A program made the translations under genes and the position numbers. Below the pieces are notes generated by a model. That model worked only from the letters and a program-made list of their open reading frames with translations. It was not told the DNA's origin and ran no database searches. A stretch of 64,000 nucleotides of DNA from assembly GCA_026874595.1 (NCBI GenBank), contig CM049307.1, forward strand, positions 94,090,330-94,154,329. Reading direction: 5' to 3'. The DNA is from Sipunculus nudus (lineage: Eukaryota > Annelida > Sipuncula > Golfingiida > Sipunculidae). Below are positions 1 through 64,000 of the stretch, piece after piece. Positions within the stretch are counted from its first letter, which is position 1. Each line of letters begins with the position of its first letter.

Positions 1-739
1 GGTTTAACTATATATTGATCGTGATCTTGATTTGACAGATGTTTTCTTTTTGATTAATTTGTATTTTTATTTCCACTGAAAATATGTTGTTGTGTAAAAT
101 ATATGTTTCCCAGTTTAGAATATAGCACGATATACTGATAAACATTTACTGCTTAACTGCATTGAAGAGAGCAGCTTTACTTACGGTTTAAAGTTGAAAT
201 ACTAAACATATGTTCTTGTCATATATCCTAATATAGTATTGTTATGGAACCATTTGACTGAATTTCTTGAATCGAAGATTAAAGAGAGAATAAAGTTATG
301 TAAAAGAGGCATCCTGCTTGGAATTAATAATGCAAGATTATTAAGAATTATACAGAGTGATATATTGGCATTTTTTCCAACAAGCACAACATGACCAATA
401 CTGGTTGTCTACTTAATGCTATAAGATGGCTGAGCTTCCTGTTCAGCTTTAGTACTCCCTGTTTTACCAAACGGGGTTAATAACCTAGACTTGGTCACTA
501 GCTATCCTTGCCAAGATACCATAAGGACCTGACATAATACTTAACACTTCTTTAACCGTTTGACATAGATTTATTGTACTCTGTTCCACCAACTTGTGTC
601 CACTTTTATTGTTGATTTTATTTATTTCATGATATAATCAGTAATGTCCAAACTAGACGACCATAGGTCGAGCGCTTGCTGGAAATGATGTGGAAACAAA
701 AAGTGAACGAGCAATGAAGAAGTGGAAGGAAAAAAGCTA
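1..739. other. No gene seen
   Basis: AT-rich sequence. No coding frame, RNA gene or repeat I can name. Confidence 0.6.
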
Positions 740-1860
740 TAATTAAGCAGTCTGATCGACAATAGTCCAACATTGATATGTTTAAGTGGTTTGACTGCAG
801 CGCCCCCTAGCCACCATTCCCAGAAAATAAAAATAACTATCTAGATATTATTGCGAAACATTTGATGTACCAGTGTCAAAAGGATTCATGCAAAACTGTA
901 GCTTGTAGATTGCTATATGTAAGATGCAAGCATCAGGAAGCAGGGCAAATTGAGGACAAACAGACAGACATACTGACAAGGTGCCACAAGGGCGAGACAA
1001 GATGACGTAACCATAAATATGGAGAAGACCCGGAGGAAGTGAATAAGCTATAATTTATGCAATAAAAATCTTTAGTTTTGGAGATATGGCGAAAATAATT
1101 ACATAGTGAAATGGTTGGACTGCAGTGCCCCCTAGCGGCCAAATCCAAAAATTGAAAAAAATTACATTCTAGATATTATAGCAAGACATAAGATGTACCA
1201 GTTTCAGAAGGATTCCTGTCAAACTGAGTCTTGCTTTATGTAACTTCAAGCACCAGCAAGCAGGCGAACTTCGAGTACAACTGACAAACAGACAGACATA
1301 CCGTCAAAGTGACACAAGGTTGAGACCAGACGACTTAACCAATTTATGGAAAAGTCCCAGGGAAGGAAAATTTGCTATAATTTATGTAATAAAGACTTTC
1401 TAGCTTTCTAGCTTTCGAGATATGGCCGAAACATGACATGTTAAAATTTGTTGACTCCAGTGCCCCCTAGCGGCCATATTCGGAAAATGAAAAATTGGTT
1501 TCGAGATATTAGTGAAAGGCATAACATGAACCAGTTTCAAAAGGATTCCTTCCAAACTGTGGCCTGTAGAATGCTATATAGGCTAAGAACCAGCAAGCAT
1601 GCGAATTTGAGGTCAACTGACAAACAGACAGACATACTGACAGAGTAACACAAAATTTAGAACAGATGACTTCCAAGGTTATGGAGAAGACCCAGAGGTA
1701 GAAACCAAGGTATAGATTCCGTAACTGAGGTTTATAGTTTTGGAGATATGTCCAAAAAATGATATGTTCGGGAGGTTTAAGTGCAGCGCCCCCCAGCAGC
1801 CATATCCGGAAAATGGAAAACCTGTTTCTAGATATAAATGTCAGACTTGAGATATATCAA
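740..1860. repeat. Tandem array of a ~330-bp unit (about 3.4 copies)
   Basis: The block GCAGYGCCCCCTAGC recurs near 801, 1126, 1461 and 1786 (spacing 325-335). Each copy is followed by a CATATTCGGAAAATGAAAA-like stretch, a CAGTTTCAAAAGGATTCC-like stretch and, except the last, CAAACAGACAGACATACTGAC. Units are about 75-85% alike by eye. No protein frame is kept between units. Confidence 0.75.
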
Positions 1861-2089
1861 ATGATTCCTGCATACTTGTGGACTCCAGGCTTTCACTATG
1901 CGGTATCTCGAAATATCTCGTTTGACGAGATATTACACGAGATATTGTGAGACTTGTAATATAATCAAATAACACTAATTGTATGCTACCTGATGCAAAA
2001 AAACTAGACCTCTGTAACTTTAAAACTGACAAAGTTAGAAAAATAAGACCACATATTTTCATATATCAGCACTTTTCCCTGAAAATGCG

Positions 2090-2345
2090 TTACCATGGTT
2101 ACCGCAAATTGAGACTTTTGATGACCTTGACCTTTGACCTATATTGACCAAAAACAACAGGCTCCTGTCGTTTGAAATTTTCAATCAACTGTGTTTGAAA
2201 GCGATTGCTACAATATTGCGACCTGTTGAGAGGGAACAGACAGACAAACAAACAGACAGACAGACAAACAGACATCCGCGACTGACCAACCAGCTTGCCG
2301 AATTCGGAGATTTCCGGCGGGCAAAAAACTGCATATCGAAGTGAC
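2090..2345 (+). repeat. Degraded repeat with 'gaccttgacctttgacc' and CAGA-rich tail
   Basis: Holds TGACCTTGACCTTTGACC, then a CAGACAGACAAACAAACAGA tract. This is the arrangement seen in the array at 56.5-57.6 kb, so it is probably one related unit. Confidence 0.5.
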
Positions 2346-3158
2346 GGGCTAATAGGCCTATTAATACGATAAGTAAGAATTCATTTTACAAGAAACCTAC
2401 AGTTTATGTTTCACACCTTTTTTAACATTTCTAATGATCCGACAGATAACATGTGTTCCTGCATGAGTAGCCATATTTGTTTAAGCTGGTTTATTATTTG
2501 TGTGTTAACATGACATTCATTAAACAAATGTCGATTGAGATTGTTTTTGCATGTGACATATGACCTTGACTAGAATAAATGAGGCTGATATGATGTAAAA
2601 TGTAATGCAGATTGGTTCCTCTTATTATATTATAATATATATAATATATGCATTTATATCCATTATGCTTTGATGTCACATACAGGTATTAATGACACCA
2701 CGTAGGTGAAATTCAGGGCAATACGTACCTGTCTGGGTGTCGTTTTATTGATCCTGTGTAACAGAACAATATCTGACAACACAATATTGGTAACGAGTAC
2801 ACGCCCAGAATTAGCAACACACGAGTTAACTCCATTACGAATAGACAGATTATTGCTTAGCTATAGGGTGAAGCTCATCGATACACACATAGGAGCACCA
2901 TCTTTACCTTTTATATGCACTTATTTCAATTGTATGTGCATTTATTGTTAAAAAAGTAGCATATATGCTTTTCATGTGGTTTTTCAGATCTTGATGCCCG
3001 GTCTGGATATTGTTTTGTTTTAATTTAAGTAAAGGATCATTTATGATCCCGTGATATATCATTGACACTCAACTGCCTGAAATCTCTTTGCCCCCCCCCG
3101 AACCGGGCGAACTAAATAACAACACGTATTGTTTGTAAAACAAACTAGATGTATGCAA

Positions 3159-3523
3159 CCGGTTTCTGTGGCTCAGGGGTAGAGCGCAGGACTCAAAGCT
3201 GTGAGTTCGAATCTCAGCCGAGGCGGTGAGTTTTTTCACGGTCGACCCCCACCCAGGGTGAGAGCTTTGCAGGCTTAATGGGGAGACTGTGCCCATCAGC
3301 TGTGTTTTACTCACAAACGAGTGCGCCTTTCGGGGCTGTTATGACCGAGTAATGATGATGACACACACTCCGAAGGAGTAGTATACCGAACCTGGTTGAC
3401 ATCAGTAAAATTCGGATATGTCCCTGTCAAGTAGTCCGAAACCGGAATGGAACTCTGCAGATGAACATATATTAGTTAAGCAAAGCATTAAAAAATGGAG
3501 GCGGTTACCTCCATAAAAAAAAC
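3159..3523 (+). mobile_element. tRNA-derived SINE, full-length copy with 14-bp target-site duplication
   Basis: The head has pol III A-box-like TGGCTCAGGGGTAGAGC and B-box-like GAGTTCGAATCTCAGC. The body includes CGAGTGCGCCTTTCGGGG and the tail ends in a short A-run. CTAGATGTATGCAA occurs immediately before (3145-3158) and after (3524-3537), a clear target-site duplication of the kind left by LINE-driven insertion. Three further partial copies occur in the window. Confidence 0.8.
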
Positions 3524-3537
3524 CTAGATGTATGCAA

Positions 3538-5558
3538 TCACTAAACGAACCCCGGAAGCCTTCCCGTACTGAGTGATAATGTTGAATATGACCTTGGCAA
3601 TAAGGTCAAGGGCCAAAATAAATATATAAATACTAATTGAAACTGACATTCATCAAACAGACTCAACAGTGCAGAGTAAAACCACAACTGTAGAAGCGCT
3701 TTACCTTTACCGTTCTACACTCTGCATTTTGACTTTAGAAATGTCGACTTTCGAAAGTTTAATGTGTCCAAACAATGATAGTATACTTTTAGAAATACTT
3801 CAGTCAGTCAGGGTTTGATAAAGGCATAGAACATGATACAACACACATTCTGGGTTTACAAGTTTTGATAATACATATCTTTTGCCAGTGACGGATTGCC
3901 TTAGTGGAAAAATAGGTCATTCAGAAATTATACATAAATTTGTGCAATAGTATAGTAGTCATCTTGTTGAAATAATCTGTACATGGTATATTACAGTATA
4001 AATGAGAAAAAAGTGCTATTTATATATGAACTTAAAATCCATGGGGTAATTTATTCAAATATGTTATTATTTATTTTTATTTTATTTTTTTTTATTTTTT
4101 TTTTTTATTATTTTTTTTTTCTCTGCTTAATTTGGTCCTTCATTTCCTGTGATATTTTTCTCTTCTTAAACGTGCGAATTTATGTCCTATCCATGTTTGT
4201 GACCTTTCTTTCGTACTTTTATTTTCTAGGGAAAATTATGACTTTATTTCCTAGTAATTTGTTTCCTGGAACTATTTTTCCAATGTACAGCCATATACAC
4301 ACGTGAACAATAAAGCATGAGTGGAAACGAACCCTTCGCATGATATCAAAAAGGAACGGACACGCGGATATGGCAGATACCAGGGCTCATAACAGCTGTT
4401 CCTTGTATCCGGTAACGCCTGCTGTTTAGATCAAGATGTCCCAGGGGCAGACGCCAGGTTCATGTATATTGGTCTTACAGCTATTGGTCTAATATATAAA
4501 ACACACAACTAGAGGGGCTGAGGATTTCTTGCTGGGTTTACACACTTTATAGGTGAAGATACATCATGTAGGCCTACATTGTTATTTGACCATGAATATA
4601 ACTTTTTTATGGGCCATAATAAAAATTCCTTCAGTTTGATAGAGAGTATTTCTCTAGGATTGCCAGCTGCCAATTCCGAAAGAAATAATTCCTGACTTTT
4701 CTCTGACTTTCAGTTAGTTTTTAAAGTATAAATCATCATGCAACTTTTGATGTTGGTATCAAATCGCCCTTTTACGGCCAACTCAACAAAAACATTATTG
4801 GAAATTGTATGGGACACCAGAATCATACATCAGATTCTGTTCTTTTAGTATATTAATGCTCAGAAACAGAACAGATCCATCATCAATTTTTTGGTGTTTT
4901 ATGTTGTGTGTCCGTATTCTGTATCATCAATCTTAGATTTTTATACAAAAATTAAAAGGAAAGAAGCTTAAATCTGCAAACTTATTGCATTTTATAAGGG
5001 TTGCTAAACTCTTTAAGCCTCATAACTGACTTTTCCCTGACTTCCCATAATTTCAAAGAATTCCCTGACTTTTTCCTTATCTAAAAAAAATATCCCCCCA
5101 CCCCACCCCCCCCCCCCCCCCCACCCCGACTTTTCCCTGACCGCTGGAAGCCCTGTTTCTGTTATGTACGGCATTAGCTGTAACTAGAAATCAGCATTCT
5201 AATAATTGCAAGCCTTTATGATTAATTTATTCGGCCGATATTCCGGGGTCATTCCTGCATAAGTGACGGTAGGTTTGTGACTATTCTTCATGACATTCCT
5301 GAATCCGGAACATATACCAGAGTCACACCAATTATTTACTTTAATCGATTATTCATTGGGCCATTCCCATAATGTCCTTAACATTTAATGAAATTAAATT
5401 CATGGTTGCTTGAGTTATGTTGTATACAAAAACATGTTGAACACACAAACATACACACACACAAACACACGAACGGGGATGAACGCATTATATAATCTCC
5501 GGGTGGGGACTATAACATCTATGTGTTCTTATGGTATATTCGGATATCTAGCTGACAT

Positions 5559-5601
<43 letters not shown>

Positions 5602-5851
5602 AATAGATTATTACACAAGAAGGTTAATGGCATGTATAGTCACCTTTACATTACCAATTTTCACTTTGTAGAGTATAAGGAAACGAGCATCCTCTGTCTC
5701 TTTTATCAAATAATCGTTTTAATTCAAGCGTATTAATCGTTTACTGCGTTATACACCTGGCGTAACATCAAAGGAATTTTAAAACTGCACTACGAAAAAG
5801 TAGCTGAAAGCAAAATTTAATCTGCTTATTTAAGGCACAGAGAGATCTTTT
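3538..5851. other. Intergenic, downstream of PBLD copy 1
   Basis: Holds a T-rich stretch (4074-4120), a C-run (5096-5122), CA repeats near 5450 and (TA)n at 5567-5599. No gene recognised. A possible polyadenylation signal for PBLD copy 1, ATTAAA on the minus strand, lies near 5816-5821. Confidence 0.55.
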
Positions 5852-8800
5852 CTAAAAGGAAATCGTTCCGCGGATGAAAATAGTTCCTTTTCCAGTAAGC
5901 TCTACTCGATCACCGTCCTTGACCTTCATTTCGGCGATACCACCACGACTGGAACACTGACGAGCTGAAATTGCATTTACGTTCTACAAATAATCCTAAG
6001 TGGAGAAAAATGTCAATATTTGGAAATCTCAAGATAATTTTCCATGAAAATTCTTAAATTACAATGTAATCAGTACATTTCTAACGAGTAATCATTATAT
6101 CATCTTAACAGCTATTTTTAACAGCTATATTATATGTTTATATATATATTTAATTTACTAACTATGAAAATCCCCTATACAGAATACAGAAGAGAGAAGA
6201 GAGCATGACACTGATGAACAAGGAAACGTCCTTCTGACGTCAGGTCACATGAGGAGGGGATGTGCCATTCGACTTGAAGCTATATAATTTACATACAATA
6301 TATAATATATGTTAAAATATATCCATATAGAAAATGTATATGTAATAAATATATAAATTTGTATTGTATATTATATATTTGTATGATATATTTATATAAC
6401 GTACCGTACATCTCCTTCTTCCCTAGCTGTTTAGACCAATAATGGGATAGTACAGTGTGTGCAGCACCTGAAGGAAACATATAAACATGTGGTTTCATGA
6501 TATATGTTAACGATACGTAAAACGTATGAAACAACATCACACACGTTGTCCAATCCTAGGAAAATTCTTAAAGAACCTCTGTAATGTAGCTGTAAATCGG
6601 TATGTTCCGTGTATTATTACAAAGCACGACATTCGTTTTACTTCAACCAAGGAAAAATTAACTCAAAGGATTGTTTAATAAGACAGTATTTTATATCTTT
6701 AACCAAACCTGTGAAAGGGTCCTCGTCAATTCCATACCAGGGAGCGAAAAACCTCGAAACAAAGTCAAAAGGTTTTCTAGTTTTATCCATAAAACCTCTA
6801 TCGGGATCGGCTTTCATGGTAACGGTTACCATGGAAACGCGATCGGTGGAAGCTTGGAGTCTGCGGATGTCTGGCTGGAAGTTCTCAAACTCTTCCAGTG
6901 ACAGTGAGTCGGGCAGTCTGACCAGCAGCATAGGGAGGCTGGCGTTCCAGCTGACGTCTACAGGCTTATGACCACAGCATAAAATCTGAAAAAAAATGCA
7001 CTTTTTCATCAGAGTTTAAGTCAGGCACTTTCTGCACAATCGGGTCTGTCAAAGTTAAAAGACCGATAAAAAAGTTTAAGTGTGATAAAAAGAGTAGCCT
7101 TCTTTGAAATAAGGAATGAAAAATAGTCAAGTTAGCTACAATTCCTCATTTTTTATAACAGACTAAATAAAAATCTGTATACTATACTATGTATGTATAT
7201 ATATTGCTCCCAAAGTCAGAGGCTTGCATCGTGCATATCCCTTTTAACACATAAGGGTGTTTTTAACAAGATGTGGCACATGTTTGACATTAGCATGCAC
7301 ATAGAAATTGCGATGTATTATATACTTGTTCTTACTGGACTGTTATATAAGGCATGAAAAAGGATATCTCGAAATCATTTTACTGCTAAAACACTGAACA
7401 AAGTCCTGTTGAAAAGTCTGAAAAAAGAGGAAAAAGCGTAATTTTAAGTAAACCCTGAAAGAGTGATTTAAAAAATTTATTTGGCAGGCCTGACAATGTA
7501 AGTAAAAAGTTGTAACTTTGTTTATGACATACAGAATGACTTAATTCACCTGCAACAAGACAAAAACAATTTAAAAAACCTAACAATTAAAATAAAAATT
7601 AAAATCAGTCGACAGAAAGATAAAGGTTTAACAGTCTTTCATAACTATATATCAGGCTATTTTGTGACAGGACTTTTATATATAAGAATATGGAAAGAAA
7701 ATTATTACCAAAAATGCGCCTCATTCCATTTTCTTCCCGACATTTTGCATCCGGGATCCATGTATAAAGTTAATTTGTTGTGTAGTTTGGCCAAGGTCCC
7801 CCCCCACCCACCCAATTCTTTCTTGAGATTATCTATTCGTCCCTGATCCATGCTTCATTCATTAGCCTAGAAGTGAAAATGTTCAGTTCCCTACAGCTCT
7901 TTATTGAAAGACTTTCCATTTTTTTTCCATTTCTTACAGCAGCAAACCATTTATATTTAACGATCATTCAATATAAATCCAAATAATGTCATTGCCGGCA
8001 GTACTGGAGCCAAAGAGGTAGTAACTGTCCATTTTTTTAAACTAACATAACTCTTTTACTTGACCTATATATTAAGAGAATGTTGGCTGGCTTGCAGATT
8101 TCTACTTTGTTCTTTCTCGACCTGTCTCTTAACATACATGTAAAAATACATTTTCAGACACAATACAGAGAGGGTTATATCACGGTTATATCTTTCCTCT
8201 GCATTTGACCAGTTGCGTTCTGTTTTGATACAGATTTCCCGTTTTCTTTCCTCCTTCTTTTCCCATTTTATTCTAGATAATATACACAAAACATGAACAA
8301 CACATTTACAGACAAAACCACAAAGGGCGATATCACTATTATTATTATTATCTTACTGGTTTTGTTAAATTTTGCTCAGGGTTTCCTGCTTTTTTTCTTA
8401 TCTCTTATCACTACCTCTTTCCCCGTTTTTTTTTCCTACCTCTTTTCCTGTTTTTCCTAGTGGTAACTCAATTGTAACATTCTCGCCGGTTCTCTGACAA
8501 AACAGACTTCCACTGTATAATGTTTCGAACTCGATGACGTCATTCACATTGCCTAAAATGTTAATTAAGAGACATTTTTGTATCGTGCGACCAAAGCCGA
8601 TCAACAGTTTGCAAAATATGTTTATATTTTCCCGATTCGCTGATAAACTGAAATACAAATGTATAATGTAGACATCAGTTCAACTGATTTTCTTTTGTAG
8701 ATTAATAATAAAAGAAATTTTAATGACGTTACATTAAAAAACTATATCTTTTGTGGAAATTTCCATATATCATTCATATATATCCCAGTTTACTGTCATT

Positions 8801-11800
8801 AAATTATACATACTTATTTTATCATATACCAATGGAATTACAATGTTAAACTGCGGTGTTCGGGGGAGTTTATCCACGCGTATCCACGCGTATTTCTTGT
8901 ATATTTAATATTAATATTTTTATGAAGCATATTTTCATATGACCTGTTTACGTGTAATCATTGCTCCCAATAATAAAGTTTGCTGTTATATTCTCAACAC
9001 TATCTGTGTTTCTGTCTTTTTCAACTCGACTGTCTGTTTTATTCGGTCTTAGACAAGATATTTAAAAAGAACATTTCATCGTTCATCTGTACACTTATAA
9101 TTAAACAATATTGCACAAACTCTGACACCTGGTGACAATTTTTATTACTTTAGGACAAGAATGGATAATTGAAACAAGCAATCAATAACTTTACCCAAAA
9201 TGTTGAGGAGACCATCCCGGTTAACAGTTGCAAGAGCGTGAATATTTTTAAAGGACCTAGTCTCATGCTGACGACTATTGGCTGGAGAGAATCCCTTGAA
9301 ACTTTTGTTAAATGGGCTCGAACACGCCGATCCTATGCCCTTGCACACACGTTGTTCGTTTTGTTTATATCTAGGTGACTATAAGATGTGGGGGCCGACA
9401 AGTCAAACCAACCTAAGTTCTGCACAGGGCTTGTCGCCCTTTCAACATTCGCACATTTGAAACAAGGGTTACATCGTTTCCCGTTTGTCAACATTACTGT
9501 GTTTACTTACAACGTGATGACAAACAGGCTCAACAGGAATTACCGAGAGTTCACTCTAAGAGTAAGCTGCAAATCACGTTTTCTATGTGAATAGGTGACT
9601 TTAACTGAAATAAAATATACTCACCGCAAACACCAAAGAGAACCGCTGCTGACGCCAGCGTTGCGTGTCCACAGAGCGGGACTTCTGTTGTCGGAGTGAA
9701 CCATCGGAGACCGAACTTACAACCTGAAATATATATTCCTAAAGATAGCATATCTTTAATGATAGAATTGTCTAGTCAATGCAATGCTTGTGAAACGTTA
9801 ATAATTGCAGCTTAAAACCTCATGTACCTCCAGGAGCGTAGCAAAGATTTGGGGAGGGGAGGTGGCCGAACTATATGACAAAGGCAATTGAAGCTAATAT
9901 GTTTTTTTTATATTTATTCATCTTGATCAACTTATACTTCAAATTGGAATTAAAATATATGAGGTTTTATATATATAATTTCAATTTGAAATATTAGTTG
10001 TACAAGATAAATAAATATAAAAAAAAACACACTTACAGGATCAAAACTATTGAAATGTAAAGTAACCAATAAATAATACATTACTTAGTGCATGTGCAAT
10101 GCTTTATATTCAATTTTTTTGCAAAACCTGCTGTTACCGGTGACATGAATTTTATTATCGTGTTGTCATGATTGTATTCAGTGAAATTCAGGGAGGACGG
10201 AAAGTACTCGATGCAAGCAAGGGCCTCCCCCTTGTCTACGCCCCTGACCTCATATTAAGAGGCACCTTTCAGACATACACTAGAATTCGAAGCAGCAACA
10301 ACCTAGCATTCCTTTTGGTCCTATATTCTTCATTTTTTAAGATAATAAGATTTGAAGAAATTCCTTTGACCTCTGGCCATGACCAAAAGGAGTTAGTGAA
10401 TCTTTGTTTTTATACAATAAATTACTTGGTATTTTCAATTTATGTTCCGTCTTTAAATTGTTGTCACCGCTGGGAGGGTATGCGTTTATCCCAATCGTGT
10501 GTGTGTGTGTTTCTTTGTTTGTTCACTATATACCTCACGCTATCCTGTACGGAATCTCATGAAATTTTCATGGCATTTAGGAAAGATCTAAACAAAGATT
10601 TAGTTGTTGATCCGGCACATAACCGTGTTCAGGAAGGTCATGAAGGAATATTCCAAAACATACAGCCACATTGCACAAAAGAACCTGGGAATATGGGCCG
10701 AATGGGTGAATTGCCTCTTGGCGGAGGCTTGTCTTCCTTAGAATGCAGATTTTTGGTAATTTGTATTTGATGTCCCATATTTGCATTTTCACCTTATTTG
10801 GTGTAGGACAGAGGGAGTTAACCCTCTCTCCCCCCGGCCATTTTCTAAACCAGGGAGAAGACATACCATATCGTATCCTCTGTTTTGTCAATTAAAATAA
10901 TATAATTTTGTCTTTAAAAAAAAATTTCTTTCATTCAGTTAAAAGGAGGCAGTTATTAACAAACAATGTCATAGTGTTCCTAAAATATCAAAGAACTGCG
11001 GTCTTTCGATAATAATATTAAAATATCAAAATGACCGAATAAAAGCAGAACTAAATTATTACTGTGGTGGATCTTAGGGATGATCAAGCGGCTTAGGTTG
11101 AAGTTGCATATATTTATATTAACCATGTGTATTTGTATTTATATTTGATCATAGAACTCCTTATGTGTATGTGTGTTTGTATTTGATATTTGGTATTTGA
11201 CCCCACCGTTTATACAAATAACACATTAATAATCAAGACAGAGAAACCACTTTCCATGAAAAAAATGTCTTGTGTGATTAAGATTGCCCTCTTCACAAAG
11301 CCTACCTTTCTTGAAGACCTCTGCGGGGGCCAGCTGCTTCACAAAGGCGGTTTCCGAGAGATTCACCTCCGCTCCGATCTTTTGAAGAACTTCATCAGGA
11401 ACGTCCTCTCATAAAAAATACAAGACGTCCCATCAGTCAGTCGATATTGTAAAACAACGACTGGTTAAGAAATTGGAGATCAAGATTGCCATAGAACTTT
11501 TACGAATTGTTCTTAGTTATTAGATCAACCCTCCACAAAATTTCAACAAGATCTGATCTGATAAATTTAACATAAAATTGTACACAGACAAAACAGGGGT
11601 AAAACATGTATTCGCCACTTGGCGGAGAATAACAATTAGGGAAAATGTAATCCTGATCGAGATTTTTCAAAACATTTTCGATATAAATAGTGCTGTCAAT
11701 GTGGTATAATCGTCAGACTCAAATCCATAATCGCCAGAAAGTCAAACCTTTGACTCGTGTATCTTTACGTGCTGACTTATCATGAATTTGCCGAAAAGAG

Positions 11801-12347
11801 AGACAGGACCTGCAATGGTAATGTTACGTCATAGTCTTCAATGAAGAAATACATGTAGTTTAGGCGAGAAAAGGTTTTTAACTCAAACCCTTTATTTTCA
11901 GAAATCAGTGCGGGGGAATGATAAAATATGTAATGAACAGGGAAGACATGATTATAACCGAATTGTTTAAATCGGTAGAACTACGACATAAAAAAATAAT
12001 TATTTGATTTTCTTGACAGAGTTGCTAGAGTTCAAAATCGGCACATTCAACAAGGCACAATATAGAAATTCAACGTACAATTTTGGGCAGGGCAAGAAAA
12101 AGTATAAGGCCTTACATATTATTGACTATTAAGTGATGACACAGCAAAAATACTGGGGAGCTAAATCTATAGTGTCCTGCATTCTCCAGATAAAACTGAC
12201 GTCAACGAAACAAAGGTTACACGCATTTCTTATCCCAAACAGGATTACGTACGGCTATCAGATGAGTGTATTTTTTAACCAATTTCCTTGATATGGTTAA
12301 ATAAACATCTTAGTTGTATAACAAGCGTACCATAGACCTTGGTCAGA

Positions 12348-12411
<64 letters not shown>

Positions 12412-13206
12412 ACGGAACCTAATAACAACAGATCACGTAATCGTGACAAGCATAAATTTTGTTACGGAGATATAAAAAAATCAGATTCCGCAATACTAGG
12501 CAGCGTGAAATGTCTAGGGGAATGAATAAAGAAGTCAGTGGTATTTTGTCAACAAATAATTGTAATTTAACCTTTGAACAATCTTAACATTACAATACAC
12601 TAAATCAATACATTTACACTGTATAACAATAATAAAATTTTCATCACCAGAGTCCGGATCCTAGGCTTTGATTTCTGGATACCACCACTGTCACAGCCCC
12701 ACAAAAATCTTTTAGCATAAATAATCCAGATGAACAGTTCAAGTAAATCTAAACAGTTCGATTTAATCTCGAAAACAACCTGTGGTAATGCAAAAGTGAG
12801 GTTCTGGTAATAATCCTAAAGGCAAACTGAAGACAATCCGTATAAAGTCTGTAAACGTCCGTAGAATATCTGTAAGTTCTGTAATTTCGGAATAGGACGC
12901 AAAAACCGACGAGAGAGCCCCACTCTTCCGTTGTTGGTATTTTCCACTCTGCCGGCTCCAAACACAGCCCCTATTTATAGCTTTTTCACCCGAAGCCCAG
13001 GACTTTCCATTCTGGAACCCTCTAGACTGCAACGAAGACGCTGTCACTACACTTGGTGAGCAAGTCAGAGTTCAACAAGAATGGTTCCCATAGCAACGCA
13101 CAGGGCTTGCGCTTTACACGAATCAAAATGCCTAGCACAGGCCAAGTTATGTAATATCCCGCGCATAACAAACAGATACATGTAACAATATATATAAATA
13201 TATATA

Positions 13207-13254
<48 letters not shown>

Positions 13255-14582
13255 ATTTATGTCATATTCTCATTGACTGTGGACAAGAAATATATGGATT
13301 GGTACCCAGCACAATCAGAGAGCCTAATCAGAAGGTGTGTATATCATTTTGAGCGGGTCTGTTAATTAATGGATGCAATGCAGTTGCAAACAAGGATTCC
13401 AACCTTGTGATTTTTCTAAATACACAAGTTACGGGCAGTTGTATATATTAGTTTAGAGCTCAGTGCGCTAGGGGAATGCCTAAAAAGTTTATTCGAATAT
13501 GTTTAAGCCAGTATATGTATACCATTAGGGATTAAATTCAAGCAATAGTGATAGTATGTGACAGGTACAAGTCTATTCACCCTGCAGATCATTTTTCTCC
13601 CACAACCCATGTCAACCGGGAGATACCCTGACCGACTTGGCTAAAACATGTAATACATGTTCCCGCTGGCTGAAACAACGCATGTTGCCCCTCATAAACG
13701 GGCCTCCGGTCACGCGGCCTTGTCACGGTAAACAGACACAAGTGGACTGTGTTCACCAACACGCAGAGCTATAACAAGGTGTTAAACAGCCGTACGGGAG
13801 GAACTGAGACTGTACTGGGATGGTTTTGCTTGGAAACTTTTGTACACAGCAAAATTGAACCGATAGTGTGAAAGAATAGGCATAATATTGCTCTCGATTA
13901 TGTCCCTTTAATCCATACACAGTCAACAAGAATATCTGGTGGCAAGTTAGATATACGAGTCTTTTGCACATGCCGGCCTCTGTGCAACCAGTGAAACTGT
14001 TAACTCCGCATATATGCAAACAACAACACTAACAGCTTGTATTGAACAAGCTAATACATAGAGTTGTTGTACGACATTTTCTTACAGTTCATTAATATAA
14101 ACGGTTAATTAGCCAGAAATCACATATATTCTACCGAAAAGGAAACTAAATAACCGGTTTTAAGGTTTTCCTGGAAGGGCGTTGTGACCCCGTATATATA
14201 TTATCCTGTAGTAAATGGTGCCCCCCCCCCCCCCCCATTTTAGCCAAATCCTGGTTCCGCCGCTGAACACATCACCCTGTAGTAAATGGGGAGACCCCGT
14301 CCCCCACCCAAAGATTTGAGCAAAATCCTAGATCCGCCGCTGAATACATTACTCTAAGTAAATGGAGGGACCACGTCCCCCCCCCCCCCCCCCCCCGATT
14401 TAAGCAAAATCATTAAGGATCCGCCGCTGAATACATTACTCTGGAGTAAATGGGTGGACCCCCCCCCCCCCCCCCCCCCCCCGATTTAAGCAAAATCCAG
14501 GATCCGCCGCTGAATACATTACTCGCCCGTCAGCGAAAGCATCCACCGTGCAGAATTTGAGCGTGCTTTTTCCTGTAGCCAT
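5852..14582 (-). CDS. PBLD: PBLD copy 1: PhzF-family protein, exons 2-8 well supported, exon 1 probably broken
   Basis: Exons seen, in transcript order: 11306-11405, 9625-9723, 8440-8552, 6709-6985, 6405-6467 and 5852-5964 (stop TAG). Their lengths (100, 99, 113, 277, 63, 113) equal those of copy 2, and the largest exon is about 70% identical in protein. Landmarks are [10 protein letters not shown] with the putative catalytic Glu, [52 protein letters not shown] and ARQCSSRGG. The only first-exon candidate, 14525-14582, starts [16 protein letters not shown] but loses the family GNPAAV segment where a poly-C repeat array begins. No counterpart of the 30-nt microexon was found between 6986 and 8439; exons 4 and 6 join in frame without it. 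All joined exons are open, so the gene may be recently damaged, use another first exon, or be functional. Confidence 0.72.
6986..8439. other. PBLD copy 1 intron between exons 4 and 6
   Basis: AT-rich. I looked for a counterpart of the 30-nt microexon and found none with acceptor, frame and donor together. A C-run lies at 7798-7811. Confidence 0.5.
9724..11305. other. PBLD copy 1 intron 2
   Basis: Holds the hairpin at 9901-10029 and a 200-codon open frame at 10168-10770 (+) with no recognisable family. Near 10720-10765 a stretch (GGAGGCTTGTCTTCCTTAGA) resembles, in opposite orientation to the gene, sequence beside PBLD copy 2 exon 3 at 26690-26715. Confidence 0.5.
9901..10029. repeat. ~60-bp imperfect inverted repeat (hairpin) in PBLD copy 1 intron 2
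   Basis: 9901-9960 matches the reverse complement of about 9969-10029 over its length with a few mismatches (GTTTTTTTTATATTTATT, CAAATTGGAATT). An about 8-nt loop separates the arms. It could be a small MITE; no target duplication is evident. Confidence 0.7.
12350..13248. repeat. (TA)n tracts flanking an ~780-bp segment with short inverted ends
   Basis: (TA)n runs lie at 12350-12407 and 13188-13248. The segment between starts TTGTTACGG and ends with the inverse of TTGTTACATG, giving a shared ATATATATTGTTAC facing inward on both sides. It may be an element inserted into a TA microsatellite. It contains no coding frame I recognise. Confidence 0.45.
14200..14530. repeat. Four-unit poly-C tandem array next to PBLD copy 1 exon 1
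   Basis: Units of about 80-90 bp consist of GTAAATGG, a C-run of up to about 20, GATTTAAGCAAAATC, GGATCCGCCGCTGAATACAT and TACTC. The last unit abuts the truncated PBLD exon. C-run length varies between units. Confidence 0.85.
14525..14582 (-). pseudogene. PBLD: Truncated first exon of PBLD copy 1
   Basis: From the ATG at 14582 the minus strand encodes [20 protein letters not shown], which aligns with copy 2 ([16 protein letters not shown]). Just after ADGR the reading enters a repeated unit (GAGTAATGTATTCAGCGG) and the GNPAAV motif is absent. A CpG-richer stretch lies upstream (14590-14830), with a TATATAA on the minus strand near 14868, as a promoter might. A donor could be read as CGA/GTAATG in phase 0, joining exon 2 but lacking about 15 core residues. 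Confidence 0.5.
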
Positions 14583-14863
14583 GTATGAAGTTTGCTCAAT
14601 CATATAATCCACATATTATGAGAATGGACGGTAAACCGTCACATACGGTATTTTCTCTTATCTGATGCGTTCTCACGTGCACAGGTCAGTGCTCAGCTCG
14701 CTCCATTCACTACGCTTCGGCCTTTGAAATCAGCCGATTTAGCCGAACGGATTTCATTAGAAGCGCATTTTCCTTGTTCACGCTGGTTACACAGCGAGCG
14801 GGCCTCTTTACGGCGTTTCTCACAAGAATATTGACTGCTGCATTACAAAGCGAAACAACTCTC

Positions 14864-14875
14864 TTATATAAAAAC
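14864..14875 (-). promoter_or_regulatory. Possible TATA box for PBLD copy 1
   Basis: The minus strand reads TTTTTATATAAGAG about 285 nt upstream of the candidate ATG at 14582. The intervening 200 bases are richer in CpG than their surroundings. No initiator can be assigned; weak support. Confidence 0.2.
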
Positions 14876-14882
14876 ATGAGAC

Positions 14883-15734
14883 CTAAGCACCTTCGTGCGT
14901 CCGGATATAGTATAATTAATATTAGACCAGTCTAACGGGAGACAAATGTACGTACTTCTTCGCTGTGGACCGTCGTTGAACTAATGTAGTAAGCTATTGT
15001 GCAATAAAATCATATGTGTGGAATGTTTTATTTATCTTTGATCTATTACTCGTATAACATAATCTTTTTCCTAATCTCATTTATCTCATCCAATAACAAT
15101 ACCGATATAAATCTTTTCATTGCAGATGTATAATTTTAAGCCAAACTACTCTTCCTGTCAATCATCGTTAATATAAGGACTACTATGGAAATAAGTTTTT
15201 AACTTTATGGTGTTATCCTTGCTAAATCAGGGTGTGTCTGTGTTTTAAATTTTTATAGCATATTTAAATTTACCTGTTTTGCCAAATGAACTATGTATCC
15301 GAACAGCTCAAGGACAATGTTCTTTTACGGAAGAACGATCATTTGGATTAACCAATTTGAGAATGCACAGGGTTTCTGAGCCATAAAAAAGTAAACAGTA
15401 TCTGGGATCTGTTTTCTATTAAATTTAATCAATATATCACGCAAAATAATTAATATTGAGGATCTGTGACTAGTCTGCAGTACTGCTAATTTTATGTTAA
15501 CACATCTTTATCCTATCATTTTCAAAACAGAATCAGCATTGCTTTTCTTGCAGACATATCTATGCAATTCATTGAAGTCCTTCATTTGCAAGACAAGCGT
15601 ATTGACGGATAGGGAGAGAAGCAGGCAGACAGTTTAGACATGAGTTAATATTAAATCAGTTGCAAATCATTGATTATCTACTGTATCTGCCGGCGCTGGA
15701 TTCGTATATCCGTCCCCATTATTTGGTCAATTCA
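14883..15734. other. Intergenic between PBLD copies, first part
   Basis: AT-rich. No gene or named repeat up to the SINE copy at 15735. Confidence 0.5.
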
Positions 15735-15923
15735 CCGAGAAACTCCCTCCTAAAGTCGCACTCGTCTCTGAGTGATACATAACCATGAGACACGGCCCTT
15801 ACATATAGCCTGTGGGGCTCTCAGATGAGGTGAGGATCAACCGATGGAAAATCACACCAATCCTTGGCCGAGATCCGAACTCATGATTTACCGGCTTTGA
15901 GTTCTGCGCTCTGTCCTGAGACA
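15735..15923 (-). mobile_element. SINE copy, same family, diverged
   Basis: In reverse complement it contains AGAGCGCAGAACTCAAAGCC, ATGAGTTCGGATCTCGGCC and GACGAGTGCGACTTTAGG, in the order found in the copy at 3159. The 3' tail is not clear. It lies between the two PBLD genes. Confidence 0.65.
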
Positions 15924-16549
15924 AACAGAACTCCACGCTTCTTACTTTCCATTTTATTCTGAACATAATTTAAAATGCCCACGTGTACCCACGACATATG
16001 TCTCTGTCACTGATTCATTCAAAAGTATGTTATAATAACAAAACCAGAAAACTCAAGAGTTTAAATTCATTGGTATAGACTTGACCAAACGTCGAAATTT
16101 ACCCCATAATAGTTATATCTACCATTTCTCTCTAAAAATTCACCTTTTTTATGTAGTTTTAATAAGAATAATATTTTTTGACTCGGTTTCGGTTTCTAAA
16201 GGACTCTGAATCAACGATAGTGGGCTTTGACCTGGATTCGATTTCCTTGGGTTCGGGCTTGCATCCATAAAGTATATCGACTATAACCTTGCTCAAGGGA
16301 TTTTACTCTTCGTCTGATTTCATCTGACGATTGGTCAAGAACTATAATACGGGCCGTCGACAAGCGTCTAAGTGTATCCGCGAAATCTCAAATGCATGGG
16401 TAAAGTGAGGCATTGAATGTTCCAGACATGGCAAATGTTTGGCATGAGTGATGCCAATAAAACTACTAATTATAAGTACAATTTTTACAACAAAAAAAAA
16501 CATATCTACAGATGGATACACCATGAAAAAAATTACTGAGAAAAAGTGG

Positions 16550-18215
16550 GTCAATGTATTCTAAAAAATTGGAACAGCAAGTGGCGCCACCTGTCTGGTC
16601 TACATCAAGCTACCCAAGACGGATAAATATGCTAAATTACAGGCTGATGCATCATCTACTCCTGAGATATGAGCGCTCTTTACCAAAAGCAAACGGGCAG
16701 ATGGACACCACGCGAAATCATTGCAGATTGCGCCACCAGTCTTGAAAACGAGATGGAGGTATCCAAGATATTAGGACATGCACAATTTTAGGCCAAGCAC
16801 TCCTGAGGAAAGATCATCGATGTATTCTACGAAAAAGGGAAGGTAGGTGGTGCCAACTGTTTGGATAATGAGAAAACTCTCCGAGATACATATACATGCC
16901 TAGACTGGTACCTTGCGCTATAATGGCCCTGCTGCTTTAAGGCAATCATAGCGACGGGGTACAACTTCATCTCAAATCTCCGCACAGGGATATGGTTTAT
17001 TGTGCACAATGAATAATCTCTGCCAGCCGTTACGGACTTAAGCATGTTTGACCTGACATTTGACCCGGTCAACGCCTCCTTAGGAGGATCAGTAAATTTA
17101 AAACATGTGACTCTCGATGCCTTGGGACTCATTGCTTATTCAGCAGGCAATAATGGTTAATTCAGCAGGCATGAAGGTAATCCGTTTGCATAATGTTAGA
17201 AAGACCGCAATAAGTGCCGCTGCATTTTGACCATGATTTTACGTCTTTAAAAATTCTGGAAGCAGTTGTATCCCCCAAATTACCCATGGAAGCACGCGCG
17301 TAAGTTTCTGATTAAATTTACAATACCGCGTCTCATATATTACACCGCAAAATAGATCCGCAGGCTTTTCAATATTCAAAATATATTTCACGGACACATA
17401 CATTTTGTCGTCTATATATTGAATGATGTTGTCGAAGCATACACTATATTTTCTTCATTGCCTTAATATAATTATTGTCATTTTCAATTTCCAGGCAATA
17501 TGGCTCCCGTTCGACTGGAAATGGTGCTGTGCAACATTGGTTGGCAAGAGGTATATCCCCTTTATAGACGAGATTTCGCGTTATGACAATGCGCTGTCTT
17601 TGGTACTCCCAGTTGCAACTCCTGTTCTTCCAATAGACTGGTTCTAACTCCAATATTCACATCCATCATTCAATTTTTGGGCAACAACTCCATTTTAAAT
17701 ATTTTGAACTAGAGGAGACAAAAGAAAGCTATCTTACAAGAACTCTTCATGTATAATTAACCAGGACCGCGTCAGCGTCCATGGCAACCGGCATGTGCGT
17801 GCATATTGTAGTAAGAACCAGTCTACAATTTGCAGATGGGTGGATGTACGCCACCCAAAAAAATTATTTAAGGTGGCGCCATCAGCCTCGAGTAAGAGAT
17901 GGAGAGATCCAAGAATTATAGACATGCGAAATTTCAGTTCAATACATTGAACTAATCCTGAGATATGGGCTGTTATCACAAAGACCCCTAGATTTACACT
18001 GCATATAAAGGTCTGTATATGGCGCCACCTGTCTTTGTTACGCAATACTACATACGTGAGCAAATTACTATCCCGGGTTTCCGAAAGATCGGCCCAAGGG
18101 TCTAAGAGGAGTTCTTTGGAAACGAATGTGGCGGCGGCGGAGGCCTTACCCGCTTGAAAACGAAGTATCCGCAAAACCCTGTTTTGGCGGATACAATTAC
18201 GGGGAAACACACAAG
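16550..18215 (+). repeat. Same composite repeat family between the PBLD genes
   Basis: GTGGCGCCACCTGTC-type blocks occur near 16580, 17875 and 18020. At 18120-18200 the module GTGGCGGCGGCGGAGG, GCTTGAAAACGAAGTATCCG, TTTTGGCGGATACAATTA matches the one at 45.0 kb in the same orientation. I see no gene here; the long open frames are chance. Confidence 0.55.
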
Positions 18216-18668
18216 AATTACGAAAATTTAAAAAATAACGCCAATAAGTCAGTGTTAGACTCATTATTGCTAAAAATGTCAAGTGTTCAAGACATGATCT
18301 AAAACACCCCACGATTTCCCTATATTATGAATAAATTGTCACGATGTAAGTTCGTGAGGATTCGACGGCATATTCGCTGAAGTGCGAAAGGGGCCTAAAT
18401 ATCGCATGTTATGGCAGCTAAATGTTGTAACGCTGGTTACAATAAAGCTCTTAATTATTCACTCAGTAGCATCAGAAAATGTTTGGTGTTTCTAGTTGGA
18501 AATGAATACGAAATTGCTTACAGCATTACCATAAACATAAACAATAAGCTTCACATTTTACGTTTGTCTTTCCTCTGAATTTAGAACAAAGGAACAACAA
18601 TTCGTCCATGGTTGCAAATTGTCCGTAACATTATCACTGTCTCTGGATATAATCCTTAATTCGCCATA

Positions 18669-21600
18669 TCACAGCGATATCGTTCCACGTATCATTATGG
18701 TTGCCTTCCCGGTCAGTTCGACGCGATCGCCGTCCTTGACCTTCACCTGGGCTATTCCGCCTCGAACAGAACATTGCCGAGCTGAAATAAAAGCATTAAT
18801 CAATAATAATTGTCAAAATTAATACAATAATTTCCGGTAAGTTATAATTCGCCAGGTGATTATTACTAAACAAGAGATGTAACCATAAAGGTTGAATATG
18901 ACCATGTTTTGACAAAGCGACTAAATAAGGCAGGCGACTGTGTAAGGCCCGGCGTATGATCAAGGAAATACGGTACGTAAAATACCGTACAGTAAACTAT
19001 CCCTAATATATATTTAGAGAATAATAGCCATATTCGATTTATTGTTGTTGTCGAGTCCTGACATGGGCCAATTTTGGTGGAGGACAGGTACCCCCCCCCC
19101 CCCCCACACACACACACCAATTTTTTTAACTGGGTGGGGGCATATGTCATATCCTCCACATTTTGCTAATATGCTAACGACATTTAAATAACCCTAATGC
19201 AGTCTGTAAAAATATGATTTATTATAATTAAAATAACATACCAATGTGTAGCAATGATCCTCAATCTTAATGAGCTGCATTAGTGAATAAAATATGACTG
19301 AGAACATAACATAATCAATCCGTCTCAATAACGGTGTCGTACCCGACCATCAAACGCTCAAACTTGAAAATCCATGCAGAATTTATAGATTATATTTTCG
19401 GGACAAGTGTTTTAACATCTTGTGGTTTTCAAGCAAATCTTTTTAGTTATTTTATACATACATTGCTTTAATATTAAAATTAAGAATTTTTTTCGCTCTC
19501 ATACTGCAAAAGGAAATTGCTCCCTGAGCACAGGCAGACTGCGGATCACTTTTTTCATTCGGCTGCAAATGGGCGCAATTTCGTGCTGCTGTACTCCTCG
19601 AGAATTTAGGCATGTGACAAGTTGGGTAATTAATCACGTGACACAATTCTACGGGGGATGTCACATGTACGTGTAGCTCAAATTCATACAGTTATATACT
19701 TGATAGTGAAGTGTTGTACAATTTAGTGGAGCATAACTTTACTTCACGAACAGCATCAGTCATAGACTACGGTATATGTCCAAACTAGGGCGGGGGCGTT
19801 GGCGGAAAATTTATGTTCGAAGCTTTGTAAATAAACACAAGAATAGGAAACTGTCTCTGGTATGAACGAATTATAGTAAAAAAAAAGAAAATGAAAAGTT
19901 TTACGTAATCAAACCATCATTAGTTGAGTCACCTACAAATGTTAAATGATCATATGTAGGAAAAGGAGGGAGGATATATTTAGACTTGAGATATCTATAT
20001 ATGTAATGTCAGATTTAAAATAAAAAAAAATTGCTTTAAATTTTAAAATCTTCAAATCAACACCAAAATTTATATACGTTATAGAAGGTGGTCGGACGAT
20101 TCCAACTATGTACATATAACAGGGGATAAAATGTATAAGAATAAAGATTTAAAGTTACATTGATACCCGCAGCATAAAAAGATTCAAGAAAACTAGAAAA
20201 CGTAAATTCTGTACTGGAAAAAATCAAAGTAAATCAAATATTGCGTTTGGGGGCAGAAACTGTGATTGTATAAGAACGAACAGGAAATTTCACTGAAATT
20301 TTTGCTTCATAGACTACACCGTACTCACTTTAAAAGTTTAGCTTCCCTGGGCCAGATAATTGTTTCTAATGTTGGGACAAACACCAGGTGGCGCGTATGA
20401 TGCATCAATCTCCATACAGAAGATTTATCATCAATGTCAAGGATAAACACAACAGTTCTTTATTAGCGCTGGAGGTTGATGACGGGTATGACCTTTTATG
20501 TGAGGGAAATCCCCTCCAGAAATGTTTGTTTTTACCCCTTGAGACAGAGACCTACCTGATTCAATTGTTCAAGGGACATAACGAAATTTTAAGTGGTATG
20601 TCACAGGGTGGATGATTATAATGACGTCAACCAGGCTTTGTGAATCGCACCTTCGGGTCCCAAGTGTGTAACACCAAGAATCCCCGAAAGGCGCACTCGT
20701 GAGAGAAACACAACGGTCAGGTACAGTTAAGCCTATAGAGCGCTGACTCTGGGTGGGGGCCGACCCTAAAATATCTCACCGCTTCTCGGCTCATATTCGA
20801 ACTCACGGTCTCCCGGCTTCGAGCACTAGATGTGGTCTAAACCTTGAAAATGGAAGCCGCTTTTTGTAACATGACTTACCGTACATTTCCTTCTTGTCCA
20901 GTTCTTTTGACCAATAATCAGACAGCAAGGTGTGAGCGGTGCCTGTCAAGGACAAAAAAATTAAAGTTTCCATGTTAAAATGCATATTATGATGTTACTA
21001 TATTACGGCATGTGTATTAATGTGATTGCTACAGAGTATTATTTGGGATACGTAAAGTTAAAAATCCACCTTATAATAATCCTTCTGTTATTCTAATGAC
21101 ATCTTATTGGCAAATATATTTGGATGATTCAGCTGGACACGTCTTAATTTAAAATATAATAACACTAGCAAATACCCGTGCTACGCACGGTTTGGGTAGA
21201 ACACGACAATCCGTACGGTGGTATCGGAAATCCACCAAAAATCCGAAGATACGGAAAATCACACAAATCGCGTTACGCTATTAATATATATATAAAGATC
21301 CATTATATGTATGGCGTTGTGGATAAAAAATCTTTCGGAAAATCGTTCGGAACATGTTTCGGAACAGCGTACAGTAGCATACGGTCGCTCCAAGCCAGAG
21401 ATTAATATGTGGTCGGGGTCTTTGACAAATAGTCACCTACACATGTACCATGTGACATGAGAAACTGATTAACAATTACATATACATACAAAAGAATACG
21501 TCCATGGAATAGACCTCAGAAGAAAATGCAACAATTACCATTTTTTATTTGTGGAAATTGTAAATATGATGGCCATGACTTATACACAAAAAGCATACAT

Positions 21601-24600
21601 ACTGAATGAAAGAATTAAAAGTCTTTAAAAACAGAGAGTATAACATAAACATTATTGAAAATGAGATGGCACATGCATGTAAAAGAAACAAATACCAGTT
21701 TATAAAACATACTACATTTACATTTTTTACAGGATTTTTACGTTTTTATCTGGAGTAATGGAAAAAAATCTCGATTTTCAAAACATTTTAAGTTAATATT
21801 ATGTTTTTACAACTTTGGTGGTGCCACTTCACACGTGTACACAGCACACTTTACCAACCACGACGTGAATTTGGTTAACATTTTCTTTACATTTGTAACA
21901 TAGTAGGCCTACATGTGTTGGTGAATATTTGTCAATGACCTCAGTCGCATGCAAGGCCTTGGACTTCGTGCGACCGTGTGCGACTGTATAAGGTCAAAAA
22001 AATAAAAATAAAAAGTATGGTTTTCAGGCACTGACCGCGACAATTTTACAGTCCCCCCCCCCCCCCCCCACCCCCGCATCAAAATTTTATTTTGATGTTC
22101 ATCTTTCTAGAAGATGAAATAATGCAATTTTGGTCAGATACCCTTTGTTATGTAGTGCTTTTGCGTGTTTAGCAAATTAATTCTGTTATTTTAATGCTTT
22201 TCCCTGATCATATGAAATTGTTATCGAAACAAACAAAACAAAGGTTAATTATCGCCTACGCTCTTTACACAGCGCTTTACCTATAGGGCTACTTCCTATA
22301 TCGTAAGGCGCTGTTTTTTATGACCTTGTATCCTGCTTTGCAACACCAGAGGGGAGCACTGTATTTTTGTCCAATCAGATGAAACTTTGTGCTGGAAGAC
22401 AAAGCCAAGCGAGGAATACACGGAGCCAATCATATTCATTTCTTTTTGAGTGACAGCTCATCCCCCAGCGTAACCGTCTAAACAGGCCACAGGCTTAGAG
22501 AGAATTGCCCCTGACGTGGTTTGCTAAGGGCCTTGGGCACACAGGATGCTCGGCCGGTGAGCTGTAATTCAAACAAAACGTAACAACAAAGGCTGCGTGC
22601 ACACCTCGCTGGCTGGTTTCAGTTCTGCAGACAACAGATACATGGCTACGCTAACACAGTCATAATGTCATAATCGAATCGGTCGATGATGCGAGAATGC
22701 AGAGGGAGCAATATAAATTCGACCGGAAACTCATCAAACGGCGCTTGAAGCGCGGCAATGGACGGAGCCAGGATGCCTGTCGAGTGTTTGTTTATTGGCA
22801 TCTGATTGGCTGCTTGTCACATCGTACGCACGTTTATTTCAGTGGACAACAAACCGCCATCTGGTGTCTAATTATCTCATAAACGGTCAAAGCTGGCAGC
22901 GTGAAAATCAGTTGCTTCTTTAGAAGCGCAAGATTTCCGCTGCCTCGGGAGCGTAATTATCGCCCGGCCTCACAGGTTTCTGAAAAAAAGTGCCTGAGAA
23001 CCATACCTTTGTTTGGCCTGTCCATTACGATTTACTGCGACCCGGTAGAGGTGCACTCAAGCACGAAGTCACGAAAAGGGCTCCCGGTCGCGGGAAGGCT
23101 TGCAAAACAGTTCTTTCAAAGATCCCCCTTTTGAGAAGGGATCGCCGGTGGGGATTATTTCGGGCCGGTCACCACGAAATGTAAGAAAACCCCAGATAGG
23201 GCCCCCGGAGTAAAACTCTGTCCCGCCATCACACACCCTATGGCCTTTGTGTTACCGGGCCCAAAGACACAAAGAAAAGAGGCGCCCGCGGGGGAGCAAA
23301 TATTAAAATTATTAATTTTGCAGGTAATACGCAAATATTGCAAATAAAAGGGGGCGGAATCTCTTCGGACAAACCCAGAGCATATGTAAGTCGAAAATCA
23401 CAGCAATCCGTACGGCGGTATCAGAGGAGATACGGAAAATCACAAAAATCGCCTTACGCTATTAATATATAGATTTTAAATGTTCGTGGGAATTGCGATT
23501 CATCACAATATTCAGTGTGCGTGACACTAGTGACAAATGAGAACTGAAGCTTCATAAACATGGTCCATCGCATATTTGGTAAATGCCACGCCTTTGTATG
23601 AGGTCAAATTATAAAGTTCAGTGATTGTACGCTGAACTGATTGAATATTACGGTTGACGTGTTAATTGGTTATCGATCGATTCAAGCTGACCGAAACGGC
23701 TCTGACAAAAATATCGATAAGATTTTTGATAGTTTTGAAAAGAATCGATACCATAGGCTACCGATGGCTTTTACAAGAATCGGTGCGATTTTCGATGGTC
23801 TTTAAACGAACCGATACCTCTCACAATAAAATCGATACGATTATAAATGGCTCCGATTACTTCCGATGGCTCTGACAAAAATGGCATGATTATCAATGGC
23901 TCTGACAAAAATAATACGATTTATTAATGATATAAAATCGACATAATCAATAAAGAGTTAAAGACAATGTTCATTAGCTCGTGCGGCAGACCGAGCGTGT
24001 TTTTCTTTATCCTAAACTTATATCGCATGACAAACATGTCAACTAAAACTTGCATTTAAAGCAAATAGAGTGAAAAAATTGGACATAAGATTAACTTTAA
24101 GAAAATAAGATCTAAGACTCTACACTGACCTGTAAAATGATCCTCGCGAATCCCGAACCACGGGGCAAAAAACCTGGACACAAAGTCAAAAGGTTTTCCA
24201 GATTTATCTGTAAAACCTCTCTCATGGTCTGCTTTCACGGTAACGGTGAACATGCGGAAGCGTTCAGTAGAAGCCTCTAGTTTGTTGGTGTCTGGCTGGA
24301 AGCTCTCAAACTCTTCCAGAGACAGCGTGTCTGGCAGTCTGACTAACAGTAAAGGAAGGCTGGCGTGTCGCTTGACGTCAACGGGCTGATGACCACAGCA
24401 TAATACCTGCATATGTATAATGTTTTGGTAATTTGAGAGTGAAAGAAAGTGATGTGATTCACCGTGCTTGTTCATTTTAGAGATTGAACATGAATACACA
24501 TTACTTGAATACAATATATCTATTCCCGTTCGGGGACTTTCCTGTGCATTCATGTTCCATCTCTATCTCCATATTACTACCCATCTTTAAAAAAAAACTT

Positions 24601-26193
24601 TTTTTAATACAGAAAAAAAGGATTAGGTATATAAGAACTATTCTATAACGGAATGAAATGAGATGCATTAAAGGGAAAATCGTTGGTGCTTTTATGGTCC
24701 TTATCAAAAAGTTCTTTTAAAACTTTAACCTGTTAAATTCCCTGATGTAACAGGCTTTAATGAATGTCACCAGGTATCCCCCGTGTCCGTTGTGTTTGAA
24801 CCGGAGAAAGAGGTTTTTTTCGTCTTAAGTTGTACATCTCTCTTGGTGTATGTGTCGCTGTTAATTTTTAAGTAGACATCACTTTATGTTATAATTTCTT
24901 TATTCAAATTTCCATAACAAATTGTGTATAAACAGACTTGCCTACCTCTAGACATTCCTCCAAGCCGTCCGTCTCCTATGAAATAAAGGACAGAATTATA
25001 ATCATATTACTGCTGGTAAATGTTGTACATTTAAGAAAGCTTAAACAATAAAACCTCGCCTTACAACCAGCTCTGTTTGGGAATCCACTCGTGGTCCTGA
25101 ATTATTTTTTTCATTTTAAATCATATCTTTTTCACAAAAGCGTTCACTGTACGTATTATGATATTAAAAATGTCTAACCTTGTTACATTTTGATTTGAAC
25201 TATTTTTTTTTTAATATTATTAAATAAAACTTTACAAATCTATCGTGTGCTGTTGTTTAAAAGTCGGAAGAAAAACTGCCGAGCATAAAAAAGGGAAACA
25301 GCTACATTGCGGTCAAAAAGGCACTTAAAACAAACAACGAGTATGGCCATACGTGCAAACCTCGTTCAGATGATCACTGGTCGTAATTTCGAGGATTTAC
25401 GGTATCTTGATTTTGTGACAAATCGCTTTGTTTCAATTCCTGCACGTACATAATATAAATAAGTATTCTTCAGGATGACCTAGAAATATCGTTTTCCTTT
25501 TTGTTAATCTCACGTTTAACCAAACCAGGGCATGTGAAGATTTTGAAAAAGAACATTTTCACGGATAAGTGTAAATGGCTAATTATTCAGATAAAGAAAA
25601 CATTATCGTGTAGCGAGTGACTGTATTGAGAGCCAGTCATTCCCTGTATACCTGTTCCAATGCTTTTCCGATGGGCAGTTCTATGGCCACCATGTCATCA
25701 GATTTTCGACAAAATAAACTTCCACTGACTTGGGTCTCGAATTCAATGACGTCATGTTTATTTCCTGTATAAAAACATATATCGACGTCACTAAATACTG
25801 CATAAGTAACAACCATGGCCAATCGTTAAATTCTAAGTTAACATTTCTGTCAACATTATATGAGTCAAAGTTCTATTATTAATTTTATTGACTCTTTTTC
25901 AATTCAGATATCAAAATCCTTCCTGGAATATCGATTTTTTTGTAGGATAAGAAACAGTGTATAATTAAACGTGCAGTTGACCCCCTTTTGTGTAGTTATA
26001 AATGGTAAATGTGCAGTTGTTATACTGGATATACCATTTTTAAAGTTTATAAGTTTTTGTTCCAATCACAGTTAGAAAAAAAACATATGCACATAATTAA
26101 ATAACTGAAAATCATCGACCACGCACATCACGACTATATAACATATTATTTACCGTGGTATGAGTTTGCATATTTGTTATATTACTGTAATTG

Positions 26194-26232
<39 letters not shown>

Positions 26233-28813
26233 TATATATGTCTTTTCTCATATTTTATTTATAATGCATTCATGAAATACATGCATATGATTAAACTATA
26301 AATGCAAAGAACGAGCGGTAATGGTTTAAACCTAGGATAAACAGTTCTCTTTCGCTGGTGGTTCTGGTCCCTTGGTTCATATATAGAAGGGCCCTTTAGA
26401 CCTTTCATAGCCTACTTAAGGGAAGACTAGGTTATACAAATGTGTGTAGTTCTATTTTTTTAAACATACCCTGGGTAAAAAAAATAAATATTATTTAATT
26501 ACGGTAATAGTTCCAGTCTAGTATAAACAAATAATATTTAAATCTAACGCAGACTAACCACAAATACTGAAGAGTACCCTGGCCGAAGCTAAGCTGGCGT
26601 GACCACACAGAGGGACTTCCTTCGTCACAGTAAACCACCGGATACCAAACTTATTTCCTGTGAAAATACCAAAGCAAACTAGAAATCCGCATTCTAGGTA
26701 AAACAAGCCTCCCCCATGTGGGGGTGGGATGGCGGATGGTCGTATTGTGGCGTGCACCAACACCGCGTCTGTATATATTTGTTCAGCCAAAGGTCCCAAG
26801 GTTCAATGTGCATATTTGGCAGTACGTGTACATTTGTGAATATTCCTTAATGACGTTTTGAATTCGCGTCATGTGCCGGATCCACACCAAAATCTTATCA
26901 ATTCAAAAAAACATACACACGAAAGGATATGAACGTGTACCCTCCTGTCAGAATCGATTATACAAGTATATAACCTAGGAGAATCATGTTCCTGGCACAC
27001 ACAAGCCTAGTGCCTGCAGGTGCGGTAGACACTGAACCTGGATGACACAAGAATACAAAATAAAAAGAATAAGAAGCGAGTGCTACTCTCCTATCAAGCA
27101 GTGCTAAAAAGAAATTGCCATTTGCAGATGTACATACTATATAAGATTATGAATTATATAAGACGGCATAGAAAAATTTGAGGCGCTTACCTCCACCAAA
27201 ACAAAACTTTAAAAAATATATATTTCAAAAATCATGAACAAGGCAAAAATCACACCTGCAAATCAATTTCATGACAATGCATAAAAAGGTGTTTATTTAC
27301 AGTTGTTAAAGCTGTTGTCTAGCCGTCTGGACAGGAACGCATGCACCGAAAACAGGGTAGATAAACAAGCCTTCATTTCACTGGTCTGATTCTCATATTC
27401 TTCTAGTTAATTAAGTTGTTGTTCCGTTTATTTAATTCACACTCATATAGCAGTCATCATCGTGCTTAACAAATAACATTCTAATTCTTACCATTTTGGA
27501 AATCCGCTGATTGCGATTGTTGTTTCACGAAGGCTGTGTTTGGCAAATTAAATTCTGCCGCAATTTTCTGAAGGACTTCCTGAGAAAGATCCTGTCAAGA
27601 ACAAAAGAACAACTTACAGACTCAACAGACAACATGAATATGTGATGAAAATAGCATATTCTCCAAACGGACTATTTCTTCTCGGATCTGAACACTTGTC
27701 TGTATATTCCCTGAAGTTAGTGGAACCGTTAACATCAGACCAATTATAAGTTATACAGAAATTACAGTGTTTTGAAATACATCATGAAAAACTTCATGTC
27801 AAACCTGTTTAAACTTGTTTATATGAATTTGTCTATGAACGTTTTTCAACGAAAGAAGATTCACATATCCTATACTTTTTAAATAATTCTTTTGCTGAAG
27901 GTAAACGCCTACTCTTTTTAATGCTAGCTTAACTAATTATATGTACAGAATTCATTTCCGGTTTCAAACAGGGCCGTTTCGCACTCTTCCTGTCATTGTA
28001 TATATCCTGGTGTTAACCAAGTCCTGTGAGCCCTGGATGTGTAATCGTATCATTTCTGGGTCATACCACCGAGGAAACCCCGAAAGGCGCACTTCTTTGT
28101 GAGTGAAACACGGCCGTTGGACACTTCCAAATAAGCCTTTATATGTATATTACATATCTATATTGAAAATAAAGTACTCATTTCCGATAACTTTAATACG
28201 ATAAAAATATCGCGATACGTATTGCAATACCCTACGACATATGCATGGCAATATACTGCAATACGAAATTTGTAGGTGATACCAGCCCATACTAAATACT
28301 TTCCCGAGGTGGTTCATTTTCTCTCTTTTACTTGTTGCAAATACTCAGTGCCTCGAATAAGAGTAAATTTAATCATCAATGTTGCATGAAAAGTGAGAGT
28401 GCATGAAAGGTAAATTTCTCGGAATAATCACCCATGACAACCGTTCCCCCCCCCCCCACCCACCCACCCACCCCCGCCAAAAAAAATCCTGGTTCCTGGC
28501 CTGGAGTGGGCAGGGCCCAAATATAAATACCCACGCCTCCATATCACATAACATGATCAGCACATGTGGTTTATTTTAGATAAAAATCAAAACAAATCAA
28601 AGGATTAAATTAAGTTGTTGGCAAACGACCAAGTAGGGAACCTCTTCACATTGTCCTCGCGAATTTTTCATGAATATTTATATGACCCTTTGACCTGTGA
28701 GTACATACCACGTCATGCGGCACCAGCACAACAGCGGCGGGATTCCCCGTGAACGGCTCTCCCGTGAAGGCGTCCACGGTGTAAATATCCAGGACTCCAA
28801 TTTCCGTTGACAT
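18669..28813 (-). CDS. PBLD: PBLD copy 2: phenazine biosynthesis-like domain protein, complete, eight exons
   Basis: Coding exons in transcript order: 28709-28813, 27492-27591, 26559-26657, 25652-25764, 24946-24975, 24130-24406, 20880-20942 and 18669-18781. Borders are GT/AG, phases agree, and the total is 900 nt (299 aa plus TGA), near human PBLD length. Start ATG at 28813. Family landmarks are [68 protein letters not shown] and ARQCSVRGG. PhzF-fold proteins have two similar half-domains and act as isomerases on phenazine-type substrates in bacteria; the animal substrate is not known to me. The loop that should carry the catalytic Glu (NLSETAF in copy 1) reads NLPNTAF, so Asn replaces Glu. 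Exon 5 is a 30-nt in-frame microexon ([10 protein letters not shown]). The gene may be a non-catalytic paralogue. Confidence 0.9.
18782..20666. other. PBLD copy 2 intron 7 (before the SINE)
   Basis: A C-run followed by CA repeats lies at 19091-19117. Otherwise AT-rich with nothing recognised. Confidence 0.5.
20667..20825 (-). mobile_element. SINE copy in PBLD copy 2 intron 7
   Basis: The reverse complement has GTGAGTTCGAATATGAGCCG, GGTCGGCCCCCACCCAGAGT and CGAGTGCGCCTTTCGGGG in family order. The head lacks the A-box. It ends about 55 nt from exon 7. Confidence 0.7.
21170..21300 (+). repeat. Left copy of a direct repeat around a 2.2-kb segment in PBLD copy 2 intron 6
   Basis: Contains ATACCCGTGCTACGCACGG, CAATCCGTACGGTGGTATC and GATACGGAAAATCACACAAA, then CGTTACGCTATTAATATATA. 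Confidence 0.7.
22300..23360. other. GC- and CpG-rich stretch of unknown nature inside PBLD copy 2 intron 6
   Basis: Composition is clearly richer in G+C and CpG than the flanks, notably 22500-22780 and 22910-23300 (CCCGGTCGCGGG, GGCGCCCGCGGGGG). No protein frame is convincing. It sits just inside the direct repeats at 21.17 and 23.39 kb. Confidence 0.4.
23385..23475 (+). repeat. Right copy of the same direct repeat
   Basis: Contains CAATCCGTACGGCGGTATC, GATACGGAAAATCACAAAAA and CCTTACGCTATTAATATATA in the same order and orientation as the copy at 21.17 kb. Confidence 0.7.
23655..23950. repeat. Degenerate short tandem repeat (ATGGCTCTGACAAAAAT / ATCGATACGATT)
   Basis: GGCTCTGACAAAAAT occurs at about 23700, 23867 and 23898, interleaved with ATCGATA-type words roughly every 35-40 nt. 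The units are strongly diverged. Confidence 0.55.
24407..27491. other. PBLD copy 2 introns 2-5
   Basis: Apart from exons 3, 4 and 5 and (TA)n at 26195-26228 I see only AT-rich unique-looking sequence. Confidence 0.5.
24946..24975 (-). CDS. PBLD: 30-nt microexon (exon 5) of PBLD copy 2
   Basis: The minus strand reads CATAG, then a 30-nt exon encoding [10 protein letters not shown], then GTAGGC. It enters and leaves in phase 0 between exon 4 (ending LEQ) and exon 6 (starting VLCCGH). Its position fits the region where human PBLD has extra residues before its ICYSP segment. Skipping it would keep the frame. Confidence 0.65.
28070..28122 (-). mobile_element. SINE tail fragment in PBLD copy 2 intron 1
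   Basis: Only the conserved tail block is present: in reverse complement TTTCACTCACAAAGAAGTGC, then GCCTTTCGGGG. Confidence 0.5.
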
Positions 28814-30744
28814 CTTGTATAAATGCAACGAGTCTTTAGAAAACCGGAATGCTTAAGTTTATGTTCAAGCCACTGTCACTAAATGGGCTTGCGGGCACAG
28901 TGACTTTATTCCAGCTTCGAGATCGGATACATTCAATATTATACGAGCAAAGGTGGAGTGGGCATACTGATTATACCCGGACGTCGACAGTCGGGTGTCG
29001 GTCGCCACGTCGGATTTCGAACTTATGTATCAAACTTGTCGTGTATCGTAAGTTTGTTCAAGATTTCAGAATTTTGCCTATTGGACACGTGGTTGTATTT
29101 GCATAATATCTATAAAAGTCGTAAATTCTGGGCCTCTTTTAGACAATTTTAAAAGTAAATTCTAATATAACACGTTTTTACCAAAAAGTTAAGTCTTCGG
29201 CACATTGGCCTGCGACATCAAGACTTCCAGGTTTTAGTCAGTGCAAACTCCCGGCCTGGTGCTGTACATGTATTCTCGTGCCGTGCGAAGTACACTATTT
29301 ATCACGACTGTCTTACATTTATTGTAGTTATATCGGTTTGTGTATGTTCAACCGATGAAGAGAGATCAAAAGGTGAATGATAACATTTTCTTACTGTTAA
29401 GTTGTTATCATTTTGATGTACGTAGCCTTAACCAGTGTTTTTCCGTCAGTGTTTTCTTCAACCTGTACACATACGGATGTCATCAGTCATGCTAATGATA
29501 AACCCTGCCGTTGTTTCCGCACACCTTAAATCTCATGTGCGTACAGGAGCGGCCTCGAACTGCCACTGACCATTACCTCGCTAACGGATACATGACAGAA
29601 TTTACTTTCCATATATAACATCTACTAAAGTTCTGAAGACTGCATTGACCTCTTTTGTACAACTTTAAATAATTTCTAAAAGTATGCCTTTTTTGCTTTA
29701 CCTGACACTTCTTTGCGTCTATAGTCAAACAAAGAAAAGAAAATCCTGGTTCGAATAGTGTAAAGCCAAATTTACCCCTCTTAAGCAGTCTAAAACAAAA
29801 TGTTTTTGATTGGCCACAGACTAATTAATATTTAACTGACTCTCTCTCTCTCTCTCTCTCTGTCAAATTTGTTTAAGATTATGCTAAACATACATAAAAA
29901 TCAAACAATGATTTTTTAAAGACCAGCTGGCATTATGGCAAGGGCCAACCAGAGAGAACAAAGGTGAGACTTCGGGTCATGTGAATAAACAGAAACTCTT
30001 GACATAACCACAAAGATCAACGTCACAGTGATTCAAACGCAACACTCCCAAGGGCGTAGCCAGGTGGTGCCGAAGAGGGCCATGCACCCCCCCCCCCCCC
30101 CTCATGGAAAATACATTGCATGGACGATCCATCTAAATGGCTTATTCCACACTGTCTGAAAAATGCCCTACCATAATTCTCTCGATTTGTCGAATTTTTT
30201 AATCGAGGCTCAGTTTATTTTCACATGGTGGCGCCACTTGTTGCGCTTGGTCGTGACAATTTATTTCCACAATAGCAAGCACAATAACAACTCCTATAGA
30301 GCCAAACCAGGGATGGATTCCGGGTCGAAATATAATATTATAGACCCCTATAATATATAACATCATATATAGGTCATAATGAGAAAGCAGAACTTGATAG
30401 GTACACTGATCAAAAGGGCCTCTTCCGATACATGATGTCTGTTAACGAAAGATAGTTCCTTGAACCTTTAAAAAACACAGGCTGGAAAACGTCGATCCCT
30501 GCGCACACTTTTCGTTTGTTTATACCAATGTGTTTATAACGTTATTGGCCCTCCAAAATAATCTAAACAATTCAGTAAGGACATCCGTCAGTAATTCAAA
30601 AGAACCAGAGTTGTGCAAGGGGCGTTTTGCAACAAGTGACCTGACAACTTCCCCTTCCCCAAATCCCCTTAGATTTCGAAGATTTTTTTTTTGTTTGTCA
30701 ACATTGATGCATAGACCGTGTTGCTAACAGCGTGAAGATAATCA

Positions 30745-30779
<35 letters not shown>

Positions 30780-31695
30780 ATATATATAATATATATATAT
30801 AATATATAAACGTTATAAGAACGTTTCCTACCTACACATAACTTCTACTGAAAAGGTAGATGTATAGCTGACTTCACGAAAAGCGGCCTTTTGATTTTTT
30901 TTATTCCGTTTAGTTAATCTGCAGTTAATCATTAAGTGATGTTCATGTCACCGGCGCCAATGGTTTTATGCCGGCTGTTAATACAGGTATACCTCTATAT
31001 ATAAGGTTCCAGCCTAAGAATGCCACGAATAATGATCAATCTTGTTTAATAACAGAACACATAGAAGGACACAAAATGTGGATCAATATTCATTTTAATC
31101 TCTATATTCTAATTACAATATGCTATATTCTAATTATAATCTTGACGACATACCTGTACGGTTTCTTTCATTTCTCTGACACACACATAGATCTACTATA
31201 TCTTAAGCAAGCCGAAACGCAACAAGAATATTTGCTAAACTCTGTAATGTTTCTGACTGTATGTACATTAAATAGCTGAAGAACATTTTAAACGATTTTA
31301 TTGAATTTCTATTAACATGTTCGTGCTGTAAATACACATTTATGATAAGTAATAAATTCTTGAGTCGATGCATGGGAGAAAAAATCAACAAAGTGTGACC
31401 CAGTGTGTAGACTGTGTTGTTTTTTGGCCCCGCCGCCAGGCCGCAGCACGCAAGTAAAAGCTCTTTGCTTTAAATGATGCGAGAAATATAGCAGAATGAC
31501 AGCATTAGACGCAAACCAATTAACCGTGTGGTTAACAGAGAGTCTGTACACGAATATCAGATACTCTACATACCTGATTCTTGTTATATACGTATTACCG
31601 CTCCTGGATTGCTGACTTTCAAGACACTTTCTAATTTACCTCACTGTTATTACAATATACAGAGAAAGTCACACATTCCTTAAATGTATATTTGT
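28814..31695. other. Intergenic between PBLD copy 2 and tektin-3
   Basis: Contains (CT)n at 29840-29862, a repeat remnant with GGGCGTAGCCAGGTGG and a C-run at 30050-30102, and TA/AT runs at 30743-30808. No gene recognised. Confidence 0.55.
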
Positions 31696-32507
31696 TTAAT
31701 ATGATGATACTCTCGGAGACATGGGGAAGGTCTTCCTGAGGCCCATACACTTCTCTCTGTCAATGAAGAGACTGTTGTTCTTGACGGACAGGTCTTGTTC
31801 CAGGGACGACTTGGTCCTCAGTAGCTGCTGCAGCGCCCCCTCGGCTTCTCTCAGCTTTGAATTCAAGTTCTCCACCGTCGACTCGATCTCGCTCACCTCA
31901 GTCACCAATCTACAAAGTTTAACTAACCAATTTAACCATTGGTAGTGTTACCTCCGGAGAGGAGGGTTATGTTATCGTTTGTGTTTGACTGACGCCTCTG
32001 TTCATACTTAAAACTAGTTTTCTGAATCCTGGTCCAAGGAAGAATTTGTTTGTCCTTTTGTTGGTATGAATATTCAGTAAGCAAATTTATCAAAGGAAAA
32101 TGACCTTGAACAAAACTGGTGCTTATCCCTCTCATCATATGCAACTCATAAATAATCAAAGGCCAGTAAATAAAGTGAAACCTTAACTTTACGACCAACA
32201 ACAGGACCTCGATAAAATTGTCGAGGTGATCGTCTAAGGGAGGTCTGATATAAAGAACAAACAAGATTGACACAGTGGAGGGGTGTTCTTTATTTTCAAT
32301 TGGTCACTAAACAGAGTTGTTCATTAGGCAATGTTTAACTGTATTAGATTCATAGTGTAAAGAATATGGAGACCTTTTAATAGACACAGAAAAAAAAGTA
32401 GAAGATAGACAAACACACAGACAGAAAACATTTAATCTTTCTCAACCTAAACACACTAAATACGTTGTAGACAGATAACTTGATTTGTACCAAGCATGCT
32501 ACATTGA

Positions 32508-32593
<86 letters not shown>

Positions 32594-35500
32594 TGTGTAG
32601 GTGTCTTTGTTAATAACTAACCTTTGCTGTACGGGGTCTCGACACATCTCCACGTTGGGACGTCCAGCTCGTGTTGACAGACGGGTCTGAGCTACTTTCA
32701 TTGGCGCCTCCTTATCTTGTGTAGTCTTCTTCAACAGCTCTATGTTACGCTCAGCATCAAAGATCTCTTGTAATACCTGAACAAATAACATGAATAAACG
32801 TTACTTATATTAAAGTTTCTAAAGTGTGTACTTTAGTTTTAGTTTTAAGGTTGGACATAAATTTCACTAATTAGTTCAAGCCTTGGGCTGTCCATTTGTC
32901 TGTGTGTTTGGATGTTTCACTGTGTGCATATTTAGATCCGATCAAAGTCATCCAGCTGTTGAAGTGTTTTGTGACGAAAGGATAGATACGGCACGATTCA
33001 GACTATAGGAAAAGAAAAGGTGACGAAACTGAGAGTGAACAGTTAAAGTGTGAAAAGTGAAAACCTTTCTCTTACCACCTCAGCTTGGGGAAAATGTTTT
33101 TAAGTGTAAATTGTTAGCGAATATATTATTTGTAGATTATTATGCGCGTCCCCCTGGGCTTGTCTCCCTTTCATAGCATTTTTATTGAAACTTCAGGTTA
33201 TTCCCCTTGAAGAAAAATGCCAAATTCCCCAACTAACATTTGACAAAGCATCGGTTAATTACGTTGGGCTGTCCATTTGTCTATGTGTTTGGATGTTTCA
33301 CTGTGTGCATATTTAGATCTGAGTCATCCAGCAGTCGAAGTGTTTTGTGACGAAAGGAAAGCTACTGCTCCAAGATGTGATCGACGGGTGCAAATTTAAC
33401 GTAATATGCCGTATTTATAAATAAATTAACTATAGTAATTGAGGAAAACATATTTTTAAAGAATATTTATGTAGACATCAGTTTAACTGAGATCTAGAAT
33501 TTGTTATCAAGGGTAGTTTTCAAGGGGTTGACGTCACTTCAGTACGCATTTAATAACTGGAAGCTCTTAAAAATCTGTACAAGCTCGTTTTTTAATAGAT
33601 GGAATTGTGTATAAGTGAAGGGCTCAGTTTATCCAAATTCTAAAGGAATTACTTTTCGTTAGCCAAATGCCTTAAAGGATAATGGTTACAATAAATGTAA
33701 CGTAAATATCCTTGGATTAATGATGAATTTCTGTACTTCGAAGAAAAAAATCATTTTTCAGTACCAATACCTGGATAAATATATATAACGTAAGTATTTT
33801 CTTTAACCGTCTGTGCAGCTCTCTCACAAAGAGGGCCTGCAACAAGTGCTGACACCTTGCGGGGGAAATTGATACTAACACTGACCGCAAACAGAGTCAG
33901 TTCTTCTTGAGACGATAAAGGTTGAGAATTTGCAAAGGTGTGTGCTAGAGTACTCTCTAGTATAAAGTATGAAGTACAAAGCTTTAAACGCTTTTAGAAC
34001 AGTTTGTTCATAAACAGTCAAAAGTAAGAATATTATTATTATTAGAAAATGATATGCTACTAACCTGTGACAGGTGGTTCTGGAGGTTTTGTTTGGCGTC
34101 CATGCCCTCTTTGATCCTGTCAGTGAAGGCATTGTTGACCGTGTTCCACTGGCTGATCATGGCGGCCGCACACTTGTTGAGGAGGGATTCGATCTTGTTA
34201 CGGTTACCTCGTGAGGCTGCCCGCTCTCTCTGTGAACGCTGGATGTTTTCATTGCTGAATTTGGCCCATGTCTCTGGCACGGTGATCCTTTAGTTATATA
34301 TTTCGATAACAGATCTATATATTTACTGGATATTATATTTGTTATACAAATAGACACATAAAATTTGCACAGATGTGTTTTCATTTATTAGGTATGAATG
34401 ACCGCTATTATTATGATGACAATAAAATACTTCATCTTTTAATCTCTCTTCTCAATTCCTGTCATAATAGTGTTGTTGTTGCTGATGTTACTACTTCTAC
34501 TACAATTAGTATCATGATCACCATCATTTTTAATTTATTATTATTATTACTATTTTTATTATTATTATTATAACTTGAATTCCTTAATTCTTTTCCTTCG
34601 AATTAACATGTTTATTAAAGGAAATTAAAGGAGTTTAAACTCATGAATAAACCACCAGTTTAATATAACTCTCAACATGAATAGATATATAATGAGTTTT
34701 AATTGCTATTTTCCACGCAGTGTGACGTATGTGCCTATGGCATCGCGTGATTGCGTGTGTGTATGTGTAATAGATAATATCCTTACGTGTTGTCTATTCG
34801 CTGGACGCCATCTTGGTACCTGAGACCACGTGACGTGTCTCTAAGCTGATGGCAGGCGTTGTCCAAGTTCATGGCTGTAAATTTGTCGGTACTGTCTTTC
34901 TCAAGTTCATGGTGGGCGGCACGATTCAGACTATAGGAAAGGAAAACGAATTATAAATCATGTATTCTTTTTAGCACCCTTTCATAGAACAGAAAACCCT
35001 AATTTTAAGACAGAAATTTGTGAAACGAATTCTATTGAAAACAGCATATGACAGAACGGTTCTTGTAAATGCAACATGTCTAAAAAAAGTTTATTTTTGA
35101 GCAACAGCAATATTAAATTAATTCATATAGCATCATTAGGTGACGAAACTGAGAGTGAACAGTTAAAGTGTGAAAAGTGAAAACCTTTCTCTTACCACCT
35201 CAGCTCGTGGAAAATGTCTTAAAGTGTAATTGTTAGCGAATATATTATTTGTAGATTATTTGGGTAAATTCGCGTCCTTCTGGTCTCCCTTTCACAACAT
35301 TTTTATTGAAACTTCAGGTTATTCCCCTTGAAGAAAAATGCCACATTCCTCAACTGACATTTAACAAAGTATTGGTTAATTACATAGATGTCAGAAATGA
35401 TTGACACATGAGGATTTGATTCAAGACTTTAAGTGAGAAACTGTTTATCTCAGTTGCTGGACCCTTGTTTATTGTCACCAAAATGTTAATTATTCCTCCA

Positions 35501-36808
35501 TGTCGCCATTGATTGGAACAAGTCATGGAAGACCTGTAAGTTGGAAATGTTGTAATTTGAAAATCAAACGACAGATGGCAGCAAGTGCGATTTCAACCAT
35601 TGCCAAACCTGATTCTCAGGGACACTGACACCAATGAACATTTTGATACACACGGTCATCTAGTAGCTAAACATTGTTATAAGCTTAAGGAAATACAGCT
35701 ATATTTAATGATTGACTCACGCAAGCTGGTAGTTGGAGTCCTGTAATAGTTTCCTCATTTCTTCCTGACAAGTCTTGAGCGTCTCCACCTCCTGGTGAAA
35801 TGAGTAAGATGAAAAATATGGTTAAAGTGATGAACGGGACTCGGAAATATAAAAAGAGATATGGGAAATTATAAGCAAAACTTATTCATATCTCCCAAGC
35901 ACGACTGCTACCCTCAAAAAGAGCAATATTTGTAATATTATATCAATTTTTGTGAGATATAATTGTGGTATTTCGTAAAATGATTGGCAAAAACATGTTA
36001 GACGATTTATCGGATGACAGTTAAATGAGTGTTCACTGTATTAAGAAAGGCATATCTTAATGTGAATGCATACAAGGTTTATGGGTAAATGTGTTTTATA
36101 TACCTTGATAAGCTGTTTCTCCACGTTGTCATGCACAAGGTCAATTCCTTGTCTTTTCTCTCTGTTGGTCAGACATTCTTGGGCGATTTGTAGAGGCCTT
36201 TCAGTGTCTGCCAAAGCCTTCTCCAGAACACCCTTAGAGCGCTTCAGAGAGTCTGTTTCAGTAACCATGTTGTCTATCTCATTATTGACCTCCTTCTTCC
36301 AAAACTGGATATCATCAAGCCGTTCTCTGAGCTTTTTACTGACGTCATTCTGTGTTTTCTTCGTCTTATCATCTGCGTCTCGACAAAGACGCGCGGTTTC
36401 AGAACGCACGAGCTGTGAACCACTACGCACGCGATCAGAAGCCAAAAAGTTACTCTGGTTTGAGGAAACCCAGTCGTTAGGTGTATATCTTGTATTGAGC
36501 GCGTTTCGTGTGGCTGGAAACACAGTTGGTACCTTAACAGAATCCAGTTGGCTTAGCTGGTTTTTCATAGACTGTGTTTCTGATATCTTCACATTGGAAG
36601 GGGTGGCTGGCCCAGGCTTGTCTGTTGGATAGTAGGTATTCGACCTCAACGGCGCGTTACCGAGGGACTGCTCCCGTGCGGAGGTGTCGTAAGCTTTGTA
36701 GGATGACTGCGCAGTGCTCACGGGCAACCGGAAGTTGGTTCCCGTGCCGCTGCCTGTGCGTGGATATGTCGTGTAAGTGGCGTTCTTTGTCTGTCCAAGG
36801 TACTCCAT
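31696..36808 (-). CDS. TEKT3: Tektin-3, complete, six coding exons
   Basis: Coding exons in transcript order: 36104-36808, 35721-35791, 34787-34930, 34065-34287, 32622-32776 and 31696-31909. Borders are GT/AG, phases agree, and the total is about 503 codons, close to vertebrate TEKT3. The start is the ATG at 36808 (MEYLGQTKNATY); a methionine 30 nt further up lies before a splice acceptor (CTTCCAG, exon end 36821) and is not used. Diagnostic stretches are RYTPNDW, FWKKEVNNEIDNM, REKRQGIDLVHD, VPETWAKFSNENIQRSQRER and the tektin nonapeptide RPNVEMCRD in exon 5. Tektins are coiled-coil filament proteins of ciliary and flagellar doublet microtubules; TEKT3 is associated with sperm flagella. The N-terminal proline/serine-rich stretch fits tektin-3 better than tektins 1, 2 or 4. 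A candidate RFX-type element lies upstream of the 5' untranslated exon. Confidence 0.93.
32510..32589. repeat. (CT)n microsatellite, ~80 bp, in tektin-3 intron 5
   Basis: Uninterrupted CT dinucleotides. In the transcript this is a GA tract beginning about 31 nt after the exon 5 donor. Confidence 0.98.
32885..33361 (-). repeat. Ectopic copy of the tektin-3 intron 2/exon 3 junction, flanked by 95-bp direct repeats
   Basis: 32995-33266 repeats two stretches of the real locus. One is about 34915-34940, including CCTATAG and the first 14-16 nt of exon 3. The other is 35139-35390 of intron 2. The roughly 200 nt between them is missing. Direct repeats beginning GGGCTGTCCATTTGTCT lie on each side (32885-32985, 33267-33361). 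The whole sits in intron 4. Confidence 0.8.
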
Positions 36809-36821
36809 GATACAAGGGAAT

Positions 36822-38948
36822 CTGGAAGACAACATGTGTATAATCGGATATTATATTATGTACATTTATCTTGCCACATCGAAATATGTACAAGATGCTT
36901 TGTTAATTCCCATTTAACTGTTCAATATTTTCGTAATTGCAGTTTGAGAAAACTAAAACGTTTGATTATCAACGTCACAGGTTTTTCATTTTTTTTTAAC
37001 TTATAAACATATGTTTTAATTATAATTTCTAACAAATACATGCGCTTAAAACTAACTGTAGCTTAAATTGTATGAAGTGATATTTATAACTGAGAGTTAT
37101 AGGTTGCTGATACACGTAATATAAATTAAATGTAAGCTACGAAATGTGGTATTCGTTATAACCAGCTTAAGAGACAGTGAGGTCATGATTTCCAGTCAGA
37201 CTGCAGCTAACCATCCTGAAAGTCGAGACCTGTGATAGACTAATCTGTTCGCACTGGCTGCTGAATAAAATTATAATGTTTGAGGTATCCATACAATATA
37301 TACTTTTATTACCAGTCTTCTTGATTTCAGATTTTGCATCACTACGCAGGAGGCTTCGTTACAATCTGTCGAGAAGACATTAAAATGAATGTCTTGGGTT
37401 CGGTGGAGGTTGCAATATTTTGCCTTTGAGAATTTTGTAGGGGTGCGAATCGAAGACCTTAGGGTCCGTACGCTATTGCCTACGCCCTACTCTATCCAGA
37501 GATGGGAATGTTAATTAGAAGATCATTATTAAAATTGGACCTGAATAGGACTATATGGATTCTGAGGATGGCATTTCCAGTCAAACCACAGTCATTATGT
37601 TTAAGCATTATGCTAGTTTGACACTAACTGGGAATAGGTTTGTAAACACTAAGATACATACCACCTAATTTTTTTTTTTTTTGGGGGGGGGGGGTTTATA
37701 TCACAGTTGAGCTGTACAAAAGGAGACGAAATCCATGCATTATAAGTTTAAGATTAATGCCACATAATAAATTGCAGTTGCAGTTATAGCTTGACCAGCA
37801 AGCTACTTAGCAAGGGACACCTAATACATCCCCGCCGGTCGTGTACAGGTCACTGGGGTGATATGTATCACAGTGACGTAGTTTGCACGCATTATACATC
37901 ACACAGGGCTATTGATGAAAACGTCACCGCATGCAGCGGCAGCAAATACAAATTAGTCCCTATGAAAATATTACATAATTAATACCAGGTTATTAAAATA
38001 TCATCGGTTTAACGAATTCAGAAATGAGACATGTACTAGTTTACTTAATTAATTTAACGAACTCTGACTGGCCACCCAAGTTAAAACCGAACATTTGGGC
38101 TTATCGTGGTATACGGTTTGATAATATAATAAACGTATCATACCTATCAATGACAGTAACTTTTCCTTATAATCAATATGGACAATGATCCCCTTCTCTT
38201 CTGGCTAACTGTTACGTATACATAACCTGGATCACATGACATTTCTTAAAGCTCAGTGTCTTATTTGCACACGTGCAGACATCGTATCGTTATGAAATGA
38301 TAGGCGCTTTATTTAATAAATTCCACACTTAATTCCCAAACCGGAATTATCATATAAAAAATATTAAAAGCGCATGAGATCTGTTTCCTTAATCGTTATT
38401 TCTCAATAAGGGAAACTAACTGCATATAAAGAGTAAGAATTCACCAGTTTTTAGGAGAAACGACTATTTTGAAAAGTAACATTTTCTTCTTTCTTTACAT
38501 AACGTTATGTACAGATTTCTGATGAATAAAAAATACGTGTTACAAATTTTGAATACTTAATTTTTTTCAAAAATTTAAAACATGAAAGAAAAATGATAGA
38601 AGAATAAATAAATATTTGTCTGCAGATAGTTATATTTTTTTTATATTCTTTACCCTGGGTTTAGGAACAACTTTAAGGAAATACATATGAACTTTAAATT
38701 ACATATACTTTGTCAGGTCAAAACTGGAATTTATCTTAGATGTAGGTTTTCCTGAGTTAGAGGTCAAAACATTAATGATACCTTTACATGACGCCCTAAG
38801 TGTTTAATTCAGATTTCTTTCGTATATGTTCATGACTTTCAATTCTAGTTTTCTATGTTTGTGACATATCTAATGAAAAAGTATGCTACTGTAGAAATAG
38901 TTTTCATTTCTCAGCATGGAAAGACAATTCAACCATTGAAGGTTTTAC
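36822..38948. other. Probable 5' intron of tektin-3
   Basis: AT-rich, with a T-run/G-run at 37670-37694. No coding frame recognised. Confidence 0.45.
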
Positions 38949-39080
38949 CTGAGCTGTCCGGCACTCTTGTATATTTTCCAAACTAGTGTTCACTGTGAAC
39001 CAATCGCCAAACTGACTTATCTTGGTTCCGTAACAACAGTTAATATACAAGTGAGAGTTGTGACGCTTAGGTTTGCAGCT
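38949..39080 (-). other. Probable 5' untranslated exon of tektin-3 (upstream limit uncertain)
   Basis: On the minus strand a good donor (GCTCAG, then GTAAAACC) ends an exon at 38949. A matching acceptor (CTTCCAG) lies at 36822-36828, 14 nt before the tektin ATG. Splicing these would give a short leader over a 2.1-kb intron. The upstream limit is not visible and is set arbitrarily below the candidate RFX site. Support is from splice signals and position only. Confidence 0.45.
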
Positions 39081-39084
39081 CCTT

Positions 39085-39108
39085 GGTTACGGGCGGCATC
39101 TAGCAACC
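39085..39108 (-). promoter_or_regulatory. Candidate RFX (X-box-like) half-site pair upstream of tektin-3
   Basis: The plus strand reads GGTTAC, a 10-nt gap, then TAGCAACC, so the minus strand has GGTTGCTA and GTAACC half-sites facing each other. RFX factors bind GTTGCC-type half-sites and drive many ciliary genes. The gap is wider than the usual 0-3 nt, so this is weaker than a canonical X-box. It lies about 135 nt upstream of the likely leader-exon donor. Confidence 0.3.
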
Positions 39109-39405
39109 GAGAACGAGGCTGTGGCACGTTCAACTGAAACCCGCTAAACGGGATAACAACGGCCTTGTATGAACTTGCAGTCTGTTGACACCACCCATGC
39201 ACTACTTATTTAACAAATTTAATTACTCTACCCTAATAAGTGTTTTGATGACGCTGAGGCAGCTGTGTAAATATCGGTATTAAGAGCATATAATTCCTGC
39301 TCGATTTGTCGTTACTCGCATCATGACGATTAATGATATAATTAATGCCTAATTAATTAATGGTTGATGTACACGGTATAGATCACTGATATGATTATAT
39401 GATGA

Positions 39406-39408
<3 letters not shown>

Positions 39409-39457
<49 letters not shown>

Positions 39458-39462
39458 CATCA

Positions 39463-39524
<62 letters not shown>

Positions 39525-39757
39525 GTATTATTTTATTATTGTCAATGTTATTAGTATTTTATTATTATTACATTACTATTAGTATTACCATTATATTGTT
39601 ATTATTACCATTATAATTATTTTATTATTATTATTATTAATTATCATTTTATTATTGTTAATATTATTAGTATTTTATTATTATAACTATTATTATTAGT
39701 ATTATCATTATATTATGATTATTATTCTTATTATTGTTATTATTATTATTTTATTGA
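39409..39757. repeat. (ATT)n microsatellite, long and interrupted
   Basis: About 350 bp of ATT trinucleotides with scattered interruptions, upstream of tektin-3. Shorter ATT/AAT runs occur at 34540-34572, 44081-44116 and 51010-51035. Confidence 0.98.
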
Positions 39758-42068
39758 TTGATGGATTGATTTTCTGTTCATGTGTGCTAATTAATCCAGA
39801 CCTCACGTTATTGATTTCCCCATTTTCTGTTATTTTCATTTTTTCATATAATCATAATAACCTTTAATATAAAATCCAATGAAAATAATCATAATCATCC
39901 CTATTAAATTCTTTAGACAACAAACTAGTTAAACTTTCAACAAAGGAAATTTCATGAATTGATATATAATTTATCTAACTGTTAATTTTATGTTATTATA
40001 GGACAGTCGGAAAAATTAGCAACTGCATAGTGAATTATTATATATTTTTATTAAAAACATAATGTGGAAGGAAATTAACATGGGTGAAGGAATAACCACA
40101 TTTGGTACCAAAGTGTTGTTTAGTCAAATAAAAAACAACTCACGCTAATTTAATACTTTGTCTTGCTTAGCTTTTCTATAGACTGGACGATATTATTTCA
40201 AGATAAACAGTTGTGCAATGATGCTTGAACACTTTCTTGAACAAATCGGCCAGGGCGTTTTAAACTATAATTCCCAATAGTTTTTGCAATACACACTAGG
40301 GGGAGATGCAGTGAGTGCTCATTTATTTAATGGTTTAAATTAAAACATAGTATCAGAATCTATGTCCTTATAAAACTGTGAATTATAAAATTCAAAATGA
40401 GTTGTTACTGTGTTTTGGGCACAGAATGAGTATGATTACTGTATTTTGAGTTATAAATCAGTATTGTTATTGTGTTTTGAGTTAACTCAACCACAGCAAG
40501 GGTCTGAAGCAGCCAAACTGTGTATGGTTTCGTAGTGATTTTTTGGTCATCACACACAGCTCTTTATTCAAATTGGTAATTGCAACGTGATGTCCTCGGT
40601 AAGCCCATCTGCAACTGTCACTAAACACGTAAGATATGTTCATATCTATCACGCTCTGACAGTCAAATATTCATTACGCTGAGCGATAAAAGGAGAACTG
40701 ACAATCCAGTTCACATAATTAAATACAAATCTTTTAGTTAGACGGCTTTGAATCCACTTATTGTAGTTGTTATAAAATAAGGCTTCATTCTGTTGTAGTA
40801 GAAATAGTAGTATTATAGACCTAGATCTATGGGATGGTACTAGGACTAGTCTCTGCATTTTAGTAGCACTCTTTGCAGGCCTATATGTTAAAACTGGAGG
40901 TACTACTATTATAAATACCGGTAATAGAACATGTAGTCTAATAATTATAGATGTGAATAGTTGTATACCGGGAACGAATAAAATTTTTAAAAAATGCACT
41001 TATCCTAATTATATATTATTGTTCTACTATTCCAGACTTCAAAATGTCTAATGTGTGCGTCACTAGCTGTCTTTTCTTTGACTGCCTCTGAGGACATATG
41101 AGCATATTTGAAATCCGAAGACAGTAAGTGTACAAAAAGGCAAGAAATAATGCTTCATCATTTTTCATTTAACTTTAAAGATCATGCGTTAAAGCCTTAC
41201 ATTCTTGGTATTTAAAAAACGCTTACTTCGTTTACATGCTGGGATATTCAATTCAAAAATCAAAATCAAACAAAAACGATATTAGAACTCGCAGAAAACA
41301 TATTTATCATACCTGCCTTTTTGTGGGGACGCCTAGAGCCTCAGTGATCATGCTTACATACCAATGTATATAAATGTTAATTCTGAACACTTGACTTTAT
41401 TTCTACCAAAATATAGAATTTAATAATTATTTTAAATCCTGCGTTTAATTCTAAACCCTGTAGGCCACGATATAAGGTTAAAGTACATATATCTGGGGTT
41501 ATATCTCAACCTAGAAATGGGATCCCCAATATAGTTAGGCAAGTAAACCTAAATCGGTCAAGATATTCCAAGCAGTTCATTTTAAGAAGGGGTGGCAGAG
41601 TGGCAGTCCAGGTTTAACGGGCTCATGCAAAAACAGAATATTCTCATGGAAGTTTATAAACGTTTCACTACTGGTAAAATTGATATTTTTTAATTAATTA
41701 CATGAAAATTTACACACTAAAGTAACATTTGGGTACACATGCATATAAGATTTATTTTTTTATTTCGTGAAGTGAGACGTGGTCCAGAAAACCAGAAAAG
41801 ATTTATTTTGAACAGAGGCGACCTCTGGTGGATAGAAAGGGAGAAATCACATCGATGACGAAAGGCTGTGCTGTCATCTACCGGGGAAAAGAAAAACATA
41901 GATTGGTATTAAAAATATATATATATTGAAAGAATGCATTTAAATGTAATATTTTGGGAAGACTAATTTTCCACTAGAGAAAAATTTCGTTATTTGACAC
42001 CTTGAGGAGACAACCGGAGAAATAGAGAAAATGATTAATGCTAATCAAAAGAGAAAACAAAAGGTTTC
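39758..42068. other. Intergenic, no gene seen
   Basis: AT-rich. An open frame of 116 codons at 40649-40999 (-) has no family features. Confidence 0.55.
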
Positions 42069-42140
42069 CTCCCTGACGGGGAATCGAACCCCGGCCGCGG
42101 CGGTGAGAGCGCCGAATCCTAACCACTAGACCATCAGGGA
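42069..42140 (-). tRNA. tRNA-Glu (CTC)
   Basis: The minus strand folds as a standard 72-nt tRNA. The acceptor stem is TCCCTGA/TCAGGGA, the A-box lies in TGGTCTAGTGGTTAGGA, the anticodon loop has CTC in GCGCTCTCACC, and the B-box is GGGTTCGATTCCCC. It matches the conserved animal tRNA-Glu-CTC almost throughout. A T-rich pol III terminator (CTTTTGTTTTC) follows within about 10 nt. Confidence 0.95.
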
Positions 42141-42663
42141 CTTGTAATAAATGCTAAAGTTTAAATATATATTCCCTATTATTAAATCTAACTTTCTTGT
42201 TTCTCATTTTCAGGTTTCAATCCCTGCTGTTTTAATTGTTTTAAAGTTACATCTGTTCTAAAAATGATCCCATGACAACATTGAAAGGCTTAAACGAGCA
42301 ATATTTCACTAGTTTATCATCGGTATAAATTAATCATGTAATAATAAATAATTATAAATAAAATTAAAATTACAAATCAAGTTTTGACAAATCAGCATTA
42401 TGTAATAAAACATATTTGTTTTTAGATATTTCAATAGAATTTCTAAGATGAATATATTGGATACCCAAATCAAGAACTGATTCCGTCTGTGGCTGCTAAA
42501 AATAGCTTTCGAGCATCATGCATATTAAGTTCCTATAACCGACACGAGGTGGCGGTAAGATCAGTGACAGTATTGCATCATCTTTTTTGGGAATTCCCCT
42601 TCTCCGCGCCTGATTGCTAACCAATACATGTTATAAACCAAACGTGAAACAGGTTGTGCGTTG

Positions 42664-42736
42664 GACCCTGTGGCCTAATGGATAAGGCGCTAGCCTCCGG
42701 AGCTAGAGATTGTGGGTTCGAGTCCCATCAGGGTCG
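42664..42736 (+). tRNA. tRNA-Arg (CCG)
   Basis: A 73-nt cloverleaf with acceptor GACCCTG/CAGGGTC and discriminator G. The A-box is TGGCCTAATGGATAAGGC, the anticodon CCG sits in CTCCGGA, and the B-box is GGGTTCGAGTCCC. It is nearly identical to the conserved animal tRNA-Arg-CCG. A TTTT terminator lies about 16 nt downstream (near 42753). Confidence 0.95.
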
Positions 42737-43130
42737 TATGTCATTGATAACCGTTTTGTAAAATTATTCCTGTTTTTACTATTAATTTGACAAGTGGTGT
42801 ATATGCATATCCTATGTTTGTTAGGTACTCTCAGCTGACATGTGATGTAGCATATATGTACCCTATGAACATTCACAAGAATCATATATTATATATGTAC
42901 CCTTTGAAAATTTCTTAAGAATCATTTTTACTATATTAATACTATTTTTATTATTATTTAATCATCCTCAGAATTAATAATTTTAATCAAATGCTAGCTC
43001 TGTTCCACAGCGGGGTGACAATTGATATTTTGTAATATTTTCAATTCATCAATATCAAATTTAAGTAGGCCTGGACCTAATCTACAATTAATGAAGCCTT
43101 GAATGCATGAAGGATAAATATATATATATA

Positions 43131-43359
43131 TATAGATGGAAAGGGTATACACAGAAAAGTGGTTCACTGCCAGTGGGATTCGAACCCACGATCTTCCGAT
43201 TTCCGGTGCGGCTGCCTTTGTCCACTTGGCCATGACAGATTCCCTCTTAGTCCACTTGGCCATGACAGACTAAGGCAGCCGCACCGGAAATCGGAAGATC
43301 GTGGGTTCGAATCCCACTGGCAGTGAACCACTTTTCTGTGTATACCCTTTCCATCTATA
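43131..43359. repeat. Perfect 88-bp inverted repeat containing a tRNA-like sequence
   Basis: Arms 43131-43218 and 43272-43359 are exact reverse complements, around a 53-nt centre that carries a 19-bp direct repeat (TCCACTTGGCCATGACAGA) twice. On the minus strand 43167-43239 is tRNA-like. The acceptor is CTGTCA/TGGCAG, the A-box TGGCCAAGTGG, and the T-arm GTGGGTTCGAATCCCAC, followed by TTTT. The anticodon arm pairs poorly and lacks U33, so it is a degenerate, probably Ser/Leu-type relic. The second arm copies only its 3' three quarters. Confidence 0.85.
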
Positions 43360-43389
43360 AAACAATGAACCAGCATGGCTACTCATACA

Positions 43390-43443
<54 letters not shown>

Positions 43444-44067
43444 CCTCTATAAGTATAATTAGTTAGCTATATAATTTAACCAATCCCATATATTTTAAAA
43501 TATTTTATAAATGCAGTTATTCTATATGTTACAACATCTGATACTCATTAGCCGAAGGTAAAGGTCACTGCATGGTCACACATGATTGGACATATATATA
43601 CTTTAACAAGCTGCATGTTTTTTGGTTAATTTAAATTTGAGTCATAAATATTCTAAAAATATAACCGTGAAAGTGAGGCTGGCAGAACATGAGAGACGTC
43701 ATGTCACTTGGCCACATTAGTGAACAGAACCAGAGGCAGAGGGTTTATTGTAAATTATAAATGTTATTTTTGGTTTTTTTCTTTTTTCATGAAGCTTTTC
43801 ATTTCATATTAGGCTTTTAAATTGTTACGGCCCTAATTATTTAGCTTTAATGACAAACTGTATGGTCATGTTTAAGTTTTTGAGAAATCACCGAGATTCA
43901 ATGGGCACCTGCTAATGGAACAGTCAATATAGGCTAGTAAGTTTTTATTAAATGTTTGCCATTGATTTGTTTAGGATGACATTAACTTCAGGTTACTTGA
44001 TTGCTGAGAATAGCAGGAGCATTTCTGATCATACTTGTCAGTCTTAATTGATTTTTAAATAAATAAA

Positions 44068-44118
<51 letters not shown>

Positions 44119-44239
44119 GAAAGTAAGCATTACCAGTGTTATTCAACTCTGATCGAATTATTCAACTAGAATATGACAATTGACCGACTACGTGTATCCG
44201 CCGAAATCAGAGTGGTATATATGGGTGAATTGAGTCATG

Positions 44240-46016
44240 GATTGAGTGATCAGGGGAAGCAGAGTGAGATGTGTTGCATATTAGGACGGATGTCTGCCAC
44301 GAAAACATGACTGTGCCACCATGCAGTCATTTGAACGAGAAAGCTATCCAAGATGTATATTCACATGCAAAATTTCAGGTGGATTAGTCAGACCAATGCG
44401 GGGATATGAGTGATTTTTACACCATGAAAACATTTTTGTAGGTTGTCCTACCAAATTTGTAATTCCATAAGCTGTGTAAGATCTATACTCATCCAAAATT
44501 TCAGACCGATACGTCGATCAAGCCAGTCCTGAGATGTTAGCATGGATGTCTGCAGCGTAAACGTGATTGTAGGTGGCACCACCTGTCATATAAACGATAA
44601 ACCTACTCTTGATGTTTATGTAGGTCCCAAATTTCGGGCGAATAAGTTCAACCACAGCAGAGATATGATTGATTTTAACCCTAGGCAGACCACCAGATGG
44701 ACGCTGTGCAAATAAAGGTTCTAGAAGGCGCTATACGTATATAACAAGACCTATACTCAGGGAAAATTCAACCAGAATGGTCAAACGAGTCCCAAGATAT
44801 GTGGATTTATTTGTGAAACAGAACAAAGATGGACGCTCTGCAGAGAGGAAATGTCAGAGGTCAACCCAAAATGAGGGCGCAGCACTTGACATTTCACCCG
44901 ATCATAATTTCTAGTTTCATAAAATTCCGTCCAGTGGAAACGAAGGCATTCTCGGGAAACCTATGTGGCGGCGGCGTCCGGCTGAAAACAGAATCCGCTT
45001 TTGGCAGATACAACTATCCACAACTAATAAGTGTACTTAGCTTCGGGAGAATAGGCCTACATACGCCTATATTTTGTAGAATATGACTCGGTCGTGTAAC
45101 TTGTCAGTTTCGAAATTCAAGTGAAATTAAAAAATAAAGAGGCCGGATAACTAGGCTTGTTGTGATTATCCAGGAACATACAATTTTTACTCTTTTAGGG
45201 TAATATATAAAGCCACTGCAGAGAAACTGACATAATCAACTGATGTAATTTGCCAGTCTCAAAAGTAGGAGTAAAATTGTTTAAAACTGTAAATGTTAAT
45301 AAAATATAGATGACAACACATTGCATTCTTCTTTAGCTGATGAAACTTTCCATATACAACCAGCACACGAAGTTTCAGGCCAATTTATGGATACACATGC
45401 ACATAATAACTTTGTACGATAACCGTCACTTGGCCGTCCAAAAAATACAACTTATATACTTGATGAATAAATAAAATATACTTGGCTCCGTGTGTCTCAC
45501 GTGAACAATAAACCTTTTCAAAATGAATGTGCATACCACATTTCACGACAGTCATTGCTTATATATACTTATCCAGATACTGGGGCTTTGTATGAACTTT
45601 ATCCCATGCAGAGTCGACAACTCGCGGTGACATTTACTAATATTTCTGAAGAATTTGTTGGACCAATTTCTTTCAAACTTCGTATACACCCTTACAGGGA
45701 TATATGTGAAAAAAAAAATTGTGTGATCCCATGGTTAATTCTTGTGCGACATTCTTAAGTACTTTATATGGCTTTCAGGGTGTTTTCACCATATTACTCG
45801 CTTGCAGGATACAGGTTATTGTGCAGCAATTATGGATTTCAACGGAAAAAACACGAAAAAAAAACACGATGTATCTCTATGTTCTAGAAAGAATTTTCTT
45901 TATTCTAGCCGGGGCAAGTGTCTTGCATACTAACGTACAGATGGCCGAATTGACAGACGGCCAAACACCCATCACTATAGCTCAGCTGGTCAGAAAGTCA
46001 GCTGAGCTGCAAAATT
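44240..46016 (+). repeat. Composite repeat: ~165-bp degenerate units, GGCGGCGGCG module, CAGCTGAGCT terminus
   Basis: Repeated blocks (AGATATGAGTGATTTT, CCAAAATTTCAGACCGA-like, GTGGCACCACCTGTC) occur every 150-180 nt from 44.28 to 44.9 kb. A module GTGGCGGCGGCGTCCG, GCTGAAAACAGAATCCGC, TTTTGGCAGATACAACTA follows at 44.96-45.02 kb. The right end (45.93-46.02 kb) shares CACTATAGCTCAGCTGG and CAGCTGAGCTG with the repeat at 57.6 kb. Confidence 0.55.
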
Positions 46017-46095
46017 AAATGAATATGCAATAATCGTCAACCAAAACATTGCTTTAATCACATGTATCATAAATAACATGGAACAATAAAACACT

Positions 46096-46097
<2 letters not shown>

Positions 46098-46164
<67 letters not shown>
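46098..46164. repeat. (TA)n microsatellite; others at 5567, 26195, 30743 and 43391
   Basis: Pure or nearly pure TA runs are at 46098-46164, 43391-43441, 30743-30808, 26195-26228 and 5567-5599. Confidence 0.97.
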
Positions 46165-46167
<3 letters not shown>

Positions 46168-47737
46168 TATTGATATCCTAAATAATTTTATAATATGATA
46201 AAATTTTTCGAAATTCGATATATCTATATATCATTCTTGTTCCATAAATCATCAATTATACATTTTTATATATTATCTGGCCAATCAAGTTTAATGATTT
46301 ATGTAAGTAGTAAAATAAGTAATTGGTCCGCGCTGTCACTCTGTACTTGACTGTAAAAGTATTAAACCTTATGAAAACAATGAAGACAATATAAGTCATG
46401 GCAGTTATCCTTTCAAATTCAGGTATGCTCCCCCCCCCCCCCCCCCGATTCTCTCGTCCGCTTATGAGAAGGCTTATTACGCTGAACTATAATAATGTAA
46501 TTGAACGTACTCCCGATCATATTTTGAATAAAACCGTTCAATTTTTTTTTAAATCTTTACAAATATCAGTCAGATCATATAAGCGAGATTCAGGAGGATT
46601 CAGAAAGGTAACTATGTAAAGTAGATCACGGCCAGAAAAATAAAGAGTTCTTCCTCTGCCTATATATAATGAATTCTATACCACGGATGTTCTATATCAT
46701 TATGATATATATATATATATATCGTCATGACTAGAGTGCCATCTATGTAGGGGTCGTTACACATAAATGACAATTGCTCAAAGCCTTAATTCAAATTCTT
46801 GAAACCTGACCTAGAGCCGTGTACAATCCATAATACATAATCCCAACTTCTAAAAATATAATAACATATTTCGAACATGTTTTTGGTTTTCCAAGTCTAA
46901 CCTTGTTTCACATATATCATCTATAAGTTTTTAAACATTTTTTTTTAAATGTTATAAGGGGCCCCTTCCAAACAACTGTTTTTCCGTTGGACATTTCCCG
47001 GACTGTACCTATACGTTGACTACAGGTTATACATGTATTTTGTGGGATAACATACATGTTAATCATTGAGAAAGTAAAACAAAGCAATCAGGCTAACCCT
47101 GGTAACACTCCATGGCTGCTAACACGACAAGACGTGACGTCACTTTTTTATCATCGTTATACGATCCCAGAAGTGGATTCAGGGGGGTTTCCAGAGCTTC
47201 CCTTTTTTTTGCTGGCCGCAACCTTTTTTAAGGGGTTCAGGTAAAATTTTACGGCCTGGACAGCCCCCCCCCCCCTTTTCTGGTCCTGGTTAACTGCATG
47301 CATGCAGCTGGACCTGACTGGACCCCCCCCCCCTCCCCCATTTCCTAATTTCTGGATCCGCCCCTGGATCCGACTACGTCATATGTTTGATAACATCGTA
47401 TATGGCATGTTTCACTGCAGTTTCATTGTTCTCTTTTGTTTTTTACTGTTCATTACCTGATATGTATCCATCTATACAAAGAAGAACCACTTCTAACACA
47501 TAACCATGATAACACAATGTGTGGGAATGCGGTAAAAGCGTGTGCGACCACACAAGTGAGTTCAGATTTGGTCATATTCAAACCATTCCGTGTAGTATAC
47601 TTTTAACACACCGAGAGTAGCTCTCTATAGTGTAATTAGCATCAACGATAAAAAAACACCATCGTGTTGTGCCGTATCTATACCCTGTGTGTTCAGTCCA
47701 TTTGGCGTCATGAATAGGTAACTTTTGACCTATGACG
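46165..47737. other. Intergenic downstream of the carrier gene
   Basis: Carries repeat debris with C-runs (46430-46446, 47264-47276, 47323-47338) and GGATCCGCCCCTGGATCC. No gene. Confidence 0.5.
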
Positions 47738-50700
47738 TCATACGGGTGCCATGCCAATCACGCGACGCAGCTGTTCAAAGATGAAGAATGTGACTATAGT
47801 GTGCGGACCGATTCTCATCCAGTTAGGGATAAAGCCTTTGTACAGTCCGTGTAGTCCCTCCGAGCGAATGGTCTTCCATGCGCAGTCAAAGGCGTTACGG
47901 TACGTATCTGAAACATAAAATAGACAAAGGCGTTACGGTACACATTTGAAACATAAAAGAGTCAAAGGCGTTACGGTACACATCGGAAACATAAAATAGT
48001 CAAAGGCGTTACGGTACACATCTGAAACATAAAACAGTCAAAGGCGTTACGGTACATATCTGAAACATAAAATAGTCAAAGGCGTTACGGTACACATCTG
48101 AAACATAAAACAGTCAAAGGCGTTACGGTACACATCGGAAACATAAAATAGTCAAAGGCGTAACGGTATACATCTGAAACATAAAACAGCCAAAGGCGTT
48201 ATGGTACACATCTGAAGCATACATAGTCAACCGCATTACGGTATACATCTGAAACAATACAGTCAAAGGCGTTACGGTACACATCTGAAGCATAAAATAC
48301 ACTGACGTGACTCAATAATCCAGACTATCTAGAAATCTCACTCAGATAGCCTTGAAAGTCAAAACATATCCCTTTAATAGCCTTGAAGGCCAACAATTTC
48401 AGGCAGCCTGTAAGCCCAATTTTTTACTCAGATAATCTGAAAACATAAAAAGGTCACCCAGATAACCTGAAAAACCGACCGCCTGACCCATATAGCATAC
48501 TGAGACCAGCCACATCACTCTGAAAGGTAACAATATATTCAACTTTACTCATTCTTTGTACAAGGAAAACAGACTAGAAGGCAAACAAGCAGACGGAGAA
48601 ACTGTTATTTATGAGTGAAGTATTTTTACGAAGGTTACCTTTGCCCTTTTGGTTCATGACTCTGGTTTTTACGACATCTACGGGAGACGTAGTAAGCGCT
48701 GTGACGAAACCAGCAAACATGGAGGAGGCCACGTGGAGCGGAATGCCCTCTTCGAACAGGTTCAGATTTAACAGCGTGTGCTTCGTGTGGTCGTACGCTG
48801 GAATCTGCAAGGACAAGAAACATCTCAAATTAGGGTCACCTTGTAGCTATATACAATAAACCGTCTCCTTTGCACGCCTGGTCGATCAAATTTATTTTAG
48901 GTAGCACCGTCTGCTGCATTCATTTTGCTCAGTAAGATTTAATTAACTATAGTCAACCCTGTTGAAGCAATGTAATAAAACAAGATACAGGTCAGAGACA
49001 GGCGCAAAATCTCTCTTGTATTTATAACTATGATTATACCCTCATATTGCATTTTGAGTTTGTATAATGACCTACCTGAGTAGCTGTTAGGATGGCGGCT
49101 CTTTGTCCGGGGGTGTATTATGACCTACCTGAAAAGCTGTTAGGATGGCGGCTCTCTGTGTGGGGGTGTATTATGACCTACCTGAGAAGCTGTTAGGATG
49201 GCGGCTCTCTGTCCGGGGGTGTATTATGACCTACCTGAGTAGCTGTTAGGATGGCGGCTCTCTGTCTGGGGGTGTATTATGACCTACCTGAGTAGCTGTT
49301 AGGATGGCGGCTCTCTCTCTGGGGGTGTATTATGACCTACCTGAGTAGCTGTTAGGATGGCGGCTCTCTCTCTGGGGGTGTATTATGACCTACCTGAGTA
49401 GCTGTTAGGATCGCGGCTCTCTGTGTGGGGGTGTATTATGACCTACCTGAGTAGCTGTTAGGATCGCGGCTCTCTGTGTGGGGGTGTATTATGACCTACC
49501 TGAGTAGCTGTTAGGATGGCGGCTCTCTGTGTGGGGGTGCATTATGACCTACCTGAGTAGCTGTTAGGATGGCGGCTCTCTGTGTGGGGGTGTATTATGA
49601 CCTACCTGAGTAGCTGTTAGGATGGCGGCTCTCTGTCCGGAGGTGTATTATGACCTACCTGAGTAGCTGTTAGGATGGCGGCTCTCTGTGTGGGGGTGTA
49701 TTATGACCTACCTGAGTAGCTGTTAGGATGGCGGCTCTCTGTGTGGGGGTGTATTATGACCTACCTGAGTAGCTGTTAGGATGGCGGCTCTCTGTCCGGG
49801 GGTGTATTATGACCTACCTGAGTAGCTGTTAGGATGGCGGCTCTCTCTCTGGGGGTGTATTATGACCTACCTGAGTAGCTGTTAGGATGGCGGCTCTCTG
49901 TGTGGGGGTGTATTATGACCTACCTGAGTAGCTGTTAGGATGGCGGCTCTCTGCCCGGGGGTGTATTATGACCTACCTGAGTAGCTGTTAGGATGGCGGC
50001 TCTCTGTGTGGGGGTGTATTATGACCTACCTGAGTAGCTGTTAGGATGGCGGCTCTCTGTGTGGGGGTGTATTATGACCTACCTGAGTAGCTGTTAGGAT
50101 GGCGGCTCTCTATCCGGGGGTGTATTATGACCTACCTGAGTAGCTGTTAGGATGGCGGCTCTCTGTGCGGGGGTGTAATATGACCTACCTGAGTAGCTGT
50201 TAGGATGGCGGCTCTCTGCACAGTAGGACCGACACCAACATAAAGCCCCCTGACTCCTTGTGACTCCCAGATGACGTAGAAGGCGTGGAGCGTGTTTTTG
50301 TATCGTCTCTGTTCTCCGGGCATCTGAGCTTGAAATCTGACCTTTACCAGGTCAGTGGGCGTGGCAATCGAACTTCCAACAGCACCTGTATTTATAGGTA
50401 AATAATATGAATAATTAACACATACATTTTGCATATAGTGTCAAACGTGGATGTTCTTGGTCTTCTGCTCTGCTCTCCCACCACCTTCTAAAATTGATTT
50501 TAAACGAGCATATACAGATTATTAGTAGCCTTTATTATTGTAAAATTCGGCAAAGTAAGAAGATAAGATTATCATTGAGAATCAAGTCACACAAATGACG
50601 GAAACCCTCGGACTTCTCATCCAGGCGCAAATGGTATTTAGTTGACTTTTCCTCCGATAGATGTCGCTTACGTTTAGGATACAAACAAAATTATTTTTAA

Positions 50701-53700
50701 ACGACAGGAGCATTTCCAAGCATTGTGGACAAACATCCGAGTACCGAATTCTGAATAATGAGAGGTTGAATGAAGTGGTATTTCAATACCATCTCCTCGC
50801 AATAGAAAAAGGTAATTTTACAGATTAGAATGGTTAACCTTCAGACTTCCTTTTTGCCGTCAGGCGTGAATTTTTTATTTTAGCTAGTCCACTTATCCGT
50901 AGCAGATCTACTGGTTTTCATATTGACCGGCTTTTCATGACGTCACGCCATACAAATGAAATGCACATGTGGTCCCCGGGACAGAACCCGCAGTTAAATT
51001 GTTTGAATGTTTATTATTATTATTATTATTATTATTTCCGTCAGCTTTAGGGATTTATTATTATTGGAAAAATGTTCCCTAGTTAATCGTGATCCGAAAA
51101 ATCGTTATTCCGCTTTCAACTTTACCGATGCACGTCTTGTTCTCACTAAATTTTCTGAGTAGAACGATTCTTGCCTTGACACTGTCCTTATAGTACTTGA
51201 AGTGTGTAATTCTCAGAATAGGGGTCAATTTCGAGTTCCCAAACAGAGGGAAAAAAGTTGTTGCAAAATTCATTTTTTCTTCTTTCCTTTTCAAGCGGGA
51301 TATATGAAAGGTCAAAAACTCCCATCAGCAGCGCACTTTTATCCATACTTGCTTTTTTACCACAATAGAAGAATAGCAGTCTTTAGTCAGCAAGTCAACT
51401 CCGTTACAGCAGTTTGTTTTTTTTAAATCACAAAATAATGCGGTAAAAAAAGAAGAATGAATGTGTCACGTATGTAGATTTTACAAAAGTATGGTACACA
51501 ATCATCATAAACACTAGAGTTTGATATGAAAATTATTCCTGACATTTTTATTAATGCTAAATAATAAGGTGATAGTGCACACAAATGTTTGACCCATAAA
51601 GTGCATTGAAGAGAACTTGCTAAAAGAGACAGGTATACGCTCAATATTACTGATCTCCTACAAATTGTCCATCATTTGACAATAGTTTGTAACGTTATCT
51701 TCTGCAAAGTCTGGAGGAAAACGGTCGAATACAGTTTTTGGCTAAAATGTTGCGCTGACTGGAATGTAACGGAGTTGATAACGCACTAAATTATTAAGAT
51801 ATTCTTACCTAAACTTTTAACACATTTGAACAAAAAGTAAACAGATAACTATCAAGTTGTATCATGCTAAAATATATCGACACAAGTTACCCTGACCGGT
51901 AAACAAAAGTTTACCATATAAAGTTTATTTTAAACACATAAAGTCAATTAATGTAAATTACTGCTAAATTGAACAACTCAGCTCGGGATTGTTGCGAGAA
52001 AGAACTTGCTAAATGCCTACCTACTAGGTATTTTACCATTTCAATATGAATTCAATAAAAACATATTTCTCCTTTAATGACAATAAAATACTTGAGAAAG
52101 TAAGAAATGCCAACATTATCTAAATCCAGGAAAATATTGTTACAATTAAGAGCTGTAACGGAGTTGATCAATTTTCAACAAAAATGATAGTCTTGTTACC
52201 TTATAGAGCTGTGCTATATATGCAACTGGCATTAAAGGCTAGTGTCATCTAAACTAATAAAATATTACCATTAATTTCACAAATATTTAAAACAATAACG
52301 CAAATATTATAGTAAACTGATACCAATTTTTGGATTTACAGTGAATCCTAAGTAAAAAGGGCCTGCTCGACCACTTAAAAGGTGTACACAGTAATATGTT
52401 CCAAAACTTTCTCCTAATTTAATGCAAAAGACTTCATGTTTTATTAAGAAGTCATAATTTCCTTGGATGGTCAATGCAATGCTAAAACGTGATGGAGCTG
52501 AACACTTTCAGTGGCCTTGTAATCAACCTGAATTCGTGTTACAATAAAAGCTGTCAGGTGTAGAACAGAGAACGGAATACACAACACACAGTGTTCATAT
52601 TTTGAATGTTCTCCTTTCGTTTGTGGGCTAAGGGGATATTCTTTCTTATATAAATGCCTAACACTTCATTAGATGAATCCAACAGAAAATAATAATGTCT
52701 ATATACCCTCATTCGTTCTTTTCCAGTCTTAGCCATGGTGATTAGCCTGTAAACCCAATGAATTTAAGTTATAAGCTCATAAACAAACTAGAGGTGCGGA
52801 CCGGACCGCTTGGACCGATAACACAAAATACCGGACCGCTTATTCCTGGACCGGACCGGTTGGACCGCCGAACTTAATGTTTAAAGGATTAAGTTAAACA
52901 AATGTGTTTCAGGATTTAGTTTCACCAACAATCGTGTTATGAACAAGGGGTAATAAACCATCTCAGAAAGACTCATTGGCTACATAAAATATATTTAAAG
53001 CAATGACAGCTGCAATAGTACAATTATATACGTGCACATGTATTATTTTATTTTTTTTTTCCATCGTGAGTAACAGTTAAAGTTCATTTTTTGTTATTAA
53101 CTTATGATTGAAGTGACATGTTCAGCATTAGATCATTGTCCCTGCTGTGTTGCACAATGCTGATACTTTTGCTTAGTATAATAAGACCAATTTCTATACG
53201 ATGAATACATTAAATATATTCTTTATATTAAATTATTAACAAAGGATTAATAAGTTTTCTGTATCAGATCGCACATAAACCATTACATAACTTATCAGCT
53301 GATGTCAATCTGCATCCCTGCCCAGTATAATCTTTGAATCAGCTCGCCCAACCCTGCACATTAGATTAATAAGTTTTCAATATCAAATCGCACTTAAACC
53401 GCTACAAAACTTCATCAGCGTATGTCAGCCCGCATCTATCCCCGCCAAGCAAATTCTTTATATCAGCTCGCTCCACCCTGCACATTTGGCTTATATTCTA
53501 ATCACTATGCCCCACACAGTAACACAAAATATTTACCACTGAAAAATTTATTAAAAAAGACTGTAATTTTAAATTTGTCATTAAAAATCAAACCCAGATC
53601 CTGCGATTAAAGTATAGATTATTATATTACATTTATAGCACGTTTTGTTGTGTATGATATTTGGTTTTGTTAAATATTTGAACAAATATATGTAATAAAA

Positions 53701-56700
53701 AATATGTAGAACAAACGTTGAATAAAAGGAATTACAATATATTTTAATTTTGATGATATTTTAACAAATGTGCCGAACCCCTTGGACCGGTCCACCTTAT
53801 GGACCGGAACGCTTACAGCTGGACCTGACAAAAACAGGGCGCTTACTTGGTGCATCGAACGGTCCGGTCCGGTCCGCACTTCTAAAACAAACTTATAAAA
53901 GTTTTAATGTTTCTATTGCTGTCAAATTTCAAGACTAAAGCATTTTTTAATTACCAAAATTAATTATTTGTTTTCAAAGAGCAACAGTATTTTCCAGACC
54001 AAGATAAACGCATTAAAAGGGATTATACTATATATCAAGTGGTCAGTGAAGCTGCTTCTTATCTTCAGTGTGCTTATTTATAAATCCTCTCACCAGAGAA
54101 TAATTTATTACTGGTTGGACTTTTCATAGAAAAAATGTTTGGTGATTCGTCAACTCCGTTACAATAGAATGGCAACGGAGTTGATCGTAACGGAGCTGAT
54201 TATTTTTTAAATTTTACCTAATCAGCGGACATGATAGACATGAAATCCTTCAAACAAATATTTCAATTCTGATAGATTTACGATGCCTCTCTCTGTTCAT
54301 GGATGTTTATAGGTTTCAACAATTACTTTTTTCACAAATGGCGTAACAGAGTTGATGGGTGAATTAAGCTACTTTACTTTTTATACACTTTTTCACTGAT
54401 AAAAATCAAAACTCCGGATTGAAGCCATGATTCTTCACTTTGAATGCCCTACACTGTAACGAATGATATGATCAGCCACTCGATTTGTTCCACTGGATGG
54501 CTGTAGATGGCATATTGGTGCAGTTGTAACGGAGTTGACGAAAATTTAGGACATGGCTTCGTTAGTCCAGCGAGTGAAAAATACTGAAGAGCAGCTCATA
54601 GAAATTTTGTAGGAAGCACATTAGATCTTGTTTATAGTAAACAAACACAAAAATACCCGAATTATTAGTGATGGGTACTAAATTTATTTATATTTTCATT
54701 GGAACCTCTTATTTAGGACATATATTTTTTTATAACGGTTTCATTTTGGATCTTAAAAATTGGCCCTAAAATTGCATCTGGACTTACTCTTGCAATATTA
54801 CCCTCACATGGGGAATCGAAATAAATCGTCAAACTCATTCTGATATAATTATAACCATGATTGTGTGTTAATAATACCTTATGAAGCAGTCGGACCCTAT
54901 TTTGACCCCTATTTGAAGAATTGCACAAGTAAGTTTCGTGTCGTATTCCTGAACCCTCATGGAACCCCGGAAGGTTTATTACCCCAAGGTTTTATAAACC
55001 ACTGATTGGGGTCGCACATTTTGTGTACATACTAAAACCTGCATGTCGCAGGCCTCATGTCGGATTTATGGGTATATCAGAAATATCAAATACACGCATA
55101 TGCACCGAGAATGTTTGGATGTGCACCCCCCCCCCCCCTTTCCCCCACATACACACACCCTCCCCTCAAGAACCATATGGTTCATTAAGGTACATTAACC
55201 CTCTCATCAGATAATTAATAACTACCAACGTATAAACAAGCATGACCTGTGACATCATGGACTGAGATTCACAACTTCCAGTCAAATTTTGAAGAACCAA
55301 TTTGCCAATTTGTTAAAAATTTTCTATGACAACAGAAATATATATCACCTATGTCTGGTTAAAACACAGTGAATTGATGGTCTGAGGAAAATGCATGATT
55401 GTTAAGCTATCAGGAACTATTCCAACAGCTTGCTTGAAACCTGTCAGTCTCAAAGGAACACCACAAAGGGCAAATATAAGATCAAAATATATAGCAAAAA
55501 TCAAGGAAATACATGCAAGAATTATTGAGAAACAGGTGCTTCTGTATGAATTTTTATTCAATACAAGCCAACTGTACTGCACTTTTATAAATGATGGTAA
55601 TATTTATTCAGAAATATTTTACCCAATCCTTTACAAGATTACATAAATATACATCCAACTACATTCACTTTAACTGTTCTTGAGATAATATGATCAAAAG
55701 GAATTAAAAGATGGTTCCCTGGTGGCCATATTGGACTTCTGACAAGTCTGAAATCAGACAACAAACATTCTCTAAATCGGACCAAACATTAAAGAAAAAT
55801 TACTGAAACTGCACTGAAGAAAGAATTTCTAAGGTGGCTAACTGGCAGACATAATGGATTTCTGACAAGTATGACATTTGATATCCCACATTCTCCAATA
55901 AGAGACCAAACTTGGGGCAAATTATCCAGTAATGAATGCCCAAAATAATTCAAAAGGCATGTCCAGGCCCTCATATCAGATTTATAGATATGCAATTGTA
56001 AAAAGTGTAAGTCCAATATTTTTTATTATCACTCTGCTTTTCAATGGGGTCAGCAGGGTAGGTAAACTGCCAAACCTGAAAGAAAAGAAATGCAGAAAGC
56101 ATGACTTTGAGTCTTGAAATAAAACAAAAAGCCATCCTAAATCAAGGTACACATCCACATATTATGAGAACAAACACTTGCTTTTATATGTGGTGATATA
56201 TATTAAAATATTCAGATATCTAGGAAACTAAGTTTATTGCTAGGATTCCATAAAATAAACTGCAAAATGTTCCCATCATCTTATAAATCAGTAGCTAAAC
56301 CTTAATACTATACTCTCATAGTCTTAATGCCTGGCTGAAGCATTCTGACAACAGTGTTTTTGTTATGAAGTAACGAGGTACTTATCACTGAGCCTTATCA
56401 CTTAATAGGCTGATACAAAAGGGAGTCATATGTCACCAGTGTCACTCACAATTACAGCCACACAGGGAGATGTACCAGCTGGAGTGGGATGGTTATATAT
56501 ACAAGAAAAATAGAGATGGTCTATAAAATAAGTAATTGTGAACATCCCTGACCTATGACCTTGGCCTTTTGCCCATATATCAACTGGATTCTTTCTAAAT
56601 GATGGGTAACTACTAACCACTTAAATCTGGTGTAATTACTTGGCAACCAATGGGTGAATAACTTTGACCTGCAACCTTTAACCTGCTGACCAGCTGACCT

Positions 56701-59160
56701 CAAAATCAATAAGTTATTTATTCAAGCAAAAAGACCCATAAATATGAAGTTTGAGTCAAACTGAGTGATGCATAGATGTGGCATATGTGAAAGACTGAAG
56801 GTTTTGGTTGAACAGTTACACTTGAAATATGCTCACAAGCATTTAGAACAATTAAATATTGTGACCTTGACCTTTGACTTTTTGACCTCAACATCAATAG
56901 GCTTCTTCCCTCATTGGTAGGTAAGCCATATATGACAGATGGAAGGTACAGATTGAAAAGTTTGCCTGAAAATGACTCCACGCAAGAAGTGGGTGCTGTG
57001 AACTTGACCTTTGACCTCAAAATTAATAGGTCTTTTCCCCTGTTGGCAGAGAAGCGATATCAGTGCTGGAAGGTTTGGAATGAAAAGTCTACCTTGAAAT
57101 GTGTCCCCAACCTTTTCAAAGAAGTGGATCCTGTGACCCTGACCTTTGACCTTGTGACCTCAAAATCTATATGATTCTTCTCCAACTTAGTAGGTGAGCT
57201 ATATGTGAAAAATCAAAGAATTGGGATGAAAGGGTTGGCTTAAAATGCATCCACAGGCTTTTCAAAGAAGAGGCTCCTGTGACCTTGACCTTTGACCTTT
57301 TGACTTAAAAAAAATTATGGTTCTTCCCCTGTTGGTAGGTGAGCTGTATGTGAAAGATGGAAGGTTTGGGATGAAAATTTTGTCTCAAAGAGTTATTTCT
57401 GGGGGGTGCCAACACACCCCATAACTCCGAGAATATAGGTCGCAGTGACCTAATTTCAGGTTTGCAAGGAGATCTTTTTATAACCTCTAAGACTGCATAG
57501 GGTTCATGGCCCTAGCCCCTACGGTTAAGATTTGTGCCCTGCTAACGGACGGACGGCCGGCCGGACGGACAGACGGAAGGACGACGGACAAAGACCCATC
57601 GCTATAGCCCAGCATGACTGAAAGTCAGCTGAGCTAAAAAACCTGAGTTATTATACTGATAACATGCTTATTTGCTTCGATTAAGATTTTGGCCTGGTTA
57701 GTTATGAACAGAGCCAGGGGAATTCTAAAACAGGTTGCTGGAGACATCTACTGGAGAAGGCGTAAACTATAGAAGAAGATAACAGTACATGTATATCTAA
57801 CCTGAGATGGCGCCCGCACATATTTTCTTCCACAGCGGGGTGTGGGCGGGATCTGTGGCTCCGAACAGTTTCTTTATTGGTTCGTAAGCTCCTAGTCTGA
57901 TGGTACTGTATATACCCTCACGCATCAACGAGGCTGTCAACCTGAGGGGTCAAAGGTCACATTAATATTCATTAAGGTCAACTACGTGAAGAATATCGCC
58001 TTAATAGCGTAGCTCTGATTGACTGTCCTGTAATATTACTAAAAGGAATTGAAATCATACTTTCTCTGTGTTGGAATTCAAAGGGTGAAAAAAATGAGCT
58101 CACATATATTTTCGTCTTCTTTTCATCTTAGACAAAAAAGACAATTTCTGAGGTAACAAAAAATTTAGACCAACGTTTATTTTACCAAAGTTTTACTAAT
58201 ACGGTTCCTGTACACAGGAAATGTCATCAGGTCCCAGCCATTTCAACCACCAGCAGGGGGCGGTAACGTGTGATTTTCAAAGCCACTGTTCTAGGGACAC
58301 AGCGACAGTCACAACTTATAATTTCCTTTTTACATCTTATGGCCTCATTATTACAGACCATGAAGCCTCTTTGTAGACTGGCCCAGTCCATGAAATTGGT
58401 TAGACTTAATTTTGCCTCTGACAGAGAAATCAAACGTTCCTGCGTTGTATGGCACTAAGTATCGGTACCGCCACCTTGCGACAACTCAATCTCTTATTTA
58501 CATTAGGAACCTCTTAACTTTTTATGTTCCAGTCATGCAGCTTAGGTCATCTGACCAAGGGCTTTTAATGATTCCTAAAGCACGAAGTGAGATGTGTCGT
58601 TCGAGAGCTTTCTCAGCTGTGGCACCAAGGTTGTGAAATGAACTTCCGCACTCAAGCAGATCTTCATCATCTTTAGCTTCTTTTAAAAGAAATCTTAAAA
58701 CTTACCTTTTTATATTAGCTTTTGGTAATTCTTAGAAATATGGGTTTTCTTTTAGGAATCTTTGCTATAGTAGGAATCTACGTTTTATGTTTGGTAAAAC
58801 TGTGCTTTATATGTCTTGTAAAGCGCTTTTGATAACCATTTTGTTGAATTAGCGCTATATAAATTAAATATATTCTTCTTATGATTATATAACTAATTTA
58901 CCACTCTCTGGCTGTTAGATATAAGATCCGACACGGAGTTACGTTTATCGGTGCATGGAATCACGTATTATTTACGCATTTAGTACAAACATAAATACTA
59001 ACGCCCTGGCAGGGCTAGTTTGAAGTCCTACAACTCCCTCCTCATTCTCAGAAGAATATTCTATTGCCATGTAAACGTACCTCCGTTAACCTAAGTCCCA
59101 TTGCATTTTCATATTGGAAATGAAAAATCACTGGATAACTTTTTTTTTATTTTTACGATC

Positions 59161-59210
<50 letters not shown>

Positions 59211-60716
59211 ACCCTTTATATAGCCCTCTGGGACCCTCCTCCTGTACAATTCTGACGGATCCCCTGAAGAATCCTCGGTAATACCGGGTGGACATGGCGG
59301 ACATGACGCCTCCCTGACGGACGGATAGTTCCTGGTCAAGCTGCATCCGGATCTTAATCACGTCAATCGGGTTCGTAACTGAAAGATACATAGAAGTACA
59401 GTCAATTTAGTAAAGGCTAGACCTTTCTATTTCTCTGCCATATATATTGTCAATAAGTTGCACTTATTGCCAGTCTTAAGAACATCTCAAGCTCAACTCC
59501 TGAACTTTTATTTTGATCAACGAACACAAGAGGTTGTGTATCTCTCGTGCCGCATGCAGACGTCGCCACCTGTCAAGCATTTTATCAGAAAAGGCCTTTC
59601 GCTAACTATTAAACCCAAACCAAATGCTACCGCCCACCTAAAAAGACAACCCCTGGTAACACGGCTACCCAGCAGACCAGTGGAAGAGCACAATCGCTAA
59701 TACAGAGTCAGGTTTTCTTGTATTTACTCGATACTGTATTTCATAGTTCTGTTTTATCAAGTGACCCCCCCCCCCTCCACCCCCCAAAAAAGAAAGAAAA
59801 TTTAAAGGATAACATGTAACAGACTCCTGGTGGCCGGTGCAGTCCAACAATCCACGTGTCACTGGTATCATCCTGCTAAGAATGTATGATTTCTGCAGTT
59901 CGGGATTCAACAGGACAACAGTACGCAGAGGTGATAGGGAACGTCAGTGGCGTCAATTTTTTCTTCCGGGGGAGTGGGGTGGGGCTTGTAGAGTGTAGAT
60001 AGACACAAACGCGTGCGCGCGCGTGGGTGTGTGTGTAAATTTTAAGTTCGTTTGAGCACCGTGTTATTACTCGGAGTTTCACGCTGTTGCCGGTATCCGT
60101 TTGTTTGTGTGAAACTTTAATCGCCCTCAAAAGAAAAACCTACGAATCACACCTGTCTAAAGCGAAATCCGAGTCTTAATTGATTGGATTGTGTTAAAGG
60201 TGAAAATTATGAGAAAGTCCTCGATCAAAGGGAGAACACATACAATTGGCAAGATATCATGTTTGATATTCACCATATGCATTATAGATTTCACATTATA
60301 TTCTAAATGATATGTTATCCAAGCCAGCTAACACGCGGGCGGATCATTTAATGTATATTAATTAGCTACCAGTTGCTATGGTAACGTCCTTGGGGCTTCA
60401 ATAATGGCGTGTTGTGTATATTCTGCCGTCCTAGTGCCCTGGATTGATTTGAGGTCACCACCCGGACCCCAAACGACCCGGACCGCAACAGCTACCCCTA
60501 AACACAAGTGTGCATGTCAAGCAACCCAGTTCAGAGACACAAACTGAAGCGCCCGCGACAGCTAGCAGACGACAGTTTTTTCTCTGAGCAGACGACAGTC
60601 TGATATCATTGATCTACCATTGATGGGCGTGTCTTACCTGCCGCTGCACACATGCATGACGTTCCAGCAAGGATAAACCGCCACAATTCTTCGTTTTTCG
60701 GTCCTGTACCTCCCAT
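47738..60716 (-). CDS. Mitochondrial carrier (SLC25), uncoupling protein/ucpB-like, complete, six exons
   Basis: Coding exons in transcript order: 60638-60716, 59213-59378, 57802-57941, 50189-50385, 48639-48804 and 47738-47907. All borders are GT/AG, phases agree, and the total is 918 nt (305 aa plus TGA). The start is the ATG at 60716 (MGGTGPKNEELWRF). Three SLC25 repeats each keep the PX[DE]XX[KR] signature: NPIDVIKIR (exon 2), TPTDLVKVR (exon 4) and SPVDVVKTR (exon 5). GLYKG, GLYVGVGPTVQRAA and GLYKGFIPNWMRIGP follow in the usual places, and the length is normal for the family. It should be a six-helix inner-membrane transporter. It resembles the UCP/dicarboxylate/ucpB subgroup; the substrate cannot be read from sequence. 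Introns 4 and 5 contain tandem arrays built from the neighbouring exon junctions. Confident of the fold and structure; the exact subfamily is inference. Confidence 0.93.
47883..48300 (-). repeat. 38-bp minisatellite, 11 copies, carrying the exon 6 3' splice junction
   Basis: The first copy is the real exon 6 acceptor (TTTATGTTTCAG, then ATACGTACCGTAACGCC). Ten further copies at a strict 38-bp period follow upstream in the transcript. Each keeps TTTCAG or a close variant (some TTCCGATG) and about 24 nt of exon 6 sequence. Later copies diverge. Confidence 0.9.
49068..50192 (-). repeat. 53-bp minisatellite, 21 copies, each carrying the exon 4 5' splice junction
   Basis: Twenty-one units of 53 bp run directly into the real exon 4 end (50189 onward), which is the 22nd copy. 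On the minus strand each unit reads AGAGCCGCCATCCTAACAG, CTACTCAG, then GTAGGTCATAATACACCCC. It therefore holds the last 27 nt of exon 4 (RAAILTATQ) and its donor. Every unit also has an AG just before AGAGCC, so each could act as an in-frame 27-nt mini-exon. Units differ mainly at the CACACAG/CGGACAG/AGAGAG stretch. Confidence 0.92.
51070..54650. repeat. Field of dispersed GTAACGGAGTTGAT motifs in carrier intron 3
   Basis: The motif or its complement, with one or two changes, occurs near 51393(-), 51769(+), 52155(+), 52488(+, weak), 54149(-), 54174(+), 54189(+), 54341(+) and 54525(+), and I did not notice it elsewhere. The hAT element at 52.79-53.88 kb lies within the field. The rest is AT-rich without a gene. 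Confidence 0.6.
52789..53884. mobile_element. Non-autonomous hAT-type DNA transposon with 8-bp target duplication
   Basis: Terminal inverted repeats TAGAGGTGCGGACCGGACCG (left) and TAGAAGTGCGGACCGGACCG (right, reverse complement) are flanked on both sides by AAACAAAC (52781-52788 and 53885-53892). An 8-bp duplication and TAG-type ends fit the hAT superfamily. There is no transposase frame. Subterminal GGACCG motifs recur at both ends, and about 120 bp is duplicated internally (about 53245-53365 and 53365-53485). It lies in carrier intron 3. Confidence 0.85.
56500..57640 (+). repeat. ~140-bp degenerate tandem array ending in GACGGACGG and CAGCTGAGCT
   Basis: TGACCTTGACCTTTGACC-type blocks recur near 56868, 57008, 57138 and 57285. 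Each is followed by ATCAATAGGCTTCTTCC-like and AAGGTTTGGGATGAAAA-like segments. The 3' end has ACGGACGGCCGGCCGGACGG, CCATCGCTATAGCCC and CAGCTGAGCTAAAAA. The same terminus recurs at 45.93-46.02 kb. It is non-coding and lies in carrier intron 3. Confidence 0.7.
58450..58870 (+). mobile_element. 3' end of a CR1/L2-type LINE, degraded
   Basis: One frame reads LRSSDQGLLMIPKARSEM, RAFSAVAPRL, a stop where Trp is expected, NELPHSSRSSSSLASFKR and NLKTYLF. This is the typical carboxyl end of CR1/L2-like reverse-transcriptase proteins. A short 3' tail with AGCGCTATATAAATTAAATA follows. It is dead and 5'-truncated, and lies in carrier intron 2. Confidence 0.7.
59164..59209. repeat. (CT)n microsatellite abutting the carrier exon 2 donor
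   Basis: In the transcript the exon 2 donor is GTAAAGAGAGAG..., so the GA tract starts within the splice-site consensus itself. Confidence 0.98.
60372..60385. promoter_or_regulatory. X-box-like palindrome in carrier intron 1
   Basis: GTTGCTATGGTAAC differs from the ideal RFX palindrome GTTGCCATGGCAAC at two positions. It lies about 250 nt inside intron 1, downstream of exon 1. Function is unproven. Confidence 0.3.
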
Positions 60717-60884
60717 AACAGTGTTGTTACGTGTACTACACGCCGGGCTAACTGGGTACACACAGTTTTACTATATACTCGGCCTGTGTGTGTATCCAGT
60801 TACCAACTGCGCTCAAGCTTTACTTCCATACCAAACACGCGCGGCCTATGCCAACCATACTGTGTTGATTGCTAACTGGTGCGT

Positions 60885-61872
60885 GCCGGTGTAACAGGCC
60901 AGATTACACCCCCTGCCCAGTTTATTCCCGGAAATATTTAGCCTATAGGCCAGAACATATCCCGGAGTATATTCTGGTCTAGGCTATTTTATACTCTTCA
61001 AGTCCAGTTAATACACCTCACACGAATCCCAGAAAGTTACTTGCATCATATACCAGATGTGGAGATCCATTTGATCAACAGTATTTAAAACATATCTTAT
61101 CTTATACATTTTTTATAATATCTATTTTCTATCGCCACGCATTATTAAATATCAGATTATTAGGATTTAGAGCTACTCCAAACCATGGATCATTCATCCC
61201 TTTGTATATTAATAAATATATGAATTTAAATGTAAGTTTAATTCAGTCACTATCACGATAAAACTTACAATATTAATATTGAAACGAAAAATCAATAGAT
61301 AATAACATATTTAGTAACTTCTTTAAGTTAATTAAAAACTACATTTGCGCTGTACTGTTGTATACTTTTCTATATTGTATACATCATGTTACTTTTTTTT
61401 CAGCTAGAGTTCGTTTAAATGTGGAAATTTTGTTGTAGGTTTGAATTAATTGGGAAGGAGTCTCATATCAGATGATATAATTTCGGAGAACCCAGAGACA
61501 ACATTGTTATGTACTAACGCGATTCTACACACTTATAGTCCGATCGCCATGGATACCTTCACTTACTCTCGATAAGTTCATTAAATTAATAAAAAGCTGA
61601 TAGAAGGTGATTTTTTTTCTCGTAAAAACTACAATTATTTAAGTCTGAAAGCGCACCTATTAAAATCAACGGGTGTGTGTGTGTGGGGGGGGGTTATAAT
61701 CTGGCCTAAGGGGGTATAAAATGGACTAGGCAAGATTATACCCCGGGTTATAATCTAGCCCCGGTTTATTTATATAGTTTGGGTTATACCCCGGGTATAT
61801 TTATAGTTTGGGCTAGGCCAGATCATACCCGGGTATACAATCAACGGGGCTATTCTTGCCCGCTACACCGGC
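60885..61872. mobile_element. Candidate terminal-inverted-repeat element with palindrome-rich ends
   Basis: The left end GCCGGTGTAACAGGCCAGAT matches the reverse complement of the right end GCCGGTGTAGCGGGCAAGAA with few mismatches. Zones of short palindromes (for example GATTATACCCCGGGTTATAATC-like) occupy about 60890-60990 and 61690-61850. No open frame or clear target duplication is visible. It lies about 170 nt upstream of the carrier start codon. Confidence 0.45.
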
Positions 61873-64000
61873 CGTTTTTATATGATTATAGATTCGCAGA
61901 TCGTATTTTATGTTGTTATTGGCTCTTGACAAGTCATGCGGGCATACAGACGTTGCGAATATTACGTAATCCGTGTTTGCTTACTACTTATTGAGTGTTT
62001 AATGTATCCGCACTAATTTAAATATATACGTAACAGTCAATCTGAGAAATCAGTCATTTTATGAAATGCCTAAACATTTCTGTCATTTCGCATGCCTGTG
62101 ACCCTCAGTCATTCCGTGAAATGACAGATCCAAAAAGTAATACAGCATAAACTGATATAATGGTGCATTTGTCAGCAAAGGTTCACCAGACAGTTTTAGT
62201 TGATGCAGGTACTCAGTGATAGGCCTACTAGTATTTTATTTATTTGTTTACCTGAAAAAAAAACCTACTACTAATGCAGTTATATGACGTCTACATGTTT
62301 GTCACGGCGCTCAGCTTAAATTATCATTAGATTATATTTGCAATAAATCCTAGGATATTATATGGAATTAATAATGGAAATAAGGCAACACAGGCGTGGA
62401 TCCAGGCGTCGAATGTTTGAAACCCTTAAATAATACAATTAGGAAGAAAGCGGGGCTGAAGTATATACTGAGACAAAAGTTATAAAAAATTAAAATTTTC
62501 CATTTTCAAATCAGTACAAACAAAATTTGTTAAATTTAAAAAAGGTATACATTTTCCTGTGTTATTAATTGTTGCCTGAAACCATTTAATCATTACCTGT
62601 ATATCAGAAAAATGATGATCCTATGAGTTATAAGAAAGGATTCATTTGATGTACAAAAAAAAGTAAAATTAATTAATATTTATATTTATAGTTAATAGTT
62701 TGCCTAATGTCTCCGACTGACTGAGTGTACCAGTTATGCATTGCAAGACCTATCCGGCTTTAAGAAATAGGAATAAAATGCTACCCAGTATTCACCAATT
62801 ATAGCTAGATATTTTTTCAGGAATTTAATTTTCTATTAGAAAATCAACCTAGTTCACAATTCATGAAGTCACAGATTAAAAACATCTGTACTGAATGATC
62901 ATAACTTATGTTCATATGGCTTTAATATATCAATTATCAGATTAAACCTTTATTACAATTTACGGCTGAAAACCTAAAATATAGCTTGTAGCTCCCTTCC
63001 ATTTATAATTTAAATTTTTTTCTTAACATTTTACCTGTTTCCGCTCTGATTTGACTCTCCAAATTCTACACACGTATCGGTGTGCTCTTCTAAGACAAGT
63101 TTGTCGTGTGCGGAATTATTTTCTATTAGGCTGCATAATTAATAATTTTAAAATTACCCCCATAGGTGCCCCTATTTTTTGTGCTTTAAGGTCCTCCACG
63201 CATGTCACGCGGTACACTATTTCCCCGTTTGAACCCCATAACCATTATAACACCTCTAAAGGAATGTTACTCTCCCAAAAGGGAAGTAGGTTTTTTTAGT
63301 CAAAATGACTCCGCTTTCAGTGCGAGGTCTTTTCAGATGGGAGTCAGAACTTGTTGCATGACCACCGTTAATTTGACATAATTTGATAGGTCTGCAGGAA
63401 TGTTGTTATCTATACTTTAATAAGTATATTTTCATGATAACAATGGTCTTAACAGTTTGGTAAATGTATGGGCTGTTAGAAAAAAGGTTGTTCAAAAGAA
63501 AGTCAAAAAATTTAATCAAAGTTCCGGGGGGGGGGGGGGGAGGGGGAGTTGCACACATATTTTCTTTATGGTTCCGCAGTCTCAAAGGAAAATATATTTC
63601 TAGTACATCTTTACACTGCTTAAGGGATTCTATTTACAAACAGGTTCTGCAGTTAGAGGCTACAAACCTCCGCCCGAATCTTATTATCAGTCATATGTTC
63701 ATGTGTACACTATACATGTATAAACATTGTCAGTAGTAACCGGTTCTGGTGAGTGGCAGAACAAATACAGACGAATAGACCGCTTCTACACGGGGACAAT
63801 TAAAGAAATCGTCCTTTGTCATAATGGTATTAAGAAAAAAATATATTATGGTGATTCTGGTTTACCTCTACAGATATTCAGCAAAAATCCGTACACAATT
63901 ATTTTGTGTCAATTTACTTAGAGACAAATAGACAGGGCCAAACCGTGAACTATTCGATAATCGTCAGCACCAAACTTTTCTCAATTTATCCTAGGGTTAT
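61873..64000. other. Upstream of the carrier gene, no gene seen
   Basis: AT-rich. A G-run lies at 63525-63550. No exon, RNA gene or named repeat recognised. Confidence 0.5.

Follow-up and report, generated by a model that had tools for sequence, protein, structure and literature searches.

The window, the whole 64-kb stretch of Sipunculus nudus DNA that was analyzed, carries on its minus strand a complete gene of six exons, with GT-AG boundaries at all introns and an intact product of 305 amino acids (305 codons). This protein matches the Pfam family Mito_carr in three stretches (E 1.9e-74) and, in the PDB, UCP2 (2lck) over query residues 13-300 (E 2.1e-65); judged by these matches, the gene is a UCP-type SLC25 mitochondrial carrier gene. 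In the gene model, exon 1, counted from the start codon, is 79 nt long (60638..60716) and is followed on the same strand by exon 2 (166 nt, 59213..59378), exon 3 (140 nt, 57802..57941), exon 4 (197 nt, phase 0, 50189..50385), exon 5 (166 nt, 48639..48804), and exon 6 (47738..47907), the last coding exon, which ends with the stop codon. Introns 1-5 measure 1259, 1271, 7416, 1384, and 731 nt. Two tandem arrays flank exon 5: a donor array (array 1), whose unit 1 is the end of exon 4, and an acceptor array (array 2), whose 3'-most unit is the start of exon 6. Exon 2 also borders a tandem repeat, the third such case in this gene: its donor gtaaagagag... passes directly into a (GA)n microsatellite of ~23 units (59163-59213).

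Elsewhere in the window, a tektin gene lies on the minus strand at 31700-36850, with one exon matching Pfam Tektin (E 1.6e-38); no minisatellite is visible across its exon edges, and a long (GA)n lies ~30 nt after one donor. Weak PhzC-PhzF matches on the minus strand at 6641-7015 and 24059-24562 (E 1.9e-6 and 7.2e-5) probably represent two related genes, and three tRNA matches, on both strands, fall within 1.2 kb (42069-43239).

Structure of the junction arrays

Array 1, delimited by TRF and unit alignment, occupies the start of intron 4 (49046..50215, minus strand) and spans the exon-intron boundary at the exon 4 donor, as mirage minisatellites do. It is real and far beyond chance: TRF reports 21.8 copies of 53 bp with 96% matches and a score of 2092 (49061-50218), and the spacing is exactly 53 nt across all 22 units, from 50215 to 49046. 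Each unit joins the last 27 nt of exon 4, encoding RAAILTATQ, to 26 nt that begin gtaggt and consist of intron 4 or copied exon sequence. The sequence-only reading had described 22 tandem 53-bp units, each with the exon 4 end and a GTAGGT donor, and this description holds at all 22 positions; CAGGTAGGT (CAG|GTAGGT) is intact in 22/22 units, and only units 15, 16, 20, and 21 depart from the 27-nt exon end shared by the other 18. A search of the organism's own assembly, in which only the best candidates were scored, returned 22 matches, all within the array. Mean column identity is 0.972, and this overall uniformity accounts for the 22 intact donors. Across 21 units, the exonic columns are more uniform than the intronic columns (0.991 vs 0.952), with the variation mostly at a few positions near the unit end.

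The same reading had placed an AG before every unit, as the makings of an acceptor. An AG does precede 21 of the 22 units (unit 22 has AA), but it need not be an acceptor: before unit 1 it is exonic (...ACTGTGCAG|AGAGCC) and falls within a Gln codon, so the AG before the later units is most simply copied exon sequence. On that count a unit would hold ~30 exonic nt, and the AG is therefore no evidence for mini-exons. The arithmetic proposed for such mini-exons is nonetheless sound, in that translation keeps the reading frame through a 27-nt insert (one insert yields a 314-aa protein) and the gap between neighboring mini-exons is 26 nt. Use of a later donor was correctly predicted to read into a TAA, which sits in the next ATCCTAACAG copy; donors 2, 3, 4, 5, and 22, those that were translated, each lead to a stop after 207 aa. 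Masking of the extra donors by RNA structure was considered and rejected, as the RNA of units 1-5 is less well folded than any of 200 shuffles (z +2.58) and the donors there are thus not hidden in strong structure.

Array 2, which the earlier reading had omitted, occupies the end of intron 5 (47884..48299, minus strand; TRF and sequence) and spans the intron-exon boundary at the exon 6 acceptor, again as in mirage minisatellites. Its 11 units of ~38 bp each combine roughly ttttatgtttcag with the opening 24 nt of exon 6, and the first unit spacings are 36 and 37. Eight of the 11 units, among them that of the real acceptor, have an intact AG. The next two copies, 38 and 76 nt upstream of it, have AA and CG instead, leaving 114 nt before exon 6 without any AG. 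Given that 3 of the 10 extra copies are broken, the chance that both nearest copies would be among them is 1 in 15, no more than a hint of selection for accurate choice of acceptor. Splicing to any of the seven intact acceptors farther upstream would alter the C terminus, with predicted proteins of 265-278 aa. The wrong choice of donor or acceptor would probably be harmful, yet the gene is intact.

Junction arrays elsewhere in the genome

Genome-wide searches covered the 1.43-Gb assembly (153 contigs) for three copies of a splice-site 9-mer with 25-55 nt between copies, with the reversed word as control. Tripled words exceeded their controls ~3-4 fold, with 426 matches vs 147 for CAGGTAAGT, 455 vs 121 for CAGGTGAGT, and 373 vs 106 for the acceptor-like TTTTACAGG, though a few long arrays dominate such match counts (the 100 matches listed for TTTTACAGG come from ~9 arrays). 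As a single word, CAGGTAAGT occurs 15,332 times vs 12,946 for its reversal; for the other two words the comparison is of match counts only, without single-word counts. Among the CAGGTAAGT matches listed, which run from contig C1 to 2.3 Mb of contig C5, 18 distinct arrays were counted by eye vs 4 for the one control word (p 0.007, one-sided binomial).

An exon piece could be located at the 5' edge of 16 of these 18 donor arrays (at L048 and L050 it was not found), and five of the 16 matched Pfam at E<1e-4, where the L039 match came from the whole exon, picked after inspection, since its 25-aa piece had no match. The matched families are TPR at L039 (E 1.1e-8), ABC membrane at L043 (E 2.5e-5, below Pfam's cut-off), 3HCDH_N at L045 (E 9.7e-7), an importin-13 repeat at L054 (E 2.1e-9), and thioredoxin at L056 (E 3.3e-11); four of the five exceed Pfam's cut-off. 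Longer or cleaner exon pieces at L044 and L052 still had no Pfam match. Two further candidates were not counted: a PH domain at L042 (E 0.023) and a DNA-PKcs assignment at L055, where six of six PDB chains were DNA-PKcs at E 0.61-0.88. At the 3' edges, in the 10 of 18 loci with an open frame of at least 30 codons reaching past the edge, none of 10 pieces matched Pfam at E<1e-3, and two weak hits stood at 0.0019 and 0.032. The comparison of 5/16 with 0/10 is weak on its own.

Several of these arrays are long or double. There are ~100 copies over 5.3 kb at L045 and ~87 copies over 4.2 kb at L056. The TPR exon of L039 stands between a 51-copy acceptor array, with CAG intact in 51/51 copies, and a 62-bp donor array. 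The exon of L055 likewise has arrays at both ends, 3.8 copies of 39 bp at its acceptor and 54.5 copies of 37 bp at its donor. At L052 (contig C3), a 33-bp array of ~112 copies (4-3690 of the oriented locus) stops ~20 nt before a likely exon, one without a Pfam match, that has an 8-copy donor array at its other end. Tandem units of 280 bp near L041, L042, and L054, and of 180 bp near L047 and L055, possibly represent genome-wide satellite families.

As a sample chosen regardless of repeats, 20 carrier exons were inspected, and no array clearly crossed an edge. These exons were picked from 103 Mito_carr matches, mainly among those listed first, because their genes were apparently multi-exon, and are not a random sample; where each exon ends was read off its match and open frame in place of a gene model. 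At L068 a small repeat of 9 bp begins ~10 nt past the exon, and arrays lie in the flanking introns at L069 and L076. It follows that junction arrays occupy a minority of junctions. Their presence at other exon ends makes them look like a property of the genome and not of this gene.

The intactness of donors could be compared across 11 arrays, namely 10 of the 18 fetched loci and 21 units of array 1. Counting the real first copies, 375 of 417 units retained GT, vs ~373 expected from the squared mean column identities of the units. It should be noted that these figures exclude units >30% off the consensus, that eight loci were omitted without a fixed rule (most are short, though L051 has ~30 copies), and that the 10 loci were found via CAGGTAAGT, which slightly favors intact donors. 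Array donors thus mutate like their neighbors, and selection maintaining them was rejected as an explanation. The sequence-only reading had asked whether so many donors were tolerated or used, and had regarded their retention as otherwise unexpected. The question was the right one, the evidence favors toleration, and this count shows no special retention of donors.

Discussion

Tandem units that straddle exon-intron junctions are known as mirage minisatellites, and Canestro 2002 is reportedly the original paper on the Adh mirage. Ebner et al. (PMC3087553) describe mirages in the amphioxus globin genes BflGb6 and BflGb9, cite Adh3, and take the data to suggest no interference with regular splicing. 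PMC3902484 adds a mirage in PGBD5, cites troponin C, and concludes that splicing is undisturbed, which for PGBD5 the authors deduce without any transcript that covers the repeats. In these papers, amphioxus mirages are short tandem units of an exon end plus intron start, or of an intron end plus exon start, with both polarities known and splice signals kept in many units. The carrier-gene arrays have the same construction, with signals likewise retained in many units (donors in 22/22, acceptors in 8/11). They differ in copy number, with 22 and 11 units here and ~100 at L045 against 6 and 3 in the described BflGb6 haplotypes; in that one gene holds a donor and an acceptor array on successive introns; and in their host, the annelid Sipunculus nudus. 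Marker searches of the 1.43-Gb assembly also point to a protostome and, like its size, speak against amphioxus. No GFP match was obtained, where PMC2679011 counts 16 GFP-like genes in B. floridae, and a word of the protostome-specific microRNA bantam had one exact, bantam-like match, with 0 for its reversal and ~0.02 expected. The molluscan haemocyanin marker PF14830 had no match. Both family negatives are weak, since the GFP and haemocyanin searches had no match in the control genomes either. No protostome mirage was found in a literature search that covered part of the matching papers. The abalone TSSK1 minisatellite is described in PMC6905558 as lying within intron 3, and a paper on a prawn lectin (PMC7536079) was set aside as not relevant to junction arrays. 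The carrier-gene arrays probably belong to the published mirage kind, with more copies and in another phylum.

Most likely, both arrays are junction minisatellites that the gene tolerates, and the copy joined to the exon works through exon definition. The head-to-tail copies of the exon 4 end with the intron 4 start (22) and of the intron 5 end with the exon 6 start (11) would have arisen by tandem duplication, and the arrays may then have grown and become homogenized through unequal exchange or slippage. Only the copy that adjoins the exon body would be functional, with all others read as intron. Intron 4 is long (1,384 nt) and follows an intron of 7,416 nt, conditions under which splice sites tend to pair across the exon, and the donor nearest to exon 4's own acceptor should win despite 21 identical donors downstream. 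A donor array would be tolerated because it lies in a long intron with pairing of this sort.

PMC9225289 provides a parallel. It reports that exons beside long introns, given near-equal donors, favor the one nearest across the exon. In human cells, five minigenes that each offered two identical CAG/guaagu donors, with introns of 365 nt on either side, were spliced exclusively at the upstream donor. Array 1 presents the situation of those minigenes, so its tolerance can be explained without any function, although donor use in array 1 is here deduced from the sequence and a human splicing rule. The same source describes the downstream donor as preferred in ~60% of all human events, a pattern shared by all four intron classes; an upstream preference emerges only once donors are nearly equal in strength. 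Its acceptor data show an upstream preference, reduced under exon definition, that would be damaging for array 2 and for the acceptor array of 51 copies at L039, so acceptor arrays remain less well explained than array 1. Acceptor arrays should be the riskier kind; in array 2 the two copies nearest the real exon 6 acceptor on its upstream side lack AG.

Other explanations would give the copies a use. The number of units might tune output if later donors were chosen at some rate, with the stop after 207 aa sending transcripts to decay and a longer array meaning less carrier. All five translated later donors give this same early stop, and the human preference for downstream donors without an equal-strength filter, as given in PMC9225289, would favor their use, but the identical donors in the exon-definition minigenes described there led to the upstream site only, and the array donors show no sign of conservation as sites; such tuning finds no support here and is very improbable. 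Optional mini-exons, by which the transcript would sometimes include one or more 27-nt segments and add RAAILTATQ repeats to the carrier, draw on the preserved frame, the 314-aa product of a single insert, and the AG before 21 of 22 units. Against this, the AG is most simply copied exon, the 26-nt gap rules out neighboring units as a pair, the tract ahead of the AG is short, and the carrier would probably fold poorly with an insert. The greater uniformity of the exonic columns speaks little for mini-exons when the variation sits mostly at a few positions near the unit end, and we regard them as very improbable.

Recursive or self-correcting splicing would treat the junction CCTAACAGCTACTCAG|GTAGGT as acceptor-like sequence plus donor, such that the error of using a wrong donor could be repaired when donor 1 is spliced again, now to the last CAG, and the normal mRNA is restored. 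The unit does offer a branch-like CTAAC, then CAG, then GTAGGT, with CAG|GTAGGT juxtaposed in 22/22 units, and the arithmetic yields a normal junction. A ratchet site would also call for a pyrimidine tract, however, and no good one is clear, while just ~11 nt separate the branch-like A from the CAG; this route is extremely improbable. An assembly artefact, with an inflated unit number or a misassembled array, would be in keeping with the error-prone nature of tandem arrays but is scarcely credible here, where the units of array 1 differ from one another, the ~1.2-kb array is short against a long read, its sequence matches at one place only among the candidates scored, and separate arrays occur at other loci.

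Tolerated junction minisatellites can also be compared with repeats that have changed gene structure. PMC2812944 describes human segmental-duplication genes in which minisatellites average 30-bp units in four copies, some at exon-intron boundaries, with exon/intron changes between paralogues, often alternative transcripts, and novel introns; unlike in those genes, the structure of the carrier gene looks unchanged. PMC4974935 describes intron gain by tandem duplication of AGGT or of a boundary segment. The likeness is that splice sites come ready-made when a tandem duplication crosses a junction; the difference is that here the copies lie inside existing introns. No new intron in former exon sequence was found in the carrier gene, whose six-exon model needs no extra intron.

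Whether junctions themselves seed minisatellites in this genome, on the donor and the acceptor side and sometimes at both ends of an exon, is an idea that we hold tentatively and consider somewhat doubtful. If true, seeding would link repeat instability to junction DNA or to co-transcriptional splicing, and mirages would count as a widespread feature of animal genomes and not an amphioxus oddity. The carrier gene itself offers a natural test of exon definition, with 22 identical donors in near-identical context that differ mainly in their distance from the exon body. With arrays at several genes outside amphioxus, mirages become countable across animals, and junction arrays constitute raw material for intron shifts and intron gain.
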